From: Haloferax sulfurifontis ATCC BAA-897
GTDB taxonomy: Archaea > Halobacteriota > Halobacteria > Halobacteriales > Haloferacaceae
DNA: 64,000 nucleotides
Reading direction: 5' to 3'
Assembly: GCF_000337835.1 (NCBI RefSeq)
Contig: NZ_AOLM01000004.1
Coordinates: 186,001 to 250,000, forward strand
Shown: in pieces, positions 1 through 64,000 of the stretch
Layout of the letters: each line of letters begins with the position of its first letter
Position numbering within the stretch: the stretch's first letter is position 1
Translations under genes and position numbers: made by a program
Notes under the pieces: model-generated
Seen by the model: only the letters and a program-made list of their open reading frames with translations
Told to the model about the DNA's origin: nothing
The model's database searches: none

Positions 1-855
1 CACGCTGACGAGGTTGGCGCAAGACTCGTAACGGGCGACCACACACTCCAAGAACTCGGACATCTAGCAGACGTTCCCGTCGTGAACGTCGCCGATCTGA
101 AGACCTACTCTGCGCCCATCGAAGGCGAATCACCCGATGAAGTGGTTCTTCCACGTGTCGGTGATGACATTCATAAAAAGTCGGATATTATCCGAGAGAT
201 TGAGTCCTTGATTAACAGTGACTCGTCACTGCGACCAGTTGAAGGGAGCCAACCTTCGCCGTTCGATCCCCAGTCAACATTGGACAGGTGGTGCTCAACC
301 GAACGGCTAGCGGCGTTCTACGATTCCGCAGCTGGAGAAACGTGCTACGCACATCGGTGTGATTTGACTGTCGTTCCAACAAGTAGCGTGATCCCACAGC
401 TGGCGGAATACACTAACGATGAAACGAATCTGTTCACGCGACAGTTGAAAGACCACCTCGAAGCCGAAAGTGCGGGCTTCCCAATCGATCAGAATGAGTT
501 CCCGTTCGTGCATCTACTCGTACCCACAGAATACGTTGTTCGGGAAATGAAACCTGGGCAGGGACCTTCAGGTTTCAACACTAAGTTATTGAAGTTACAG
601 AGACTTCGGGGTCTCCAGTACAGTACGACGTCGGCGTTCACCGCACAGTCGGAAATGCTCAAACGTGTAGGTGAAGCTACCGATAACGGTGAAAATGAGG
701 GTGAAGTTTTGTCCCTTCAAGACTACTTAGGCCTCTGCCTCGCTAGTGCCACAGACGACGCTATTTTGCTCGTTAACGAGAATCAGACTGGTCTCTGGAA
801 GTTCAGCCATCTATTCGGAGTAGACGCGCTACGACTGACATCGCAAACTGAGTGA
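1..855 (+). CDS. Partial PIN-domain protein (5' end outside window)
   Basis: The frame is open from base 1 and runs to the TGA at 853-855, so this is the C-terminal 284 residues of a longer protein. The first residues contain a PIN-type C-terminal segment: the stretch ARLVTGDHTL followed by VPVVNVADL matches the last beta strand and acidic residue (Asp in TGD) of PIN nucleases such as toxin RNases. About 230 residues follow that match no family I recognise. An ATG at 82 exists, but it lies inside the conserved PIN segment, so it is unlikely to be the real start. Function as an RNase is inferred from the PIN-like motif only. Its position at the edge of a defence island suits a toxin or defence nuclease. 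Confidence 0.6.
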   Translation, partial: HADEVGARLVTGDHTLQELGHLADVPVVNVADLKTYSAPIEGESPDEVVLPRVGDDIHKKSDIIREIESLINSDSSLRPVEGSQPSPFDPQSTLDRWCSTERLAAFYDSAAGETCYAHRCDLTVVPTSSVIPQLAEYTNDETNLFTRQLKDHLEAESAGFPIDQNEFPFVHLLVPTEYVVREMKPGQGPSGFNTKLLKLQRLRGLQYSTTSAFTAQSEMLKRVGEATDNGENEGEVLSLQDYLGLCLASATDDAILLVNENQTGLWKFSHLFGVDALRLTSQTE

Positions 856-874
856 GATCCGAAAACCGTTCCAA

Positions 875-994
875 CTACTCGTCAAACTCGACGGTAACTG
901 TCTCGCCGTCTGCGTTCTTGTACTTCAGCACAGCACCACTGAGATGGCCAAGCTGTAACCTACTCTCTTCGTTCTTGTGGGTCGTGGCGCTCAT
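875..994 (-). CDS. Possible small protein, 39 aa
   Basis: A short reading frame on the minus strand starts with ATG at 994 and ends with TAG at 875-877. It encodes an acidic peptide beginning MSATTHKNEES and ending TVTVEFDE, with haloarchaeal composition. It sits alone between the partial PIN gene and the DNA methylase. The C-terminal part looks like a single beta hairpin. I do not recognise a family. It could be a chance frame; the acidic composition and natural-looking codon use are the only support. Confidence 0.4.
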   Translation of the reverse strand: MSATTHKNEESRLQLGHLSGAVLKYKNADGETVTVEFDE

Positions 995-1239
995 CACAAA
1001 TCATACTTCAACTTCACCGGTCAAAAACGTTCCTCATGTACGACGCCGAACACATAGTGGGTTCGTGTAACAAGGAGAACTACCGGTAGAAGCCTACCTG
1101 CCTTGGTTTCGGAACCTGCGCCGCCCACCGGAGTGCCCGACAATTAAACCCATCCAGACCTGTCGTCAACTCCGCATGGGGCACCGGAACAACTTGTTCA
1201 TAGAGGCGCTCACTGTATTCTGTCCCAACCATCTGGTCC
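995..1239. other. Intergenic stretch, no gene recognised
   Basis: About 245 bases between the small minus-strand frame and the 3' end of the methylase gene. I see no convincing coding frame, RNA gene or repeat here. Confidence 0.4.
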
Positions 1240-3912
1240 TCAGTAGCTCGTGATATCCCGATCCCCGAGCACGCGCGTGTACGTGTCGTCGCCGGTCACG
1301 TCGGCGAGCCGACCGGCGAGCTCGCGCAGGTCGTCATCGACGTCCCACTTCTCGACGTAGTTCTGGACCGCCTGCCCCTTCTCGTAGCGGTAGCGGAGGA
1401 ACTGGAGCTTGTCGAGGTTCGAGAGGTGGTCGCCACCGTCGCCGTTGACGCGCTCCTGGATGTACGCCTGGCGTTTCTCGTTGTCCCAGGTGCCGAGTTC
1501 GAAGCCGTCGTCTTGGTTGTACAGGCGCATCTCCTTGAGCTCCTCCGGCGTGGCGTTCGTCCCGCGACAGAGCTTGTTGACGTCGTCGTAGGAGACGTTC
1601 GACGTGTCGAGCAGGTCGATGAACACGTCCTCGACGCCGATGTCGCTGGCCTCCTGGATGATGCCGTAGATCTCCTGGACGACCTCCTTCGCGGACATGA
1701 TCTCGCCGTCGCGCTGCACCTTCCCATGGTGCTTGGAGTACTCGCGGAAACATGCACCCATCTCCATCACGCCAATGTCGCCGCGGGAGAGGTCGCGGTT
1801 CTCTTCGAGTTGCTGGCGAGTGCGTCGAGCCGTGCGGTAAATATCGCGGCGGAGCGATTTCCACGAGGCAGGCTCGGTGTCGTCAATGGGACGAGCGACG
1901 ACGACGATGTCGAATGAGACGGCTTCGCCACCGATGAACTTGTTAATGTCTGCCGTAATTGGGTACGTCGCTGTTACCTCGAAGCCGACATTACAGAGAG
2001 ATTCGAGGAGTTCACCCCATGATTCGGAGTCGCTGTGGTGGTAGGTGAACGTGAGTGATCCGTCGTCCTTGAGTGCGTGCTTGATGACTGCGAATGCCTG
2101 TTCGAGTTCAGATTCAAAGTCCTCAGCGGTTTTCTCTAGGTACGGGTTCGTGACAATGGACTCTGCACGAGGTGTTTTGTCTTGATTAAACCCAGGGTAC
2201 TCGTCCTCCAACAAAATCTTCTGCCAGACGTAGAAGTAATCAGATACCTCTGAGTAGATTATGTTGTCGTAGTAGGGTGGGTCGGTAATGACGGCATCAA
2301 ATTCGTCCTCGTAGTCCAGACTACGCATATCCCCTTGGTGAAGCGTGACGTTGTTTCCAATAGGGGTGTTGAAGGGTTCTGATTCTATCGTTTCTCCAGC
2401 CTCAATATGCCTCTCAGTAGGGTTGCGAGCATACTCAACTGCTGTCTGGACTTGATCAAACATAGCCGTAAATGTCCCAGATCCGGAACGGGTACCCCAC
2501 ACGTTGTTTTCTGCAGGATATAGTGGTGGATTGAATGAATTTGTCCGAGTGAGATTGTCGATATGGCCCCGAGAATTGTGGTACCCGACCATCATAGTGT
2601 TATATCGAAGAGAGTCGGTAGCCGCTATCAGGAGAAGCTCTTTCAGATTCTGGTCTTCAACATCGCCAATAGCTTCAAACAGTTTTGCGAGTGACAGGAG
2701 CTGGCGTGAATTGAACATATCCTGCCATTTTTCCAAGCCATGTTGGAACACGTCGTTTCCGCTTACAGACGATGCAGCGGTAATCGCTCCCTCAGGGATT
2801 TCCTCATCAGGGACATACTTGTGAAGTCCATCATTTTCTTCCCACTCTTTTACAGCTTCGTTGAACAGGTCAATATCCTCCTGTTCAGACTGTTTGTATC
2901 CTTTATACTCGCTCTTCTCTTCTCCCGCATCTTCACAGTGAGTACAGTAGTACTCAACTGCGTATAGCCTCAGATCCGGTTTTCCTTGCTCTTGAATTGC
3001 GTCAGTAATTCCGTATTTTTGCCCGCAGTCGGGACAGTTGTACTTCCCACCCCGCGAGACGTTCCCTTCTTTCGGGACGAACCCATGGCCACAGTCATTA
3101 CAAACACTCTCTGACTGCCAGTCGTCCACCAGCGTCACCGCGCCGCAGTCCGGACAGAGGACATTGTACTTGTCGTCGTTATCATAGCGACCTTTCGCCA
3201 CGCGATAATCCTTGAATAGCGGAACTGTGTGCCCACAGGAGACGCAGTCCAACTCTTTTACCCAAAGATTGTACATCACATCCGCGTCGTGGTCGCCATT
3301 CGGACAGGGCGTCTTGTAGTACTGCGTAATCTCGTCGGCGACGTCCTCTTTCACCTGCTCGAAGGCTTCCTCAAGCTCTTCGACGTCGGTCTGACCAGCT
3401 TCGAGTTCCTTCTTCGTGACGAACCACGCGACCGGGTTCAGATCGTTTCCGACGACCTCAGCGCCGAAGCGCGACGCCTCGACGAGCGACGTGCCGCCGC
3501 CCATGAACGGGTCGAGAATCTTCTTGTCCTCGACGCGGACGTCCTTCGGGTAGAGCTCCCAGAGGCTCTCCGGATCAGTCATGTCCACGCGTTCCAGCAG
3601 CGATGCCACGTCGAGGTCGGATTCACCGTCGGCGTCGTCGCCGTAGGACGCGAGCGTGCTTCCCTCGTGGCCAGGCTCGAACACCGAGACCTTCTCTGGG
3701 TCGTCCAGCAGCGTGTAGAGCGAGATAGTACGGAAGACACAGCCGAGGCGTCGCGCCCACCACTTGTGCATCGTGTAGATCGGGCGGTAGTACATCTTCG
3801 CCCGGCCCTCCTTCTCGGCGATCTCGTTCACGCGCTCGATGGGGAACCCGCGCTCGATAGGGAGTTCCGTCCGCTCCTGCCGGCCCTGTGAAGATCCAGA
3901 TTGCTCAGACAT
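1240..3912 (-). CDS. DUF1156-type adenine-specific DNA methylase with zinc ribbons
   Basis: A 890-residue protein. The N-terminal YYRPIYTMHKWWARRLG segment (residues 41-57) is typical of DUF1156 proteins (COG1743). Residues 134-140 (DPFMGGG) form the SAM-binding motif and residues 544-547 (DPPY) the catalytic motif of amino-methyltransferases. Between them lie five CxxC pairs (near residues 223, 253, 271, 293 and 323) that would form zinc ribbons. The expected activity is N6-adenine (or N4-cytosine) methylation of DNA. In known defence islands this family partners the DUF499 ATPase and a helicase, and both occur at 13.6-18.8 kb here. Base composition is uneven: both ends use G/C-ending codons, while roughly 1,860-3,050 is clearly A/T-richer, as if the central region had been exchanged. 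The substrate sequence is unknown. Confidence 0.88.
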   Translation of the reverse strand: MSEQSGSSQGRQERTELPIERGFPIERVNEIAEKEGRAKMYYRPIYTMHKWWARRLGCVFRTISLYTLLDDPEKVSVFEPGHEGSTLASYGDDADGESDLDVASLLERVDMTDPESLWELYPKDVRVEDKKILDPFMGGGTSLVEASRFGAEVVGNDLNPVAWFVTKKELEAGQTDVEELEEAFEQVKEDVADEITQYYKTPCPNGDHDADVMYNLWVKELDCVSCGHTVPLFKDYRVAKGRYDNDDKYNVLCPDCGAVTLVDDWQSESVCNDCGHGFVPKEGNVSRGGKYNCPDCGQKYGITDAIQEQGKPDLRLYAVEYYCTHCEDAGEEKSEYKGYKQSEQEDIDLFNEAVKEWEENDGLHKYVPDEEIPEGAITAASSVSGNDVFQHGLEKWQDMFNSRQLLSLAKLFEAIGDVEDQNLKELLLIAATDSLRYNTMMVGYHNSRGHIDNLTRTNSFNPPLYPAENNVWGTRSGSGTFTAMFDQVQTAVEYARNPTERHIEAGETIESEPFNTPIGNNVTLHQGDMRSLDYEDEFDAVITDPPYYDNIIYSEVSDYFYVWQKILLEDEYPGFNQDKTPRAESIVTNPYLEKTAEDFESELEQAFAVIKHALKDDGSLTFTYHHSDSESWGELLESLCNVGFEVTATYPITADINKFIGGEAVSFDIVVVARPIDDTEPASWKSLRRDIYRTARRTRQQLEENRDLSRGDIGVMEMGACFREYSKHHGKVQRDGEIMSAKEVVQEIYGIIQEASDIGVEDVFIDLLDTSNVSYDDVNKLCRGTNATPEELKEMRLYNQDDGFELGTWDNEKRQAYIQERVNGDGGDHLSNLDKLQFLRYRYEKGQAVQNYVEKWDVDDDLRELAGRLADVTGDDTYTRVLGDRDITSY

Positions 3913-4107
3913 TATTCAGTATGTAGAAGCGATTACCCAGGAGCCCCATAAGTGTGCGTTCTCTTCAGTGACCGACGATTGGAGGACGCCGGTCGGTAGG
4001 GGAGTTGGTCCTGTTGAGCAGACGGGCTATGCAAAACGTTCACTCCACGGGGAATGGAACTGCGTAAGCTCGGACGATCTACCGCCTGCCGCTCTGAAGA
4101 ACGTGAG

Positions 4108-7100
4108 CTATCCTTCGAAGCCTGTCGATTCCCGATGGTACTGGAGGTACGTAGAACTCGGATACTTTGTCTCGTCGTCCGGGAGGAGGATCGATTCGCC
4201 GTCGTATTGGCTGAACTCGTCGTAGCCCGGAACGGACTCCCAGTCGCGGACCGAGACCTCGTACTCGTCCGTTACCGTGATCCAACCGTTCTCGAAGGCC
4301 CAGTGGTGAAGCCGACATAGCGCGAGGCCGTTCTGAACCGAGTCGGGACCACCGTCGCTGGCCGGTCGGATGTGTGCGGCCTCGACTTCGGGGCTTCCTC
4401 GCTTCGTTTCTCGGTGACTACCGCAGACAGCACATGTCCGACCGTACGCTTCTCGAACAGACTCTCGGAACTTGTTGTTACGGGCAGTTCGCGTCGTGAA
4501 GATTCGTCTCTTGGCTACCGATTCCGGAACATCCCCCTCGTTGGGATTCACCGACTTCGGATCTTCCTTTGCGGACGATTGGCCGTCGATGTTGTTTTCC
4601 TCCAGCGTGGATTCAGACGAGGTCTCCGATTCGGCTGGGAGGTCACCTGAGCTGTTGGAACTCTGGTTGGGCGTCGATGAAATTCCCGGAGAGCGACGCG
4701 TGGGGCCTGCGAGAGGTTCGGACCCTGGTCCCTCTTCTTCGCCCCCCTCGACTTCAGTCAGGTCTTCATTCGGCCTACCCTCGTTTGAGGATGGTTCCTC
4801 GGGAGCTCGACCACCATTTATCGTCTCGCTTTCGCCGCGGTCATCTGAGTTATCTTGCTCTGGTCCATCGACGTCGTATTGACTAGCCACTCCATCGGAT
4901 TGTATCTCCGACTGTTTGTCCTGCTCCGAGGCCAACCGCTGTCGCTCGATGTCGAAGGTGTCGAGGTATGTGTCTAGGTATGGATCCCGCTTTCCTAGAG
5001 ACCCTGAGAGGATCTCTTGTAACTGCTCCTCGTCTGTCGCGGTGAGAGACAGCTCGTTAGGGAGACGGCGGGTGAAATCTTGGAGTGAGTCAGTCCCACC
5101 AGTCCGTCGAATCTGTTTTTCACCCCGGTCAACGTAGCTCTGGACCTCGAACTCTTCAGTTATCGGCCTTCCATCAACAGAGAGGTATCGGCACTTGATC
5201 TCCTCGTGCTGGATGAGTTGATACTCTGAGTGCATTCGCTGAAGTTCGTCGCAGGCATCCTCGTATCCCTTCTCAAGGCAGAAGCTATATGCGACGACGA
5301 ATAGTTGAGCGAACTCTTCCGCTTCATCGGTTGTCTCTTCTGAGCTCGCCGCGTTGTGCTCCGTTAGTGTGAGAGTGGTCTCTTCGACGAGGTCGGTCAA
5401 ACCTAGCCGCTTCCATAACGCGGCTATCGTTTCGTCGGCGTAGTCTCGTGCTCCGTAGGGCCTCACGACCTGTGACTCGATATCCGAGTAGAGGTGTTCG
5501 CGGATTTGTTCGTCGTGACAGTAATATCGAAGCTGACCGAGTGGGACTGTTTCATCCGATAGCGTCATCAAAGACGCCTGTGACAGTTGATTTCGGAGAT
5601 CTGTGTCCAGTGCCTCAATCGAAGAAACGTCTCCCGTCTCAGAGACGAGCCTTCGAACCAGTCGTCGCCAGATGCGGTCTCGTTCGTCCTCTTCTTCCCA
5701 GGCGGTGTCGTCAAAGTAGGCCAGGTAGTCATTCAAGCGTAATGAGTCTCGAACTCCGATGGTCCTGAACAGCTCTTCGTATCGCTCGTACTCCGACTCG
5801 ATTGAGATGATGTACGACCCGAGGTTGGAACCTGTCCAGACGACTTCCGGTGGGGATCGAAACTCCGGATCGGAGTTCTCGACGTAGATGAAGCGAGCGT
5901 CGGATAACGACTCGTGGATCTCCTTTTCGACCTCAGAGTCGTTGTCCCGAAGTTCCCCTAGTAAGGTATCGAGACGGCTAGTCAGCTCCGTTCGGATCGT
6001 TGTAGGCTCACGACCTTTCCACACGCTTCGTGCGTTGGAAAGCTGTTCCAGCGTCGCTCCGAGTCCGAGCTGTGTGTTTACACCCAGTGGTCCGAGGTAT
6101 GGGGCGTCCTCCTCGGCGACGTACGTGTGAGGTGGTTGATTCGCTGTCGCCGCGTTCTCGACGAGGAGGGTTCGTGGGCGAGCTAACGTATTGTCCTTCG
6201 TGAGGCACCATTCAGTGTCCCTGAGACGCTTTGCGAACGTTGAGTAGTTTCCAGTCTGCTTCTCTCTGACTCGGTATGCTTTCCGCCTGACTACGTAGTA
6301 TAAGGGCCGATGGACCTTCTCTCCGTAGTGGTCCCAGTGTTCTTGTAGCATCTGTCCGAACGCGGTGGCACGATCAAGCGTCGGATCTTCTCCTTCCTCA
6401 AATGCAGTCAAGACCTTTTCAAACCAGACTGATGGGACGAAGTCTGAGAGTGCGTACCGTTTGTTTCGTCGAAACCACGCGTCCTTCTGCCCGCCTTTCT
6501 TTGTCGAGTCGGGCATCTCCCAGTCGGTATCGACGCTCTGCTCGGCAAGATCTGAGAGCTTCTCTTTTACCTCCGACCTGTGCTCGAAGAACGTCCGTTT
6601 TCCTCGCGGAAGCTCGTTGACTGGGAGCAGATCGAGCACACCGAATTTAGTGAGGAATTTCTTCCATCTTACCGGCTGCTCTCCACCGGGTAGGTCTAGG
6701 TATTCCTCGGTTACGAACGATGCACCCAATTCGGAGAGTACGTTTTCAAGGCTGTACGCCGGTTCGTCTGCGCTTGAGGTGACGAGATATGAGTCCGGAA
6801 GGAACAGAGCGTTATCTATAGGATCGACGTAGGATGACTCACCATCGTTGTCTCGCGTTCTGAACTTTAGTTCGACGTGCTTCTTTGCTGCAGTCCATCG
6901 ATTACGGTTGGAGAAGATGAACTCCAGATACGTGTCTAACGTTTTGTCATCAGTACTCTCCACTGCTTCGAAGGCGTCAGAGACGACGTCTCTCAGAACG
7001 GTCTCCGCTCCGATAGTTTCGATCCCCAGCACGTCAGAGTAGAGACATCGTGCCTCGTCAAGAACTTCTGAAGGGTCTGAGGGGTATCCATCGGGTAACG

Positions 7101-8787
7101 TGTCTATGGTGAGTTGAACGAATTGAAACTCGTCTTCGAAAATTTCGTAGGCCGACCTACCCTGTGCTGGCGGAAGTACCGCTTCGGTCGGGGTACTGGC
7201 GACTGCGATCCGTTCACCGCTTTCGAGAGGGACTATTGGCGTTTCTTTGATGACACGTTCGAACTCGTCTCGGTCGTCCCGTTTACTACTGAATCGGCTG
7301 ATGCTCCTGTATTCACTGTCCCAGTAATCCCAGAGTGCAGCGGCAAGTACGATCAGATGAGCAGTGTCCGCATCGGAGAATCCCTCCCGAACCGAAGCTT
7401 CGCTCTCCTTCAGCAATTGTTCGATAGAAACGCGTGTAACGAAGCTTTGCTCACGTAAGGTGCTGATCAGGGCCTCGTCCAATACGCTGGAGGGGTATTG
7501 GATGTCCCTTCCTAGAAGGTATCCGACGTCAGATTTTACAAACACTCGCTCGACATGGGGTGAAGGAATGACGATACGCGACGGTCTGTGATATCTCTCA
7601 TCGTCTCCGGGTATCGACTTTTCAGTGCGAATCGCCTCTTCTACTGCCTCTTTCGAGGCTTCTGTGTGATCTTGACCGTGTTGTACTGATGGCAGCAATC
7701 GAAGGTGACCCACTTGAGGTCTCGGACGGTCACGATAGTACTTGATGACCTTCCGAAATGCGTCACCAACTCGCTGAAGAAGCCACTGGTTGTACCGACC
7801 ATCCCTCTGTGCTAACGACTTCCGGGTCGGCTCCAGAAGGAAGTCTGCGTGGACGTCGAATGGGAATCCCGAGCGTTCGTCAGTCGGAAGAAAGTTGTAC
7901 AGATAGCCGTCGCTTTCCTCGGATACCGGCGTGTGGGACTCATCGACTTCGAACGAGATGGTTACCGAGATCGGAGACTCCTTCACTGACGCAGTATCCT
8001 CGATTCGCCGTTCGTCGAGCAGTTGTTGAAGAACCTCCGAGCTAGGCCTTTCTTCAGTAGTGAACGACAGACGACGCTCCAATAGAGTCCCGTCGCGGTA
8101 AATCACCTGTTCAGGAGACTCGGGTGTCGATTCCTGCCGATATACATTCGTTTTCTCTTCCTGTTTGACCTCGATCTTAGAGACGTTTTGAAGGTACGGC
8201 AGAAGCCGATGCACGTTCTCGATTCTCTCTTCCAGCTCCGTTCGCTCTTCAACCGAGATGTCGTCTTTCAGAGGCAGTTCGATTTCGGTCCCGTTGATCG
8301 GCTCAGAGGTGTCGAGAATTTTGGGGACGGTTAGCCGGTCGGAGTCGAACTCAAAGTGGAAATACCCCGACTTCACTCGCGGGTTGTCCGAGATACTGAA
8401 AACCGATTTGAAACCCAGTCCGAAATGACCGATATACGCTGGATCGTGCTTCGTGCTTTCTCCGGCGGCGCACAGGGTGTCCACCTCTTCAGCTTTCATT
8501 GGGCGGCCGTTATTACGGACACAGAGTGTATCCTCGGTAAGTGTGATCTGCACCGTGTCACACACCTGGATATCGTCTGCATTCTGAATCAATTCCGGCA
8601 GGACCTGGGATGGGTGGTTCAGTTGTCGCTGGATGTACTCGTAGAAGTTCTGCGTTCGATTCTTCCGGCGCTCAAAATCGTCTTCGACAATTCGGAGCTC
8701 CTGTTCACGAATATCAGCTAGCAGGCGACGAGCTTCCTTTGCCGAAGTGGGGTGACTTTCGAGATCAATTCGGGACCGAAGGTTCAA
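4108..8787 (-). CDS. HSP90-like (sacsin-type) ATPase fused to HNH endonuclease
   Basis: A giant protein of about 1,559 residues. The N-terminus carries a GHKL/HSP90 ATP-binding fold: ELIQNADD (65-72), NNGRP (92-96) and GHFGLGFKSVF (120-130), the arrangement of sacsin-like ATPases. A long middle part has no motif I recognise. A low-complexity acidic, Ser/Glu-rich linker precedes a C-terminal HNH nuclease at about 1450-1505, with CAVCG, the catalytic EAAHI and LCRLHHWAFENG. ATP-driven control of DNA cleavage is a reasonable inference. There is no ATG upstream of the conserved domain; I place the start at TTG 8787 because a TATA-like CCTTATATTT lies about 27 nt upstream. The frame stays open to 9186, but that part overlaps the divergent restriction gene. 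Gene and neighbour are divergently arranged. Confidence 0.82.
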   Translation of the reverse strand: MNLRSRIDLESHPTSAKEARRLLADIREQELRIVEDDFERRKNRTQNFYEYIQRQLNHPSQVLPELIQNADDIQVCDTVQITLTEDTLCVRNNGRPMKAEEVDTLCAAGESTKHDPAYIGHFGLGFKSVFSISDNPRVKSGYFHFEFDSDRLTVPKILDTSEPINGTEIELPLKDDISVEERTELEERIENVHRLLPYLQNVSKIEVKQEEKTNVYRQESTPESPEQVIYRDGTLLERRLSFTTEERPSSEVLQQLLDERRIEDTASVKESPISVTISFEVDESHTPVSEESDGYLYNFLPTDERSGFPFDVHADFLLEPTRKSLAQRDGRYNQWLLQRVGDAFRKVIKYYRDRPRPQVGHLRLLPSVQHGQDHTEASKEAVEEAIRTEKSIPGDDERYHRPSRIVIPSPHVERVFVKSDVGYLLGRDIQYPSSVLDEALISTLREQSFVTRVSIEQLLKESEASVREGFSDADTAHLIVLAAALWDYWDSEYRSISRFSSKRDDRDEFERVIKETPIVPLESGERIAVASTPTEAVLPPAQGRSAYEIFEDEFQFVQLTIDTLPDGYPSDPSEVLDEARCLYSDVLGIETIGAETVLRDVVSDAFEAVESTDDKTLDTYLEFIFSNRNRWTAAKKHVELKFRTRDNDGESSYVDPIDNALFLPDSYLVTSSADEPAYSLENVLSELGASFVTEEYLDLPGGEQPVRWKKFLTKFGVLDLLPVNELPRGKRTFFEHRSEVKEKLSDLAEQSVDTDWEMPDSTKKGGQKDAWFRRNKRYALSDFVPSVWFEKVLTAFEEGEDPTLDRATAFGQMLQEHWDHYGEKVHRPLYYVVRRKAYRVREKQTGNYSTFAKRLRDTEWCLTKDNTLARPRTLLVENAATANQPPHTYVAEEDAPYLGPLGVNTQLGLGATLEQLSNARSVWKGREPTTIRTELTSRLDTLLGELRDNDSEVEKEIHESLSDARFIYVENSDPEFRSPPEVVWTGSNLGSYIISIESEYERYEELFRTIGVRDSLRLNDYLAYFDDTAWEEEDERDRIWRRLVRRLVSETGDVSSIEALDTDLRNQLSQASLMTLSDETVPLGQLRYYCHDEQIREHLYSDIESQVVRPYGARDYADETIAALWKRLGLTDLVEETTLTLTEHNAASSEETTDEAEEFAQLFVVAYSFCLEKGYEDACDELQRMHSEYQLIQHEEIKCRYLSVDGRPITEEFEVQSYVDRGEKQIRRTGGTDSLQDFTRRLPNELSLTATDEEQLQEILSGSLGKRDPYLDTYLDTFDIERQRLASEQDKQSEIQSDGVASQYDVDGPEQDNSDDRGESETINGGRAPEEPSSNEGRPNEDLTEVEGGEEEGPGSEPLAGPTRRSPGISSTPNQSSNSSGDLPAESETSSESTLEENNIDGQSSAKEDPKSVNPNEGDVPESVAKRRIFTTRTARNNKFRESVREAYGRTCAVCGSHRETKRGSPEVEAAHIRPASDGGPDSVQNGLALCRLHHWAFENGWITVTDEYEVSVRDWESVPGYDEFSQYDGESILLPDDETKYPSSTYLQYHRESTGFEG

Positions 8788-8912
8788 GATACGAAACCGT
8801 GACAATGTGTAAATATAAGGCTTTCCGAGGCTCGGTAGTCGAGTTAACAGGTTCCATTGAATTTCTAATCGGGCTACATTTATACTGATGTTCAGAGAAT
8901 CTCTGCTCACCG
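8788..8912. promoter_or_regulatory. Divergent promoter region between HNH fusion and GmrSD gene
   Basis: A 125-bp AT-rich spacer separates two divergent nuclease genes. On the minus strand CCTTATATTT (8811-8820) sits about 27 nt before the proposed TTG start at 8787. On the plus strand TTTATA (8879-8884) sits about 30 nt before ATG 8913. Both spacings suit archaeal leaderless transcripts. The arrangement suggests joint expression of the two genes. Confidence 0.5.
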
Positions 8913-10751
8913 ATGAAAGCGGACACGCTCGATCTAAAGGACATCTTTCGGAAAGACACACGGTACGTCGTTCCACGATTCCAGCGGCCGTACGTGTGGA
9001 AGGAGGAGGAACACTGGCAGCCCCTGTGGGAGGACCTCCAACTCGTCGTGAACGAGCTGATGGACCGGCAGGCGGGTGCGGATACCGATCTCGAACGACA
9101 GGAGGCCCAACAGGACACCTCTCCGCATTTCTTGGGTGCCATCGTCCTCGATCAGCAATCGACGCCGACGCAGAAGCTGGAGACACGTGAGATCATCGAC
9201 GGGCAACAGCGGCTGATCACGCTCCAAGTCCTGTTGTCGGCGACACATTCCGTGGCGAAGGACTTCGATGATGACGGGTCTGCGTCCTTGGTCGAGAAAC
9301 TGATGTACAACGACAAGGACCTCACGAGGACGGAAACAGACCGACTGAAGGTCTGGCCCATCGAAGCCGATCAGGACGCGTTCATCGACGTCATGACGCT
9401 CTCTGACCCGGAGTCAGAGCACGCAGAACTCGACGGCGACGACAACCTGGAGGAGTGCTTCCGGTACTTCAGGGACGAAATCCAAGAGTGGGCGGAGTCC
9501 GGCGAGGAATCTCCCGAAGACCATCTCGACGCGCTCGTCACGACGATGTGGCACCTGCTCCGTGTCGTCGTTATCGACCTCGAATCCAACGACGACGCAC
9601 AGGTGATCTTTGAGACACTAAACGCCCGTGGGACGCCCCTACTCGCTGCCGACCTGATCAAGAACTACCTCTTCCGGGAGGCCTCCGTTCAGCACAACGA
9701 CCCTGGTGAACTGCACGACAAGTACTGGAAGCAGTTCGACGAGGACGAGTGGCGCGTCGATGTCTCTCAAGGGCGTCTTGACCGTCCGAAGATAGACGTG
9801 TTCATCATGCACTGGCTCACGATGGAGATGAGCCAGCAGGTTCGCGCGAAGAAGCTCTTCCCGGCGTTCCGGAAGTACCTCGACAGGACCGACCACTCTG
9901 TCGAGGAGATCGTCAAGGACATCGACTACTACGCGTCCATCTACGAGACCATCTCTGAGCCAGACCGTGGGTCTCGGGAGGGAATCTTCTTCCATCGGCT
10001 GGACATCCTCGATACCACGACACCGTATCCGGTTCTCCTCTGGATCTTCGGCCATGAAAATATCCCGAAGGAGCAGCGCGTGAAAGCCGTCGAAGCAATC
10101 GAGAGCTGGCTGATGCGTCGGATGCTCTCCCGACTGACGTCGAAGAACTACAACAAGATCTTCATCGAACTACTGGACGAACTCAAGGAGCGAGACGACG
10201 AGCCCGTCGGCGACGTCGTCGTCGAGTTCTTCCGGAGCAAAGAGGGTGAGAGCGACTACTGGCCTGGCGACGAGAAGTTGACTGACTCTATGGTCAGTAT
10301 GGAGTACTGGGCCGTCATCAACCAGCGACGCCTCAAGATGGTGTTCGCAGCCGTCGAACGAGAGTTGCGGAACACCGGATACAGCGAAACGGTGGAGTTC
10401 ACGCAGAACCTGGAGATTGAACATATCCTTCCACAAAAGTGGTCCACACACTGGTCGCTCCCCGGGGAACGACCTGCGGAGGTAGAACGGATGGAGCGGG
10501 ATGAGGCTAAAGATCGGATCGGAAACCTAACGATCCTCACCGACAAGCTGAACCCCTCTATTTCGAATGCAGCCTGGGACGACAAGCGAGAGGCGATTCA
10601 GGAGCACACCGTCCTGCGGCTGAACAAGCACCTGATAACGAACTGGCCTGACGAATGGAACGAGAAAACGATTGCCGAGCGTGGCGAGTGGCTCGCCGCT
10701 CAAGCGAGTGAGGTTTGGCCGGAACCAGACTCGGGATACTGGGATGAATAA
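8913..10751 (+). CDS. GmrSD-type restriction endonuclease (DUF262-DUF1524)
   Basis: A 612-residue fused protein. The N-terminal DUF262 domain shows VPRFQRPYVWK (20-30), HFLGAIVL (72-79) and the hallmark IIDGQQRLITL (94-104), which bind and hydrolyse nucleotide in GmrS/DndB-like proteins. The C-terminal DUF1524 domain shows IEHILPQKW (near residue 500) and RIGNLTIL followed by an N-x(5)-W/K pattern, the His-Me-finger nuclease of GmrD. Known members are type IV enzymes that cut modified (for example glucosylated) phage DNA; some use broader targets. It is divergent from the HSP90-HNH gene and embedded within the DUF1156/DUF499/helicase block. The start is ATG 8913 with a TATA-like box 30 nt upstream. 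The motifs look intact. Confidence 0.9.
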   Translation: MKADTLDLKDIFRKDTRYVVPRFQRPYVWKEEEHWQPLWEDLQLVVNELMDRQAGADTDLERQEAQQDTSPHFLGAIVLDQQSTPTQKLETREIIDGQQRLITLQVLLSATHSVAKDFDDDGSASLVEKLMYNDKDLTRTETDRLKVWPIEADQDAFIDVMTLSDPESEHAELDGDDNLEECFRYFRDEIQEWAESGEESPEDHLDALVTTMWHLLRVVVIDLESNDDAQVIFETLNARGTPLLAADLIKNYLFREASVQHNDPGELHDKYWKQFDEDEWRVDVSQGRLDRPKIDVFIMHWLTMEMSQQVRAKKLFPAFRKYLDRTDHSVEEIVKDIDYYASIYETISEPDRGSREGIFFHRLDILDTTTPYPVLLWIFGHENIPKEQRVKAVEAIESWLMRRMLSRLTSKNYNKIFIELLDELKERDDEPVGDVVVEFFRSKEGESDYWPGDEKLTDSMVSMEYWAVINQRRLKMVFAAVERELRNTGYSETVEFTQNLEIEHILPQKWSTHWSLPGERPAEVERMERDEAKDRIGNLTILTDKLNPSISNAAWDDKREAIQEHTVLRLNKHLITNWPDEWNEKTIAERGEWLAAQASEVWPEPDSGYWDE

Positions 10752-10832
10752 AATAAACCCTTTCGTTAGCTCCAATAGAGTCTCGGCATCTAGCGACCCA
10801 ACCAGTTCTAAAGAAATACGAGATAGACGGAA

Positions 10833-11567
10833 TTAACCGTCTACTCTGGAGTGGGGAAGAACCTCTTCGGTCACAAACCGTGTGAACTCCTCAGTGTTAA
10901 TCTGGCCACGGCCGTTCTGATCACGATACAACTCAACGTACCCGCTGGCGGTTATCGTACCATAGAGGTCTCGTTCTTCCCAGTCTAGGTGATCAAACGT
11001 GAACTGGACACGCTTGTCTGGATCTGTACGTCGATCTTCTGGAAGATTCTGCCCCTCATCTGCTACGAGACATATCGGGCCATACTCGCCCTCTTTGTCG
11101 TCGCCCCATTCAAGGCGGGACTCTGCATCCGGATGTGCGTTGTCAAATGATTTGATGTCTATCTGGGCAGATTCAGTATTTGCTCCGGAAATCGATTCAA
11201 ATACTGCACGGGCCGACTCACATTCGGTTCGGGCAGTTATCAGGATCTGATTGCAGACGTGAATGAACTGTGTCTCTTCGAGAGTGCGCTCAGTTCCTTC
11301 GTCGTCGATCACTGGACGGCCATCCTGATTTAACCGTTTGTTCTTGAATTCGACTAGATCTTCTCGAAGTATTTTACCTTCCTGGATAGCTGTACCGCTC
11401 ATCTCGCCATCATCAACAGTGAAGTCCAGAGTTCCCTGTGCGTGACTATTGGATAGCTGTACTGACGAGAGCAGGGTCTTCCCCTGATCGTGTCGCTTTA
11501 TCGGGGCGGTATCATTGGAGATGCCCCGTCCTTCTTCGGTGATTATGTTGATCGCACCTGATTTCAT
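10833..11567 (-). CDS. Unknown protein, 244 aa
   Basis: An acidic soluble protein with no motif I recognise. It starts at ATG 11567 (MKSGAINIITEEGRG); the 37 in-frame codons upstream look non-coding. The sequence has predicted alternating beta strands, a helix around ETQFIHVCNQILITARTE, and an Asp/Glu-rich C-terminal half ending in a helix. No transmembrane segments are visible. It is convergent with the GmrSD gene, with 81 bp between stops, and faces away from the winged-helix membrane gene. Composition matches the other low-GC island genes. A defence accessory role would be guilt by association only. Confidence 0.6.
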   Translation of the reverse strand: MKSGAINIITEEGRGISNDTAPIKRHDQGKTLLSSVQLSNSHAQGTLDFTVDDGEMSGTAIQEGKILREDLVEFKNKRLNQDGRPVIDDEGTERTLEETQFIHVCNQILITARTECESARAVFESISGANTESAQIDIKSFDNAHPDAESRLEWGDDKEGEYGPICLVADEGQNLPEDRRTDPDKRVQFTFDHLDWEERDLYGTITASGYVELYRDQNGRGQINTEEFTRFVTEEVLPHSRVDG

Positions 11568-11931
11568 TGTGGTCAGTTGACTACATGCTGGAACGGGAGC
11601 AAGGATGGGGGGCACTTGGCCTAAACCAACAGTCGGTCTTAGGTCAAGGGAGCACGTACCCCTAGTTGCGAGAGCCACCCTGGCTCCGTCCCGTCTCTCT
11701 CCGACTCGGGATGGCCACCACGCCGACCATCTGTCCAGGATCCTCGGCTGGGGTCTCTCCCGGTCGGGGATTGGCGTTCTTCAGCACCGGAATCACACGT
11801 GCATCAGTGTCCGGTTCGTTGTCTTCCTGTCTGTGTATGGGGAGTATCCGGTAGACATTAAAACGAATAGTTGGATTAGCCCAACAAGAAGGGTTGTTGG
11901 CCTACCCAAACCACCATACGGCATCGCTACA
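11568..11931. other. Intergenic stretch, no gene recognised
   Basis: About 360 bases between two divergent unknown genes. It starts GC-rich and becomes AT-rich near 11850-11930 (for example GACATTAAAACGAATAG), which may hold the promoter of the downstream gene. I see no RNA gene or long repeat. Confidence 0.4.
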
Positions 11932-12600
11932 ATGTCTGAGCGCCAAACCAGCGAAGAACACACGAATCAAGATGCGACTGACTCCGAGATCTTCGCCGTT
12001 TTGCGTAGAGTCAAAGAGGAAGACGGAATCCCGGCGTTAGTCACATCCCAATTCAACGATATCTGGGAGTACGATTACTCAAATGAAGGCCTACATAAGC
12101 GCCTTATGGCACTTCATGAAGACGGCATATTGGGCCACATGAAAGCGAGCAACCGCCATTTTTGGTGGTTATCGTCAGAAGGAGAGACGGGCGACACATC
12201 GGTCTCAAGTCTTGAGGAGTTAGTTCACTATGATGAACTCCCGGCGGAGAGATTTACGGAAGAGAAAGCGCGAGAGATAGCTGCTGAGAAGATTCCAGGA
12301 TTCAAAAAAACCGCCTGGGAACGGATGATCGAGACAGGGGATTCGTTTATGAGAGCCGGTATTCTGGTCTTTTTCCTCAGCCTGGGTATTTTTTCTATTG
12401 AGCAAAATTTGATTCCGCAACCTCTCGTTGCAATTGTACTGTTTTTGGGTATGGTGTTCATCTCCTTATCTGGTGGGTACTATCTCGTCGGATTCACTGG
12501 GGGTAAAGCACAGAAGGCGGGATACGCCTCTAAGGAGCCATTTGATGAGAAAACACTATTCCAGTACGCTCTTGTAACGGAGATTGTTGGTGAGTCATAG
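11932..12600 (+). CDS. Winged-helix membrane protein, 3' end altered by an insertion sequence
   Basis: A 222-residue frame starting at ATG 11932. Residues 1-90 look like a winged-helix DNA-binding or regulator domain (SEIFAVLRRVKEEDGIPALVTS, then HKRLMALHEDGILG). Two hydrophobic helices follow (MRAGILVFFLSLGIFSI and LVAIVLFLGMVFISLSGGYYLV), so it should be anchored in the membrane with the helix domain in the cytoplasm. The final codons EIVGES and the TAG are read from the left inverted repeat of the IS at 12582, so the native C-terminus has been lost or replaced. Function unknown; haloarchaea have many such small wHTH membrane proteins. Confidence 0.6.
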   Translation: MSERQTSEEHTNQDATDSEIFAVLRRVKEEDGIPALVTSQFNDIWEYDYSNEGLHKRLMALHEDGILGHMKASNRHFWWLSSEGETGDTSVSSLEELVHYDELPAERFTEEKAREIAAEKIPGFKKTAWERMIETGDSFMRAGILVFFLSLGIFSIEQNLIPQPLVAIVLFLGMVFISLSGGYYLVGFTGGKAQKAGYASKEPFDEKTLFQYALVTEIVGES

Positions 12601-13555
12601 TGCAGTTTCGAGGATGGTTTTGAGCGCTTCTTCCCCCGGTTTTCGGAACACTTCGCGGCGGAGCTGAAACGCTCGGAAATACGGTGTGAGTCTGTCTTTA
12701 GAGACGCCTCGATGCGGCGAGAGCCACCGTCGCGCCAGCGACGCGTGGCTCTCGCAGGTGTTCACGTGAACGTCTCCATCAACGTACTCGCCGTCACCAT
12801 GGACGACGTATTCACGAGTGAATGCGTCGTCCTCGTCAAGCGGTTTATACGCCCGAAAGCCGTCAGTATAGACGGTCAACGACTCCTGCTGGCGGTCGGC
12901 CAGCAGGAGTCGAATCCGTGATTCGGTCGCTGCTTTTGCCGGGATCACGTACCGTTTCCCGCTGCCACGATCTGCGAGAACAAACACAGGGGGCTTGTCT
13001 TCGTCGTATGTTCCACGTCCGCGCGTGGACAGGCCACGCGAGCGCGACATCTGGTCGCGCTCGCGGCCCTTGAGCCCTGCTTTCACGTAGAATTCGTCGA
13101 TCTCAATCGGGCCTTTGAGCTGTAACCGAGGCGCGTCCAGCGCTCGCAGAAAGCGCTGGATGCGCCGGTAGATCGTCTTGTACGAAACGCCGATCTCTAC
13201 GTCTAACTGCCTGAGACTCGTGTTGAAGCGGATATACGTGTAGACCGCGAGAAACCACTTTCTGAGCGCCACCGCAGAGTGTGCGAAGACCGTGCCGGTC
13301 TGGTCGTTGAACGTGCGGTCGCAATCCTTACACAGATACCGCTGAAACACGCGATAGCTGCCGTACCGAATCACAGATTCGCCACGGCAGCGTGGGCAAT
13401 AGACGCCGTCACGCCAGCGAATCTGTGCCAGCAGATTCGCGGCGCGACGCTCCGAGACGAACGTCTTGATTGGCATCATCGTTCGTCGGGTGACGCGACC
13501 GCGTCACCCTTGCCTGCTGTGACTTCCAGCTACTGCTGAGAACTGACCAACAATC
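12582..13555 (-). mobile_element. IS1595-family insertion sequence (ISH4-like)
   Basis: An element of about 974 bp. Its ends are imperfect inverted repeats: GATTGTTGGTGAGT at 12582-12595 and its counterpart at 13542-13555, which share 13 of 14 positions including the outer ten. The single transposase gene fills the interior, with its stop codon at the inner edge of the left repeat. The family normally makes 8-bp target duplications, but the flanks (GTAACGGA left, CTCTACCC right) do not match, so the insertion is old, rearranged, or the true ends differ slightly. The left end lies inside the upstream winged-helix membrane gene. Confidence 0.75.
12595..13479 (-). CDS. IS1595-family transposase
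   Basis: A 294-residue transposase. The N-terminus has a zinc ribbon of the form CPRC (near 30) and CKDC (near 55), then a helix-turn-helix. The catalytic DDE/N-type core is visible: the first Asp in the segment GPIEIDEFYVKAG, the second in LTVYTDGFRAYKPL, and the final residue near HVNTCESHASLARRWL. The combination of zinc ribbon and EIDE motif is that of IS1595/ISXO2-like elements, common in haloarchaea. It is complete and lies within matching terminal repeats, so it may be active. The second Met (residue 2) is an equally good start. Confidence 0.88.
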   Translation of the reverse strand: MMPIKTFVSERRAANLLAQIRWRDGVYCPRCRGESVIRYGSYRVFQRYLCKDCDRTFNDQTGTVFAHSAVALRKWFLAVYTYIRFNTSLRQLDVEIGVSYKTIYRRIQRFLRALDAPRLQLKGPIEIDEFYVKAGLKGRERDQMSRSRGLSTRGRGTYDEDKPPVFVLADRGSGKRYVIPAKAATESRIRLLLADRQQESLTVYTDGFRAYKPLDEDDAFTREYVVHGDGEYVDGDVHVNTCESHASLARRWLSPHRGVSKDRLTPYFRAFQLRREVFRKPGEEALKTILETAL

Positions 13556-13645
13556 CTCTACCCAAGAGCGATTCCAGTATATTTGGGACCAAGTCCAAGG
13601 CAACGAACAGGAGTAGAGTAATCTGGGTCTGATACGCTTCTGTGA

Positions 13646-16600
13646 CTACTTCTGGAAGCTGATCTCGATCTTCAGACTCGACGCCTCGTCGGGCATCCGC
13701 TCGAACAAATCCTGCACCTTCGTGTAATCCTGCTCGGACCGTAACGTCAAGCTGACCTGCGTACGCTCGACGTCGGCGGTTCCCTGAAGAGCACCGGGAA
13801 CACCCTCTCGTTCGGGCAGCATGAACGTGACGTCGCCGTATTCGACGTTTCCCGTCTGGTGGTTGTTCCGCCACTTGCTCCGCATCGCGGCGACGTCGTC
13901 GCCGTTGAACTCGAAGCGCCAGGTATCAGCCTCGGTATCGGCCTTTCGGAACGGATAGCCGGGCACCCAGTCGGACGCTTTCTCCGAGCCGGTCGTGTTG
14001 ACCACGTACTCCGGTTCCTCATCCTTCCCGATGTTCTCAAGCAAGTACGTCCGCACCATGTACTCGGTAACGCTACTGTCGAAGCGGTCGGTGACCTTGT
14101 TCACGGTGAACTGGTCGCCCGGTTCCAAATCCTCGATGTACGCCAGGATCTGGTCGCCGATCCGATCCGGTACCGTCGGGACAATCTTCACCGTCGTCGG
14201 GTCGCGGTCGCCGAGCGATTCGAGATAACGACCTCCGGCCTCCAGCACGTAGTCGTCTACGAGGAACTCGTTCACTGCCTCTCGTGCGACGGACTCCGTC
14301 TCGTCCGGCGGGAGGAACACCGCTTCGTCCGCACGAATTTCGCCGATGATCGTGTCAAGGTTCGCGTAGCCGTCGTCGTCGATGTGCGCTTCGATTCGGT
14401 CCACGAGAGAGGACGCGCCGATGACCGTCGCGCTCCCGACATCGCGGACCGTGGCGTCGGACTGCGGCTTGTCGAGGATCTCATTGCCGCGCACGATGAC
14501 GTACTGATCCTCGCGGTTCAGGCGACCGATAGCTCGCATCACGACGTCGTGGCTGTCGCCGTCGATCCAGATCTCGCCGTCTTCAACGAGCTCCAGTTCA
14601 AAGTCACCGATGTCGAGCGCGGTCGTCCCGCTCCCGAAGCGCTGGCGTAGCTCCTGTTCAACATCATCGACGCCCCACACGTCCACGTCCTCCTGTTGGA
14701 CGAGCACGGTGTCGAGCGAGCTGCCGGAGAGGTCGTCACGGAACCCGCCCGAGTCACGCGCCAGTACCGGCTTCCCATCGAGCGCTTCGACTGTCGCGTT
14801 CAACACGTCGTTCGCGCTTCCGGGGATCGGGAACTCCGGGTCACGGAGGAACTGTTCGTAGATGTCTTCGACAGAGATTTCCCCGCGTCGATCCAGGAGG
14901 TCTTCAGCGATGTCCCAGACGTGTGATTGAAGATCGAACGGGTCAGCAGCCGCTGAATCCCCGATATTCGTCGCATCGAGTTCGGCGTCGTCGAGGACGA
15001 AAACATCGAGGTCCATCGGCTCCACTTTCGCCCACTCGTCGTCGTCCAACAGGTTGTCACCGTCGAGAACCTCACCGTACAGGAGTTGTAGCTCTTCACG
15101 GAGTTCGTTCTCCTCCTGCTCTTTCATACTCCGAATCGACGTTCGGATCTCGTCATCAAGCGACTCATCCGCGAGCACTTGTCGCGCACCCTCGATGTAC
15201 CGCGCTTTATCAATATACCGTGTACCGGACTCGATGGCCTTGTCGCCCGAGGGCTGGACGAACACGAGCGTGTTGCGCCACTCTCGTCCACGACCGTCGT
15301 TCGTGATGACCTTCTTCACTTCTTCCTGCGTCCACTGGCTGTCCTTCACGACGACCTTCACCCCCCGGTCGTCCGGAATGTCCCGCATATCGTTGGTACG
15401 GAATCCGACGGGGTGGGCGTTCGATCCGAAGATGTCCGTGATGAAGTCCGCGATCTCTGCCTTCGCCGACGTTTCAGACACGTCAACGGCCGCGTTCCGG
15501 ATGAGCGCGTTCGGGTTCTGCCGGTCGCGGATGGCGTACTTTCCGTTCAGCTTGTGGAGGTGCCACGCGACGCCGTGCAGCCGTTCGAGATTGAGAACGA
15601 CGTCGGAGACGAGGTCACCCGTCTGGTAGGCACCCATCACGATCTCCGATACCTCTGCACCCTCACCTTCACTGGGCTTCAGCGAGTAGAGCAGAATCGT
15701 GTTCAGAATGCGACGACCGTGGGGCACTTCGTCCGTGTCGACACGACTTTTGATGTCACCCGTGGCGGCGTTCAGCCGTTCGTAGTTGATCTTCGCCAGC
15801 TCGTCCTCGAACTCAATGGCATCGATGTCCCCGTGAGTGATCAGGTCTGTCTGATCCTGCATTTGCAAGAGGACTTTAGAAAAGAGGTAGATCATCCCCC
15901 GCGTGTTCTGGTTCCCCTCATCGGCGTAGTAGCGCGTCTCAAGCGCGTCCAGAAGCACTGGGTGGAACGGATAGAGGTCGTGCATCTCCGATAGCAGGTC
16001 GTCGGGTAAATCGACGTGTCCCTCTGCCTGATCGTACGCATCGAAGTACCCGTTGACAATCTCGCGGGCAGCGCTCTCGTCCACAGAGTCGATCAGGCGG
16101 TGACGAAGGACTTCCCGCTTGTCCACCTGGTTGTTCATGTTGACCTCGACCGCCTGTTCTCGATTCAGAATGTCGTGAACCTCGGATCCCTCACGGAGCA
16201 CCGAGACGATGGTGTAGAGTTCGAGGTCCGAGAGCGCGGTCGATTCGAGTAGCGACTGGAGGAACGCCTTGTTCGCGCTCTTGCGGTCGCCCTGCAGTGT
16301 GTCGAACCAGTCTTCCAGTTCGTCCACGAAGAACGCGACCGTGTCGTCGCCGACGGCCTCCTGAATCGTCTGCATATCGGGATATCCACCCGACTCGAAC
16401 GTCCCCGGATCGTAATCGAGGGCCTCGAAGAACGGCTCCCAGAGGTACTCGTACTGTTCGTTCTGCATCGCTACCGTGATTGGCGTCGCCGACTCCGGAA
16501 GCGCGGCGTCGAACCCTTCGACTGATTCACCCGCCCACCTGCCTGCTGCCGCAGGATCATCGAAACAGTGGTACAGTGCCACCATCTGGTGCGACTTCCC

Positions 16601-16861
16601 ACTGCCGTACGGTCCATAGAGAATGTGCGTCCCACGTGGATCATCACCAGTCAACGAATCACGGAGGATCGAAAGGGCCTCTCGAAGGCCCTGCGTCATC
16701 AGCGTCCGCTCGAAGAAAAGCTCCGCATCAGACTCGAATTCGTCGTCGTCGTCAACGTTGTAGAGCTTTACCTGACCGTCGATCTGCCCCTCCTCTCGAA
16801 GCTCACGGCTGAGGGTTACCGTATCTTCGAGTGTGGTTGATAAGGATCCCGTCTGTGCCAT
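13646..16861 (-). CDS. DUF499-type AAA+ ATPase
   Basis: A 1,071-residue ATPase. Walker A is GPYGSGKS (83-90) and Walker B FFVDELEDWF (177-186), as in DUF499 proteins (COG1483). The long C-terminal part contains no further catalytic motif. Proteins of this family are found beside DUF1156 methylases and helicases in defence islands, where an ATP-dependent role on DNA or in assembling the complex is assumed. Here the methylase is about 10 kb away at the left, and the helicase starts divergently 144 bp upstream. I chose ATG 16861 rather than the earlier 16894, because a TATA-like TTTATT at about 16892-16897 overlaps the latter and is properly spaced for the former. Composition is uniformly GC-rich, unlike the low-GC unknown genes nearby. 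Confidence 0.85.
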   Translation of the reverse strand: MAQTGSLSTTLEDTVTLSRELREEGQIDGQVKLYNVDDDDEFESDAELFFERTLMTQGLREALSILRDSLTGDDPRGTHILYGPYGSGKSHQMVALYHCFDDPAAAGRWAGESVEGFDAALPESATPITVAMQNEQYEYLWEPFFEALDYDPGTFESGGYPDMQTIQEAVGDDTVAFFVDELEDWFDTLQGDRKSANKAFLQSLLESTALSDLELYTIVSVLREGSEVHDILNREQAVEVNMNNQVDKREVLRHRLIDSVDESAAREIVNGYFDAYDQAEGHVDLPDDLLSEMHDLYPFHPVLLDALETRYYADEGNQNTRGMIYLFSKVLLQMQDQTDLITHGDIDAIEFEDELAKINYERLNAATGDIKSRVDTDEVPHGRRILNTILLYSLKPSEGEGAEVSEIVMGAYQTGDLVSDVVLNLERLHGVAWHLHKLNGKYAIRDRQNPNALIRNAAVDVSETSAKAEIADFITDIFGSNAHPVGFRTNDMRDIPDDRGVKVVVKDSQWTQEEVKKVITNDGRGREWRNTLVFVQPSGDKAIESGTRYIDKARYIEGARQVLADESLDDEIRTSIRSMKEQEENELREELQLLYGEVLDGDNLLDDDEWAKVEPMDLDVFVLDDAELDATNIGDSAAADPFDLQSHVWDIAEDLLDRRGEISVEDIYEQFLRDPEFPIPGSANDVLNATVEALDGKPVLARDSGGFRDDLSGSSLDTVLVQQEDVDVWGVDDVEQELRQRFGSGTTALDIGDFELELVEDGEIWIDGDSHDVVMRAIGRLNREDQYVIVRGNEILDKPQSDATVRDVGSATVIGASSLVDRIEAHIDDDGYANLDTIIGEIRADEAVFLPPDETESVAREAVNEFLVDDYVLEAGGRYLESLGDRDPTTVKIVPTVPDRIGDQILAYIEDLEPGDQFTVNKVTDRFDSSVTEYMVRTYLLENIGKDEEPEYVVNTTGSEKASDWVPGYPFRKADTEADTWRFEFNGDDVAAMRSKWRNNHQTGNVEYGDVTFMLPEREGVPGALQGTADVERTQVSLTLRSEQDYTKVQDLFERMPDEASSLKIEISFQK

Positions 16862-17005
16862 CTTGATACTTAAACAAACCTCAGTGGCACCCAATAAACA
16901 CTATGGTCCCGTGAACGTAGTCTGAGACGCAACAACAGTACAGCGTGCAGATCCGTGATTGTCGGTCACAAAACGTATTTCACGCACACCTGTTTCTACG
17001 AACGT
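16862..17005. promoter_or_regulatory. Divergent promoter region, DUF499 ATPase and helicase
   Basis: A 144-bp spacer between divergent starts. On the minus strand TTTATT (about 16892-16897) is roughly 33 nt before ATG 16861. On the plus strand CGTATTTCA (16974-16982) is about 28 nt before ATG 17006. Both fit leaderless archaeal promoters and would allow coordinated expression of ATPase and helicase. Confidence 0.4.
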
Positions 17006-18760
17006 ATGAGCGGATACGACCTCGTGGATGTCGAGGTCACACACGGATCTGCTGACGATTTGCTTGATTCGTTGTCTGAGGATAGCACTGATGGAGACCA
17101 TCTACAAAGCATCCAAGCTGTCCGTCTCCAAGCCGGGCAACCTGACTCCGAACTGCGGTCGTTGAAGGAGTTGGACGAGAACTCCGTTAAGCTACTGGAA
17201 CACCAGGTGGACGCGGCCTATCGTGCCCTCTTCGAGATGGACGGAAAAGCACTCCTTGCTGACGAGGTCGGGCTCGGAAAGACCATCGAGGTCGGGATGA
17301 TTCTCAAGGAGATGCACTTCCGTCAGACGGACGAATCCGTCCTCATCCTCACTCCTGCACAGTTGGCCAAACAGTGGCAGGCGGAACTCCGTGAGAAATT
17401 TGGACTCGACTTCGTCTGCAACTACGACGACGAGTTCGAGGACTTCGATGCGCACGACTACATCATCGCAAGCATCGACACTGCGAAGAGCGAGAGACAC
17501 CGTGAGACCGTCCTCAACCGCGACTGGGACGTTTTAGTACTCGACGAGGCTCACTACGTCAAGAACGAAGAGACGGACCGTTATGACCTGATAGACCGAC
17601 TCTCGTACAACTACGCGTTCTTCCTGACGGCGACGCCGATTCAGAACGAATTGACGGACCTGTACAACGTCGTCTCGCTACTCCGCCCTGGACTGTTCGG
17701 CACACGCGACGTCTTCCACCACTACTTCGTGAACAGCAATCAGGAGACGCTGGTGAATCGAGGCGAACTACAGGATCGTCTAAACAAGGTGATGATCCGG
17801 AACCGACGGGAAGATACAGATATCGACTTCACGGACCGGACAATCGACACGCGGACCTTCGATCCCAGCCCGAAGGAACGCGAACTCTACCAGGCAGTCT
17901 CTGACTACGTCAAAGGTGCGTACAGTCAAGATCAAGGCCAGAAGCTCGTGCTGATGCTCCTTCAGAAGGAGGTTGTCAGCAGCCCGGTCGCGCTCAAACA
18001 GACTATCGAGAAGCGACTCTACGACCAGTCGGAGCTCACACATGCCGACGAATTGGAGTCCATTCTGGAGCTTATCGATAACATCGATACAGTGACCAAA
18101 CAGGAGCGACTCCTGGACATCGTCGAAGAAGCACGCGAAAACGTCGAGATGGGGAGAGTCATCGTCTTCACGCAGTTCCGAGCAACTCAACAGCAGATTC
18201 TCGATAGACTCGCCTTGGAGGGGTACACAGTACACGCGTTCCACGGTGGACACTCCAGCAGTGAGAAGGAGCAGATCGTCAAAGACTTCGAAGAGGAAGG
18301 GGGAATTCTCGTTTCGACCGACGCAATGAGCGAAGGGCGAAACTTACAATTTTGCAACATATTGGTTAATTTAGATTTGCCGTGGAATCCGATGCGCGTC
18401 GAACAGCGCATCGGGCGTGTACACCGAATCGGACAGAAGCGAGACGTATTCATCTTCAATATGGCGTTGAAAGATACCGTTGAAGAGTACGTACTGGAAC
18501 GTTTGTACCACAAGATCAATCTTTTCCAGCAGAGCGTCGGAGAACTGAGTTCGATCCTAAGCCGGCTGGAGGAGTCTGGAACGAGCTTCGAGGACGAAAT
18601 ATTCGAGCGCCTGGTGAATGCTGATTCCGAAATCGATCTGGAGAATGATTTCGACGCAATGGCCGTTGACTTGCAAGAACAGCGCGAACTTGCTGAGAAG
18701 CTAGAAGAGTTCAACAGCGGTGTCTTCGACGGGTTTGACCTGGGGGAAAGCGATGACTGA
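17006..18760 (+). CDS. SNF2/HepA-type DEAH helicase
   Basis: A 584-residue superfamily 2 ATPase. Motif I is DEVGLGKT (86-93), motif II is DEAH (180-183), motif III is LTATPIQN, and the C-terminal RecA-like domain has VIVFTQFRATQQQ, VSTDAMSEGRNLQ and the motif VI RIGRVHRIGQ. This is the Swi2/Snf2 helicase-like family (RapA/HepA group, COG0553), which translocates on double-stranded DNA. It starts at ATG 17006 with a TATA-like box 28 nt upstream, divergent from the DUF499 ATPase. Its stop overlaps the next gene by 8 bp. Together with the DUF1156 methylase and DUF499 ATPase it completes a defence-type set. GC content falls after about 18,330, near the end of the gene. Confidence 0.9.
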   Translation: MSGYDLVDVEVTHGSADDLLDSLSEDSTDGDHLQSIQAVRLQAGQPDSELRSLKELDENSVKLLEHQVDAAYRALFEMDGKALLADEVGLGKTIEVGMILKEMHFRQTDESVLILTPAQLAKQWQAELREKFGLDFVCNYDDEFEDFDAHDYIIASIDTAKSERHRETVLNRDWDVLVLDEAHYVKNEETDRYDLIDRLSYNYAFFLTATPIQNELTDLYNVVSLLRPGLFGTRDVFHHYFVNSNQETLVNRGELQDRLNKVMIRNRREDTDIDFTDRTIDTRTFDPSPKERELYQAVSDYVKGAYSQDQGQKLVLMLLQKEVVSSPVALKQTIEKRLYDQSELTHADELESILELIDNIDTVTKQERLLDIVEEARENVEMGRVIVFTQFRATQQQILDRLALEGYTVHAFHGGHSSSEKEQIVKDFEEEGGILVSTDAMSEGRNLQFCNILVNLDLPWNPMRVEQRIGRVHRIGQKRDVFIFNMALKDTVEEYVLERLYHKINLFQQSVGELSSILSRLEESGTSFEDEIFERLVNADSEIDLENDFDAMAVDLQEQRELAEKLEEFNSGVFDGFDLGESDD

Positions 18761-19919
18761 CGCCGCAGTCTCTGTGACGCAGTCAGCAGTTGAACGATTT
18801 ACCGAACAGTACCTTCGTTCTCTTGGGTGCGGCATCGATGTCCACGAAGACAAATGGGAAGTCACAGTCCCTGACGGAGCGGACACCGCGTTATCATCTG
18901 GAGAACTCACACTGGTCCCTGCGGATGACCCTACTGAAGAGGAGAGTGCAGAGCCTCTCCATCCAGAGAGTGCGCTTTTCCAGCAGATTCTTTCTGAAGC
19001 AGGTGAACGCTGTCCGACGGGTACATTGTCGATAGAAACGGAGGATACCGAGGTGGAGGTCCCGGCGTGGCTCGAAAATAGCGTCGTCGAGGTAGAGGAA
19101 ATCAGGTTCACTCCGTATTATGACCGCACCGCAGTAGTATTTCTATTCCAATTGAGTATTGAAACGGTTAGTGAGTATCAGAGAGAGTTTCTCCGGGCAA
19201 TTGCTGTGGACACTCGTTCGGACGAATGTTTGCCGAAATTGGAAGAAGTGTTTCTCCGATTGACTTCGTTGGATGGGAACCCGACTACCAGCAAACAGTT
19301 AGAGTTAGAGAAGTCGGATATACGCGCCCTTCTTGATCCTGCCCAATCTCAACTACTTGAGCGCATACAAGGACTAGTTGATGAAGTCCATGAGGAGGCG
19401 TCTAGGGCCGCTGATGCGGAAGTGGAAGAGTACCGTCAGATGCAACAGCAGCGCATTAAGGAGGTAGAAGAAGAACACTCGAACCTGTCGTCGAAGATTG
19501 ATGAGTTGAACGAAGCCATCAATGAGGGGGATCAGGAGGAGCGTGTTCGCGCTCTCAAACAACGAAAGGAGTTGAAGTCAGACTACGATGAGATAGACGC
19601 CGAACTCAGCGATCTACGCGAACGTCGTGACCAGGGCTTTCCAGAGAGACAGCGCGAAATCCGCGAGAGACATGCCCTCGATGTCCGAACTACTCCTCTC
19701 ACGGTGACACAGGTTGAATACGAACGAGGCGAAATTGAGATCGATTTAAAAGAAGACGAGACTGTTCAAACAGTGACTGCTGGCTATGGCAGCGGCGTGG
19801 GCATCACCGAAGCGGTACGATGTTCGTCTTGTAATAGAGAGCTATCTGACCAGAATCCACTTCGGAGCATCAAGGGAGGACTTCGGTGCACGGACTGCGC
19901 GCCAACTGCCTCTCGTTAA
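18753..19919 (+). CDS. Coiled-coil protein with C-terminal zinc ribbon
   Basis: A 388-residue protein whose ATG (18753) overlaps the helicase stop codon, so the two are translationally coupled. Residues 1-180 form a mixed region without known motifs. A long charged coiled coil follows, from about 200 to 315 (segments such as VEEYRQMQQQRIKEVEEEHS and LKQRKELKSDYDEIDAEL). The C-terminus is a zinc ribbon: CSSC then CTDC, about 20 residues apart. The shape suggests a structural or DNA-tethering partner of the helicase. I do not recognise the family. Composition is low in GC, and the 3' end overlaps the convergent neighbour by 4 bp. Confidence 0.7.
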   Translation: MTDAAVSVTQSAVERFTEQYLRSLGCGIDVHEDKWEVTVPDGADTALSSGELTLVPADDPTEEESAEPLHPESALFQQILSEAGERCPTGTLSIETEDTEVEVPAWLENSVVEVEEIRFTPYYDRTAVVFLFQLSIETVSEYQREFLRAIAVDTRSDECLPKLEEVFLRLTSLDGNPTTSKQLELEKSDIRALLDPAQSQLLERIQGLVDEVHEEASRAADAEVEEYRQMQQQRIKEVEEEHSNLSSKIDELNEAINEGDQEERVRALKQRKELKSDYDEIDAELSDLRERRDQGFPERQREIRERHALDVRTTPLTVTQVEYERGEIEIDLKEDETVQTVTAGYGSGVGITEAVRCSSCNRELSDQNPLRSIKGGLRCTDCAPTASR

Positions 19920-20935
19920 TCACCCCTTCCCACCGGTGTTGACTCCTCGTGTTCTATCTTCACCACCTCCGTGTTCTGATCGTAGTGACGCCTAACCTTC
20001 TTCCGATCAACTTTCAATTGGGAATCATCCCGATCCCATCGGTATCCTGGCGATGATTCAGCGACTTCTCGCATCAACGGACGGACCGTATTTTTCCGCA
20101 CTCGACCTTCGAACAAGTCAACCGCATCGTCTACACTGAAGGCGGCTTTGTCTTTGAAGTCACCCTGAGCGCGGTAAGCAGCAATTTTGATTGCTAACCG
20201 CTTGTCATCCCTATCCACCAGCATCACTGGTTTTTTGGTCGGATCACGAACTTCCGGGAGATCCAATGATTCCCTGCTAATGAACAGATCCGGATTTCTC
20301 GGATGCCACGTGAAATCCAGCTCATCAAGCACTCGGGGAAGGTACTGCCTCCGGGTGTAGTCACTCGCTCCGATGCCTTGTGCAGCTTCGATTGCTTCAT
20401 CGAACTCTTTGAGGGTGAATCCTCCCGGCCCAGATTGTTCGAGTTCATGGGCGATTGTTTTTGTACGACGTTCTTTCGCTCCCATCGAGCTATCCACGTC
20501 TGGCTTGGATTGCTCCGAAATGTCCCTGAGCTTCTGTGTCAACCGTTCGATTGCGCTACCGTTGGTAACGTATCCGTACATGATCGCTTCGACGAGCTTG
20601 CCGGGTGAGCGAAAGTCGTCCTCAGCAGCCGACATTAGCGCTGTACGGACATCTTCTGCAATCCGATGAGAAGCGACGGTCGTCTTACTTCGGTTTGTCT
20701 CACGGATTTTTTCTTTGCCTTCTGAACCGTCAAGTGAGTCCGTGAGGTCATCGACAACGTTGTTCAACTCAGCGAACTCCCCCTCATCGAGGAAGTACCG
20801 GAATTCGCGTTCCAGCTCGATACCTGCATACGGACGGCACTTTCCAAACTTGGCTTCCACTTCGTCGTTGAATGCACACTTCACGTCCTCATCGACACGG
20901 AGATTCAGCCTCACACGACTATTCCCGTCGCTCAT
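19916..20935 (-). CDS. Ribbon-helix-helix-like protein of an integrated element, 339 aa
   Basis: Starts at ATG 20935 (MSDGNSRVRLNLRVDEDVK). Residues 7-50 resemble a ribbon-helix-helix DNA-binding unit: a basic strand RVRLNLRV followed by two helices, of the kind seen in plasmid partition or regulator proteins. The remainder contains two probable helical winged-helix-like regions (GGFTLKEFDEAIEAAQ; AAFSVDDAVDLFEGRVR). No catalytic motif is visible. Its ATGA start overlaps the preceding small frame, and it is the last gene of a minus-strand run that begins with the integrase at 23087. A role in regulation or maintenance of the integrated element is likely but not shown. Its TAA overlaps the TAA of the convergent gene. 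Confidence 0.6.
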   Translation of the reverse strand: MSDGNSRVRLNLRVDEDVKCAFNDEVEAKFGKCRPYAGIELEREFRYFLDEGEFAELNNVVDDLTDSLDGSEGKEKIRETNRSKTTVASHRIAEDVRTALMSAAEDDFRSPGKLVEAIMYGYVTNGSAIERLTQKLRDISEQSKPDVDSSMGAKERRTKTIAHELEQSGPGGFTLKEFDEAIEAAQGIGASDYTRRQYLPRVLDELDFTWHPRNPDLFISRESLDLPEVRDPTKKPVMLVDRDDKRLAIKIAAYRAQGDFKDKAAFSVDDAVDLFEGRVRKNTVRPLMREVAESSPGYRWDRDDSQLKVDRKKVRRHYDQNTEVVKIEHEESTPVGRGD

Positions 20936-21246
20936 GCCGACACCCTCGCATCCTGAAGGCTGCTGCTGGCGATCCAGTCGAGATGACAGTGATACTGTAT
21001 GCAATTGATTACAGACAGTAGGAGGAGGAGTAGCTCACCACCAAGACGGTCGGCTTGGTGGTATCGTAGATTGGCGTTGTCAGGGCTTTCTGCTGCCGAA
21101 CAGCTATGACGTTCTTCGCCCTCCTGCAGATAATCCCGAGATTGTCGCAAAAAAGAAATTTCGAGATCAGATTTGGCCGCTTTCTCTTTGAGAATGAGTT
21201 GTTCCATTTCGATGCATCTCCGCTCTTGTGTTTCGACGTGTGTCAT
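20932..21246 (-). CDS. Possible small protein, 104 aa, with strong ribosome-binding site
   Basis: A frame starting at ATG 21246 and ending with TGA that overlaps the start of the ribbon-helix-helix gene as ATGA. GGAGG (21256-21260 on the plus-strand coordinates, read on minus) lies 9 nt before the ATG, unusual in this largely leaderless genome, and can pair with CCTCC at 21247-21251 to form a hairpin. The protein begins MTHVETQERRCIEMEQ and is helical with a run of six leucines near the C-terminus. No family recognised. The overlap and ribosome site are the main support. Confidence 0.45.
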   Translation of the reverse strand: MTHVETQERRCIEMEQLILKEKAAKSDLEISFLRQSRDYLQEGEERHSCSAAESPDNANLRYHQADRLGGELLLLLLSVINCIQYHCHLDWIASSSLQDARVSA

Positions 21247-21260
21247 GGAGGATAGCCTCC
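21247..21260 (-). promoter_or_regulatory. Shine-Dalgarno site inside a small hairpin
   Basis: The plus strand reads GGAGG-ATAG-CCTCC, a perfect 5-bp inverted repeat. On the minus strand the 5' arm is a GGAGG ribosome-binding site 9 nt before ATG 21246. Pairing of the arms in the mRNA could hide the site. This is a short palindrome and may be coincidence. Confidence 0.35.
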
Positions 21261-21407
21261 ACGTGCCCACCTCTGGGCGACCCCTTGCGGCCGAAATTTG
21301 GAGTTGAAACTTTCAAGAGACGACTGTCAATTCATGGAAGGAGTGGCATTTCCGTCACTGAGGAGATCCTCCTCCAACATTGCTGCGCAGAGTTCCTGGC
21401 TGACAAC

Positions 21408-21956
21408 TCAATAGAACCGTTCGAGAATCGGGTGCTGTTCCGCTTCTATATGCTGAAGCGAGCTTCGAGTTTGTTCTTTCGCGGTACGTAGGAGTTCTCC
21501 TTTCTGTTTTCGTTCCCGATTGTGCTGTCCATCCTGATATCCAGTGTCAGCAGCGAGGAAAAGTGCAATACGAGATCGGAGAAGACTACGACTCTTCTCA
21601 GTACCGGCGATCAGTGCATAGGTCGCAGTATACACTGACTCGTCTTCCCGGTACGGTCGTAGCTCCACTGAATTGTCGTAGAACCATCGATATAGCTCGT
21701 ACATGAGGTCGTCTACCTCTTCAGGCGATTCTGGGAAATTCCCCACTGTTAGGATGAGGTCTGCTTCCTGGGAGCAGTCTTCTGACTGGCATTCCAGTGT
21801 AAGTTCGTACGCTGTTATGCCATCAACCTCCAAGAGCTGTCGTCGATCTACCTCCTGATACTCGTGAGAGTAGATTTCTGAACCGGGAGAGAGTACGTTC
21901 CGATCTCTATCGGTATCTATGCTATTCGCGTCGTGGAACTCAGTGGTGTCGGTCAT
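21408..21956 (-). CDS. Unknown protein, 182 aa, in integrase operon
   Basis: Starts at ATG 21956, 24 bp after the integrase stop, on the same strand. The protein has an N-terminal disordered stretch, a central alpha/beta part containing two close cysteine pairs (ECQSEDCSQ), and a charged helical C-terminus (GQHNRERKQKGELLRTAKEQ). I do not recognise it. A YELTLECQSEDC pattern could bind a metal with other residues, but no second pair is visible. Its co-orientation with the integrase suggests an element-borne gene. Confidence 0.6.
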   Translation of the reverse strand: MTDTTEFHDANSIDTDRDRNVLSPGSEIYSHEYQEVDRRQLLEVDGITAYELTLECQSEDCSQEADLILTVGNFPESPEEVDDLMYELYRWFYDNSVELRPYREDESVYTATYALIAGTEKSRSLLRSRIALFLAADTGYQDGQHNRERKQKGELLRTAKEQTRSSLQHIEAEQHPILERFY

Positions 21957-21980
21957 GTTCTGAGGAGCCGAAAATCGTGG

Positions 21981-23087
21981 TTAGTTAGCGAGCTTCTCTG
22001 CAATTGCCCGACTACGGGCTTCCATGCGCTCGGACTCACTACGGCCGTCGTAGTGCGTCCGAATCACAGCAGGGCTGACATCACAACGATCCGAGACGTA
22101 GTCCACTGGGACGTCCGCTCGGAGAAGGTGAGTGATAACGCCAGCTCGCACCATGTGTGGACAGGCGTTATTCGTGCATCGCCATGCGTCAGATGACGTC
22201 ATCGAGTCGTCGTGAGAGCACTCATCACCGAGCGCCTGCGGGCAGCTCCAACGATATACGGTCTTTCGAATGGTTGATCTGGCAACTCTCCCGTTCCGAG
22301 TTGTGAGCAATGGCTCACGACCGTATTCATCAGTAGCTGAGACGCGCTGGTCGTCGATGTATGCCTGGAGGGCTTCAACGGTGCCGTCCCGGATCAGGCC
22401 GACAAGTCGTTCGCTCCCACGGTCGTTCTTGAGCGACGTCTCTGTTTCTGGCCGGTATCGGAGACGAAGTGTCCGGTTGTCTGGATCGAAGTCGCTGACG
22501 TCTAGCGAGTGAAGCGCTCCAATCCGGAATCCGGATTCAGCGAGCAGCGCCCAGATGATGTGGTCACGGGATGCGTAGTGATACGTCTCAAGGTAATCAA
22601 GGATCTCCTTGATCCGATCCATCTCCAACATCTCGTCTCGAACTTCGTCAGCTTCCTTGACACGGAACGGAAGAATCTGCTCGTGGAGACCAGCCCGGAC
22701 TGCGTCTATCGTCTCGCAGTACTCGACGAACTTCCGTGTGATGTCGATCTGTGTCTTCTCCGACTTGGGAGCTAAGTGATCGACACTAGTCGGAGCTTCT
22801 TCGGCGCGCCAGGTGAGGTAGCGCTGGATCGCTCGTCCGTCAAGGTTGTTGAGATCCTCGATTCCGACCTGCTCGGTCCACTTTGTGAAGTGCCGGAGAC
22901 TGGAGCGATGCGTCTTCAATGACGAAGCCGCGAGTTCGTTGCGACGTCGGTGGAGATACCATTCGACAGCCTCTGCTGGCGAGATCGGCTTCAGATCGTG
23001 TGATCTGGGATCAGCGCGGGTACCGTTCGACCGATTGGAATCCGAGCTCACTCGCCGGTCGTTCGGATCGTCGCCGATGCTGCTCAT
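21981..23087 (-). CDS. Tyrosine recombinase / integrase
   Basis: A 368-residue phage-integrase family protein. The N-terminal SAM-like domain (about 35-130) carries LAASSLKTHRSSLRHFTKW. The catalytic domain shows the first Arg in ESGFRIGALHSLDV, the HxxR motif in HMVRAGVITH, and the nucleophilic Tyr in RTHYDGRSE near the C-terminus. A cysteine/histidine cluster between Arg and HxxR (CPQALGDECSHD and CTNNACPH) may bind zinc, as in other haloarchaeal integrases. Three genes follow on the same strand. It probably moves the 20-26 kb element. It resembles the second integrase at 27,573 in layout. Confidence 0.9.
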   Translation of the reverse strand: MSSIGDDPNDRRVSSDSNRSNGTRADPRSHDLKPISPAEAVEWYLHRRRNELAASSLKTHRSSLRHFTKWTEQVGIEDLNNLDGRAIQRYLTWRAEEAPTSVDHLAPKSEKTQIDITRKFVEYCETIDAVRAGLHEQILPFRVKEADEVRDEMLEMDRIKEILDYLETYHYASRDHIIWALLAESGFRIGALHSLDVSDFDPDNRTLRLRYRPETETSLKNDRGSERLVGLIRDGTVEALQAYIDDQRVSATDEYGREPLLTTRNGRVARSTIRKTVYRWSCPQALGDECSHDDSMTSSDAWRCTNNACPHMVRAGVITHLLRADVPVDYVSDRCDVSPAVIRTHYDGRSESERMEARSRAIAEKLAN

Positions 23088-23231
23088 CTCTCGTCACCTC
23101 GATGGCTGAGACGATTCTTGATCACCGGTTGAAAACGCTGCTGCGCGTGAGCGGGGAGATGTCCTGTTCGAGGATTGTGCTGTTCTTCAGAAGCGATTCT
23201 TTCGTGGATTTGATTTCCTGTACTGGGCATT

Positions 23232-23263
23232 GTGTTGCCCTCACTGCGCCCTTTGGGCAACAC
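23232..23263. repeat. Inverted repeat, 9-bp arms
   Basis: GTGTTGCCC (23232-23240) and its reverse complement GGGCAACAC (23255-23263) are separated by 14 nt. The arms match perfectly. It could be a protein-binding dyad or a terminator hairpin. Confidence 0.6.
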
Positions 23264-23350
23264 GCAGAGCGGACAGGGACTCCGTGGATCAGCACACCGA
23301 CGGTCTGAACGGCGACTTCACTATCGATCTGTGTGATAATCGCCGATGGG

Positions 23351-23378
23351 GCGGCCCGCGCAGATCAGCGCGGGCCGC
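23351..23378. repeat. Perfect inverted repeat, 11-bp arms
   Basis: GCGGCCCGCGC (23351-23361) and its reverse complement GCGCGGGCCGC (23368-23378) flank a 6-nt loop AGATCA. This would form a very stable hairpin. No run of T follows, so a simple terminator is not obvious; an origin or binding site is possible. Confidence 0.75.
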
Positions 23379-23657
23379 ACATGCAACGAAGCGGGCGGAG
23401 CCGAGTCGATCACTCCTGAATGTGAACTTCGTGGGCGGAGAAGCCTCCTTATTCTGAAACTGGAAGGCAATTTCAATCGATGGTTGAAGGGTGGAATTTT
23501 TCTGTTGATCTATGGAGCCAGGCGTTCAAATCAGGAGAGTGCACTCGTCTAACTAATAATCATAGACCTAGATTGTCTTATCGATGGTAGTAAGCCAAAT
23601 ATGCGCTGGTCAGAAAGAGTTAGCACGGTTAGCGGTAACACACTACTTGGAAGGGAG

Positions 23658-25706
23658 CTACGACTCCCACACGTCTTCAAGTTGGAGGACGTGAATATCG
23701 GATTCCACGTGAAGAAGTGGCGTCCCATCCTCTGCTTGTAGGAATTCACCCCCTCCACTCCACGCGTAAAGGTCCGCGGAGTATTTCCCTCGATCCGGAT
23801 GGACAGTCACGTAGTCTTTCGATGCTAATCGTTCTAGAGCGTTCCGTACTCCTCGTTTGCTGGGATCCTCTTTTAACCGGTCGTCCTCATCAACCGACTC
23901 ATGAATCTGATTGACCGTTCGCAATGCTAAGTCGTGTCCGTCCTCTTCCTGGTAAATCTCGAATAGCTTTGCGAGAACCGCCCCCTCTAACTCCTTCGAC
24001 TGGATGTTGTATTCGGCATCTACCTCAAACCAGTCTGGGAGCGCGTAGGTGCTAATGTAGACCGTTGCTCCCCCGTTTTCGTACACAGACTCGTCCCGTC
24101 CAAATCGAAGGATTGCCTGGACTACCTGGTCATGAGCGAAGTACTCGTAGATTTTGTTGCCAAGCTCGCCAAACGACTTCACCACGTCCTCCTCGTCGCT
24201 GCGCGTGACCTTGACCGCCTCACCACAGAATCCTGCCCAGAGTTGCACGAGGTCGTCACCAGGATGGGGCATTCCGGCAACGACACCCAACGATTCCTTC
24301 TCGAAGGCATTCGAGCTTTTGAGCGTCGCGTAGTGTAGCGCCTGGTGTTCTACAGAGACCCGCGTGTCGGCAGCGTCTTGGTTACTACCTGTTCGTTTGA
24401 CAAAGGTGTCCAGTAGTCCTCTGTCCTTATATCGCTCTAGAGCTTGCTTGGTTGAAACCAGTGCGAATGGACCCTCTTCGAGTATTTGTACGGCAGTAAA
24501 CCGGTTTGAGTCTGAGTCGCTAATGTTCCCGGCAGCGTATGGATGCCACCCGTCACCAATCTGGATGAGCGACATATTCATCGCGGAGCGGAGGTACGTC
24601 GGGAAATCCTCTCGGGCAATGACTTTCTGGTGATCGAACCCATCCTCTGGCGCGAACAGCAGGTTCCACAGCTCGATTGTCGGGGTCCCATCGAGACCGA
24701 TTACTTGTGCAGCAGCGGAGAGATCTGGGGGGTTCAGAGCGTACATCTTCCCCTTGTTCCGGTCCCGAAGGCATTTCGTTGCGAGTCCAAGATCTGCATC
24801 TTCCCAAATATCGTCAAGAGCGCCACTGGGTGGTGGCGCGAGATCGATGCCGGGCCCGATTCGTTCCATACAGAGTAAACTGAGGGTTAGAAATGGAGCA
24901 TAGGCGTGGACATCATCATACTCACCAAGTGTTGGGTCTAAGAAATCGAAGTTTTGGGCTGAGCGGCGACTTGCTTCCTTCTCTCGGAACCAGTCGATTG
25001 CTTCCTGCCAGCCCTGGGGGCCGTCTCGACGTTGAATAAGGTCGGTGACGTCACCGTAGATCTCAGTTGGAAACCCTGTGTCAGCTTCGTCCAATGCGTT
25101 GAGGAACCCCGGAACGATGTCGCCCGGGTCGTCGATAACCGTCGAGTTATCGCCAGGGAAAGGCTGCAGAAAGGGGTCAGGATTGAACTCGTCGATGATG
25201 ACGATTCGGTTTCGAACATACTGATGTCGTGTACAATGGCTGTGATGCCCGATGAGGAGGTCAATTGACTCAATCTCCTCATCAATCGTTTCTAGGGTGT
25301 CGATGTAGTCGCAGTCCATACCGCACGGAGCGTAGTCCTGGAACTCCAGGTGTATTCTCCGTCCCGAATACCCCTTTTCGTAGAGCCGCTGGACTGCTGC
25401 GGCAGAGCCATCGTTGTCGCCAAGAAACGTCTCACAATCACGTTGAGGGGCGGGAATTCGCTCATATCGGAGGTCATCATATTCCTCTGCCTTTTGCTCT
25501 GCTTGTTCGTACAGATCGATTCGACGCGCGAGATACGTGACAGGCTTCTCTGCTTCCAGAGCTAGCCTAATCGCGTTCGTTGTTTTGCCGCTATTCGGGG
25601 GCGCTTCTATGAGTACGGGCCCATCGACGTCAGAGGCAGACTCAATCAGTTCACGTGTGTGGTCACGGACCGCGGAAAGGTCGCCAGCATCAGTGGAATC
25701 AAGCAT
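23658..25706 (-). CDS. XPD/DinG-like superfamily 2 helicase of an integrated element
   Basis: A 682-residue protein starting at ATG 25706, with a TATA-like TATTATTT about 27 nt upstream. Walker A is APPNSGKT (35-42) and Walker B with DE is IVIIDE (168-173). SIDLLIGHHSH just before motif II, and QAILRFGRDES near residue 540 as motif VI, resemble XPD/DinG-type helicases. Four cysteines (91, 128, 132 and 158) lie between motifs I and II, where those enzymes hold an iron-sulfur cluster. The C-terminus looks like a winged helix (RGVRNALERLASKDYVTVH). Replication of the integrated element is the likely role. Family assignment is by motif reading and is not certain. Confidence 0.65.
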   Translation of the reverse strand: MLDSTDAGDLSAVRDHTRELIESASDVDGPVLIEAPPNSGKTTNAIRLALEAEKPVTYLARRIDLYEQAEQKAEEYDDLRYERIPAPQRDCETFLGDNDGSAAAVQRLYEKGYSGRRIHLEFQDYAPCGMDCDYIDTLETIDEEIESIDLLIGHHSHCTRHQYVRNRIVIIDEFNPDPFLQPFPGDNSTVIDDPGDIVPGFLNALDEADTGFPTEIYGDVTDLIQRRDGPQGWQEAIDWFREKEASRRSAQNFDFLDPTLGEYDDVHAYAPFLTLSLLCMERIGPGIDLAPPPSGALDDIWEDADLGLATKCLRDRNKGKMYALNPPDLSAAAQVIGLDGTPTIELWNLLFAPEDGFDHQKVIAREDFPTYLRSAMNMSLIQIGDGWHPYAAGNISDSDSNRFTAVQILEEGPFALVSTKQALERYKDRGLLDTFVKRTGSNQDAADTRVSVEHQALHYATLKSSNAFEKESLGVVAGMPHPGDDLVQLWAGFCGEAVKVTRSDEEDVVKSFGELGNKIYEYFAHDQVVQAILRFGRDESVYENGGATVYISTYALPDWFEVDAEYNIQSKELEGAVLAKLFEIYQEEDGHDLALRTVNQIHESVDEDDRLKEDPSKRGVRNALERLASKDYVTVHPDRGKYSADLYAWSGGGEFLQAEDGTPLLHVESDIHVLQLEDVWES

Positions 25707-25804
25707 AGTAGGACGCTTCAGCACCCCTCGAAATAATACGGTGTCTGGATACTTTGAGTGGAGCTACCTCATTCCACCAATTGATCCTGTCGAACGCTAC
25801 GTCA

Positions 25805-26296
25805 TCAGGGATATACATCATAATCGAACCCGTATTCCGTGTACTGATCGATCAGATTGCACAAATCTGCACCTTCAACGAGTCGATGCCCGCTGTATAA
25901 CTGCTCATCGACTGTCCGATCCGGGCCTGCTCCCGTAGTCACGATAACCGATTTCCTCACTCTATAGCCGTTTGATGCTTGCTTGAACCGATTCAAGTGA
26001 GCGTCCTCAATCACGTCCACTCCATTGGTTTGACGTACATGTATGAATTCGAGCTCGACGTAGGGATCCTCCTGGATAGCTAGAATATGCACAGGAACAT
26101 CCACATCCGGATGCTGTGAGTCCTCATTCTGAGGTACAACGACCTCAATTGGATCATCCTTAATTTCTAAGTCAAGCTTGTCACCGGGCTCAACGACTAT
26201 TGTCCGCCAGCCAGGACGTACCTCCCAGAGATCGGCGACAAGTTCAACCAATTCGTTTTGAGACAGTTTTCTAATTTCAGCAAGAGGAATCGGCAT
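25805..26296 (-). CDS. Degenerate Mrr-like restriction protein, 163 aa
   Basis: Starts at ATG 26296; CATAAATAC (26318-26326, TATA-like on the minus strand) gives leaderless spacing, while the earlier start would be TTG at 26305. The N-terminus LSQNELVELVADLWEVRPGW resembles the leading helix of Mrr-type PD-(D/E)xK proteins, and the end SVIVTTGAGPDRTVDEQ followed by LVEGADLCNLI matches their C-terminal part. The usual catalytic QxK strand seems to be replaced by LEFIHVRQT, so the active lysine may be lost. It could be an inactive regulator or DNA-binding remnant. Medium-low certainty for the family. Confidence 0.5.
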   Translation of the reverse strand: MPIPLAEIRKLSQNELVELVADLWEVRPGWRTIVVEPGDKLDLEIKDDPIEVVVPQNEDSQHPDVDVPVHILAIQEDPYVELEFIHVRQTNGVDVIEDAHLNRFKQASNGYRVRKSVIVTTGAGPDRTVDEQLYSGHRLVEGADLCNLIDQYTEYGFDYDVYP

Positions 26297-26415
26297 ACCC
26301 CTCAATTATTGCAATCTCATAAATACGGTTCGTCTGCCGATTATAACTCCAGAAACCCTCCATAGCTACCCCTGCATCCCAAGCGTTATTACTCAATACA
26401 CGAATTATGTATTGT

Positions 26416-27000
26416 ATGTCGAAGGCCACTGAGGGACCCGAGCGGGCGGTCAATGGGCTTCTGTCGGTCGCCCAGCTTCTAGAGGAGCCACGGCTGGCGC
26501 GCCTCTACACGTTCGTACTTCGGGAAGGTGAAGTCACGATTGACGATATTACCAGCAAGTTGGAGATGCCGCGGACGACCGCGTACTCGGATACAGGTAC
26601 GCTCGTTGAACTCGGTGTCCTGACTCGGGACGACGACCAGAAAACGCACACGTATTCGGCGGTTCCGATCACGCTCACGGCGACTCTCGATGGTGACGAG
26701 TACACGGTCACCCCGACGCTTGTTGCTGCATTCGGTCGTTCCCCCCACGACCAGGATCTCGATCACCTCATCGAGAAGTACGGGCTCGGCAAACTGGCCG
26801 CCGCGCTCACCTACGCGATTCCATACGTGAACGGAAACATGTCGGAGCGTGTTGCTGCTCGTGAGCTCGATCTTCAGTACGCGTTCGGCGTCGCCGTGCT
26901 ACAGGCGCTCCGGGACGTAGTACGCGATATGGAGACTGTGGATCCGTACTTCGAGAACATTCGGGACGCGCGCGAGCACCCGCCAGCGACGGAGGAGTGA
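26416..27000 (+). CDS. Winged-helix antitoxin-like regulator
   Basis: A 194-residue protein starting at ATG 26416 (MSKATEGPERAVNG), with a TATA-like GTTATTAC 25-32 nt upstream. Residues 20-80 form a winged helix (LYTFVLREGEVTIDDITSKL, then TTAYSDTGTLVELGVLTRDD). The C-terminal half has a helical domain. It is immediately followed by a PIN-domain gene 3 nt downstream, which makes a two-gene toxin-antitoxin operon the best explanation. This pairing is common in haloarchaeal accessory regions. The antitoxin would bind the PIN protein and the promoter. Confidence 0.75.
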   Translation: MSKATEGPERAVNGLLSVAQLLEEPRLARLYTFVLREGEVTIDDITSKLEMPRTTAYSDTGTLVELGVLTRDDDQKTHTYSAVPITLTATLDGDEYTVTPTLVAAFGRSPHDQDLDHLIEKYGLGKLAAALTYAIPYVNGNMSERVAARELDLQYAFGVAVLQALRDVVRDMETVDPYFENIRDAREHPPATEE

Positions 27001-27003
27001 TGG

Positions 27004-27543
27004 ATGGCGGACGGGAGCGTGCCGTTCGACGACGTCGATGGATCTGTTACGTGGATCGCTGATTCTGGGCTGTTCATCGCGTGCGGCCGCCAGCAGAACA
27101 ACAAGTACACTGCTCTCGAACGATTCGCGCGCCGGAACGACATCACGTTCGTGATCCCACAGCGCGTCTACGACGAACTCGGCGGCGCACCTGACCGCAG
27201 TACGCCTGGTCAGACGCCGATCAACAGCGCCATAGACGCTGGGTGGGTAGCGGTTGCCGACGAACCAGACTATACGGACAGCACGGTGTCTCGTGTGATG
27301 GACGATGTTCGGTCGTATATCGCTACCTCCTCGAATCGTGACGAGGATCAGATCGAGAAAGCGGATACCGCACTCGGGGCCGTTGCCGTCGAACGGTTGA
27401 GCAACAACGATGCGGAGTTCGTCGCCGTCGTGACGACAGATACTGACGCAGGGAAGGGTGTCGTCGCTGCACTCACAGCGAATGGCTTCGAAGACCGCGT
27501 CCAATTCAAAGATGGATTCGAGTTAATAGACGAGATCGTCTGA
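27004..27543 (+). CDS. PIN-domain toxin-like RNase
   Basis: A 179-residue protein beginning at ATG 27004, with a GGAGGAG ribosome site just upstream inside the preceding gene's end. Conserved PIN acids are visible: Asp in WIADSGLFIA, Glu in RVYDELGG, Asp in EKADTALGAVAVE, and Asp in VVTTDTDAGKG. All four are present, so the nuclease should be active. Its target RNA is unknown. It is co-transcribed with the winged-helix gene, which probably neutralises it and represses the operon. Confidence 0.8.
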   Translation: MADGSVPFDDVDGSVTWIADSGLFIACGRQQNNKYTALERFARRNDITFVIPQRVYDELGGAPDRSTPGQTPINSAIDAGWVAVADEPDYTDSTVSRVMDDVRSYIATSSNRDEDQIEKADTALGAVAVERLSNNDAEFVAVVTTDTDAGKGVVAALTANGFEDRVQFKDGFELIDEIV

Positions 27544-27572
27544 CCTACTGGACAGCGGAGTAGTGCTGCCCG

Positions 27573-28583
27573 TTAGAGGTTATCCAAGTAGCCTCGCCGT
27601 TGCTCCATCTTTTCGCGCTTTGTCCGGCGGTCGTAGTGCTGTTCCAACACGGCTTTCGAGACATTCGCCCGGTCCGACACGGCGTTTTCAGGAATTTCGC
27701 TGTTGAGCGAGTGCGTGATGCTCCCACGACGAATCGCGTGTGGGCTCACACTCGACGGACAACTGAACGCAGCGTCTCGATCAGTCGCCTCACATTCCTC
27801 GGGATCGCGGTCGTGTGGACACTCGTCACCGTATTCACACGGCCGAGTCGCCCGATAACAGTATCCTCGGAGCGTGGTTCGGTGTGCCCGACCTTGGCAC
27901 GACGCGAGTAACGGCTTGCGTCCCTGGTCGTCCGTTACGTCCGGGCGCTTGTCGGCGATCCAGTCATCGAGGAGGTCACAGAGCTGGTCAGAAAGCGCCA
28001 CGAGTCGCTCCCCGTCCTCCTTGTTCTTAATCGCCGTTCCCTGATCCGGGCGGTGACACACGTCGAGGTACTGCTCGTCTGGGTGGTAGTCGTCGAGATC
28101 CAACGCGTGTGCGGCTCCAACGCGCATCATCGTGTGCCACAGTAAGGCGATTGTGACGTGGCCCAACGTTGCGTACTGGTACTTTTCGAGGTAGGCCAGC
28201 ACCTTCGTGGCCTGCTCCGAGTCGAGCATGACGTCCCGAGTGTTCTGTTCTGGCGTCAGTGACGGAGAGCGAACCTTCGTGCTCAGGTCCTGTTCAGCTC
28301 CATCCACCTGCTCTAACCACCGGATGAAGACTCGGAGGGTGTCCATCTGCGTCTTCTCCGAAGCGAGTGAGAGGTCGCCCTCGTCGCGCCGCCACAGTCG
28401 GTAGCGGTGAAGTTGGCGACCGGTGAGTTCGTTGAGATTGTCGATACTTTGTTCGTCGCACCAGCGAACGAAGTGGCCGAGTCGAGACCGATGGGAGTAA
28501 ATCGTCGCTTCGGTCAGTTCGTTCTCTCTGTCTGCGAGGTACAGTTCGAGTGCCGTCTCTGGGTCGATTGGTTCCAGTGACAT
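27573..28583 (-). CDS. Second tyrosine recombinase / integrase
   Basis: A 336-residue integrase from ATG 28583 (MSLEPIDPETALELYLADRE). The frame is open further upstream to 28748, but the added residues look unlike an integrase. The core-binding domain has EATIYSHRSRLGHFVRW. Catalytic residues: Arg in WHTMMRVGAAHALDL, HAIRRGSITH (HxxR) and Tyr in EQHYDRRTKRE. A cysteine/histidine cluster (CEYGDECPHDRD, CEATDRDAAFSC) lies before HxxR. It is a diverged relative of the integrase at 21,981 and lies at the right edge of the accessory region, next to backbone genes, so it may mark the insertion junction. Confidence 0.88.
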   Translation of the reverse strand: MSLEPIDPETALELYLADRENELTEATIYSHRSRLGHFVRWCDEQSIDNLNELTGRQLHRYRLWRRDEGDLSLASEKTQMDTLRVFIRWLEQVDGAEQDLSTKVRSPSLTPEQNTRDVMLDSEQATKVLAYLEKYQYATLGHVTIALLWHTMMRVGAAHALDLDDYHPDEQYLDVCHRPDQGTAIKNKEDGERLVALSDQLCDLLDDWIADKRPDVTDDQGRKPLLASCQGRAHRTTLRGYCYRATRPCEYGDECPHDRDPEECEATDRDAAFSCPSSVSPHAIRRGSITHSLNSEIPENAVSDRANVSKAVLEQHYDRRTKREKMEQRRGYLDNL

Positions 28584-28916
28584 GGATTCCAGTCGGGTAG
28601 CGAACCGGTCACCGACAATCGACTGGCCCGGGATGAGAGAACGAACGGGCTTGGCGCTGTGTCTGTTGAGGAAGTATCGCTCAGGGGACGACTGAGGCCG
28701 GTTGAAACTCTCGTGTTCGAGAGGCGAACCGATGCCTGCAGCGCCCATGATTTTGCGAGGAACCTCGCGACGAGCGACGGCTCAAGCCGAACGCACCGGC
28801 TCACGTTCTGAGCTCACTCCCCCTTGGGGTTTTACAATCCGAACTCGCGCCGCGCCGAAACCCCGATTCTTCTAGGCACAACCGAGTTAGGTACGGCTCA
28901 CCTCATACACACCCAC
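28584..28916. other. Right boundary of the accessory region, non-coding
   Basis: About 330 bases between the second integrase and the first backbone gene. GCGAGG-AA-CCTCGC (28755-28768) and CCCCTTGGGG near 28829 are short palindromes. I found no tRNA that could serve as an attachment site. Composition changes here from mixed to GC-rich. Confidence 0.4.
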
Positions 28917-30254
28917 ATGGACCGGACCGAATACGCGATACTCACGGTCATCGCACTCGCGACGGTCGGACTCGGCGTGTTCACGACCACACAACCACTC
29001 GGGACGTTCCTCGTAGAGAGCACCCGAGAGGCGCTTTCGACCACCGCGGCCATGGCGTGGGTGACGTGGTGGGCGCTCGTCGTCGGCTTCGCCATCGCCG
29101 GCGGCGTGGAGGCGTGGACCTCCGGCGAGGAGGTCTCGGAGCTACTGGCGGGCCACGGCCCGCGGGAAATCGGCTACGGCTCGCTGTTCGGCTTCGTCTC
29201 CTCGTCGTGTTCCTACAGCGCCATCGCCACCGCGAAGAACCTGTTCAAGAAGGGCGGCTCCGCGGCGGCGACCCTCGGGGCGTTCATGTTCGCCTCGACC
29301 AACCTCGTCATCGAAATCGGCGCGGTCATCTGGATTCTGCTCGGCTGGCAGTTCCTCGTGGCCGACGTCCTCGGCGGGTTCATCCTTATCGGGCTGATGG
29401 CGTTCGGCCTCGTCTACGTCGTGCCCGACGAGGTGGTCGAACAGGCTCGACGGAACGTCCAAGTCGAGGGTTCGGAGACCGTCCGCGACCCCGTCTGCGG
29501 GATGGAAGTCGACCCCGACGAGACGGAGTACAGCGTCGAACACGACGGGCGGACGTTCTACTTCTGCTCGAAGTCGTGCAAGGAGAGCTTCGACCCCGAG
29601 GCGGCGAACACGACGGTCCGCGAGCGGGCCACGTCGCTGTCGGGGTGGAAGGCGCTCGCCGACAAGCAGTGGAAGGAGTGGGGGATGCTCTGGGACGAAA
29701 TCGCCATCGGCTTCGTCTTCGCCGGCCTCATCGCCGGCTTCATCCCCGAGTCGGTGTGGACCTCGGTGTTCTCGGGGCCGACGTTCGGGCTCCCGGTGTA
29801 CGTCTTCTGGACCGCGGTCCTCGGGGCGGTCATCGGCGTCGCCACCTTCGTCTGCTCGGTCGGGAACGTCCCGTTCGGGGCGGTCCTCTTTTCGAACGGC
29901 CTGCCGTTCGGGAGCGTCCTGAGCCACATCTACGCCGACCTCATCGTCCCGCCCATCATGGACGCCTACCGCGAGTACTACGGGACGACGTTCGCGGCCG
30001 TCCTCTCCGGGATGATATTCGTGTCGGCGGTCCTGACGGGCGTCGTCATCCATTTCGTCTTCCTCGGCGCGGGGCTCATCCCGTCGCCCGAGAGCGTTCA
30101 AATCGCCGAGGTGAGCATCGAGGCCGACTACAAACTCGTGTTGAACGTGTTCGCAACGGCCCTGTTCGGCGTCCTCTACTGGCTCCACCGCTCGGAGTCG
30201 GTCGGAAACGAGGGCCGCGGCGGTCACGGCGAGGCGGCGCAGGCCGGCGACTGA
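28917..30254 (+). CDS. DUF318-type permease with inserted YHS domain
   Basis: A 445-residue membrane protein starting at ATG 28917. Two sets of about four transmembrane helices (residues 1-180 and 260-440) match the UPF0718/DUF318 permease family (COG0701), which includes ArsP-type exporters. Between them, at roughly 190-225, sits a YHS domain (RDPVCGMEVDPDE and FYFCSKSCKESF), a metal-binding cysteine unit found in copper and heavy-metal proteins. Cysteines are also present in the first helix set (SSSCSYSAIATAKN) and second (ATFVCSVGNVPFG), as in the family. The likely role is export of a metal, metalloid or organo-metal compound across the cytoplasmic membrane. Confidence 0.85.
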   Translation: MDRTEYAILTVIALATVGLGVFTTTQPLGTFLVESTREALSTTAAMAWVTWWALVVGFAIAGGVEAWTSGEEVSELLAGHGPREIGYGSLFGFVSSSCSYSAIATAKNLFKKGGSAAATLGAFMFASTNLVIEIGAVIWILLGWQFLVADVLGGFILIGLMAFGLVYVVPDEVVEQARRNVQVEGSETVRDPVCGMEVDPDETEYSVEHDGRTFYFCSKSCKESFDPEAANTTVRERATSLSGWKALADKQWKEWGMLWDEIAIGFVFAGLIAGFIPESVWTSVFSGPTFGLPVYVFWTAVLGAVIGVATFVCSVGNVPFGAVLFSNGLPFGSVLSHIYADLIVPPIMDAYREYYGTTFAAVLSGMIFVSAVLTGVVIHFVFLGAGLIPSPESVQIAEVSIEADYKLVLNVFATALFGVLYWLHRSESVGNEGRGGHGEAAQAGD

Positions 30255-30354
30255 GCCGGCGACTCGCCGCTTGACGTGCGAAGCGCGCGACACGCGACCC
30301 AAAAGAAAACCGAAGACCGACCCCGGGTCTCCACGAACCCGCTGAACCCCCGGC

Positions 30355-30663
30355 TTACGCTTCGAGGTGCTCGATGCCCCGCTTCGAGACGTTCGCCCGG
30401 GTGACGTAGTCGTCCATCCACTCGGGGGCGTCGTCGTCTTTCGCCTCGGTCCACGCCCACCCCTCGTAGATGTGGACGCGGTCGGTCCCGCGCTCGCGGA
30501 GCCTGAGCGTCGCCTTCCCGTCGATGTCGTCGGGGCTGGGGGCGGGGTGGAGCCGGCGGGCGGCCTTCAGCGCCGCCTGCCGGGGATACGTTCCGCTGAA
30601 CACGCTCGTCTCCTCGCCGTCTTCGACGAGAACGAAGTTTCGCTTGCCGTCTTCTCGTACCAT
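30355..30663 (-). CDS. Chromosomal protein MC1
   Basis: A 102-residue protein with the whole MC1 signature: KRNFVLVEDGEE, FSGTYPRQAALKAARRL, LRLRERGTDRVHIYEGW and WMDDYVTRANVSKRGIEHLE. MC1 is a small monomeric non-histone protein that bends DNA and helps organise the chromosome in methanogens and haloarchaea. The haloarchaeal version is acidic overall, as here. It is monocistronic, and convergent with the permease. Start and length agree with the family. Confidence 0.92.
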   Translation of the reverse strand: MVREDGKRNFVLVEDGEETSVFSGTYPRQAALKAARRLHPAPSPDDIDGKATLRLRERGTDRVHIYEGWAWTEAKDDDAPEWMDDYVTRANVSKRGIEHLEA

Positions 30664-30763
30664 GCGTGGCTATACCACGCACTCCGAATTAGTAGTTGGT
30701 GTCGCCGAGCGTCACCGCGCGGCTTCGGCCGGGCGGCGACGCCCCGAGCGACTCCACGCGAGG

Positions 30764-31770
30764 TCACAACAGCGCGTCGAGTCGCGCTCGGTGGAAGTCC
30801 ACCGCGGCCGTCCCGGTCCGCTCGGGGTAGCCGGGACGGGTCACTTCGCCCGCCGAATCGACGGACGAGCGGACGACTGCGGCGACCCGATAGGCGCGCG
30901 GGACCGCCGGAAGCGGCCGGACCGACTCGTAGCCCGCGCGGAACGCCCGGCGGAGCGGCGCGCCGTCTTCGACGTACCAGTCGGCGACGAGGTGTTCGAC
31001 CTTGGCGACGGCGAGTCCGGGCGCGGCGGCCATCGGTTGGCCCCAGTCGAGCACGGCGGTCACGCGGCCGTCGGCGACGAGCGCGTTCCCCGGTCTGAAG
31101 TCCCACGGGTAGAGGTGTGACGGCGGGTTCGCCGGGAGCGAGGCGGCCGCGACGGCCTCCTCCAACCGCTCTCGAAGCCCGTCGAACGCGGGCGGGAGCG
31201 CGGCGATTCCCTCGCGGGCGTAGGCGGCGAACCACGTCTCCCAATCGCTGTCGTCGGCGCTCGCGGCGTCGAATCCCTTGTCGGTCGCCGTTTCCGATTC
31301 GAACGCGGCACCGCCCGCGGCCGCGTCGCCCCCGTCGGCTCGCTGTCCGCCGCGAGCAGGGCCCACGAGCCGACCGTAGCCGTCGAAGGTGAACTGTTCG
31401 TGGAGCTGGCCGAGGCCGACGCCGAACGACCGAGCGACGCGTCGCTGAGCCGCCGTGTCGAGCGAGACGAACCGCTCGTGGAGTTCGTCGCCCGGGGCGC
31501 GCGCTCTGCGACGACGTAGCCGACCCCGTCGAGCGCGCCCGACGCGAGGACGCGGGGGACCGGAATCGTCGTGCGCTCGCGGACCGCCCGCGAGAGGGCG
31601 GCTTCGAGGGCGAGCGCCGCGGCGTCGGTCGCCGTCTGGACGACGACTTCCCCGCCGTCGGCGAACGTCGCGACCGCGGTCCGCTTGTGGTTCCCCTTCG
31701 GGACGCGGGCCGTCCTCGCGACGCGTCGCTCCGGGAATTCGCGGGCGAGCACGGTCGCGACGGGGTTCAT
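30764..31770 (-). pseudogene. Phosphotransferase (APH-like) gene with frameshift
   Basis: Coding begins at ATG 31770 (MNPVATVLAREFPERR) and reads through an aminoglycoside-phosphotransferase-like N-lobe (RTAVATFADGGEVVVQT) to GYVVAERAP. At the C/G run around 31,491-31,497 the frame breaks; a one-base loss restores GDELHERF and then an APH C-lobe with HLYPWDFRPGNALV and VTAVLDWGQPM (Brenner-type D and DxD-like motif). Together the parts give about 335 residues, the normal size. Either the gene is inactivated or the assembly has an error in a homopolymer. If intact it would phosphorylate a small molecule; the substrate is unknown. Confidence 0.75.
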
Positions 31771-31855
31771 GGACCCACTCTCGGGCGACGCGAACAAAGG
31801 TCCAGCGGACGGTTCACGGGCGGTCGGTGGCGACGCCGACGCCGCGTGAGCCGAG

Positions 31856-32548
31856 TCACGGTCCGCCGTCGAGAATCGCCGGGAAGTCGGCGAGCGACCG
31901 GAGGACGTACGCCGGAGCGTAGGAGGTCGGGTCCGGGTCGCGTTTACCGTCCGTTTCGACCGGGCACCACGCGGCGTCGAGGCCGGCGCGGTGGGCACCG
32001 TCCACGTCGAACTCGAGCGAGTCGCCGACGTGGAGGCTCGCGTCCGCCCGGACGTCGAGGGCTTCGAGCGCCCGGTCGAACGGGTCGGGGTGAGGCTTTC
32101 GCCGCGGCATGTCGCCCGCGAAGACGACCGAGTCGAACGCGTCGGCGATGCCGAGCGCGTCGAGTTTGATAGACTGCCGACGTTCGGGGCCGTTGGTGAC
32201 GAGGCCGACCGACGCGTGCTCGCGGGCGGCGGCGAGCGCGGCCTCGGCTCCCGGTCTGAACGAGACGGCCGAGTGGTCGACCGTCTCGACGAACCCGCGG
32301 GCCAGCGCCCGGACGTCGACCCCCTTGCGGTCGTGTTTCGCGGCGACGCGCTCGAAGCCGTCGGCGAGGTAACCCTCGTGGTCGTCGTGGTCCGGCGGGC
32401 CGTCGAGCGAGGCCCAGAGGTCCGACGGCTCGCCGAAGCGGTCGAGACCGGCGGCGTCGAACGCGCCGGCGTAGACGGTTTCGCCGCTCTGGTCGTTCGT
32501 ACAGAGCGTGTTGTCGAGGTCGAAGAGAATCGCGTCGAACGGTGCCAC
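31856..32548 (-). CDS. HAD-family hydrolase
   Basis: A 230-residue haloacid dehalogenase-like phosphatase. Motif I is DAILFDLDNTL (residues 5-15), motif II is VGLVTNGPE, motif III Lys lies in RRKPHPDPFDRAL, and motif IV is HVGDSLEFDVDGA. The helical cap after motif I is of the C1 type. Such enzymes hydrolyse phosphate monoesters through an aspartyl-phosphate intermediate. The substrate cannot be told. It lies 85 bp upstream of the frameshifted phosphotransferase, on the same strand. Confidence 0.9.
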   Translation of the reverse strand: MAPFDAILFDLDNTLCTNDQSGETVYAGAFDAAGLDRFGEPSDLWASLDGPPDHDDHEGYLADGFERVAAKHDRKGVDVRALARGFVETVDHSAVSFRPGAEAALAAAREHASVGLVTNGPERRQSIKLDALGIADAFDSVVFAGDMPRRKPHPDPFDRALEALDVRADASLHVGDSLEFDVDGAHRAGLDAAWCPVETDGKRDPDPTSYAPAYVLRSLADFPAILDGGP

Positions 32549-32644
32549 GCTCGCTCTTGGGGCGGCGGCGGTAAAACCTCATCCACGGTCGACGCCGACC
32601 GCGGCGGCGAAGTCCCGCGAGTCGCGGGGGGTCTCAGCCCCGCC

Positions 32645-33799
32645 TCAGAAGCCCTTGCCGAGCAGTTCGCGGGCGATGATGTTCTTCTGAACCTCCGTGG
32701 TCCCCTCGTAAATCTGCGTGATTTTCGCGTCGCGGTAGAGCCGTTCGACGTCGTGGTCGTTGACGAAGCCGGCCCCGCCGTGAATCTGGACGGCCTCGTC
32801 GGCCACGTCGGTGGCGACGTTCGAGGCGAACTCCTTCGCCATCGACGCGAGCGTGGTCAGTTGGCCCTCGTCGTTGTCGACGCTCCACGCCGACTTGTAG
32901 GTCAACTGCCGGGCGGCTTCGGTCGCGGTGTGCATCTCCGCGAGCTTGTGCTGAATCGCCTGGAAGTCGCCGATGGAACGGCCGAACTGCTCGCGCTCTC
33001 TGGCGTAGTCGAGCGCCCGCTCGCAGGCTCCCTTGGCGATGCCGACCGCCTGCGCGGCCACCGCGGTCCGCGTCTCGTCGAAAAACTGCATGAGCTGGAG
33101 GAAGCCCATCCCCTCGGTGCCGACGAGGTTCTCCGCGGGCACGCGCACGTCGTCGAAGACGAGTTCGGCCGTGTCGCTGGCGCGGATGCCCATCTTCCCG
33201 GTTATCTTCTCCGCGGCGAAGCCGTCGCGGTCGGCCTCGACGATAATCTGCGAGAAGCCCGCGTAGCGGTCGTCCGCGTCGGGGTCGGTCCGGCACATGA
33301 CGACGAAGTAGTCGCCGACGCTCCCGTTCGTTATCCACATCTTACTGCCGTTTATCACCCACTCGTCGCCGTCCTTCTCGGCGCGGGTGCGCACCGAGGT
33401 CACGTCGGAGCCCGCCTGCGGCTCGCTGATGGCCGCGCCCATGACGGATTCGCCGTCCGTAATCGGCGGCAGGAAGCGCTCTTTCTGGTCGTCGGTGCCG
33501 AAGCTGATGATGGCCTCCGCGCCGAAGCCGGCGCTCGTGATGCAGAGTCCGATACCGGGGTCGACCGCGAACAGCTCCTCGGTGACGATGGCGTTCTCCA
33601 GCGACGTGTAGCCGACGCCGCCGTACTCGACGGGGAAGTGCGCCCCCGTCAGTCCCATCTCCGCCGCCTTGCGGACGACGTCGGCGGGGTACGCCTCCGC
33701 CTCGTCGTACTCGACCGCGACGGGCGCAATCTCGTTTTCGGCGAACCGCCGGACCTCCTCGCGGATGGCCCGCTGTTCGTCCGTGAGCGAATAGTCCAT
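32645..33799 (-). CDS. Acyl-CoA dehydrogenase
   Basis: A 384-residue flavoprotein with the three-domain acyl-CoA dehydrogenase fold. MGAAISEPQAGSD and WVINGSKMWITNGS are FAD/substrate-binding signatures; the C-terminal domain has AVQIHGGAGFVND and IYEGTTEVQKNI, whose Glu is the usual catalytic base. It oxidises acyl-CoA to enoyl-CoA and would pass electrons to an electron-transfer flavoprotein. It stands alone, with no beta-oxidation genes beside it; an enoyl-CoA hydratase lies 28 kb away. Chain-length specificity is not clear. Confidence 0.92.
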   Translation of the reverse strand: MDYSLTDEQRAIREEVRRFAENEIAPVAVEYDEAEAYPADVVRKAAEMGLTGAHFPVEYGGVGYTSLENAIVTEELFAVDPGIGLCITSAGFGAEAIISFGTDDQKERFLPPITDGESVMGAAISEPQAGSDVTSVRTRAEKDGDEWVINGSKMWITNGSVGDYFVVMCRTDPDADDRYAGFSQIIVEADRDGFAAEKITGKMGIRASDTAELVFDDVRVPAENLVGTEGMGFLQLMQFFDETRTAVAAQAVGIAKGACERALDYAREREQFGRSIGDFQAIQHKLAEMHTATEAARQLTYKSAWSVDNDEGQLTTLASMAKEFASNVATDVADEAVQIHGGAGFVNDHDVERLYRDAKITQIYEGTTEVQKNIIARELLGKGF

Positions 33800-33919
33800 G
33801 GTTGTTAGTCACAAACGCGGGCGATAACGGTTGTGACACCGAGAAAAACGTGCGTCGAGTTGACTCGGCGGGCGGGGATTCGGCGGGTCGGGCGGGCCGA
33901 ACGGGTCAAACGGGTCAGC

Positions 33920-35629
33920 TCAGTCGGCGGCCTCGACGGCCGCGAGCGGGAGTTCGATGACGAAGACGCTCCCCCGGGGTTCGTTGTCCTCGATATGCAC
34001 GGTGCCGCCGAAGTTGGTGACGATGGTCTCGACGAGGTACAGTCCCGTTCCGGTGCCGGGGCTCTCTAACCCTTTCGCGCCCTTCCCGAAGACGACCGAT
34101 TTCCGTTCGTCGGAGATGCCCGGGCCGTCGTCGGCGATGCGGACGGTGACGCGCTCGCCGTCCGCCGCGCCCGAGACGGAAATCGACGGGTGGTCGCGGT
34201 CGCTGTGGACGACCGCGTTCTTCAGGACGTTCACGAACACGGAGTCGAGCAGGTCGTTGGCGAACACCGTTGCCGGCGGGAGGTCATCGACCGTGAACGC
34301 CGCGTTCGGATAGCCCTCGCGCACGTCTTCGACGGCCTCGCGGACCGCGTCGCCGACGTCGAGGGCGCGGCGGCGCTCGTCGTCGTTCGTCGCGCGCATC
34401 AGCTGTCCGAGCACGTCGGTGAGGTCCACGGTGTTGAGCGCCCGCCGGAGCGCGGTCTCCAACTGGCTCCGCGCCTCGTCCGACAGCGGTTCGTGTTCGA
34501 GGACGATGTCGATGTACGCCGTCACGAGTTGCATGTCGTTTCTGATGTCGTGGCGGACGATTCGGTTGAGCACCTCCAGCTCGTCGTTTCTCGACTCCAA
34601 GGCGAGTTCGTAGCGTTTCCGCGGCGTCACGTCCCGGACGGAGACGACCCAGCCGAGCGGGTCGCCCGCCCGGTCGAGCGGGATGCGCGTCAGTTCGACG
34701 TAGCGCCCCCCCTCGACGAGCACGTCGCACGTCGGGGGGTCGCCGGCGAGGTCGCCGTAGTTCGGGACGGCCTCGCTCGCCGGGCGGCCGAGGAGCGGGC
34801 CGTCGGTTCCCAAAAGCGGGCGGACGTGGTCGTTGACGTGGACGACGACTTCGTCGGCGTCGAGGACGACGAGCCCGTCGGCCGAGTGCGCGCCGGCGGT
34901 CGCGTAGGCGAGCGGGAGGATGTCGAGGAGCCGGTAGCGGTAGACGGCGTTGCCGAACGTCACCGAGGGGACCGCGAGCGAGGCGGGGATGAGGTTGACG
35001 CCGCCGGCGAGCGGCGCGGTGTCGGTGAGTTCGAGCGCGGCGACGACCGACGGCACGACCATCCCGACGAGGAGGAGCGTCGCCTGTGTCCGGTAGGGGC
35101 GGTCGAGTTCGAGGGCGTACTGGCCGATGACGCCGAGCCCGAGGAACAGAAGCACGAAGCCGTAGACGAGGCCGAACACGCTCACCGGGCCGTCGGTGAC
35201 GGAGAGCGTCGTCACGCCGTCGACGGTCGACAACTGCCAGCCGGTGTAGCCCAGCTCCAGCGGGTTGGTAAAGAGGACGACGAGGAACACCGCCGGGACG
35301 ACGTACAGCGACGCGACGACGTAGCGGTCGAGCAGTTCCCGGCGGCCGGTGTACGCGAGGGCGAAGACGAAGAACGTCGGCGCGGCCGTCATCGCGCCGA
35401 CGTGGAGGAGCTTGTACGCGAACAGTTTCGCGCCGGGGTCGACGAGGAGCAGTTTGACCGCCGTCGTCGCGGTCCAGAAGGAGACGGCGGCCGTCAGCAC
35501 GGCGAACGAGACGACAGTCGGGTTTCGCCCGCGACGGCGGACGAACCGGACCGCGTACGCCGAGAGGACGGCGGCGACGACCGCCGCGAAGACCATCGGG
35601 TAGGCGTAGGCCGTGTGCTGCCAGTTCAT
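33920..35629 (-). CDS. Seven-TM sensor histidine kinase with PAS domain
   Basis: A 569-residue membrane kinase. Residues 1-215 contain seven hydrophobic helices of the histidine-kinase 7TM sensor type. A PAS-like domain follows (GLVVLDADEVVVHVNDHVR; WVVSVRDVT). The phosphorylated His is in RIVRHDIRNDMQ. The ATPase domain has NVLKNAVVHS (N box), IADDGPGIS (G1) and GTGTGLYLVE (G2). No response regulator gene lies next to it, which is common in haloarchaea. The signal is unknown. Confidence 0.88.
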   Translation of the reverse strand: MNWQHTAYAYPMVFAAVVAAVLSAYAVRFVRRRGRNPTVVSFAVLTAAVSFWTATTAVKLLLVDPGAKLFAYKLLHVGAMTAAPTFFVFALAYTGRRELLDRYVVASLYVVPAVFLVVLFTNPLELGYTGWQLSTVDGVTTLSVTDGPVSVFGLVYGFVLLFLGLGVIGQYALELDRPYRTQATLLLVGMVVPSVVAALELTDTAPLAGGVNLIPASLAVPSVTFGNAVYRYRLLDILPLAYATAGAHSADGLVVLDADEVVVHVNDHVRPLLGTDGPLLGRPASEAVPNYGDLAGDPPTCDVLVEGGRYVELTRIPLDRAGDPLGWVVSVRDVTPRKRYELALESRNDELEVLNRIVRHDIRNDMQLVTAYIDIVLEHEPLSDEARSQLETALRRALNTVDLTDVLGQLMRATNDDERRRALDVGDAVREAVEDVREGYPNAAFTVDDLPPATVFANDLLDSVFVNVLKNAVVHSDRDHPSISVSGAADGERVTVRIADDGPGISDERKSVVFGKGAKGLESPGTGTGLYLVETIVTNFGGTVHIEDNEPRGSVFVIELPLAAVEAAD

Positions 35630-35794
35630 CGAACACCTCGCTCGGCGGTCACGTCTCGCGGAGTGCCCACAGACGCGAAGTCTCGGCGGTCGTGCCCGGT
35701 ATCGTCGGTGATAGCTGGAGATACTCCGGCATCCGATAAAGAACTTCTCAGGGGTAGGCCGCCGAACCGCGGAGCGGTTTTCCCCCGCGACCCG

Positions 35795-36928
35795 TCAGGC
35801 GTGCAGTTCCTCGTCGACGAGGTCGACCGCGCGCGAAACCGCCCCGACGGAGGTGAGGTGGCCCGCCCCGACGGTGGCTTTCATCGCCTTGGCGGCCTTC
35901 CCGCGGAAGATGCTCGGGCCGACCTGCGCGACCGCGCCGTCGCCGACCGAGACGATCCAGCCGGGCACCTCGAAGCGGTAGGGCTCGGGCCGCGGGGCGA
36001 ACTCGTTCTCGCCGGCGTCGGCCTCGAACTCGACCTGTGCGGCGATGTTGCCGGCGACGGTTTTCGCCTCGCGGAGCGCCGCGGAGGCGCTCGCCGGCAC
36101 GGGCTCGCCGTCGGCGTCGACGGCGCGGGCCGCGTCGCCGACGACGAACGTCCGCCCGTCGAGTCGGAGGTCCGCCCTGACGGGAGGTCGCTCGCCGCCC
36201 ATCGCGTCGTCGCCGGCGATGCCGCCGGTCCAGACGAGCAGGTCGTAGTCGACGTCGCCGGTGTCGGTCTGGACGGTCGCGTCGGTCACCGACTCGACGG
36301 TCGTCTCGGTCCGAATCTCGACGCCCCTGTCGAGGAGTTCGTCGCGGACCGCCCGCTGGAACGACTCGTCGAACGACGGCGCGACGGCGTCCAGTTGCTC
36401 GACGAGGACGACATCGGCGTGCGCGCCCTCCTCGTCGCGGAGCGCGGCGAGTTCGCCCGCGACCTGCACGCCCGACAGCCCCGCGCCGCCGACGACGACG
36501 GTCCCGCCCTCGTCGCAGTCGTCGAAAAAGCGCTTGCGGACGGTTTCGGCGTCCGCGACGCGCTTCAGCGGGACCGAGTGCGATTCGAGGCCGGGGATGT
36601 CGTAGTAGGCGGTCTCAGCGCCCAGACAGACCGCGCAGTAGTCGTAGTCGAGGGCGTCGCCGTCGTCCAGTTCGACGGTCCGCGCGTCGCGGTCGACGCC
36701 CGTCACGCGGTCGACGACGACCTCGGCGCGGTCGAGCGCCTCGTCGAGGGGGACCTGAATCGCGTCGGCGACCGCCGGCCGCCGAATCGCGCGGTGGACT
36801 TCGTGTTGGACGAGGTGATGCGGCGAGTCGTTCACCACGGTCAGGTCGGCGTCGGCGGGGAGTCGGCGTTCGAGGTCGCGGGCGAGCGTGAGGCCCGCGT
36901 ACCCGGCACCGAGAACCAGGACACGCAT
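35795..36928 (-). CDS. NDH-2-like FAD/NAD(P) oxidoreductase
   Basis: A 377-residue pyridine nucleotide-disulfide oxidoreductase-type flavoprotein. The FAD-binding site is VLVLGAGYAGLTLA at the N-terminus, the NAD-binding site is TVVVGGAGLSGVQVAGEL near residue 145, and the second FAD contact is TFVVGDAARA near 280. No redox cysteine pair is visible. Layout and length fit type II NADH dehydrogenase (single-subunit NADH:quinone oxidoreductase) or sulfide:quinone-like proteins. I favour the NDH-2 group. It is monocistronic between the kinase and mevalonate decarboxylase. Confidence 0.82.
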   Translation of the reverse strand: MRVLVLGAGYAGLTLARDLERRLPADADLTVVNDSPHHLVQHEVHRAIRRPAVADAIQVPLDEALDRAEVVVDRVTGVDRDARTVELDDGDALDYDYCAVCLGAETAYYDIPGLESHSVPLKRVADAETVRKRFFDDCDEGGTVVVGGAGLSGVQVAGELAALRDEEGAHADVVLVEQLDAVAPSFDESFQRAVRDELLDRGVEIRTETTVESVTDATVQTDTGDVDYDLLVWTGGIAGDDAMGGERPPVRADLRLDGRTFVVGDAARAVDADGEPVPASASAALREAKTVAGNIAAQVEFEADAGENEFAPRPEPYRFEVPGWIVSVGDGAVAQVGPSIFRGKAAKAMKATVGAGHLTSVGAVSRAVDLVDEELHA

Positions 36929-36998
36929 GACTGACGGGTAGGGCGCGAGAGAAAAGAGGGTGACGGCGGGTGCCGGTCGCCGGCGCGCGCGAGAGAAC

Positions 36999-37973
36999 TC
37001 AGAACAGCGCTTCGGACTCGTCGAGCACCTCGGCGGGGCCGCCGACGCCCCACACGTCGGTCTCGACGCCGCAGTCGGCGACGACCTCCTCGACGCGGTC
37101 GACGTGCTCCTCGGTCGTGTTGACGTAGACGCTCGCGCCGGTGTCGGTCGAGAAGTAGACCGGGACGTCCTCCTCGTTCCGGAGCTTGCGGACGGCGTTG
37201 AAGACGGCGATGGTGCGCGGTTGCCAGTAGACCCAGCCGGCGGGGCCGGTCATCGTCGTCGCCGCGAGCGACAGCGAGTCGTGTTCGGCGAGTTCGAAGG
37301 CGGCGTCGAAGTCGGCGTCGTACAGCGCGTCGCGCATGTCGTCTATCTGGGCGTGGATGTGGGCCATCCGCGCCTGGAACATGTGGCTGTCTTCGGCCTC
37401 GGCGTGGGCCTGCTCGGTCTCCTTGTAGGCGGGGACGTGCGCGGCGACGATGCGCAGGTCGTCTTCGAGGTCGGTCTCGATGCGCTCGGAGCGGCAGTCG
37501 GTGTCGTTCATGCCCGAGTAGAGGTGCGAGACCGCGCCCGTGACGGCGCGGGCGGCGGACGCCGACCCGCGGCGGGCGATGGTCGATATCTCGGGGCGCG
37601 TCATGTCGAGACCGGCCGCCTCGGCGAGCGCCATCGCGGCCGCGGCGAACCCGGACGCCGACGAGCCGAAGCCGATGTTCGAGGGGAAGGAGTTCTCGCT
37701 CTCCAGTCGGACGCGGTGGTCGAAGTCGGCCAGCTCGCGGACCCGGTCGACGACGGCTTGGATGCGCTCCGCGCCGCGGCCCTCGACTTCCTCGCCGCCG
37801 ATGACGTAGACGTCCTCGTCGGCGTCGCGGAGGAACTCGACGGTCGTCTTCGTGTGGCTCGGGGCCGTACAGACGCTGATGCTGTCGTGATACGGCATTC
37901 GGCGCTCGGTGTCTCGCATCCCGTGATACTTCACGAGGCCCTGAATTGGGTGGGCCTTGGCGGTGGCCTTCAT
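36999..37973 (-). CDS. mvaD: (Phospho/diphospho)mevalonate decarboxylase
   Basis: A 324-residue GHMP-kinase fold enzyme. It begins with AHPIQGLVKYHGMRD and has the phosphate-binding loop SFPSNIGFGSSASGFAAAA (near 95-113), the decarboxylase region ISTIARRGSASAARA, and YFSTDTGASVYVN with the conserved catalytic Asp. In Haloferax volcanii the homologue has been characterised as phosphomevalonate decarboxylase, acting before isopentenyl phosphate kinase in an alternative mevalonate pathway. The product feeds archaeal ether lipids. Which substrate is used by this copy is taken from that homologue. Confidence 0.9.
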   Translation of the reverse strand: MKATAKAHPIQGLVKYHGMRDTERRMPYHDSISVCTAPSHTKTTVEFLRDADEDVYVIGGEEVEGRGAERIQAVVDRVRELADFDHRVRLESENSFPSNIGFGSSASGFAAAAMALAEAAGLDMTRPEISTIARRGSASAARAVTGAVSHLYSGMNDTDCRSERIETDLEDDLRIVAAHVPAYKETEQAHAEAEDSHMFQARMAHIHAQIDDMRDALYDADFDAAFELAEHDSLSLAATTMTGPAGWVYWQPRTIAVFNAVRKLRNEEDVPVYFSTDTGASVYVNTTEEHVDRVEEVVADCGVETDVWGVGGPAEVLDESEALF

Positions 37974-38166
37974 GTTCGAACGCCCGTCGGACTCGGGGTT
38001 AAACGTCCCGATAGGCGTCGGCTCCGGCGGCTCACGGAAAGAATCGGTCGGAAATCGAGTGCGCGCCGGCGGGACGGCCGGCGCGGGTCGGTCGCAATCG
38101 GTGCGCAGGAAGGTGGCACGTTCTCCCTCTCCAGCGGGAGACAGTCGAGTTCGATGCAGTCGGTCG

Positions 38167-38200
38167 TTCGGTTACGCGGGTAATTCGGTTACGCGGGTAA
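38167..38200. repeat. Perfect 17-bp tandem duplication
   Basis: TTCGGTTACGCGGGTAA occurs twice back to back at 38167-38183 and 38184-38200. Related CGGTTAC/GTAACCG words also occur at 41,199-41,225. Confidence 0.85.
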
Positions 38201-38274
38201 CCGTCTCGTGTGTGGCTGTATCGTGATTGCGTTGTTTGGTTGGCGTCGAGTAGTTGGCTGGTGGTCGGGTTCGA

Positions 38275-38331
38275 TGCGGGTGGTTCGTTACGGTGCGGGT
38301 GGTTCGTTACGGTGCGGGTGGTTCGTTACGG
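38275..38331. repeat. Three perfect 19-bp tandem repeats
   Basis: TGCGGGTGGTTCGTTACGG is repeated exactly at 38275, 38294 and 38313. A partial fourth copy (TGCGGGTGGTTCGTT) starts at 38355 after a 23-bp interruption. The unit length is not a multiple of three, which argues against coding. Confidence 0.88.
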
Positions 38332-38602
38332 TTCGATTGGTCGGTCGAATTCGATGCGGGTGGTTCGTTTGCTGTTCGTCGCGTCGGCCGAGTCCGCCCG
38401 CCTACTCTGTGGACTCGGATTCGTGTCCTCGCTCCCAGACGTTCGTGACGCTTTCGCCTGTCGGCGGCGTGTGGCTGACGTCTCGCATCGTCTTCGGGCG
38501 GTCACTTGTGTTGCTCATGTGTTGCCTTGGTAGTTGCTACCACGGTTCGCGGATAAAGATTTCGGCGATGTTATATTACGACTTATTAGCATACTAGGTC
38601 GT

Positions 38603-39043
38603 ATGAGGGGCGCGTCGAGTCGGACCCGAACGCGCGTGGAGCGAACGCCTGACGGGCGGCGTCTGGTCGTCTCGCGGCGGGTTTCGGCTCCCGAGACGGC
38701 GGCGTGGGACGTGCTGGTGTCGGTCGCCGACTGGCCCGACTGGGGACCGAGCGTGTCGGGCGTCCGCGGCGTCGACGGGCGAATCGAGGCGGGGGACCGC
38801 GGCGAGGTCCGCGTCGCCGGCGTCTGGGTCCCGTTCGGCATCGAGACGTGCGACGACGAGGCCCGTCGGTGGACGTGGCGCGTGGCCGGCGTTCCCGCGA
38901 CGGGGCATCGCGTGGAGCCGGTCGGACCCGACCGGTGTGCGGTGGCGTTCGAAGTCCCCGTGTTCGCGGGGCCGTACGCCGCCGTCTGTGCGGTCGCGCT
39001 TCGCAGAATCGAGCGACTCGCAGAGCGGCGCGCTCGCGGGTGA
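38603..39043 (+). CDS. SRPBCC-family protein, 146 aa
   Basis: Starts at ATG 38603, about 33 nt after a TATA-like GTTATATTACG. The sequence RRVSAPETAAWDVLVSVADWPDWGPSV is the N-terminal helix-grip signature of START/SRPBCC polyketide-cyclase-like proteins, which bind lipids or other hydrophobic ligands. A beta-rich centre and C-terminal helix follow. No catalytic residues are apparent. It is a single gene with unknown ligand. Confidence 0.75.
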   Translation: MRGASSRTRTRVERTPDGRRLVVSRRVSAPETAAWDVLVSVADWPDWGPSVSGVRGVDGRIEAGDRGEVRVAGVWVPFGIETCDDEARRWTWRVAGVPATGHRVEPVGPDRCAVAFEVPVFAGPYAAVCAVALRRIERLAERRARG

Positions 39044-39090
39044 GATGGGTCGCGAGCGAGACAGAATGAGTGACTGGTCCCGAGCGCCGT

Positions 39091-39744
39091 TCAGAGCGGC
39101 CCGAACAGGACGAGCGCGGCGACGACCGCCACCACGACGACGGCCGCGACGAGGAGCGCGAGCGCGCGGCCGGAACCGGTATCCGACGCGGCGTCGGCCT
39201 CGGCCGCGGCGCGGGCTTCTTCCGCGTCTATCTCGTCGAGAATCTCCTCGAACTCCGGTTCGTGCGGCTCGTGATACTCGTCGATGATGTCGTCGTCGAG
39301 GCCGGCGTCTTCGAGCGCGTCCACGAGGTCGGAAAGCGCCACGAGGTCGATGGGGCGTTCGACCTCGTCGGGGTCGACGAGGAGCGCGCGGTCGCCGTCC
39401 TCGTCGGGCTCGTCGAGCTGTTCGTCGGTGGCGAACGCGAGCGCGAGCGTCTCCGCGGCCCGCTCTTCGTCGCCGGTCGTCAGGAGCGTCCCGTAGACGC
39501 CGCGGTCGTCACAGCGCTCGGCGAACGCCTCGACGCTCCGGGCGTCGAACGCGGCTTCGACGTCTATCCAGACGACTTCGGCCGGTTGTGACTCCCCGTC
39601 CGGGGCCGCAAACAGGAACGTCCGCCCGTCGCGGACGCTCCGTTTCGTCCGCTCCCCGCGGGCCGCGCGGACCCGCTCGACGACCGTCGCCGCGTCGTCA
39701 GTATCGAGAAACGAGAGCACGCTCGACAACGACACGTCGCTCAT
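39091..39744 (-). CDS. Tail-anchored haloarchaeal protein, 217 aa
   Basis: A soluble acidic domain (residues 1-150) is followed by a very acidic, Glu/Asp-rich linker and a single C-terminal transmembrane helix (ALALLVAAVVVVAVVAALVL). The soluble part (TFLFAAPDGE, AEVVWIDVEAAFDARSVE, VYGTLLTTGDEERAAETLALAF) has an alpha/beta pattern reminiscent of restriction-nuclease-like or chaperone folds, but no clear motif. The C-terminal anchor would place the domain at the cytoplasmic face. Function unknown. Confidence 0.7.
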   Translation of the reverse strand: MSDVSLSSVLSFLDTDDAATVVERVRAARGERTKRSVRDGRTFLFAAPDGESQPAEVVWIDVEAAFDARSVEAFAERCDDRGVYGTLLTTGDEERAAETLALAFATDEQLDEPDEDGDRALLVDPDEVERPIDLVALSDLVDALEDAGLDDDIIDEYHEPHEPEFEEILDEIDAEEARAAAEADAASDTGSGRALALLVAAVVVVAVVAALVLFGPL

Positions 39745-39840
39745 TGTTCAGACAGAACGCGTATCCCGCGATAAACCTTCGCGCCCCATTATCAATTTGT
39801 GATAACGGACGGGCCGCGGGAGCTGTCTCGTCGGAACGCG

Positions 39841-40422
39841 CTAGTCCGGGCGAACGAGCTCGAACCGGTCGTCGGTCGTCGCGTACTCACTGCCCGCGAG
39901 TCGGCCGACCGCGTCGAGTTTCGTCGTGTCGAGTTTGCCGTCGGTCAGCACCTCGTCGGCGACGTGCGCGTGGACGACCTCGCCGAGGACGAGCGTCGAC
40001 GAACCGACCTCCATGCTGTCGTAGAGGGTGCACTCGAAGGCGACTTTGGCGTCGGCGACGCGCGGGGCGTCGACGCGGACGGCCTCGGCCTTCTCGATGC
40101 CGGCGTGGTCGAACTCGTCGACGCCCGAGGGGACCGTCGCGGCGGTCTCGTTCATCGCTTCCACGAGGTCGCGGGTGACCACGTTGACGACGAACTCGCC
40201 GCGCGAGATGGCGTTTCGCGGCGTGTCCTTCAGCGACGGTCCGCGGCCGACCGGCGCGAAGACGACGACCGGCGGGTCGACGCTGGCGACGGTGGAGAAA
40301 CTGTACGGGGCGAGGTTGTCGGCGTCGTCGCCGCGGGTGCTCACCCACGCGATGGGGCGGGGCACCACAGCCCCGGAAAGCAGGCGGTACGGCGAGCCGA
40401 AGGCGTCGGGCGCGCCGTCCAT
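39841..40422 (-). CDS. Flavin reductase-like protein
   Basis: A 193-residue protein with the FMN-binding split-barrel fold: GAVVPRPIAWVSTRG, NLAPYSFSTVASVDPPVV and GEFVVNVVTRDL are typical of flavin reductase/DIM6-NTAB family members. Many reduce FMN with NAD(P)H or serve as flavin-binding oxidoreductases. It is monocistronic. The partner enzyme is not evident nearby. Confidence 0.87.
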   Translation of the reverse strand: MDGAPDAFGSPYRLLSGAVVPRPIAWVSTRGDDADNLAPYSFSTVASVDPPVVVFAPVGRGPSLKDTPRNAISRGEFVVNVVTRDLVEAMNETAATVPSGVDEFDHAGIEKAEAVRVDAPRVADAKVAFECTLYDSMEVGSSTLVLGEVVHAHVADEVLTDGKLDTTKLDAVGRLAGSEYATTDDRFELVRPD

Positions 40423-40648
40423 CAGCGACTCGCCTCCGCGGGCGGGCGTGGTCGGCTACTCGGCGGGCGACGAGGGCGTGTCGAATCCGGTATTGCGTCG
40501 GTCACGAATGGATGTGTGGTGGGTTCGGAGGCCGATGAATCTGTGGGAGAGCGTCGGCTCGGGTGTTGGTGTCGGTTCGGTGTCGGCGTCGAGGCGGGTG
40601 TTCTGCCGGGTTCGTGTCGGAACTCGCGCCGCGGCCCCGTCCGCGGGG

Positions 40649-41080
40649 TTAGAACAGCGTCAGGCCGATGGCGTAGGACCACGTCGTCCCGCTGAGCGCG
40701 AGGAAGACGAGCGCGCCGCCGAGCATGACGACGTTCTTCAGGAAGCCGGTCATCTCGGACTCCTGTTGGTCCTCGGGGACCGCCCAGAAGTTGTGGAACA
40801 CCGGCGTCCCGACCACGAGGAAGACGGCGACGGCACCGGCGGCGAGCACGGGGAAGACGCCGAGGACGATACCGAGCCCGCCGAAGACGAGCATCCCGCC
40901 GGAGACGACGACGCCGAGGCGGGGTGCCGGCAGGCCCTTCATCTCCGCGTAGCCGGTCATGTGGTCGAGGTTCAGGAAGTGGTTGAGTCCCATGAACGCG
41001 AGCACCGCGCCGAAGAGGACGCGCGCGAGGAGGTACGCGACGTCCGCGCCCGGGGAGGCGAACTGGAGCGCGACGCTCAT
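40649..41080 (-). CDS. DoxX-family membrane protein
   Basis: A 143-residue protein with four hydrophobic helices. The N-terminal part VLFGAVLAFMGLNHFLNLDHM and the middle RLGVVVSGGMLVFGGLGIVL match the DoxX family, small membrane proteins linked to thiosulfate:quinone oxidoreductase or to redox and detoxification functions. It faces a winged-helix regulator gene across a 367-bp spacer with operator-like repeats. Ends match the family length. Confidence 0.85.
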   Translation of the reverse strand: MSVALQFASPGADVAYLLARVLFGAVLAFMGLNHFLNLDHMTGYAEMKGLPAPRLGVVVSGGMLVFGGLGIVLGVFPVLAAGAVAVFLVVGTPVFHNFWAVPEDQQESEMTGFLKNVVMLGGALVFLALSGTTWSYAIGLTLF

Positions 41081-41447
41081 CTCGACACCTCCGTCGCGGC
41101 GGTGGTCGTGTGGCGGTCCGTCGTCCGGAGAACTACTAACATTGCGTTACCTGGTACGAGTCCGAACCAACATATATGTTTGCTGATACGAGTGTCACCG
41201 GGTAACCGTTCGGGTATCCGGTTACACGGGCGTTACTCGGGGTTCACACGTCTGATGAGTACATTCAACCGGTGCCGATTTCGTCTCATCTGAGGCGATA
41301 GGGTGCCCAGTCGTTTCGTTCTCAACTCATATATGGTACGTATATGGTAGTATTGTCCGACCCTCGAAAGATATACCCCGCTTGGCACTCCATAACATCA
41401 CGGGGCGTGTCAATCATGATGAAAACGACCAGCGGAGAGTCTCGGTT
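41081..41447. promoter_or_regulatory. Divergent regulatory region with operator-like repeats
   Basis: A 367-bp spacer between DoxX (minus) and the winged-helix regulator (plus). CATATATG (about 41171-41178) is a TATA-like box toward DoxX. GTAACCG (41203-41209) and CGGTTAC (41219-41225) are inverted, about one and a half helical turns apart. TATATGGTA occurs twice at 41330-41338 and 41341-41349, one helical turn apart. These could be operators of the adjacent regulator. Confidence 0.45.
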
Positions 41448-42125
41448 ATGACCGAGACGTGGGATTCCGCGGGGCATATCGCGAGTTCACGGTACCGGCT
41501 GGCCGTCTGTCGGTATCTCTCGGAGCACGGTTCGGGACTTCCCTCCCGAATCGCCGCCGAGACCGACCTCGCACAGCCGCACGTGTCCCGGGCGCTCTCC
41601 GAACTTCGGGAGCGGGGCATCGTCGAACTGTTGGTGCCGGAGTCACAGCAGAAAGGGAGGCTCTACGGGCTGACGGACCTCGGCGAACTCGCCTACGAGC
41701 GCGTCGCGCTCGACCGGGAGGCGGACGTTACCGTCGTCGAAGCGGGCGAGTTCCCCGCGCCGGAAATGTCTTCCGAGTTACAGAACGCGTACGGGGACGC
41801 GCTCCGGGCGATTGCGTGGTGCGAGCCGCTTCAGACGCGGATTCGGTTCTTCGAGCGGTCGCTTCTCGACCGCTACGACGAGGACACCGTCAAGACGCTC
41901 GTTGCGACGCTCACGAACGAGGAGGCCATCGACCAACCCCTCGAAGACCTGCCAATCGGAGGCCCGGAACTCGTCGCGTTCGCCATCGACGACGTGCTCA
42001 TCGTCAGGGTGCCGCTCGACGACGGCGTGAAACTGCTCGTCTCGCTCGATGCGGCTATCGATGTGACGCTCAGCGACCTCCGCGACTCCTGTCGGCAGAT
42101 GACGGCCGCGGTCCTCGACTCCTAG
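41448..42125 (+). CDS. Winged-helix transcriptional regulator, 225 aa
   Basis: Starts at ATG 41448 (MTETWDSAGHIASSRYR). Residues 10-85 form a MarR/ArsR-like winged helix: RLAVCRYLSEHGSGLPSRIA, LAQPHVSRALSELRERGIVE and a wing with LYGLTDLGELAYERV. The C-terminal domain (about 110-220) is alpha/beta with IDQPLEDLPIGGPELVAFAI and VPLDDGVKLLVSLDAA, probably a ligand or dimerisation domain. It is divergent from DoxX and likely controls that region. An upstream in-frame start exists but adds atypical residues. Confidence 0.78.
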   Translation: MTETWDSAGHIASSRYRLAVCRYLSEHGSGLPSRIAAETDLAQPHVSRALSELRERGIVELLVPESQQKGRLYGLTDLGELAYERVALDREADVTVVEAGEFPAPEMSSELQNAYGDALRAIAWCEPLQTRIRFFERSLLDRYDEDTVKTLVATLTNEEAIDQPLEDLPIGGPELVAFAIDDVLIVRVPLDDGVKLLVSLDAAIDVTLSDLRDSCRQMTAAVLDS

Positions 42126-42164
42126 CCCCTGGGTTTTCTCTCGCTCGACGACGTAGCTCGACTC

Positions 42165-42974
42165 GTGTCACAGCGACGCTTTTCCCCCGTCGTCGGCGTC
42201 GACGGCTGTTGGGCCGGCTGGGTGTGCGCCGTCGCCGCCGCGGGCGGCCTCTCCGTGCGAGTCGTCGCCGACTTCGCCGCCGTCTGGGACCTCGCCCGCG
42301 AGCGCGACGCCGCGCGAGTGCTCGTCGACATCCCTATCGGCTTGCCCGACGCCGCCCGCCGGGCGTGCGACCGCGAGGCCCGCGAGCGACTCGGCTCTCG
42401 GGCCGCCACCGTCTTCTTCGCGCCCGTTCGGGCCGTCCTCGCCGCCGACTCCCACGAGGCGGCCAGCGCGGCCAACCGCGAGCGGACCGGGGCGGGACTC
42501 TCGATTCAGGCGTGGCATCTCGTGCCCAAAATCCGCGAGGCAGACGCCGTCTTCCGGCAGACGCCGCGCGCCCGACAGCGCGTGTTCGAGTCCCATCCCG
42601 AACTCGCGTTCGCCGCGTTCGCCGGCGAACCCCTCTCGGAACCGAAATCGACGCCCGAGGGCCGTGACCGCCGCCTCGACGTGCTCAGGACGGCGTTCGC
42701 TGGAAACGAGGTCTCCGGGGACGGCGGCGACAGTTCGGAAGCCGACGCGACCGACCAGTCAGAGTTCGACCCCGAGCGCGCCTACCGCGAGACGCTGGAC
42801 CGGACGCTCCGCCGCGACGTGGCCCGCGACGACGTGCTCGACGCGCTCGTCCTCGCCGCCGCGGCCAGCCGTCCCCTCGCGTCGCTCCCGAGCGACCCGC
42901 CGACAGACGCCGTCGGACTGGAGATGGCGATTCGCGTCCCGGTGAGCGCTCTCGGATGGCATCTCTCGGATTGA
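42165..42974 (+). CDS. DUF429-family protein
   Basis: A 269-residue protein with a GTG start. VVGVDGCWAGWV at the N-terminus, VLVDIPIGLPD and ESHPELAFAAFAG are signatures of the DUF429 family, which has an RNase H-like fold with conserved acids. The biochemical role is not known. It lies 39 bp after the regulator gene in the same direction and may be co-transcribed. C-terminal acid-rich insertion around residues 175-205 is typical of haloarchaea. Confidence 0.82.
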   Translation: MSQRRFSPVVGVDGCWAGWVCAVAAAGGLSVRVVADFAAVWDLARERDAARVLVDIPIGLPDAARRACDREARERLGSRAATVFFAPVRAVLAADSHEAASAANRERTGAGLSIQAWHLVPKIREADAVFRQTPRARQRVFESHPELAFAAFAGEPLSEPKSTPEGRDRRLDVLRTAFAGNEVSGDGGDSSEADATDQSEFDPERAYRETLDRTLRRDVARDDVLDALVLAAAASRPLASLPSDPPTDAVGLEMAIRVPVSALGWHLSD

Positions 42975-43333
42975 CAATCATGCATAACCGACTCCAGAAT
43001 GTTGAAACACACTAGTATATAGTCAACAATAGTGCGTGGTATTCTCAGAGGAGAAGATATTTATGCACGGTGTTCAATCAGATAGATGGCGTGGCCACTG
43101 TCGCCACCACAGAATACCCAGCCCAGCCCAATGCGTGATTCAGTGCCAGCACGCAGTCGGCCGCGCCTCCCGCTGCCTCTACTCGGGTTCGACGACCCCG
43201 CCCCGGGCTCGAACCCGACCGTTTCCACGCCCCGAGCGTCCGCTTCGGTCGGCGTTTCGCCCCGTTCTCGCCCGGTTTCGAGCCTCGGGTCTCCGGCCCG
43301 AAGCTACATCTGCGACCCATCCTAACCCCGCGT
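42975..43333. other. Intergenic stretch, no gene recognised
   Basis: About 360 bases. An AT-rich part at 42,975-43,075 (with TATATAGTC and GATATTTATGCAC) looks promoter-like. The rest is GC-rich without a credible frame or repeat. Confidence 0.4.
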
Positions 43334-43777
43334 ATGTACACCGGCAGGACGGACCAGCCCTGCTGTCTCTGTGACGACCCGAAGACCGTCGCCCGCATCG
43401 CGGTCCCCCCGCGAGCGGTGATGCTCATGGAGAACGCCGCCCCCATCGCGTGGCGCGACATCGTCGGCGACGTGACGCTCCAGTTCTGCGAGAGCGACTG
43501 GGAGCTCGTCGCCGAGTTGGTCTTGGACCTCGGCATGCACCCGCTTTCGCGGTGTAACGTCGCCCGCGCGGACTTCAGCATCCGCGAGGACTTCGAGGCG
43601 CTTCTGAACAGCACCCGCGACGAGCCCGACCAGACAGAACAGGAAGACCGCATGCTCGCCGAGGCGCGCGCCGTCATCGACGACTCTGACGACCCCATGG
43701 TCGAGGAACGCGACCTCGTGGAGGCGCACGTCGTGGTCCGCGCGATGGCCGAACTCGGCGTCGACCGGCCGGCGTGA
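43334..43777 (+). CDS. Haloarchaeal protein with N-terminal CxxC, 147 aa
   Basis: The N-terminus has CCLCDD (residues 10-15) and a further Cys in LQFCESDWELVAELV, which could bind a metal. An amphipathic helical C-terminus follows with ERDLVEAHVVVRAMAEL. I recognise it as a typical short haloarchaeal conserved hypothetical, without function. It stands alone and is followed by a short GC-rich tandem repeat. Confidence 0.65.
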   Translation: MYTGRTDQPCCLCDDPKTVARIAVPPRAVMLMENAAPIAWRDIVGDVTLQFCESDWELVAELVLDLGMHPLSRCNVARADFSIREDFEALLNSTRDEPDQTEQEDRMLAEARAVIDDSDDPMVEERDLVEAHVVVRAMAELGVDRPA

Positions 43778-43780
43778 GCC

Positions 43781-43810
43781 GTGCTGTGCCGTGCTGTGCC
43801 GTGCTGTGCC
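43781..43810. repeat. Three perfect 10-bp tandem repeats
   Basis: GTGCTGTGCC is repeated three times at 43781-43810, just after the stop codon of the preceding gene, and a partial copy follows. Confidence 0.85.
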
Positions 43811-43840
43811 GTGTCTCGCGCCGATTTCACGTGCCGATTC

Positions 43841-44080
43841 TCACGCGCCGGTTGCCACGCCGAACAGCCGCGTCGACCCCCACGAGAGCACGACGATGCC
43901 GGCGATGAAGACCGCGAGCGCCGCCATCATCGGGAACGGGTCGAGCGACGGCCCGCCGAGGAACGGCCCGCGGACGATGAGAAACGAGGTGCCCATCGAG
44001 AGGCCGAGCCCGACGCTCGTGACGAGCGTGAAAAACAGTTTGGCGACGCCGATTCCCCGCGTGTCGTTCCGGAAGCGCAT
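43841..44080 (-). CDS. Small two-helix membrane protein, 79 aa
   Basis: MRFRNDTRGIGVAK is followed by two hydrophobic helices (LFFTLVTSVGLGLSMG and MMAALAVFIAGIVVLSWG). It has a basic N-terminus facing the cytoplasm. No family recognised; haloarchaeal genomes carry many such proteins. It lies 76 bp downstream of the acylphosphatase gene on the same strand. Confidence 0.65.
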   Translation of the reverse strand: MRFRNDTRGIGVAKLFFTLVTSVGLGLSMGTSFLIVRGPFLGGPSLDPFPMMAALAVFIAGIVVLSWGSTRLFGVATGA

Positions 44081-44156
44081 GGGGACAGGTCCCCCGAACC
44101 CCGCTTGAACGATTTGGCCGTCTCGTTGATGTTATCGGTCGGTTGTCGGGTTCCCG

Positions 44157-44441
44157 TCAGCGCTCGACGCGGAAGCCGGTCTCGCCGTCCGGTTCCTCGT
44201 AGGTGACGTCCACGTCCTCGACGGTCGCCATCGGACTCCCGTCGTGGCACCACTCGACCATCGCCTCCACGTCGTCGCGGGGGCCCTCGAAGACGGCCTC
44301 GACGCGGCCGTCGGCGAGGTTCTTCACCCAGCCGTCGACGCCGCGGTCGCGGGCGGTGTCGCGGGTCGTCGCCCGGTAGTAGACGCCTTGGACGTGGCCC
44401 GAGACGTAGACGTGCGCGCGAGTTCGGCCGTGTTCGCTCAT
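44157..44441 (-). CDS. acyP: Acylphosphatase
   Basis: A 94-residue protein starting at ATG 44441. The motif VYVSGHVQGVYYRATT contains the catalytic Arg within the phosphate-binding loop, and GWVKNLADGRVEAVFEG contains the catalytic Asn. Both hallmark regions are intact. It hydrolyses carboxyl-phosphate bonds of acyl phosphates in the cytoplasm. Longer in-frame starts reach into the divergent phosphohexomutase gene and are not credible. Confidence 0.93.
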   Translation of the reverse strand: MSEHGRTRAHVYVSGHVQGVYYRATTRDTARDRGVDGWVKNLADGRVEAVFEGPRDDVEAMVEWCHDGSPMATVEDVDVTYEEPDGETGFRVER

Positions 44442-44618
44442 GGCTTTCGCTTCGTCCCCCGGCGTCAAAGGCGTGCTGTCTCGGGCGGTCGGTTCCTCGG
44501 GGGGCAGGCTCCCCGAGCGACCGTCTCCGCGGTCGTCGCCGCCACCGACCCGTGCGCCCGCCTCGCACGCATCTCCCGAACCGTCAGCATCTAAGTACGA
44601 CCCCGCCAACGCTGGACT

Positions 44619-45980
44619 ATGGAACTTTTCGGCACCGCCGGCATCCGCGGGAGCGCGACGGAGCGAGTGACGCCGGAACTCGCCCTCAGCGTCGGCCGCG
44701 CCGCCGGCCTCGCCGCGCTCGAATCGGACGGGTCCGCCGAGTTCGTCGTCGGCCGCGACGGACGGACGACCGGACAGGGCCTCGTCGCCGCCGTCGAGGC
44801 CGGCCTGCTCTCCGCGGGCGCTGACGTGACCCGCGTGGGCGTCGTCCCGACGCCGGCGCTCGCGTTCGCCTCGCGGGGCCGCCGCGGCGTCATGCTCACG
44901 GCCTCGCACAACCCCCCGACGGACAACGGCATCAAGATGTTCGTCGACGGACAGGAGTACGACCGCGACCTCGAACGAGACATCGAGACGCGGGTCGAAG
45001 CGGGCGCGACCCCGGCCGACTGGGACGACTGGGGCGCGGCCGGGACGAGCGGCGTCCTCGACGCCTACCGCGACGCAATCGTCGAGTTCGCCGGCCGGCA
45101 CGGGTCGGACCTCGACGGCCTCTCCGTCGCCGTCGACTGCGGCAACGGCATGTCCGCACTCGGCACGCCGCAGGTCCTCCGCGACCTCGGCGCGCGCGTC
45201 GTCACGCTCAACGGGCAGATAGACGGCCACTTCCCCGGCCGCGAGTCGAAGCCGACGCCCGAGACGCTCGCGGACCTCATCGCGTTCGTCGCCGACGGCG
45301 ACTTCGACTTCGGCATCGGCCACGACGGCGACGCCGACCGCATCGTCATCATCGACGGAAACGGCGAGGTCGTCCACGAGGACACCGTCATCGCCATCGT
45401 CGCCGAGCACTACGTCCGCGTCTCCGACGCCGACGACCCGGTCGTGGTCACGACGCCGAACGCCTCGGGCCGCATCGACGAGCGGGTCCGCGAGGCCGGG
45501 GGGCGCGTCGAGCGCGTCCGCCTCGGGGCGCTCCACGAGGGCATCGCCAGCGCCCGCGCCGGCGGCGGCGACGTGGTGTTCGCGGCCGAGCCGTGGAAGC
45601 ACATCCACCCGTCGTTCGGCGGCTGGATAGACGGCATCGCCTCGGCGGCGCTCGTCGCCCGTCTCGCCGCCGAGTCCGGCATGGCCGGCCTGCGCGAGCC
45701 GGTTACGGAGCGCCCGTATCGCAAGGTGAGCGTCCCCTGCTCCGACGAGAAAAAGGGGGCGGCGATGGCGGCGCTCGAACGCTCGCTCCCCGAGGCGATG
45801 GCCCCCGAGTCGGTCGACACCGAGTACGGCGTCCGACTGGAGTTCGCCGACGCGTCGTGGACGCTGGTCCGCCCGTCGGGGACCGAGCCCTACATCCGGG
45901 TGTACGCTGAGGCCGACGACGTGGACGCGCTCGTCGACGAGGTGACGGCCGTCGTCGAGGGCGAAATCGAGGACGCCTGA
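44619..45980 (+). CDS. Phosphohexomutase (phosphoglucosamine mutase-like)
   Basis: A 453-residue alpha-D-phosphohexomutase. The catalytic serine loop is TASHNPPTDNG (near 95), the magnesium site is GHDGDADRIV (near 237), and the phosphate-binding loop is RPSGTEPYIRVY close to the C-terminus. The sugar-binding loop, usually GEx-S-G/N, reads FAAEPWKHIHPS, so specificity may differ from the standard glucosamine or mannose enzymes. It interconverts hexose 1- and 6-phosphates for glycan or S-layer glycosylation precursors. Start is ATG 44619, divergent from acylphosphatase. Confidence 0.88.
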   Translation: MELFGTAGIRGSATERVTPELALSVGRAAGLAALESDGSAEFVVGRDGRTTGQGLVAAVEAGLLSAGADVTRVGVVPTPALAFASRGRRGVMLTASHNPPTDNGIKMFVDGQEYDRDLERDIETRVEAGATPADWDDWGAAGTSGVLDAYRDAIVEFAGRHGSDLDGLSVAVDCGNGMSALGTPQVLRDLGARVVTLNGQIDGHFPGRESKPTPETLADLIAFVADGDFDFGIGHDGDADRIVIIDGNGEVVHEDTVIAIVAEHYVRVSDADDPVVVTTPNASGRIDERVREAGGRVERVRLGALHEGIASARAGGGDVVFAAEPWKHIHPSFGGWIDGIASAALVARLAAESGMAGLREPVTERPYRKVSVPCSDEKKGAAMAALERSLPEAMAPESVDTEYGVRLEFADASWTLVRPSGTEPYIRVYAEADDVDALVDEVTAVVEGEIEDA

Positions 45981-46168
45981 GCGGGTACCGGGGCAGGTTC
46001 GACCCGGCGCGAGCGCGAGCCGGCGCGGCGCGAACTCGACGTCCGCGGAGGTGAACCGCGGTCCCGTCCCCGCCGATTTGCAAACGTGGTGATGCGACGC
46101 CGCTGAAACCGCGAAACGACACCTTTATGCAATTTTCGCGGCCCCTGTCTCAATAGGAGTTCATAGAT

Positions 46169-47299
46169 ATGGACAGACGTTCTTTTGTCAAAGCGGCAGG
46201 GGTCGCGGGTATCGCGGGCCTCGCAGGTTGTACGGGCGGACCGTCCGAGGGGAGCCAAGAGACGACGGCGACGACGACCGAGTCGTCCGGCGGCGAGGAG
46301 ACCACGGCGGCCGAGCAGACGACCGAGGAGTCCGGTCCGGCGGCCTACGTCGGCATGGTCTACGCGCTCGGCGGTCTCGGTGACAAGTCGTTCAACGACG
46401 CCGCGAAGCGCGGCATCGAGCAGGCGACCTCGGAGTTCGGCGTCGAGTACGACGAGGCTCAGCCCTCGGCGGCCGAGGAGTTCCCGCAGTTCCAGCGCCG
46501 GTTCGCGCAGTCGTCGAATCCGGACTACGACCTCGTGTCGTGCATCGGCTACGCCCAGAAGTCCGCGCTCGCGGAGACGGCACCGAACTTCCCGGAGCAG
46601 AACTTCATGATCGTCGACGACACCGTCGACGAGGACAACGTGGCGAGCTACCTGTTCCGCGAGGAGCAGGGCTCGTTCCAGGTCGGCTACCTCGCCGGTC
46701 TCCTCACCACCCAGGAGTTCTCGGCGGGCTCCGGCTCGACGACGCCCGACTCGAAGAACGTCGGCTTCGTCGGCGGCGTCGACGCCCCGCTCATCCGGAA
46801 GTTCCAGGCCGGCTTCGAGGCCGGTGTGGCGCACGCGGACGAGGAAATCACGGTCGACGCGGCCTACGCCGGGTCGTTCTCCGACTCCGCGAAGGGGAAG
46901 GAAATCGCCACGTCGATGTACGACAACGGCGCGGACATCGTCTACCACGCGGCCGGCGGCACGGGCCTCGGCGTCTTCCAGGCGGCGAAAGAGCAGGGTA
47001 AGTTCGCCATCGGCGTCGACTCCGACCAGTCGCAGACCGAGCCGAACTACGCCGACGTCATCCTCGCCTCGATGGTCAAGCGCGTCGAGTCGGCGGTGTA
47101 CACCTCCGTCGAGAACGTCGTCAACGACGAGTTCAGCGGCGGCTCCACCATGACGCTCGGCCTCGAAGAGGACGGCATCGCCGCCGTCTACGGCGCGGAA
47201 CTCGGCTCCGAAATCCCGCAGGACGTCAAGGACGCGCTCTCGGAGTCCCGCGAGGCCATCATCGCCGGCGACATCGAGATTCCGACGACGACCGAGTAA
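46169..47299 (+). CDS. BMP-family ABC transporter substrate-binding lipoprotein
   Basis: A 376-residue protein. The N-terminus MDRRSFVKAAGVAG has twin arginines and GLAGC forms a lipobox, so it is probably a Tat-exported lipoprotein, as usual for haloarchaea. A Thr/Ser/Glu-rich linker follows. The BMP (Med/PnrA/TmpC) domain shows YVGMVYALGGLGDKSFND, QNFMIVDDTV and VGFVGGVDAPLIRKF. Relatives bind purine nucleosides. A TATA-like CTTTATG (about 46121-46129) and AGGAG (46157-46161) precede the ATG. The ATPase and two permeases follow. Confidence 0.9.
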   Translation: MDRRSFVKAAGVAGIAGLAGCTGGPSEGSQETTATTTESSGGEETTAAEQTTEESGPAAYVGMVYALGGLGDKSFNDAAKRGIEQATSEFGVEYDEAQPSAAEEFPQFQRRFAQSSNPDYDLVSCIGYAQKSALAETAPNFPEQNFMIVDDTVDEDNVASYLFREEQGSFQVGYLAGLLTTQEFSAGSGSTTPDSKNVGFVGGVDAPLIRKFQAGFEAGVAHADEEITVDAAYAGSFSDSAKGKEIATSMYDNGADIVYHAAGGTGLGVFQAAKEQGKFAIGVDSDQSQTEPNYADVILASMVKRVESAVYTSVENVVNDEFSGGSTMTLGLEEDGIAAVYGAELGSEIPQDVKDALSESREAIIAGDIEIPTTTE

Positions 47300-47523
47300 C
47301 CCCGCGACCCGTCACTCGCATTTCTTTCGACGCCGCGCCCCGAGCGACGGCGTCCGAGACGAAGCAGTCAATATTGCCGGTTCCACACCGCGGGCAGTCG
47401 AACATGCCCGCGGGTTGAACAGTTCGAACTCCCCGATAACCGCCGCGACGCTCCGTGTGGACCACTCCCGCGTCGACTCGAATCCCACGAGTTTAAGCGA
47501 ACCCCCCCGAAAAAAGGGTCAAG

Positions 47524-49083
47524 ATGAGCACCGCTGTTCATCTCGACGAAATCACAAAACGGTTCCCCGGCGTCGTGGCGAACGACGACGTGGACCTGAC
47601 CGTCGAGCGCGGCACGGTGCACGCACTTCTGGGAGAGAACGGGGCCGGCAAGACGACGTTGATGAACATCCTCTACGGGCTCTACGAACCCACGGAGGGG
47701 ACCGTCCGCGTGGACGGGAAAGCGCGGGACTTCGACTCACCCGCGGACGCTATCGACGCCGGAATCGGTATGATTCACCAGCACTTCATGCTGGTCGACC
47801 CCATGACGGTCGCCGAGAACATCGTCCTCGGCAACGAACCGCGCAAGTGGTTCGGCACGACCGTCGACCGGGAGCGCGCGCGCCAAGAGGTCATCGACCT
47901 CTCGAACCGATACGGATTCGACGTGGACCCCGACGACGCCATCGAGGACGTGAGCGTCGGCGTTCAACAGCGCGTCGAGATTCTGAAAGCACTCTACCGC
48001 GGGGCGGACATCCTCATTTTGGACGAGCCCACCGCGGTCCTCACTCCCCAGGAGGTCGAAGAGCTGTTCCGCGTCTTCGAGGAGCTGACTGCACAGGGGA
48101 AGACGATTATCTTCATCAGCCACAAGCTCGGCGAGGCCATGCACGCCGCCGACGACATCACCGTCCTCAGAAACGGCAAGAACGTCGGCACCGTGAAGGC
48201 CGACGAGACGTCGAACGAGGAACTCGCCGAGCTGATGGTCGGCCGCGAGGTCCTCCTCGAACCGAAGGCCGAACCGCAGGAACCGGGCGACGAGGTGCTC
48301 GCGGTGCGGAACCTCTCGGCGGAGGACAACCGCGGCATCCCCGCCGTCTCCGACGTGTCGTTCGACATCCGCGAGGGCGAGGTGTTCGGCGTCGCCGGCG
48401 TCGACGGCAACGGCCAGTCGCAGTTGGTCGAAGCCATCACCGGCCTGCGGACGCCGACCGAGGGCTCGATTACCTACAAGGGCCGGGACGTCACCGACGC
48501 CTCGCGCCGCTCCCGCATCGACGACGGGATGGCGTACATCCCCGAGGACCGACACGAGCGCGGGCTCGTGATGGACTTCGACCTCGTCCAAAACGGCATC
48601 CTCGGGAGCCAGCACAGCCCGACGTTCGCCGCCGACGGCCGGATACACTGGTCCGACGCGCGCGACCACGCGGAGCGAATCATCGACGAGTACGACGTTC
48701 GACCGCCGCACGCCGACGCCGACGCGGAGTCCTTCTCCGGCGGCAACCAACAGAAGTTCATCGTCGGCCGCGAGTTCGAACGCGAACCGGACCTCGTCGT
48801 CGCCACCCACCCGACCCGCGGCGTGGACATCGGCGCGATGGAGTTCATCCACGAGCGGCTCTTGGACCTCCGAGCCGAGGGCAAAGCGGTGCTTCTCGTC
48901 TCCTCGAAGCTCGACGAGGTGCAGGGCCTCTCGGACCGCCTCGGCGTCATGCACGACGGCGAACTCATGGACATCGTAGACCCACGCGACACCACCGAAG
49001 AAGAGATCGGCCTGCTCATGGCCGGCGAACGCCCCGACGCCGACGCGACCGACGCGGAACCGCCCGTGGGTGACGCCAGATGA
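47524..49083 (+). CDS. ABC transporter ATP-binding protein, double ATPase
   Basis: A 519-residue protein with two ATPase halves. The first has Walker A GENGAGKTTL (about 36-45), signature VSVGVQQRVEILK and Walker B LILDEPTAVLTP. The second has a degenerate Walker A (GVDGNGQSQLVE), signature FSGGNQQKFIVG and ATHPTRGVD. This is the layout of sugar- and nucleoside-type importers (MglA/RbsA/NupA-like) that pair with BMP-type binding proteins. Its 3' end overlaps the next permease gene as ATGA. TATA-like GTTTAAG is near 47,490. Confidence 0.92.
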   Translation: MSTAVHLDEITKRFPGVVANDDVDLTVERGTVHALLGENGAGKTTLMNILYGLYEPTEGTVRVDGKARDFDSPADAIDAGIGMIHQHFMLVDPMTVAENIVLGNEPRKWFGTTVDRERARQEVIDLSNRYGFDVDPDDAIEDVSVGVQQRVEILKALYRGADILILDEPTAVLTPQEVEELFRVFEELTAQGKTIIFISHKLGEAMHAADDITVLRNGKNVGTVKADETSNEELAELMVGREVLLEPKAEPQEPGDEVLAVRNLSAEDNRGIPAVSDVSFDIREGEVFGVAGVDGNGQSQLVEAITGLRTPTEGSITYKGRDVTDASRRSRIDDGMAYIPEDRHERGLVMDFDLVQNGILGSQHSPTFAADGRIHWSDARDHAERIIDEYDVRPPHADADAESFSGGNQQKFIVGREFEREPDLVVATHPTRGVDIGAMEFIHERLLDLRAEGKAVLLVSSKLDEVQGLSDRLGVMHDGELMDIVDPRDTTEEEIGLLMAGERPDADATDAEPPVGDAR

Positions 49084-50348
49084 GCGCGGTCGAGAACGCG
49101 AAGGCCGTTCTCCGGCGGCTGACGGCCGCCTCCGCGACCGAGCGCATCCTCATCAGCTTCGCCGCGCTCGTCATGGCCGTGCTCGTCGGCGCGGTCATCA
49201 TCCTCGTCTCCGGCCGCATCACGACGTGCCAGACCGCGGCGACGACGCTGTTCGGTACCGGCTTCTGTTACGACCCCGTCGAGGTGTACCTCGTGCTGTT
49301 CAACGGGGCGCTCGGCGAGCCGTTCCTCGTGAACAGCCCGGGGATTCTCAAACCGCTCAACCCCGACTGGAACCCGCTGAACTTCGGGCTCGCGCTCACG
49401 CTCAAGGAGACGACGCTCCTCATCTTCACCGGCCTCTCGGTCGCCGTCTCCTTCCGCGCGGGCCTGTTCAACATCGGGACGCAGGGACAGCTCGTCCTCG
49501 GCGGCCTCGCGACGGCGCTGTTTTCCTTCTTCGTCGCGCCGATGCTCCCGTCCGGGCTCGTCGGCGGCCTCGTCCTGATTCCGCTCGCCGTCATCGTCGG
49601 CGCGCTCGTCGGCGGCCTCTACGGCGCGATTCCGGGCGCGCTCAAGGCGTACGCCGACGCCAACGAGGTCATCACGACCATCATGCTGAACTTCATCGCC
49701 GCGCAAATCGCGTTCGTCCTCGTCAGCGAGTTCTTCTCGAACCCCGACTCGCAGGTCGTCGAGACGACGCCGCTTCCCGGTTGGGCGACGCTCCTCCCGG
49801 TGGCGTTCCCGCAGGGGGGCGACTTCTCGATTCTCGCGCTCGCGTTCGGCCTCGCGCTCGTCGTCGCCGTCTGGTTCCTGCTCGAACAGACCTCCTTCGG
49901 GTACGACCTCCGGACGAGCGGCGAACAGCCCGAAGCCGCCGAGTACGGCGGCGTCGACGCCAAGCGAACGACCGTCACGAGCATGTTCCTCTCCGGCGCG
50001 CTCGGCGGCATGGGCGGTGCCATCTGGGTGCTCATGGTCATGGGCAAGTGGCAGGCCGGCGTCCCCGCGCTCGGGTTCGACGGCATCACCGTCTCCATCC
50101 TCGCGGGGAACAACCCGTTCGGCGTCGTCCCGGCGGCGCTCCTGTTCGGGACGCTCAAGTCCGGCTCCCTCGCGGTCCAGTTCGGGACCGGCGTCCCGAA
50201 ACAGCTCGTCGGCGTCCTCCGCGGTCTCATCATCCTGTTCGTCGCGATGCCCGAGTTCTTCCGCATGCTCGGCTCCGCCATCGACCTCGAACCGGACCGG
50301 GAGACCGTGGCCACGGACGGCGGCGCTCTCGGAGGTGACGACGAATGA
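49080..50348 (+). CDS. ABC transporter permease (nucleoside-type), first subunit
   Basis: A 422-residue integral membrane protein with about ten hydrophobic helices. The sequence GLFNIGTQGQLVLGG is the typical binding-protein-dependent permease signature of BPD_transp_2 (RbsC/NupP-like), and ALGGMGGAIWVLMVMGKWQ and FDGITVSILAGNNPFG are also characteristic. It forms the channel with the following gene. Start overlaps the ATPase stop and its stop overlaps the next start, so translation is coupled. Confidence 0.9.
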   Translation: MSAVENAKAVLRRLTAASATERILISFAALVMAVLVGAVIILVSGRITTCQTAATTLFGTGFCYDPVEVYLVLFNGALGEPFLVNSPGILKPLNPDWNPLNFGLALTLKETTLLIFTGLSVAVSFRAGLFNIGTQGQLVLGGLATALFSFFVAPMLPSGLVGGLVLIPLAVIVGALVGGLYGAIPGALKAYADANEVITTIMLNFIAAQIAFVLVSEFFSNPDSQVVETTPLPGWATLLPVAFPQGGDFSILALAFGLALVVAVWFLLEQTSFGYDLRTSGEQPEAAEYGGVDAKRTTVTSMFLSGALGGMGGAIWVLMVMGKWQAGVPALGFDGITVSILAGNNPFGVVPAALLFGTLKSGSLAVQFGTGVPKQLVGVLRGLIILFVAMPEFFRMLGSAIDLEPDRETVATDGGALGGDDE

Positions 50349-51448
50349 GCACGACCACCATCGACCGACTCCGCGACACCGAACTGTCTTACAGAGCGAC
50401 GCTCGCCGGCGGGGCGCTGAGCGTCTTCCTGCTCATCGCACTGCTCGGCCTCGCCTTCCCGAGCAGTATCTGGGGCAACCTCCTCGCCATCCTCACCAGT
50501 CGGAGCACGCTCTCGTCGGCGCTCCGGCTCTCGGTGCCCATCACCTTCGCCGCGCTCGGCGGTATCTTCTCCGAGAAGGCCGGCGTGGTGAACATCGGGC
50601 TGGAGGGTCTGCTCATCATCTCGGCGTTCACCGCGGTCATCACCACGGCCGTCGTCGGCCCCGAGATGACCGTCCTCGGCCTGCCGGCCATCTGGATCGG
50701 CTTCTTCGCCGGCGTCCTCTCGTCGGTGCTGTTCTCGGCGCTGTTCGCCGTGGTCTGCATCCGCTTCAAGGCCGACCAGATTATCGCCGGCCTCGCCGTC
50801 TGGCTCATCGCGCTCGGCCTCGCGCCGTTCGCGGCGACCGTCTACTACGGCGGCGTCAACACCGACAACCTCGGGACGACCCTCGGGACGTGGACGATTC
50901 CCGTCCTCTCGGACATCCCGTTTTTCGGTGCGCTGTTCGACGCCGACCCCGCGGTGTACATGATGCTCGTCGCGGTCCCGACGTCGTGGTACGTCCTGAA
51001 CCGCACGGCGTTCGGCCGCCACGTCCGCGCGTCCGGCGAGAACCCCAAGGCGCTCGATACCGTCGGCGTCGACGTGAGCCGCGTCCGCTACGCGGGCGTG
51101 CTCCTCTCGGGCTTCCTCGCCGGCATCGGCGGCTCCGCGCTGTCGCTCGGCCTCGGCCAGTTCGTCGGGAACAACCAGACGATGGTCAACGGGAAGGGCT
51201 TCATCGCCATCGTGGCGTTCCTCTTCGGGAACTACAACCCCGTCGGCGCGTTCGGCGCGTCGTTCCTCTTCGCGGGGCTGGAGGCCGCCCAGATTCGCCT
51301 CCAGCAGGTCCCCGGCTACGGCGTTCCTGACTCGCTCATCCAGACGATTCCGTACGTGACGGTCCTCGTCGTCCTCGCGCTCGTCGGCCGCACCCGCATC
51401 CCGGCCGCCTCGGGCGAGCACTACGACACCGGCGACGACAACCGCTGA
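50345..51448 (+). CDS. ABC transporter permease (nucleoside-type), second subunit
   Basis: A 367-residue membrane protein of the same BPD_transp_2 family. GVVNIGLEGLLIISAF, DQIIAGLAVWLIALG and NGKGFIAIVAFLFGNYNP are characteristic. It overlaps the preceding permease gene by 4 bp (ATGA). With the BMP lipoprotein, double ATPase and first permease it completes a four-gene importer, most likely for nucleosides. The actual substrate is not shown by sequence. Confidence 0.9.
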   Translation: MSTTTIDRLRDTELSYRATLAGGALSVFLLIALLGLAFPSSIWGNLLAILTSRSTLSSALRLSVPITFAALGGIFSEKAGVVNIGLEGLLIISAFTAVITTAVVGPEMTVLGLPAIWIGFFAGVLSSVLFSALFAVVCIRFKADQIIAGLAVWLIALGLAPFAATVYYGGVNTDNLGTTLGTWTIPVLSDIPFFGALFDADPAVYMMLVAVPTSWYVLNRTAFGRHVRASGENPKALDTVGVDVSRVRYAGVLLSGFLAGIGGSALSLGLGQFVGNNQTMVNGKGFIAIVAFLFGNYNPVGAFGASFLFAGLEAAQIRLQQVPGYGVPDSLIQTIPYVTVLVVLALVGRTRIPAASGEHYDTGDDNR

Positions 51449-51607
51449 GCGACTCGGTCGCCTCGGGTTTCCGTTTTCTCCTGCCTCTCGTCCCCGGTTT
51501 CTCCCCGTCGAGCGCCGCGTCTCGGCGGGAGCGGTTCCCGCCGGAGTCGCCCCGCGCGGTCGGTGCGGGAGTAAAGAGTTTTCAGCCCGCGATATGGAGG
51601 TGATACC

Positions 51608-53023
51608 ATGTCCACAGACGAGAACGACACCGCCGGGGACTCCTCGGCGAGCCCACGGACCCAGTCCGTGGACGTGGTGGTCGTCGGCGCGGGAACCTCC
51701 GGCTGTTACGCCGCCGCCACCATCGCGAACGCGGGCTACGACGTGACCATCGTCGAGCGAAAGCCCGCGGAGGAAGCGGGCCACATCGCCTGCGGCGACG
51801 CCCTGAAGGGCGCGGACGCCTTCCCCGAGGCGATTCCGAAGTCGAAAATCGAGCCCGCGTTCACCAACACCGAGGTCGACCACGGCCGCTTCGAGATTCC
51901 GCAGGAGGACACCGTCCTCGACATCCCGGTCCCCGGCGAACTCGCCGTCATCGACCGCTGGGAGTACGGCCGGCTCATCATCGAGGGCGCGGAGGAAGCC
52001 GGCGCGGAACTCCACTACGACACGGTCGTCCAAGACGTGACACAGGACGACGACGGCACCGTCACCGGCATCGTCGGCAAACACGACGGCGAGGTCGTCG
52101 AGTACGACGCCGACATCGTCATCGACGGCGCGGGCTCGCTGTCGCTCCTCCAGGATAAGGTGGACTTCGCCGGGACCACCTTCGACACGAACGTCTCCTA
52201 CCAGCACTTCTCGTCGGCGTACCGCGAGGTCGTCGAGGTCCCCGAGCCCGTCGAGTGGTCGGACGCGCTCGTGTTCAAGCCCGCCGAGGTCGCCGCGGGC
52301 TACGTCTGGTACTTCCCGCGGACGGAGACGACCATCAACGCCGGCCTCGGCTTCCAGATGACAGAAGAGCCGATGAAGCTCGTCGACGACCTGAAAAAGG
52401 ACCTCCGCGAGCGCCCCGAATTCGAGGGCGCGGAGGTCGTCGACAAGCTCGGCGCCGCCCTCCCGACCCGCCGCCCCTACGACTCGGCGACCGCGCCGGG
52501 CTACATGGCCGTCGGCGACGCCGCGGCCCACGTCAACCCGACGACCGGCGGCGGCATCGCCGGCGCGGCCTACGCCGGGAAGTACGCCGGCGAGCAGGCC
52601 GCAATCGCGCTCGAAGCCGGCGACGTGAGCGAGGAGACGCTGTGGCGCTACAACCAGCGCGTCATGGACCACTTCGGCGGCCGCTACGCCAGCCTCGACG
52701 TGTACAACATCCTCTCGACCGCCGTCGACGTGGACGACCTGATGGGCCTCATCGCCTCCATCCCCGGCGAGAAGCTGGCGGAGGCGCTCTACTCCGGGAC
52801 GACCTCGTTCGGCCCGGTCCTCCTCGCGCAGACCGCGGCGTCGAGCTACGGCCACTGGAGCCAGATTTACGAGTTCTTCAAAGTCAAGCGCCTCGCCGAC
52901 GAACTGCTGGCTCACTACGGCCGCTATCCGAGTCGGCCGAGCGCCCTCGAAGGCTGGAAGGTCGAGCGGGACCGCATCATGGACGACATCTACGAACTCA
53001 CCGGCGCGGACCCGAAGTACTGA
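51608..53023 (+). CDS. Geranylgeranyl reductase-family flavoprotein
   Basis: A 471-residue FAD-dependent oxidoreductase. VVVVGAGTSGCYAAATIA is the FAD dinucleotide-binding motif, CGDALKG (near 60) and YVWYFPRTETTINAGLG match the catalytic region of geranylgeranyl reductases, and GDAAAHVNPTTGGGI is the second FAD contact. The enzymes saturate isoprenoid chains of archaeal lipids or menaquinone. The gene has its own upstream AGGTGATACC ribosome-like site and ends in a 26-bp overlap with the convergent histidine kinase. Confidence 0.86.
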   Translation: MSTDENDTAGDSSASPRTQSVDVVVVGAGTSGCYAAATIANAGYDVTIVERKPAEEAGHIACGDALKGADAFPEAIPKSKIEPAFTNTEVDHGRFEIPQEDTVLDIPVPGELAVIDRWEYGRLIIEGAEEAGAELHYDTVVQDVTQDDDGTVTGIVGKHDGEVVEYDADIVIDGAGSLSLLQDKVDFAGTTFDTNVSYQHFSSAYREVVEVPEPVEWSDALVFKPAEVAAGYVWYFPRTETTINAGLGFQMTEEPMKLVDDLKKDLRERPEFEGAEVVDKLGAALPTRRPYDSATAPGYMAVGDAAAHVNPTTGGGIAGAAYAGKYAGEQAAIALEAGDVSEETLWRYNQRVMDHFGGRYASLDVYNILSTAVDVDDLMGLIASIPGEKLAEALYSGTTSFGPVLLAQTAASSYGHWSQIYEFFKVKRLADELLAHYGRYPSRPSALEGWKVERDRIMDDIYELTGADPKY

Positions 53024-54191
53024 CCTCGGACTCCGCCGCGAACGAGACGCCTCGGAACTCGAACCGCGCGCCACCGTTTTCGCCGGTCGTCGCCGTCACC
53101 TCCCAGCCGTGAGCGTCGGCGACGCCGGCGACGATGGCGAGGCCGAGACCGGTCCCCTTCGTATCGGTGCTGTAGCCCGACTCGAAGATTCGGTCTTGTT
53201 CTTCCGGCGGGATGCCGGGGCCGTCGTCTTCGACGAAAAAGCCGTCTTCGAGCGGGCCGACGCGGACGTTGACGCCCGGTGTTCCCCCGTCGGCGTCGGC
53301 CACCGCCCGGCGGCCGCCCGCGCCTGCCGGGGTAGTTTCGGCGGCGGACGACTGGTCGCTCCGAGCGCCGCGCTCCGCGGTCTCGTCGGAGGAGTCCCGG
53401 CGGTTCGTGGAACCGTGTTCGACGGAGTTCCGAAACAGGTTCTCGAAGACGGCGGTGAGTCGGCCCCGGTCGGCGAGCAGTCTCGCGTCGGCCTCGACGG
53501 TGAGTCCCGACGCCCCGAGGCTGGTGTTCGTCACCGCGTCGGCGGCCACGGTGGCGAGGCTGACGGGCTCGACGTCGCCGACCGACTCGCCGACGCGGGC
53601 GAGCTGGAGCACGTCCTGAATGAGCGCCTCCATCCGGTCGTGGGCCTCGGCGACCGTCGAGAGGTGGTCGGTCCCGTGGCCCTCGCGGGCGAGTTCGAGT
53701 CGCATCTGGGCGACGTTCAGCGGGTTGCGGAGGTCGTGGGTGACGACCGACGCGAACTGGTCGAGCCGCTCGTTGCGGCGGCGCAGGTCCGTCTCGCGGG
53801 CGTCGCGGTGGGTCGACCACCGGAGCGCCCCGACCACGAGCGCGACCGAGCCGACGAGGAGCGTCCCGTCTTCGAAGACGAGCGTGACCGCCTCGGGCTG
53901 GGTGACGAGCTCGTCGACCGCGTCGGTGACGGCGTAGACGGCGAACAGCGCGGTCCCGGCGTACAGCGGCCGCCAGACCGCCTGCACGTCGCGGACGGTC
54001 CCGACGACGAACGCGCCGGCGAGGGGAATCGGAACCAGAAGCAACTCCACGGCGAACCGGAGCCAGCGAACCTCGGTGCTGTGGGGGAAGACGGCGACTT
54101 GGACGACCGCGACGCCGACGGCGATGCCGACGACTGCGAGACCCGGACGCAGGTCTGTGTCTTCGGTCGATTCACCGCCGAGGAACCCCAT
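52998..54191 (-). CDS. Membrane sensor histidine kinase
   Basis: A 397-residue kinase. Residues 15-135 hold four or five hydrophobic helices. The phosphoacceptor region is ASVVTHDLRNPLNVAQM; the ATPase domain shows VFENLFRNSVEHGS (N box), EDDGPGIPPEEQDRIFESGY (G1/F) and GTGLGLAIVAG (G2). A Ser/Glu-rich insertion around 275-305 splits the ATPase domain. No response regulator is beside it. Its C-terminal codons overlap the 3' end of the reductase gene on the other strand. Confidence 0.87.
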   Translation of the reverse strand: MGFLGGESTEDTDLRPGLAVVGIAVGVAVVQVAVFPHSTEVRWLRFAVELLLVPIPLAGAFVVGTVRDVQAVWRPLYAGTALFAVYAVTDAVDELVTQPEAVTLVFEDGTLLVGSVALVVGALRWSTHRDARETDLRRRNERLDQFASVVTHDLRNPLNVAQMRLELAREGHGTDHLSTVAEAHDRMEALIQDVLQLARVGESVGDVEPVSLATVAADAVTNTSLGASGLTVEADARLLADRGRLTAVFENLFRNSVEHGSTNRRDSSDETAERGARSDQSSAAETTPAGAGGRRAVADADGGTPGVNVRVGPLEDGFFVEDDGPGIPPEEQDRIFESGYSTDTKGTGLGLAIVAGVADAHGWEVTATTGENGGARFEFRGVSFAAESEVSTSGPRR

Positions 54192-54319
54192 CGCTGGCGG
54201 CTATGCACGGGGGGGACAAATAACCGCTGGCGGTTCGTCGGGGCGATTCGGGCGACAGTGTGCCGTCTCCGTCGCGGTAACGCGGTCAGAGGTGGCTCGA
54301 ACGACGCGCTCGGACCGTC

Positions 54320-55603
54320 TCAGGGACGCTCGGCCGCGATTCGCTCGACGCTCCCGGCGAGCACGTCGACGGCGATGCGGATGGTCTCCTCGTCAACGTC
54401 GAACGTCCGGGTGTGGTGGCCGCCGGGGTGGTCCGTGCCGACGCCGACGTAGGCCGCGAGGCCGCCGCGGTCCTGCACGCGTTGCATGAGGTACGTCGCG
54501 TCCTCGCTCCCGCCGAGTTCGTCGCGGTCGAGGATGGAGGTGACGCCCTCGACGCCCTCGCTCACGCCGCCGACGATGGCCGCGAGCGCGTCGTCGCTCC
54601 GGGCGCTCGGGGCCTTGCCCTCGACGTTGATTTCGACCTCGCAGTCGTGCATGGCGGCCGCGGACTCGATGATAGTGTGGGCGCGGCCCTCGACGTACTC
54701 CATGAGTTCCGTCGTCGCGCCGCGCACCTCGCCTTCGATGAACGCCTCTTCGGCGACGATGTTCGTGGCGGTGCCGCCGCCCATCAGCCCGACGTTGACG
54801 CGGGTCGCCCCGTCGGAGTGCCGGGAGATGCCGTAGAGGTTCTGAGTGGCCGTCGCGGCCGCGAGGTTCGCGTTCTTCCCCTCCTCGGGTTTCGCGCCCG
54901 CGTGGGCCGGCGCGCCGGTGAACTCGGCGCGGAAGTGCGAGACCGCGAGGAAGCCGTCGATGCCGCAGACGACCTCGCCGGTCGGGTGGTCGAGACCGAC
55001 GTGGACCGCGAGCAGGTAGTCCACGTCGTCTAGGTGGCCGCCCTCGGCGACGGCCTTGCCGCCGGCGACCTGCTCCTCGCTCGGCTGGAAGAACACCTTG
55101 AACGTCCCCTCGAAGTCGGAGTCGATGACGGCGTCGAGGACGCCGAGCCCGATGGTCGCGTGGGCGTCGTGCCCGCAGGCGTGCATGAAGCCCTCGTTCT
55201 CGGAGCGGAAGCCCTCGGCGGCCGGGAGGTGGTCATCGGCCTCGGACTCGGGGATGGGGAGCGCGTCGATGTCGACGCGGAGGCCGACGGTCGGGCCCTC
55301 GCCGCGTTCGACGACGGCGACCGCGCCGGTGTAGCCGCCGGCGAGACGGTCGAGCACGTCCTCGCGCGCGCCGGCCTCGCGGGCCCGCTCGAACCACGCG
55401 TCGAGGTCGTCGTCGTCGGGGACGGCCATGCGCTCGTCGGCGTCGAGCGTCTCGGGGCCGACGTAGAGCGCGTCGAGGTCGCGCGTCTCCAGTTCGTCGA
55501 CGAGGCGGGCGGTGGTGTAGAACTCGCACCACGCGGGTTCGGGGTGGCGATGCAGGTCGCGGCGAAGCGAGACGAGGTCGTCCATCGTCGCTCGGTTGCT
55601 CAT
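54320..55603 (-). CDS. M20-family amidohydrolase
   Basis: A 427-residue metallopeptidase-fold enzyme starting at ATG 55603. The metal site shows MHACGHDAHATIGLG, followed by PSEEQVAGGKAV with the catalytic Glu, and AEEAFIEGEVRG and TDHPGGHH with further metal ligands. A dimerisation domain lies in the middle. It resembles amidohydrolases that cleave N-acyl amino acids or similar amides (for example hippurate or indole-acetyl-amino acid hydrolases, AbgB-like). Substrate unknown. It is divergent from the antiporter gene. Confidence 0.9.
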   Translation of the reverse strand: MSNRATMDDLVSLRRDLHRHPEPAWCEFYTTARLVDELETRDLDALYVGPETLDADERMAVPDDDDLDAWFERAREAGAREDVLDRLAGGYTGAVAVVERGEGPTVGLRVDIDALPIPESEADDHLPAAEGFRSENEGFMHACGHDAHATIGLGVLDAVIDSDFEGTFKVFFQPSEEQVAGGKAVAEGGHLDDVDYLLAVHVGLDHPTGEVVCGIDGFLAVSHFRAEFTGAPAHAGAKPEEGKNANLAAATATQNLYGISRHSDGATRVNVGLMGGGTATNIVAEEAFIEGEVRGATTELMEYVEGRAHTIIESAAAMHDCEVEINVEGKAPSARSDDALAAIVGGVSEGVEGVTSILDRDELGGSEDATYLMQRVQDRGGLAAYVGVGTDHPGGHHTRTFDVDEETIRIAVDVLAGSVERIAAERP

Positions 55604-55731
55604 GTCTGGACTCTTTTTCCCCGGCAATGATAAACGCTCCCGACAGTTCGTGGGCGAGAAACTCAACTTTGGAAGAAATAGTTGGAGGAAATTCGTGCCT
55701 ATTATATATCCCAGTCAATCTCTGACAAACG

Positions 55732-57282
55732 ATGCCAGAAGAACCGGACATCGAGCTCAGTTTCCGCGGCGGGCGCCTCGTGAGCGCCCTGCCCATCGCC
55801 CTGTTCATCGCGTGGGCGATTTTCCAGAGCGGTATCCTCGGTATCGGCGATACGACCGGCCTCGTCGCGGGGATGCTGACAGGACTCATCGTGGGACTGC
55901 TGTTCGTCCGGGGAGACTGGAAGGACTACGCGGACGTCATCTTCGCCGGCATGACCCGCCGAGTCGCCGCGACGGCGGTCGTCGCGTGGCTCTGGGCGGG
56001 GATGTTCGCCGAGACCATCCAGGTCGGCGGCTTCGTCGACGGCCTCGTCTGGGCGGCCACGGTCCTGAACGTCGGCCCGGGGCTGTTTCCGGCGGTGACG
56101 TTCCTGCTCGCGGCGCTCCTGGCGACCGGTATCGGCACCGGCTACGGCACCGCAATCGCCTTCACGAGCCTCGTCTTCCCGGCGGGGCTCCTCCTCGGCG
56201 CGAACCCCGTGTTGCTGTTCGGCGCGATTCTCTCCGGCGCGGTGTTCGGGGACAACCTCGCGCCCGTCAGCGACACCACAATCGTCTCCGCGGTCACGCA
56301 GGACGCCGACATCGGCGGCGTCGTCGCGTCCCGCGTGAAGTACGCCGTCGTCGCGGCGGCGCTCGCAATCGCGGCGTATCTCGTCGCCGGCTTCGGTATC
56401 CCCGGCGTCTGGGGCGGCATGCCGCACGTCGACGTGGCCGGCGAGGTCTCCGCGTCGGTGTCGCCGTGGGGGCTCGTCCACCTGCTCGACATCGCCGTGG
56501 TCATCGTCCTCGCCGTCCGCGGCCGGCACATCATCGAGGCCGTCTCGTGGGGCCTGCTCCTCGCGGCGGCGTTCAACGTCGCGCTCGGCGCGGCGAACCT
56601 CGTGGACGTGTCGGCCGGGAGCATGCTCCTGTTCAGCGCGCCGCAGAACGGGCTCACGCAGGCGGTCGAGGCGCTTCCGCTCCTCGGGGCCGTCGTCGAG
56701 ACCGTCCCCGCGGGACAGGTCGGCGTCGGCGGGAGCGTCTACTCCGGCGCGGCCGGCTTCTTCCCGCTTATCGTCCTGACGCTCTTGCTCGTCGCGGGCG
56801 CGGAAATCATGCGCGCCGGCGGCGGCTTCGACGCGATTCAGGAGCTCGTCATCGACCGCGTCGCCACGACGGTCCGCCGCGCGGAGACCACGATGGTCGT
56901 CGGCACGGCGCTCGTCAACGCGACGGTCACCATCAACACGGCGGCCGAAATCGCCATCGCGCCCTACATCGCCACGCTCGGCAAGCGCTTCAACATCAAC
57001 GGCTACCGCCGCGCCAACATCCTCGACGCCAACACCTCGGCGCTCGGCTACATCTTCCCGTGGGGCGGCGGCCTGCTCGCCGGTTACGGGGCTATGCAGG
57101 GGCTCGTCGGCGGCGAGGCGACGCCGTGGTTCACGGCCGAGATGCTCGTGAACCCCGCGTCCGTCTTCCCCTACGTGTTCCACGGCTGGTTCCTCGTGGC
57201 GGTGTTCCTCTTCGCCGCGTGGACCGGCTACGGCCGCGAGTACGTCTCCGACCGCACGAGCGAGGAGGTGAGCCGCGTATGA
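55732..57282 (+). CDS. NhaC-family Na+/H+ antiporter
   Basis: A 516-residue protein with about 12 hydrophobic helices. The segment LSGAVFGDNLAPVSDTTIVS is diagnostic for the NhaC family, and NATVTINTAAEIAIAPYI is found in the C-terminal half. It should exchange sodium for protons (or a related substrate) at the cell membrane. TATATATCCC-like AT-rich sequence (about 55701) is 30 nt upstream of ATG 55732. It overlaps the next short gene as ATGA. Confidence 0.9.
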   Translation: MPEEPDIELSFRGGRLVSALPIALFIAWAIFQSGILGIGDTTGLVAGMLTGLIVGLLFVRGDWKDYADVIFAGMTRRVAATAVVAWLWAGMFAETIQVGGFVDGLVWAATVLNVGPGLFPAVTFLLAALLATGIGTGYGTAIAFTSLVFPAGLLLGANPVLLFGAILSGAVFGDNLAPVSDTTIVSAVTQDADIGGVVASRVKYAVVAAALAIAAYLVAGFGIPGVWGGMPHVDVAGEVSASVSPWGLVHLLDIAVVIVLAVRGRHIIEAVSWGLLLAAAFNVALGAANLVDVSAGSMLLFSAPQNGLTQAVEALPLLGAVVETVPAGQVGVGGSVYSGAAGFFPLIVLTLLLVAGAEIMRAGGGFDAIQELVIDRVATTVRRAETTMVVGTALVNATVTINTAAEIAIAPYIATLGKRFNINGYRRANILDANTSALGYIFPWGGGLLAGYGAMQGLVGGEATPWFTAEMLVNPASVFPYVFHGWFLVAVFLFAAWTGYGREYVSDRTSEEVSRV

Positions 57283-57542
57283 GCCGCCTCGACAAGCTCT
57301 TGGCCGGCTGGACGTTCCGCACCGCGACGCCGACGTTCGAACCCGGCGAGGTCATCACGGCCTACGTCAGCGAGCGCAACGGCGACGGCCTCACCGTCCG
57401 CATCGGCGACTCGGTCATCCGGGTCGAAGACGGCGGCGACGCGGCCGTCGAAGACAAGATTCGGCTTGAGGTCACGTCGTTCGACGCGACCAACCACGTC
57501 GGAACCGGCGACGTGGTCGAACTGCTCGGGCCGGACGCCTGA
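57279..57542 (+). CDS. Small TRAM-like (OB-fold) protein, 87 aa
   Basis: Starts at ATG 57279, overlapping the antiporter stop by 4 bp. Residues 20-85 (FEPGEVITAYVSERNGDGLT, VRIGDSVIRVEDG, VEDKIRLEVTSFDATNHVGT) show the short beta-barrel pattern of TRAM or OB-fold RNA-binding domains common in haloarchaea. No further motif. Coupling to the antiporter probably reflects shared expression rather than shared function. Confidence 0.72.
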   Translation: MSRLDKLLAGWTFRTATPTFEPGEVITAYVSERNGDGLTVRIGDSVIRVEDGGDAAVEDKIRLEVTSFDATNHVGTGDVVELLGPDA

Positions 57543-57605
57543 GCGACCGCAGAGACCGGAGGAAAAGCGGGGACCCGCGTCGTTTTTCGCGTTCCGCGGC
57601 CGCCG

Positions 57606-57935
57606 TCAGCGACGGTGGCCGAGCGGCTTTTTCTGTTCGACTTCGATTTCGAGGTGGACGCTGTCGGGGAACTCCTTGAGGCCGACTTCGCGGGCGATCT
57701 GGTCCGCGCCGTGGATTTCGAGGCGGCGGGTGTAGACGGGGTAGGACCACGACGAAAACTGGTCGCCGGGCTGGAGCGTCCGGTACTGCGGGACGCTCAC
57801 CTGTTTCGGCTGGTCGGAGTGGGGGCCGCGGCACTCCGCGCCCTTCCGCTCGATGAATTGCTTGAGGTCGTCGACCACCCGGTCGAGGACCGCCTTATCA
57901 CCGCTTTGAAAGGTGAGTTTTGTGACGAAGGCCAT
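57606..57935 (-). CDS. Ribosomal protein uS10 paralogue
   Basis: A 109-residue protein. FVTKLTFQSGDKAVLDRVVDDL, GPHSDQPKQVSVPQYRT, WSYPVYTRRLEIHG and EVGLKEFPDSVHLEIEVEQK follow the uS10/mL48 fold. The loop region differs from the standard archaeal S10, and no translation genes lie nearby, so this is a stand-alone paralogue, not the canonical rpsJ. Such copies are common in haloarchaea and their function is unknown. Confidence 0.83.
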   Translation of the reverse strand: MAFVTKLTFQSGDKAVLDRVVDDLKQFIERKGAECRGPHSDQPKQVSVPQYRTLQPGDQFSSWSYPVYTRRLEIHGADQIAREVGLKEFPDSVHLEIEVEQKKPLGHRR

Positions 57936-58093
57936 AGCTGGGTACTACTCCTTGTTGCACGCTCCGACGGTAAAAGCGCATCTACACGAACCGGTGACTC
58001 GGGCCCCCACGACCCGAATCCCGAGTGAAAAACCGTGCGAACGCGCTACAGGCTCCGATACCCTCTTAAAGGGTGGCACGTTTATTTCGGGTA

Positions 58094-58549
58094 ATGGCAG
58101 TCGAAGCGGTCAGCGCTGGAGCCATTCTCTTCCGCGACACCCGCGGCCGGAGGGAGTACTTACTCCTGAAGAGCCGTCCCGGGGACTGGGAGTTCCCGAA
58201 GGGCGGGGTCGAAGGGGACGAGGAGCTTCAGCAAACGGCAATCAGGGAAGTCAAAGAGGAGGCGGGAATCCAAGATTTCCGTCTCATCGACGGCTTCCGC
58301 GAGGACTACAGCTACGTCTTCGAAGCGAACGGTACGACGATTCACAAGACGGTCCACCTCTTTATCGCGCGGTCGTTCGAGGCGTCCGCGGAGCTCTCGA
58401 CCGAGCACCGCGACCTCCAGTGGCGCGACTACGAGCAGGCCATCAACACCATCACGCAGGACGGCCCCCGCGAGATATTCGAGCGCGCCCACGAGTTCCT
58501 CGACGAACTCGCCGCGAAAAACGAGGGCGAACACAAGTACCTGAAGTAG
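58094..58549 (+). CDS. Bis(5'-nucleosyl)-tetraphosphatase-like Nudix hydrolase
   Basis: A 151-residue Nudix protein starting at ATG 58094. The whole Nudix box GX5EX7REUXEEXGU is present from Gly in KGGVEGDE to EEAGI (near 36-58). AGAILFRDTRGRREYLLLK and HLFIARSF are typical of the diadenosine tetraphosphatase group. It would hydrolyse NpnN-type dinucleotides in the cytoplasm. The AT-rich TTTATTT is just upstream of the start. Confidence 0.9.
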   Translation: MAVEAVSAGAILFRDTRGRREYLLLKSRPGDWEFPKGGVEGDEELQQTAIREVKEEAGIQDFRLIDGFREDYSYVFEANGTTIHKTVHLFIARSFEASAELSTEHRDLQWRDYEQAINTITQDGPREIFERAHEFLDELAAKNEGEHKYLK

Positions 58550-58712
58550 CGTCGGCCGGTTCGGCCGACGCCCGAGACGCGATATCCGCGAGCGCCAGCG
58601 CCGCGGTTCGGCGCGAGCGGCGACACCCGCGGTATCGTCTGCTTCGTCGTCGGGCCGGACGCCGAAGCCGCCCGACCGAAACGCCTTCGGCTCCCCGCCG
58701 CAACTCCCGGTC

Positions 58713-59705
58713 GTGAGCGACGCCGCCGACCGCGACAGCGACCGTGACCCCGAGTTCGCCTTCGAGCTACGGGTCTGCCGCTGGGCCGAGCGCGCGTGGC
58801 ACCCCGACGGCCCGCGCCCCGCGTTCGTCGCCCGACAGCTCGGCACCCGAGAGCGCCGCTGGGACACCGTCGTCGTCGAGGTCGACCCCGAGGCGTTCGC
58901 CGCCCGACGCGCCCTCTCGACCGACGGCTTCGACTCGGACCTCCTGCGCGTCGTCCGCCACGCGCCCGCCGAGTGGGCGTGGTACAGAGACGCCGTCCCC
59001 GAACCCGACTTCCCGTGGCGACACGTCGTGCCGGCGGTCCACCGCGCCGCGGGGCTCGGGCTCGTCGAGAAACGCCGCGGCTCGCGGAACCGCGTCGAGT
59101 ACCGACGGACTGCGCCGTACCCCGACTGGGTCGAGCGCGTCGTCGCCATCGAGAACAAGCCGGACCTCGACGCCAGCGCCGCGCGCGCGCTCGCCGACCA
59201 ACTCGAACACGACGTGTCGCGGGCGCTCGCAGACGAGGTCTGGGTTGCCACCGAGGTGACGGGCCGACGGGTCGAACCCGCCCTGCTGGAGGACCTCCCG
59301 GTCGAAGTCGGCATCCTCGGCGTCGACGGCGACTCGGCGGAGGTGCTGTGGCACCCGAGTTCGCTCTCGCCGGACCCGGCGGACGCCCGGCGGCGACTCG
59401 TCCTCGCCGAACGCGCCTTCGACCGCGGCTGGCGGAACTACGTGGACACGATGCGACCCGACTGCCGTCACTTCGAACTCGACCGGCGCGGCCGCGCGCT
59501 CGTCCCGCGGTGCGCCGCGAAAGACTGCTATCAGAGCCAACGCGAGTGCGCCCACTCGTGTCCGTCGTTCGAGCCGGAGCCGCCGGCGTGGCGGATGAAG
59601 GGGTGGCCCATCGAGGGCGGCCCCGGAAAGGGTGTGCGCCGGATTCTGGAGGCACGGCGCGAGCGCGAACGAGACCGCGCCGAACGCGGGAGTGAGAACG
59701 CCTAA
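58713..59705 (+). CDS. DUF5787-family protein with nuclease-like motifs
   Basis: A 330-residue protein with a GTG start, recognised as the haloarchaeal DUF5787 family by FAFELRVCRWAERAW at the N-terminus. In the middle, PDWVERVVAIENK reads as P-D-x(8)-E-x-K, the catalytic pattern of PD-(D/E)xK nucleases, and QLEHDVSRALADEVWVAT resembles their next helix and strand. Cys 22 and a C-terminal cluster (CAAKDCYQSQRECAHSC) could bind a metal or iron-sulfur cluster as in Cas4/AddB-type nucleases. No such activity is known to me for the family, so this is inference. Confidence 0.75.
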   Translation: MSDAADRDSDRDPEFAFELRVCRWAERAWHPDGPRPAFVARQLGTRERRWDTVVVEVDPEAFAARRALSTDGFDSDLLRVVRHAPAEWAWYRDAVPEPDFPWRHVVPAVHRAAGLGLVEKRRGSRNRVEYRRTAPYPDWVERVVAIENKPDLDASAARALADQLEHDVSRALADEVWVATEVTGRRVEPALLEDLPVEVGILGVDGDSAEVLWHPSSLSPDPADARRRLVLAERAFDRGWRNYVDTMRPDCRHFELDRRGRALVPRCAAKDCYQSQRECAHSCPSFEPEPPAWRMKGWPIEGGPGKGVRRILEARRERERDRAERGSENA

Positions 59706-59730
59706 CTTCGCGCCCCTCGGACCGACTGAT

Positions 59731-60330
59731 ATGGAACGATTCCAGAACACGAGTCTGCCGGACTGGGATTGGTGGGGAAAGCTGTGGCCGACGCCGGGCG
59801 AGACGCTTCGGGACCTCGGGTTGTCGCCGGGCGACACCGTCGCCGAAATCGGCTGTGGAAACGGCTACTTCGCGTTGCCGGCGGCGCGAATCGTCGCGCC
59901 GGCCACGGTGTACGCGGTCGACCTCGACGACGACCTCCTCGCGGAACTCGACCAGCTCGCCGCCCAGCAACGCATCGACAACGTGGTATCGGTCCGCGGC
60001 GACGCCCGCGAGCTATCGGGGCACCTCGCCGACCCCGTCGACGTGGCGCTGTTCGCCAACGCGTTCCACGGGGTCGACGACCCCGACGAGTTCCTGACGG
60101 AAGTCGAGTCGATTCTCGCCGACGGCGGCCGGTTCGTCGTCGTCAACTGGCGGCCGCTCCCCCGAGCGGAGACGACCGTCGCGGGCGAGCCTCGCGGCCC
60201 GCCGACCGACCTGCGCCTCGGTCCCGAGGAGACCGCGGCGATGGTCGCAGAGGCGACCGACCTCGCGGCGACGGCGGAACTCGACATCCCGCCGTACCAC
60301 TACGCGCTGGTGTTCGAGCGGCGAGAATAG
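59731..60330 (+). CDS. Class I SAM-dependent methyltransferase
   Basis: A 199-residue enzyme starting at ATG 59731. Motif I is VAEIGCGNGYFALPA, the acidic end of strand 2 is VYAVDLDDDLL, and DVALFANAFHGVDDPDEFL and FVVVNWRPLP complete the fold. It belongs to the methyltransf_11/31 type. Target unknown. It starts 25 nt after the DUF5787 gene, on the same strand. Confidence 0.88.
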   Translation: MERFQNTSLPDWDWWGKLWPTPGETLRDLGLSPGDTVAEIGCGNGYFALPAARIVAPATVYAVDLDDDLLAELDQLAAQQRIDNVVSVRGDARELSGHLADPVDVALFANAFHGVDDPDEFLTEVESILADGGRFVVVNWRPLPRAETTVAGEPRGPPTDLRLGPEETAAMVAEATDLAATAELDIPPYHYALVFERRE

Positions 60331-60348
60331 CGTCGCGGAGACGGGCGG

Positions 60349-60849
60349 TCAGACGACTTCCACGTCGACCTCGTCGCGCTCGACGGCGAGGCGGAACGTG
60401 GGGACGGTCCGGTAGACGACCTCGATGACGCCCTTGCGGCGGAGGCTCTGGAGCGCGCGGCGCACGTCGTCCACGTCGGGGTCGATGTCGAACTCCTCGC
60501 GGAGCTTGTTGAGGACGCTGACGACGCTCTCGGAGCGGTCGTCGGGGCCGGCGACGACCTCGAAGACGCGGGCTTCGAGCGAGGGGACGCGGATGACGCT
60601 CGGCACGGACTCCGCCTCGTCGTCGCCCTCCACGCCGGGTTCGACGCCGACGAGTTCGGCGGCCTCCGCGGTGGCGCGGATGAGGCTGTTGTCGTCGCGG
60701 TAGTAGTAGTCTTTCAGCTCGGATTCGAGGTAGCGGTGGACCTCGCTCCCGCTTTCGAGGTCCCAGCGGTTCTGTAACTCCTTGTTCTTCGTCGGCTGGA
60801 GCCGGACGATGTCGGCGAGGCGTTCTTCCGCCTCGTCGGAGAGCGTCAT
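60349..60849 (-). CDS. DUF5797-family winged-helix protein
   Basis: A 166-residue protein. It begins LSDEAEERLADIVRLQPTKN and has two winged-helix-like parts (ELQNRWDLESGSEVHRYLE; LQSLRRKGVIEVVYRTV). A conserved YYYRDDNSLIRAT stretch is present. This matches the haloarchaeal DUF5797 family of predicted DNA-binding proteins. It is convergent with the methyltransferase gene. Function unknown. Confidence 0.82.
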   Translation of the reverse strand: MTLSDEAEERLADIVRLQPTKNKELQNRWDLESGSEVHRYLESELKDYYYRDDNSLIRATAEAAELVGVEPGVEGDDEAESVPSVIRVPSLEARVFEVVAGPDDRSESVVSVLNKLREEFDIDPDVDDVRRALQSLRRKGVIEVVYRTVPTFRLAVERDEVDVEVV

Positions 60850-60948
60850 ATCGGTGGATTCGACGGAGGGGGTATAACGTTGTTCTGGATTCTTCGGCGC
60901 GACCGGCGAACGTTAATTATTATCCCTGTGCCTCGCGTCGCCCCGAGT

Positions 60949-61722
60949 ATGAGCTGGGACACCCTCCGACTCGACTGGGACGGCGACGTGGCGACCATCA
61001 CCATCGACCGCCCCGAGCAGATGAACGCGCTGAACGCGGACACGCTCGACGCGCTCGAAGCGGCGCTCGACGAGGCCGAAGACGGCGGCGCGCGGGTGGT
61101 CGTCCTCACCGGCGCGGGCGACAAGGCGTTCGTCGCGGGCGCGGACATCGGCTACATGAAGGACATCGGAACGCCCGCCGCGCAGAACTACGCCGAGCAG
61201 GGCCACCGCATCGCGACGCGCTTGGAGGAGTTCCCCGCGCCGACCGTCGCGGCCATCAACGGCTACGCCTTCGGCGGCGGCATGGAACTTGCGCTGGCGT
61301 GTGACCTCCGGGTCGCCTCCGAGCGCGCGCTCCTCGGGCAGACCGAAATCGACCTCGGCATCACGCCCGGTTGGGGCGGGAACGTCCGCCTGCCCGCGCT
61401 CGTCGGCGACGAGGTCGCGCGACGGCTCATCTTCTTCGGCGAGCGCATCGACGCCAGCGACGCCCACGAGTACGGCATCGTCGGCGAGGTCGTCGCCCAC
61501 GACCAGCTCGAATCGCACGTCGAGGACCTCGCCGCCGAGCTCGCGTCGAAGCCGCGACACGCCCTCGCGGGCGCGAAAGCCGCCATCAACATGTCTCACG
61601 ACGCGCCGCGTGACGCCGCGCTCGACTTCGAGGCCCGCGTCTGGAGCGGCCTGTTCGGTACCCACGACCAGCGCGAGGGGATGGAGGCGTTCCTCGACAA
61701 GCGCGACCCCGACTTCGAATAG
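60949..61722 (+). CDS. Enoyl-CoA hydratase/isomerase
   Basis: A 257-residue crotonase-fold protein starting at ATG 60949. It has TITIDRPEQMNALN, the oxyanion region AFVAGADIGYMKDI, GYAFGGGMELALACD, and GQTEIDLGITPGWGG with the catalytic Glu region. Hydration of 2-enoyl-CoA in fatty acid or amino acid breakdown is expected. AT-rich GTTAATTATTATCC lies about 30 nt upstream as a promoter. Confidence 0.92.
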   Translation: MSWDTLRLDWDGDVATITIDRPEQMNALNADTLDALEAALDEAEDGGARVVVLTGAGDKAFVAGADIGYMKDIGTPAAQNYAEQGHRIATRLEEFPAPTVAAINGYAFGGGMELALACDLRVASERALLGQTEIDLGITPGWGGNVRLPALVGDEVARRLIFFGERIDASDAHEYGIVGEVVAHDQLESHVEDLAAELASKPRHALAGAKAAINMSHDAPRDAALDFEARVWSGLFGTHDQREGMEAFLDKRDPDFE

Positions 61723-61842
61723 AACTCGACTGAGAGACCGTTCTCCGGTGATGTCGGCCGATTAGCCTCACCGATTCCGCACTGTCGCCGTGCTAGCACG
61801 GCTCCTACAACTGCTAATACGCTCCATGTATAATGAACAATC

Positions 61843-62100
61843 GTGAAAGAATCCATCACGCTCGGCCGCGTCGAATCCCTCCTCGAAGACCTCTCGTACC
61901 CGGTCTCGCGCCGGGACGCCGCGGCCTCCCTCGACGGTGTGACGGTGCTCATGGCCGACGGGAACGCCGACCTCGGCGAGTTGGTCGGGAACTGCCTCAC
62001 GGCCGAGTTCGCCGACGCGAAGGACCTGTACTACGAACTGAACAACGCGATGCCCATCGAGGCGCTCGGCGAGCCGGGGCAGTCCGACGGCGACGCCTGA
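61843..62100 (+). CDS. Small conserved haloarchaeal protein (DUF5789-like), 85 aa
   Basis: A GTG-start protein. LGRVESLLEDLSYPVSRRDAA is a short helical domain and VTVLMADGNADLGELV a beta element, then PIEALGEPGQSDGD ends the protein. This resembles small haloarchaeal proteins of the DUF5789 type. The AT-rich GTATAATGAAC about 20 nt upstream may be its promoter. No function known. Confidence 0.68.
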   Translation: MKESITLGRVESLLEDLSYPVSRRDAAASLDGVTVLMADGNADLGELVGNCLTAEFADAKDLYYELNNAMPIEALGEPGQSDGDA

Positions 62101-62217
62101 GTCGCCCGTTTCGACCCGGTTCAGTCGCTCGCTTCGCGCCGGCCTTTTTCAGCGCTCACCCCGCGAGCGCGGCGCAATCCTGACGCTTAAGTCCTTCAAG
62201 CGGTAGGACGTACTATC

Positions 62218-62538
62218 ATGGAGTTTTGCGACGACTGCGGGTCCCTGATGACGCCGCAAGACGGCGTCTGGGTCTGTCCGAACGGCCACGAGAAAGCGCG
62301 CGACAGCGAAAAGGAGAAGTCGATGGTCACGACCGAGGGCCAGGAGTCCAGCGAGGTCGTCGACATGTCCGACGTGGACAACGCCGACATCGGGCCGACG
62401 ACGAAGGCCATCTGCCCGAAGTGCGGCCACGACGTGGCGCGCTACGAGATGAAGCAGATTCGCTCGGCCGACGAGTCCGAGACGCGTTTCTTCACCTGCG
62501 TCGAGTGCGACCACAAGTGGCGCGAAGACGACCACTGA
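62218..62538 (+). CDS. tfs: Transcript cleavage factor TFS
   Basis: A 106-residue protein. The N-terminal zinc ribbon has CDDC and CPNGH, and the C-terminal TFIIS-type ribbon has CPKC and CVEC around RSADESETRFF, whose Asp-Glu pair is the catalytic tip that reaches the RNA polymerase active site. It rescues backtracked polymerase by stimulating RNA cleavage. Start and length match the archaeal family. The Asp-Glu tip is intact, so it should be active. Confidence 0.93.
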   Translation: MEFCDDCGSLMTPQDGVWVCPNGHEKARDSEKEKSMVTTEGQESSEVVDMSDVDNADIGPTTKAICPKCGHDVARYEMKQIRSADESETRFFTCVECDHKWREDDH

Positions 62539-62578
62539 GCGACTCCCCTTTTTGAGCCCTCCGTCCGTAACGCGGGGT

Positions 62579-63199
62579 ATGGCCGACGCGCTCGCCCCGC
62601 CGACCCTCCCGCCGCTTGAGGGGTGGGTCCGCGTCGACGACGCGACCGACCGCCCGTTCGAACTCGGCCCCGTCAGCGTCGTCGCCCGGACGGTCGTCTA
62701 CGAGGACGCCGCCATCCGCGAGCGCGTGCCGGCGGCCGCCGACGCCCCGTGGCGTTTTCTGTTCGCCAGCCGCCTCGAAATCCGGCCGCACACGCCGCCG
62801 TCGAAGGCGCTGACGAAACTGGTCGGCAAGCGCGCGAGCGCCGGTTTCCGGTCGCGCCTCGAAGCCCGCGGCTTCTCGGACGTTCGGCGCGTCGAGTCGC
62901 GGACGCTCCGGGTTCGGGTCGGTGGCGGCGACGAGACTGGTTCCGCCGGCGACGGCGGGACCGAAGCCGAGGCCGACGTGGTCCGGTACGCCGCGACCGT
63001 CGAACTCGCGGGGGTCGAACTCGCGGCCGACGCCTACCTCGCGGTGACGCCGGTCGACGGCGAGTTCCTCCTGACCGGCGGCGCGTACCCCCGCGAGGTC
63101 CGCGGCGGCGACGCGGAAACGGCGGCGGCGCTCCGCGAGGTAATCGAGCCGGAGCGGTTCAGAGAAGAGCTGTTTCGCGTGATTCGCCGCGTCGGGTGA
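62579..63199 (+). CDS. Haloarchaeal protein of unknown function, 206 aa
   Basis: Starts at ATG 62579. PFELGPVSVVARTVVYEDAAIRE, FASRLEIRPHTPPSKALTKL and LEARGFSDVRRVESRTLRV show an alpha/beta pattern. A short Gly/Asp/Glu-rich insertion lies in the middle (residues 115-135). YLAVTPVDGEFLLTGGAYP looks like a barrel strand pair. I recognise no motif. It lies 40 bp after TFS and is co-oriented. Confidence 0.68.
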   Translation: MADALAPPTLPPLEGWVRVDDATDRPFELGPVSVVARTVVYEDAAIRERVPAAADAPWRFLFASRLEIRPHTPPSKALTKLVGKRASAGFRSRLEARGFSDVRRVESRTLRVRVGGGDETGSAGDGGTEAEADVVRYAATVELAGVELAADAYLAVTPVDGEFLLTGGAYPREVRGGDAETAAALREVIEPERFREELFRVIRRVG

Positions 63200-63250
63200 G
63201 GCGACGCCGACGGACCGAAAACGGGGCTGGCCCGGCGGCGTCGGTGTCGT

Positions 63251-63976
63251 TCACTCGTTGCGGGCGAACACGAGGTAGCCGGTGTGGCCGACGCCGGCGG
63301 TCGAGGGGCGCGACCCCCGGTCGTTGAAGTCCATGTGGCGCTGAATCGTCTCGAACGTCTCCACGTCCGAGAGGCCCGCCTCTCTGGCGGCTTCGACCGC
63401 CGCGCGCGTGCCCTCCACGAACGGGGAGTAGACGGCGACGTAGCCGCCGGTCACGAGCAGGTCGGGCGCGTGGCGGACGACCTCGGGCGCGTTCTCGGTG
63501 TCGAGGGTGAGCGCGTCGAACGCCGACGCCGCGAGGTCGTCGACCTCGTCCGTGATGTCGCCGGTGCGAACGTCGACGCGTTCTTCGACGCCGGCGAGTC
63601 GCATGTTCTCGCGGGCCACGTCGGCGAACTCGGCGTCGCGTTCGAACGTCGTCACGTCGACGCCGAGGCGACCGAGGTACGCCGAGAGGACGCCCGTGCC
63701 GGTCCCCGCGTCGAGGACGCGCTCGCCGGCCGCGATGCCCGTGTGGCCGACGATGAGGCCGATGTCTCGCGGCATCATCGGCGCGCCGGTGCGCTCGAAG
63801 TGGTTGAAGAGGTCCGGGCCGCGCGGCTCGCGGACGAGGAACTCCTCGCCGATGTGGGTTTCGAGCGTCTGGCCGGCTTCGACGTCCTCGGGGACGGTGA
63901 GCATCCCGAGGTCGGTGTGAAGCTCGTCGCCGGGCGCCCGGAGGTACTCCCGGTCGCCGTGGACGAGGAGTATCAC
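63251..63976 (-). CDS. tRNA (adenine-N1)-methyltransferase, TrmI family
   Basis: A 241-residue protein. The N-terminal beta domain has FLVREPRGPDLFNHFERTGAP; GHTGIAAGERVLDAGTGTGVLS holds SAM motif I; VTTFERDAEF and VDVRTGDITD follow. The C-terminal half has ALTLDTENAPEVV, where bacterial members have a Pro-rich motif. This is the archaeal TrmI (m1A57/58) family. Start is GTG 63976, overlapping a probable upstream stop (TGA at 63973-63975). Confidence 0.88.
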   Translation of the reverse strand: MILLVHGDREYLRAPGDELHTDLGMLTVPEDVEAGQTLETHIGEEFLVREPRGPDLFNHFERTGAPMMPRDIGLIVGHTGIAAGERVLDAGTGTGVLSAYLGRLGVDVTTFERDAEFADVARENMRLAGVEERVDVRTGDITDEVDDLAASAFDALTLDTENAPEVVRHAPDLLVTGGYVAVYSPFVEGTRAAVEAAREAGLSDVETFETIQRHMDFNDRGSRPSTAGVGHTGYLVFARNE

Positions 63977-64000
63977 TCCAGTCGCGCGATGGCCGCGGCG
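63973..64000 (-). CDS. Possible C-terminal fragment of an upstream gene
   Basis: On the minus strand the frame from base 64000 ends in TGA at 63973-63975 and overlaps the TrmI GTG as GTGA. It encodes only about eight residues (ending AIARLE) within the window, so neither identity nor coding status can be judged. The 4-bp overlap is typical of coupled genes. Confidence 0.3.

Follow-up and report, generated by a model that had tools for sequence, protein, structure and literature searches.

A TmtA-type protein of Haloferax sulfurifontis with an HNH domain where related proteins carry NOV_C: a candidate ATP-gated nuclease in a haloarchaeal defence island

What does an Hsp90-like ATPase do with a nuclease domain at the far end of its own chain? 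Such a chain is encoded by the tmtA-HNH gene, on the minus strand at 4108..8787 of the window (a stretch of 64,000 nucleotides from Haloferax sulfurifontis ATCC BAA-897, contig NZ_AOLM01000004.1). The earlier note had placed GHKL-type ATP motifs and a full HNH motif in one frame of about 1,560 residues, and this was borne out: the frame is a single intact gene free of internal stops, it encodes 1,559 aa plus a stop codon, and profiles match at both ends. The plus strand of the same interval holds many stop codons. The open reading frame opens at 9186; we assigned the start to the TTG codon at 8787 because in the alignment the full-length homologue from Halorubrum hochsteinianum begins at this very position and likewise uses TTG.

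This homologue is encoded on a finished plasmid (NZ_CP098416.1) and its sole annotation is "HNH endonuclease" (WP_008580622.1). Over their whole length the two proteins are 56-58% identical; identity is highest in the GHKL domain (81%), intermediate in the HNH domain (63%) and the body (55-60%), and lowest in the linker (34%). Codon changes at positions 1 and 2 were 3-7 times fewer than at position 3 in the GHKL domain and about three times fewer in the HNH domain. This comparison indicates that both ends are under purifying selection, unlike the linker, which drifts. Given the full-length homologue and the constraint on the first two codon positions, we conclude that the ATPase-HNH frame is not a product of chance.

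The GHKL/sacsin-type ATPase domain spans residues 51-180 (8248..8637, minus strand). The N-terminus matched the NCBIfam entry P_loop_sacsin (NF047352) with 77.8 bits (cut-off 50) and the Pfam families SACS (1.9e-9) and HATPase_c (2.1e-5). It carries the motifs ELIQNADD (65-72), NNG (92-94) and GHFGLG (120-125), with the N box (E65, N69) and the GxxGxG lid (G120, G123, G125) of the GHKL superfamily. Residues E65, N69, D72, K113, G120, G123 and G125 were invariant in 41 aligned ATPases, an invariance that is partly built in, since both N box and lid served as search patterns in our collection scan. One of the two patterns sufficed for each locus, and conservation of the other is therefore informative; each was conserved in 84 of 85 aligned rows. 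The G1 motif of Hsp90 contains a conserved Asp. This G1-box Asp of GHKL ATPases is absent here, N92 occupying its alignment column, and across the 85 family rows the column holds His in 60 and Asn in 23, which makes the substitution a family trait. ATP turnover is therefore not assured.

A structure model of residues 1-1200, predicted from 41 sequences, had a mean pLDDT of 74.9. A model predicted from the single sequence reached a pLDDT of 35 and was set aside. The best solved matches of the multi-sequence model in Foldseek were Hsp90 and TRAP1 (E 2.7e-11), with query-normalised TM-scores of about 0.2, so the likeness to Hsp90 covers part of the model only. We assign this part to the N-terminal and middle domains, the predicted middle-domain-like region being placed at residues 181-410 (7558..8247, minus strand) with an approximate border. 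The rest of the model found no counterpart among the 50 solved structures listed as matches. Viral structure matches were mostly Hsp90-like, RIIA and topoisomerase proteins.

Residues 411-1285 (4933..7557, minus strand) form a body without a named domain, and residues 230-1280 matched no Pfam family even at E 1. A domain search of the middle region, which the earlier note had proposed as a check, was nevertheless productive: the PADLOC TmtA profile PDLC03968 scored 527 bits for residues 230-1280. The total score was 762 bits, of which 733 fell to residues 1-1280 (profile 26-1199), a full match to ATPase and body. Judged by this profile, the two belong to the known TmtA family of suspected antiviral proteins and are not an orphan scaffold. 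The Tiamat system reportedly owes its name to the 2022 work of Millman et al. TmtA is represented in PADLOC by models PDLC03964-03972, and Tiamat is its system name (PMC13321033). The literature found on it consists of surveys; our searches returned no paper explaining how TmtA-type giants work. The window protein thus resembles TmtA in its ATPase and its body of about 1,100 residues, whereas its nearest TmtA relatives carry a NOV_C/DUF3883 tail and it carries HNH_2. A profile match to TmtA can conceal a different effector.

Body and tail are joined by a linker at residues 1286-1420 (4528..4932, minus strand), rich in Ser, Gly and Pro and as acidic as the earlier note had described it (34 D/E against 8 K/R among 135 residues). 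The HNH_2 nuclease domain follows at residues 1421-1559 (4111..4527, minus strand), with a Pfam HNH_2 match at residues 1452-1505 (1.9e-12); Pfam gave no NOV_C match in the window protein. The catalytic residues H1472, N1486 and H1495 are all present, as are the zinc-binding CxxC/CxxH residues C1452, C1455, C1491 and H1494. The catalytic triad was invariant in 24 of 24 aligned HNH domains; with the invariant ATP-site residues of the 41 ATPases, the conservation that the earlier note had suggested looking for was found at both ends. Stand-alone HNH proteins of haloarchaea (L003, L004, L006) share 50-56% identity with the domain, and proteins of this kind are the likely donor of the tail. Haloarcula hispanica pleomorphic virus 4 (KY264020.1, 2289-2669) also encodes an HNH domain, which shares 48% identity with the tail.

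Related HNH_2 domains occur in SBD-SRA-HNH and TagI-type nucleases (NF045808, 6ghs), enzymes that depend on phosphorothioate or methyl marks. The window protein might accordingly be a type IV-like enzyme whose body recognises methylated or phosphorothioated DNA and whose HNH domain cuts it. The similarity on which this reading draws is a match of 95 bits to NF045808 (cut-off 180), restricted to the HNH part, and one of 4e-6 to TagI (6ghs). However, Pfam detected neither an SRA nor a sulfur-binding domain, a giant ATPase stands in their place, and the HNH domain is closer to the stand-alone haloarchaeal proteins. We consider this reading very improbable.

Three haloarchaeal relatives share the body of the window protein. 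By blastp, similarity covers residues 12-1417 in L135 (G062, P0010; 32% identity), 8-1321 in L146 (G103; 27%) and 28-1354 in a Halobaculum protein (P0009; 22%), and all three tails are NOV_C/DUF3883 above the Pfam cut-off. Similarity to L135, the closest NOV_C relative, ends at residue 1417, that is, at the end of the linker. DUF3883 is listed as a REase domain in a 2013 HEPN survey (PMC3710099), and by eye the NOV_C tails of the three relatives contain E...D...ExK-like residues. In NOV_C proteins the match to the TmtA profile PDLC03968 reaches profile positions 1449 and 1458 (of 1486), whereas for the HNH protein of Halorubrum it ends at 1335; the window protein has a weak stretch that continues to 1396 and adds about 29 bits. 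In a tree of the body, the HNH clade (window, Halorubrum and a truncated MAG protein, L034) is nested inside the NOV_C-tailed relatives. The HNH clade, the node joining it to L135 and the node of the whole group each had a support of 1.0; the order of L146 and L032 had 0.27. Because the HNH version is nested within the NOV_C version, we conclude that the nuclease module was exchanged. The exchange shows where the sensor gives way to the effector, and as a natural replacement by a well-understood nuclease it predicts DNA cleavage as the output. It suggests a family of ATP-controlled nucleases whose cutting modules are interchangeable.

Among 69 related C-termini from many phyla, we found 19 NOV_C, two HNH (the window and Halorubrum type proteins), two transglutaminase-like, two NucS_C and one caspase-like tail, the rest being unmatched. 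In the wider family NOV_C is therefore frequent (19/69) without being general, and the TmtA-type scaffold appears as a chassis that takes several tails. The caspase-like and transglutaminase-like tails imply that tails need not be nucleases. They would also suit an abortive-infection protein, in which an Hsp90-like sensor responds to protein or DNA stress by having the HNH domain destroy host nucleic acid, as would the resemblance of the modelled N-terminal and middle domains to Hsp90; nuclease-like tails are commoner (19 NOV_C, two HNH and two NucS_C), and we regard such a suicide function as unlikely. We would give even odds to the broader proposal that the TmtA type serves in general as an ATP-gated sensor chassis to which different nuclease tails can be fitted; the haloarchaeal clade would then be a natural REase-like-to-HNH swap marking the border between sensing and killing.

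Our preferred reading, to which we assign a probability of roughly 0.6, is that the window protein is a Tiamat-like defence protein of TmtA type whose usual NOV_C/DUF3883 tail has been replaced by HNH, and that it acts as an ATP-gated DNA nuclease. It draws together the TmtA body match, the NOV_C relatives that diverge at the linker, the nested HNH clade, the intact residues, purifying selection, the Hsp90-like fold and the setting in a defence island with GmrSD, DUF499, DUF1156, SNF2 and integrase genes. In such a protein, the large body would meet a sign of infection, which might be a viral protein or DNA that is foreign or altered, and the ATPase and middle domain would dimerise and close upon detection. 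ATP binding or hydrolysis would then license the HNH domain, on its acidic tether, to cut DNA and so halt the virus or plasmid. The linker may allow unrelated nuclease modules to be attached to one sensor. That the ATPase might license DNA cleavage had been proposed in the earlier note, and the exchange of one nuclease-like tail for another of unrelated fold on a shared scaffold is consistent with it.

Fusions of GHKL ATPases to nucleases are known from other systems. For the proposed mechanism, the closest tested precedent is VcSduA, a Shedu protein of phage defence with an N-terminal GHKL ATPase and a C-terminal PD-(D/E)xK nuclease, of which the variants E27A (ATPase) and K557A (nuclease) have been tested (PMC12137116). 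However, the nuclease of VcSduA is DUF4263, for which Pfam gave no match in the window protein, and VcSduA lacks the large TmtA body. In paraMORC3, GHKL is fused to a REase fold, and further restriction systems likewise couple a GHKL protein to a nuclease, fused or adjacent (PMC2292703); its description as a GHKL+S5 core with a REase-fold nuclease sets paraMORC3 apart from the window protein.

The gene lies in the first 28 kb of the window (1-28750), where GC is about 55%, against about 69% beyond. Two tyrosine integrases (21981-23087 and 27573-28748) lie near the GC border; for these two reasons we regard 1-28750 as an acquired island. Around the gene are a DUF1156 DNA methyltransferase of BREX-related/Hma-like type (1240..3912, minus strand), a GmrSD (DUF262 + DUF1524) type IV restriction protein (8913..10751, plus strand), a DUF499 ATPase (13646..16894, minus strand) and a 601-aa SNF2 helicase (16955..18760, plus strand), the start codons of the last two being provisional. 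An IS1595-type transposase (12595-13479) also lies between DUF499 and DUF1156. By their domains, DUF1156, DUF499 and SNF2 form a haloarchaeal BREX-related/Hma-like set of the kind described in PMC12839542, and other haloarchaeal plasmids carry the same set, with DUF499 proteins 78-96% identical.

The window protein could therefore be the restriction subunit of this neighbouring system, with DUF1156 methylation sparing self DNA. Its gene sits between DUF499 and DUF1156, co-directional with DUF1156 at a gap of 195 bp; domain scans found no nuclease domain in the SNF2 helicase; in Haloglomus an MTaX1-HNH enzyme occupies the same slot; and a sister clade of the ATPase is the fixed neighbour of bacterial Hma genes. 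Against this, near-identical systems in Haloglomus, Salinigranum, Haloprofundus, Halapricum, DL31 and Natrinema lack the gene, and the Halorubrum copy has no such system beside it but stands in a different setting, near genes for a helicase/PD-(D/E)xK protein and a cytosine methyltransferase. We hold a restriction subunit to be improbable. The slot itself (window 3913-13645) holds variable cargo elsewhere: MTaX1-HNH, an AAA ATPase with a partner, DUF262 enzymes, TrlF or almost nothing. The TmtA-HNH gene is thus probably one cargo of a variable slot and no obligate part of the island.

The slot appeared as a hotspot for nuclease or defence modules at L114, L115, L116, L117, L119 and L124. Four other haloarchaeal plasmids (L120, L121, L122, L123) carry two DUF1156 methyltransferases around a single DUF499 gene, and three of the four encode nearby a protein with a weak match to the ATPase and a DUF3883 annotation.

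For Hma and the related DUF499-centred BREX-related Type-1 systems, three core genes are described (PMC8565338, PMC12839542); neither Hsp90 nor sacsin is named in the main texts of the two papers, and GHKL is likewise absent where searched. We found a separate clade of 37 sacsin-like GHKL ATPases of about 1,400 aa (L040, L042, L045-L047, L049, L050, L055, L059, L060, L065, L068, L069, L089, L095, L101-L104, L111 and others; L080 and L081 are identical in sequence), of which 36 lie beside HmaA, HmaB or HmaC genes in the genome collection, some neighbours being hidden by contig ends. The order HmaA-ATPase-HmaB-HmaC is frequent, and most of the genes point the same way and overlap or lie close together. 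Three of the 57 HmaA records from plasmids had an ATPase of this kind, in each case within 2 kb of HmaA. Since nearly all these ATPases stand beside Hma genes and few HmaA genes have one, this looks like a four-gene sub-variant of Hma, of which the ATPase is a possible fourth subunit. The window protein shares with Hma the flanking DUF1156, DUF499 and SNF2 genes, but it falls outside the Hma-associated clade, to which its own group is sister, and its presence beside such genes is not constant. We therefore rejected it as a fourth subunit of the Hma-like system next to it. L080/L081 had apparent matches at both ends and was likewise rejected as an ATPase-HNH fusion, its HNH, HmaA and ATPase being separate genes. 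On this actinomycete MAG (L080, 205-9313) the HNH gene, HmaA and the sacsin-like ATPase are consecutive, and so contain the parts of the window protein unfused.

The complete ATPase-HNH protein occurred in two of 127 haloarchaeal genomes (G000-G126), those of the window and of Halorubrum hochsteinianum, and the whole gene in one record among 72,556 plasmids. A second genome of the same species as the window lacks both the gene and DUF499. Searches of viral contigs and a genome scan with the window protein as lone query gave no matches, and phage records yielded distant or HNH-only matches. In a literature search we found no paper describing an ATPase-HNH architecture with a TmtA body. The earlier note had not recognised the architecture as a characterised system, and no such characterised family was found; its scaffold is TmtA, already in a defence database. 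The scaffold is thus known, the HNH tail on it is new, and the HNH version is rare. Homologues without HNH, which that note had named as counter-evidence, exist in the wider family, yet both motifs are kept inside the HNH clade. Two further genomes held partial copies. In G077 this is a fragment at the end of a contig, apparently identical with the MAG sequence L034; in G095 it is truncated, with a frame of 158 aa. An unannotated, decayed copy, 75% identical to residues 1-127, lies on the Halobacterium sp. DL1 plasmid CP007061.1 (L033, 8001-8381).

Follow-up and report, generated by a model that had tools for sequence, protein, structure and literature searches.

Some proteins of the PD-(D/E)xK fold are not proven nucleases, and the DXO/Rai1 decapping enzymes have a fold related to it. 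RecB-like nucleases carry a QxxxY motif. The protein of PDB entry 3dnx, which we take to be a member of the MmcB family (PF06319), and the proteins XisH and SfsA are treated here as presumed members of the PD-(D/E)xK superfamily. MmcB is described in a passage of PMC9578287 as an SOS-regulated PD-(D/E)XK endonuclease that protects Caulobacter from mitomycin C. In the Cas4/AddB staple, as given in a passage of PMC3466216, one N-terminal cysteine is combined with three C-terminal ones, and passages of PMC3466216 and PMC5704561 ascribe four conserved cysteines to Cas4.

The gene studied here lies in the window, the whole stretch of 64,000 nucleotides of Haloferax sulfurifontis ATCC BAA-897 DNA that was analysed, and its 330-aa ORF matched the PF19100 (DUF5787) profile with 323.3 bits against a curated cut-off of 25. 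The family comprises two paralogue groups, A (to which this gene belongs) and B, and PF19100 was matched in the Pfam search by 81/81 A and 28/28 B members. Residue conservation and a predicted structure indicate that DUF5787 is probably catalytically active, as a phosphodiesterase (nuclease) that depends on metal ions and belongs to the PD-(D/E)xK superfamily. The superfamily is already known, the family is without an assigned function as far as it was searched (partly with weak searches), and its layout is unusual. A specialist would find this useful rather than startling. The searches found no function for either of these genes, which nearly all members of an archaeal class carry, the genetic workhorse Haloferax among them, and the superfamily assignment, the named candidate catalytic residues and a Nudix partner make the role of DUF5787 directly testable.

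Features of the locus and its immediate surroundings are collected in Table 1. A scan for sigma-70 promoters and terminators at the gene found none, as expected with an archaeal host.

Table 1. Features of the DUF5787-A gene and its neighbours, with positions in the window and residue numbers of the encoded protein
Feature	Position	Strand	Basis and remarks
DUF5787 gene, A paralogue	58713..59705	+	GTG start, 330 aa, stop 59703-59705; PF19100, E 2.2e-96
Helix 14-28	58752..58796	+	Model and conservation; invariant E14, E18, E26; C22 near-invariant (116/121)
Strands 37-44 and 49-57	58821..58883	+	Model and conservation; R41-Q42, G44, R48 invariant; proposed catalytic D51, codon 58863-58865
Inserted winged helix-turn-helix, residues 73-135	58929..59117	+	Structural matches to MarR, Zur, BlaI
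D138-K149 of the PDx8ExK string	59124..59159	+	D138 variable; E147/K149 the proposed catalytic pair, on or just after strand 140-148
Helix 154-170, then strand 175-181	59172..59255	+	Model and conservation; Q163, D167 invariant
Strands 200-205 and 208-213, after the core	59310..59351	+	Model
C-terminal Cys4 module, C251-x15-C267-x11-C279-x3-C283	59457..59570	+	Four invariant Cys; putative metal site
Nudix hydrolase gene, probable operon partner of DUF5787-A	58073..58549	+	PF00293; tblastn across A loci
uS10-like gene, divergent, flanking the Nudix-DUF5787 pair	57606..57935	-	PF00338; tblastn
DUF5797 gene, convergent, downstream of DUF5787	60349..60849	-	PF19110; tblastn
Class I methyltransferase gene, directly downstream of DUF5787	59731..60327	+	Present in few loci

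Sequence relatives were sought in several collections. None of the 81 A members and 28 (of 38) B members searched with Pfam matched a nuclease family at E values up to 1, NCBIfam and PADLOC gave no match to the DUF5787 protein, PHROGs gave a single meaningless match at 0.16, and the PDB yielded unconvincing matches only, whether searched with the single sequence or with a profile. The literature search found no paper naming DUF5787; phrase searches on PD-D/E-XK likewise found none, which says little as the term was probably split by indexing. HVO_A0006, which part of PMC4389544 presents as a fragment related to methyltransferases and bearing a PD-(D/E)XK domain, is to all appearance another protein.

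Predicted fold and inserted winged helix

The structure of DUF5787-A was predicted with AlphaFold2 using 81 A sequences (pLDDT 84.6, pTM 0.86). Its elements follow in the order helix 14-28, strands 37-44 and 49-57, helices and a hairpin (59-132), strand 140-148, helix 154-170, and strands 175-181, 200-205 and 208-213, and the model contains an alpha-beta core in which the Asp and ExK strands are followed by a helix and a strand. The sequence-only reading had proposed a PD-(D/E)xK nuclease from the string P137-D138-x8-E147-N-K149, which is present in the protein, and from a helix and a strand behind it, which reappear in the model as helix 154-170 and strand 175-181. The fold it proposed was borne out by structure prediction and structural search, which gave nuclease-fold neighbours.

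Both structural comparison and Foldseek placed nuclease-fold proteins nearest to the DUF5787 core. The top structural match was 3dnx (Z 10.7, rmsd 3.4, 137 of 146 residues aligned), and the PaqCI restriction enzyme (8em1 and 8epx, Z 9.1 and 8.8) and the XisH-type chains 2inb and 2okf (Z 8.8 and 8.7) were also recovered. Six chains reached a Z of at least 8, five of them on the core and the sixth being a MarR winged helix. In Foldseek, 3dnx ranked first (E 5.8e-05) as the sole PDB chain under E 0.001, and the 49 further rows listed were mostly winged-helix regulators, with PaqCI at rank 12. The nuclease-fold proteins 2ph7, Card1, SfsA and BsaWI stayed below Z 8, where a match possibly reflects just a common arrangement. 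The best viral model match was a phage protein named MmcB (E 6.9e-04, the sole viral one under 0.001), and its superposition was poor (TM 0.20 and 0.34, rmsd 14.1). A PD-(D/E)xK nuclease fold is supported for DUF5787 by this predicted model.

The nearest structures differ from DUF5787 in what surrounds the core. XisH-type chains and PaqCI resemble it in core fold (Z 8.7-9.1) at only 9-14% identity, and the XisH-type chains, at 128-129 residues, are too compact to accommodate either the insert or the Cys4 module. The same applies to 3dnx, which has the PD-(D/E)xK core but a chain of 146 residues without room for a winged helix and a Cys4 module.

MmcB was also examined as a possible family for DUF5787. 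Its profile (PF06319) matched none of the 81 A and 28 B members searched. A set of viral MmcB-like proteins was assembled from 36 loci, of which a regular expression kept 30; the phage protein used as seed itself scores 15.2 bits with the Pfam MmcB profile, short of the cut-off of 22. Profile-profile comparison of DUF5787 with these 30 proteins gave 2.5%, against 2.4% for the best of five unrelated controls, and what aligned was an LPxxxG motif, which is suggestive and not significant. A sequence search of the PDB with the MmcB seed pair found nothing, and the MmcB profile gave 10 weak matches and none over the cut-off in 59 Halobacteria genomes, the Caulobacter control being matched. Membership of DUF5787 in MmcB was rejected because there was no profile match and the profile-profile score was no better than that of an unrelated control.

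In the model, a winged helix (about residues 73-135) is inserted within the catalytic core, where it separates the Asp strand from the ExK strand; this insertion is new here. Residues 73-135 matched the winged helices of MarR (3bpv, Z 8.1), Zur (3mwm, Z 7.8) and BlaI (1sd4, Z 7.2) with rmsd of 2.0-2.5 over 61-63 residues, and weak Pfam matches to PaaX (8/81 A members), Rrf2 (two) and GntR (one) were seen at best E values of 0.023-0.11. We know of no described PD-(D/E)xK member with a winged helix inside its catalytic core, and if confirmed, DUF5787 would add this domain layout.

Conserved residues and the C-terminal cysteines

Conservation was assessed in 83 A and 38 B sequences (121 rows), which are related and include near copies. 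Thirty positions were identical in 121/121 rows, that is, in both paralogues: E14, E18, E26, R41, Q42, G44, R48, D51, R65, P137, W139, E147, P150, L152 and L160 in the first half of the list, and Q163, D167, D174, T180, P196, G200, E233, R234, G239, R241, C251, C267, C279, C283 and R294 in the second. K149 was Lys in 120/121 rows and Asn in one B copy (L158, ENNPD, genome G017); this copy may be inactivated, or the Asn may be a sequence error. D51, E147 and K149 are the candidates for the conserved catalytic D, E/D and K of the superfamily.

The Asp of the PD string, which the sequence-only reading had taken as catalytic, fared differently. D138 was Asp in 101/121 rows (71/83 A, 30/38 B) and was replaced most commonly by Asn and Glu (seven each), and also by Gly, Gln, Arg and Ala; as it varies across the family, a catalytic role for it is unlikely, and D51, on strand 49-57 and invariant, is the likely one. 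The string by itself is weak evidence, since its loose form PDx5-30[DE]xK arose in 14% of 5000 shuffles of the protein, against 0.26% for the exact PDx8ExK. Among the residues to which that reading pointed, E147, K149 and four of the C-terminal cysteines proved conserved across the family, and D138 and C22 (116/121) less so.

The D, ExK and Q constellation falls on the expected elements of the predicted fold. In the genome that the window comes from, copies A and B are 38% identical and both keep these residues, which points to strong selection on the constellation. This bears on the possibility that DUF5787 is a catalytically inactive relative, its nuclease fold and winged helix serving as a regulator or scaffold. 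The good match of the winged helix to transcription factors would fit such a protein, as would the neighbours XisH and SfsA, for which we know of no established nuclease role; with D51 and E147 kept in 121/121 rows and K149 in 120/121, in two paralogue groups, it appears improbable.

The sequence-only reading had further noted one N-terminal cysteine and several C-terminal ones as recalling Cas4/AddB. C22 and five C-terminal cysteines (C251, C267, C272, C279 and C283) are indeed present. C22 was replaced in 5/121 rows (Ser in three A and one B, Ala in one B), C251, C267, C279 and C283 were invariant in 121/121, and C272 was absent from the list of 30 invariant positions. In A, the spacing x15-x11-x3 was kept in 82/83 rows; in B, the first gap ranged from 12 to 28, the second was 12 in 37/38 rows and the third was always 3. 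Because the four C-terminal cysteines are invariant and C22 is lost in five rows, the metal site is most simply placed in the C-terminal Cys4 module, and the pattern suggests, without proving it, a self-contained site for zinc or Fe-S.

These counts bear on the comparison with Cas4, AddB and Dna2, the iron-staple nucleases. A 5'-3' exonuclease of the Cas4/AddB type, with N- and C-terminal cysteines jointly holding an Fe-S staple, would belong to the same superfamily and would share with DUF5787 the D, ExK and Gln residues (Q163 follows the ExK strand), a near-invariant cysteine in the first helix and cysteines at the C-terminal end. The number, spacing and dispensability of the cysteines differ, however: five are conserved rather than one plus three, and it is the N-terminal one that can be lost. 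The helix that carries the Gln has the sequence Q-L-x-x-D, its D167 being invariant, rather than QxxxY, the winged-helix insert is an addition of DUF5787, and none of 81 A members and 28 (of 38) B members matched a Cas4 or RecB-type profile at E up to 1. Cas4 and AddB were not among the 50 structural-match rows listed, an absence that excludes nothing. An enzyme of the Cas4/AddB type is accordingly very unlikely, which corrects a tempting analogy, and on sequence and model DUF5787 is best filed as its own family within the PD-(D/E)xK superfamily.

The tail itself was predicted less well than the core. Modelled alone with 38 sequences, the C-terminal part gave pLDDT 65 and pTM 0.36, and no fold is claimed for it because this stand-alone model was too poor to search; in the full DUF5787-A model, blocks 281-290 and 291-300 had mean pLDDT of 73 and 55. 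DUF7140 (PF23601, a 42-residue domain) has a Cys-x15-Cys-x12-Cys pattern close to the Cys-x15-Cys-x11-Cys of A, and weak matches to it were found in 42/81 A members at E up to 1 (best E 0.0011). The inspected matches (five of eight proteins) scored 12.5-15.9 bits, under the cut-off of 27, none of the 28 B members searched with Pfam matched, and the fourth cysteine of DUF7140 lies upstream (CxxC) whereas that of DUF5787 lies downstream. A DUF7140 cysteine module also occurs elsewhere in this genome (L237, G000:C10:14044-14169), with spacings x15 and x12, at the C-terminus of an unrelated 341-aa membrane-like frame.

Distribution, gene neighbourhood and proposed role

Of 194 Halobacteria genomes searched with PF19100, 193 carried the family, each with a score above the cut-off, and 191 had two or three matched places (a place may be a gene fragment). 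One matched place each was found in genomes G161 and G183, where the single copy was of B type by score (B profile, 504.8 and 373.6 bits), and none in G021. The Nudix neighbour of A gave weak matches of 24 bits in G161 and G183, against 285 bits in G052; with a B-type copy only and a weak Nudix match, the A region appears to be absent as a block from these two genomes, through an assembly gap or loss. G021, a 1.9-Mb genome (98% complete) from the same order as the window, was the sole one of the 194 without DUF5787, and it also had no Nudix or B-profile match.

In a phylum-wide sample, 52/294 genomes matched, the matches listed being all from the window's own order, and among 14 control genomes only Haloferax volcanii matched PF19100. 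Among the matches listed, the four named proteins at 96-97% identity to that of the window were from Haloferax species. The phage collection searched held no DUF5787 relative, and of 150 pattern matches on viral contigs none was one. In a midpoint-rooted tree of 31 A and 38 B sequences, A and B stood on opposite sides of one branch with support 100/100. They are two old paralogue groups, and the split fits a duplication before the class diversified.

For the neighbourhood of A, the best 80 of at least 418 confirmed relatives were fetched, a set that leans to Haloferax, Halorubrum and their kin. Of these best 80 loci, 78 had a tblastn match to the Nudix gene, and in 66 the Nudix stop lay within 250 nt before the first conserved DUF5787 residues, in the same orientation; the gap exceeded 400 nt in 10 of the 78. 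Within the same 80, the uS10-like gene was matched in 76 and the downstream DUF5797 gene in 49, both on the opposite strand, and as these often frame the pair, Nudix and DUF5787 probably form one transcription unit. The class I methyltransferase was matched in 5 of the 80 loci, all Haloferax, and is therefore regarded as a recent neighbour. In an annotated relative, the Nudix gene is named bis(5'-nucleosyl)-tetraphosphatase and the uS10-like gene uS10/mL48 family ribosomal protein. At the B loci (about 7 kb each), the Nudix gene was matched in 1/38, and no clear operon partner of B was seen among its neighbours, where high-GC shadow frames muddied the picture.

The close, co-oriented Nudix gene raises a serious rival to a DNA nuclease, namely RNA 5'-end processing in which the Nudix protein would remove a cap or triphosphate end and DUF5787-A would cut or degrade the RNA. 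Its annotation in the relative, the divergent and convergent genes flanking the pair at many loci and the kinship of the fold with that of DXO/Rai1 would all suit such a pathway, as would the lack of an RNA exosome in Haloferax volcanii stated in the abstract of PMC10470531. Winged helices, on the other hand, usually bind duplex DNA, B is without a Nudix partner, the two genes are well separated in the 10 A loci noted above, and the remainder of the case comes from gene adjacency. RNA processing deserves to be kept in view and is, on balance, unlikely. A bolder version is rather improbable: Halobacteria would have invented a two-paralogue winged-helix PD-(D/E)xK family before diversifying, and A with Nudix would form a module that takes caps off the ends of RNA (or of damaged nucleic acids) and cuts them. 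If true, this module would provide a step of decay or repair to a lineage in which the model species has no exosome.

For the preferred reading, an active nuclease, catalysis, bound metals, a DNA substrate and a role in repair are what we infer from the computed fold, conservation, distribution and gene neighbourhood. D51, E147 and K149 would form, with help from E18 and Q163, an active site that holds one or two divalent metal ions and cuts a phosphodiester bond. The winged helix between the Asp and ExK strands may grip duplex nucleic acid beside this site, and the C-terminal Cys4 metal site may stabilise the tail or aid substrate binding. Since A and B share a catalytic set that is retained throughout Halobacteria, a class-specific housekeeping role is proposed, most likely in repair, as a DNA endonuclease directed by structure or damage. 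DNA repair appears the likeliest setting because of the near-universal gene pair, a winged helix of the duplex-binding type and a fold nearest to 3dnx, of the MmcB kind; taken alone, and drawn as it is from analogy and distribution, this setting is put forward tentatively, as possible rather than probable.

The small uS10-like protein is a constant companion of the Nudix-DUF5787 pair, for which no explanation is offered. Among the plasmids searched, one Natronorubrum record carried a DUF5787 relative: the 828-kb Natronorubrum bangense replicon NZ_CP031306 (L195), labelled a plasmid, has the whole block of uS10-like, Nudix, DUF5787 and DUF5797 genes, and this replicon therefore carries core genes.
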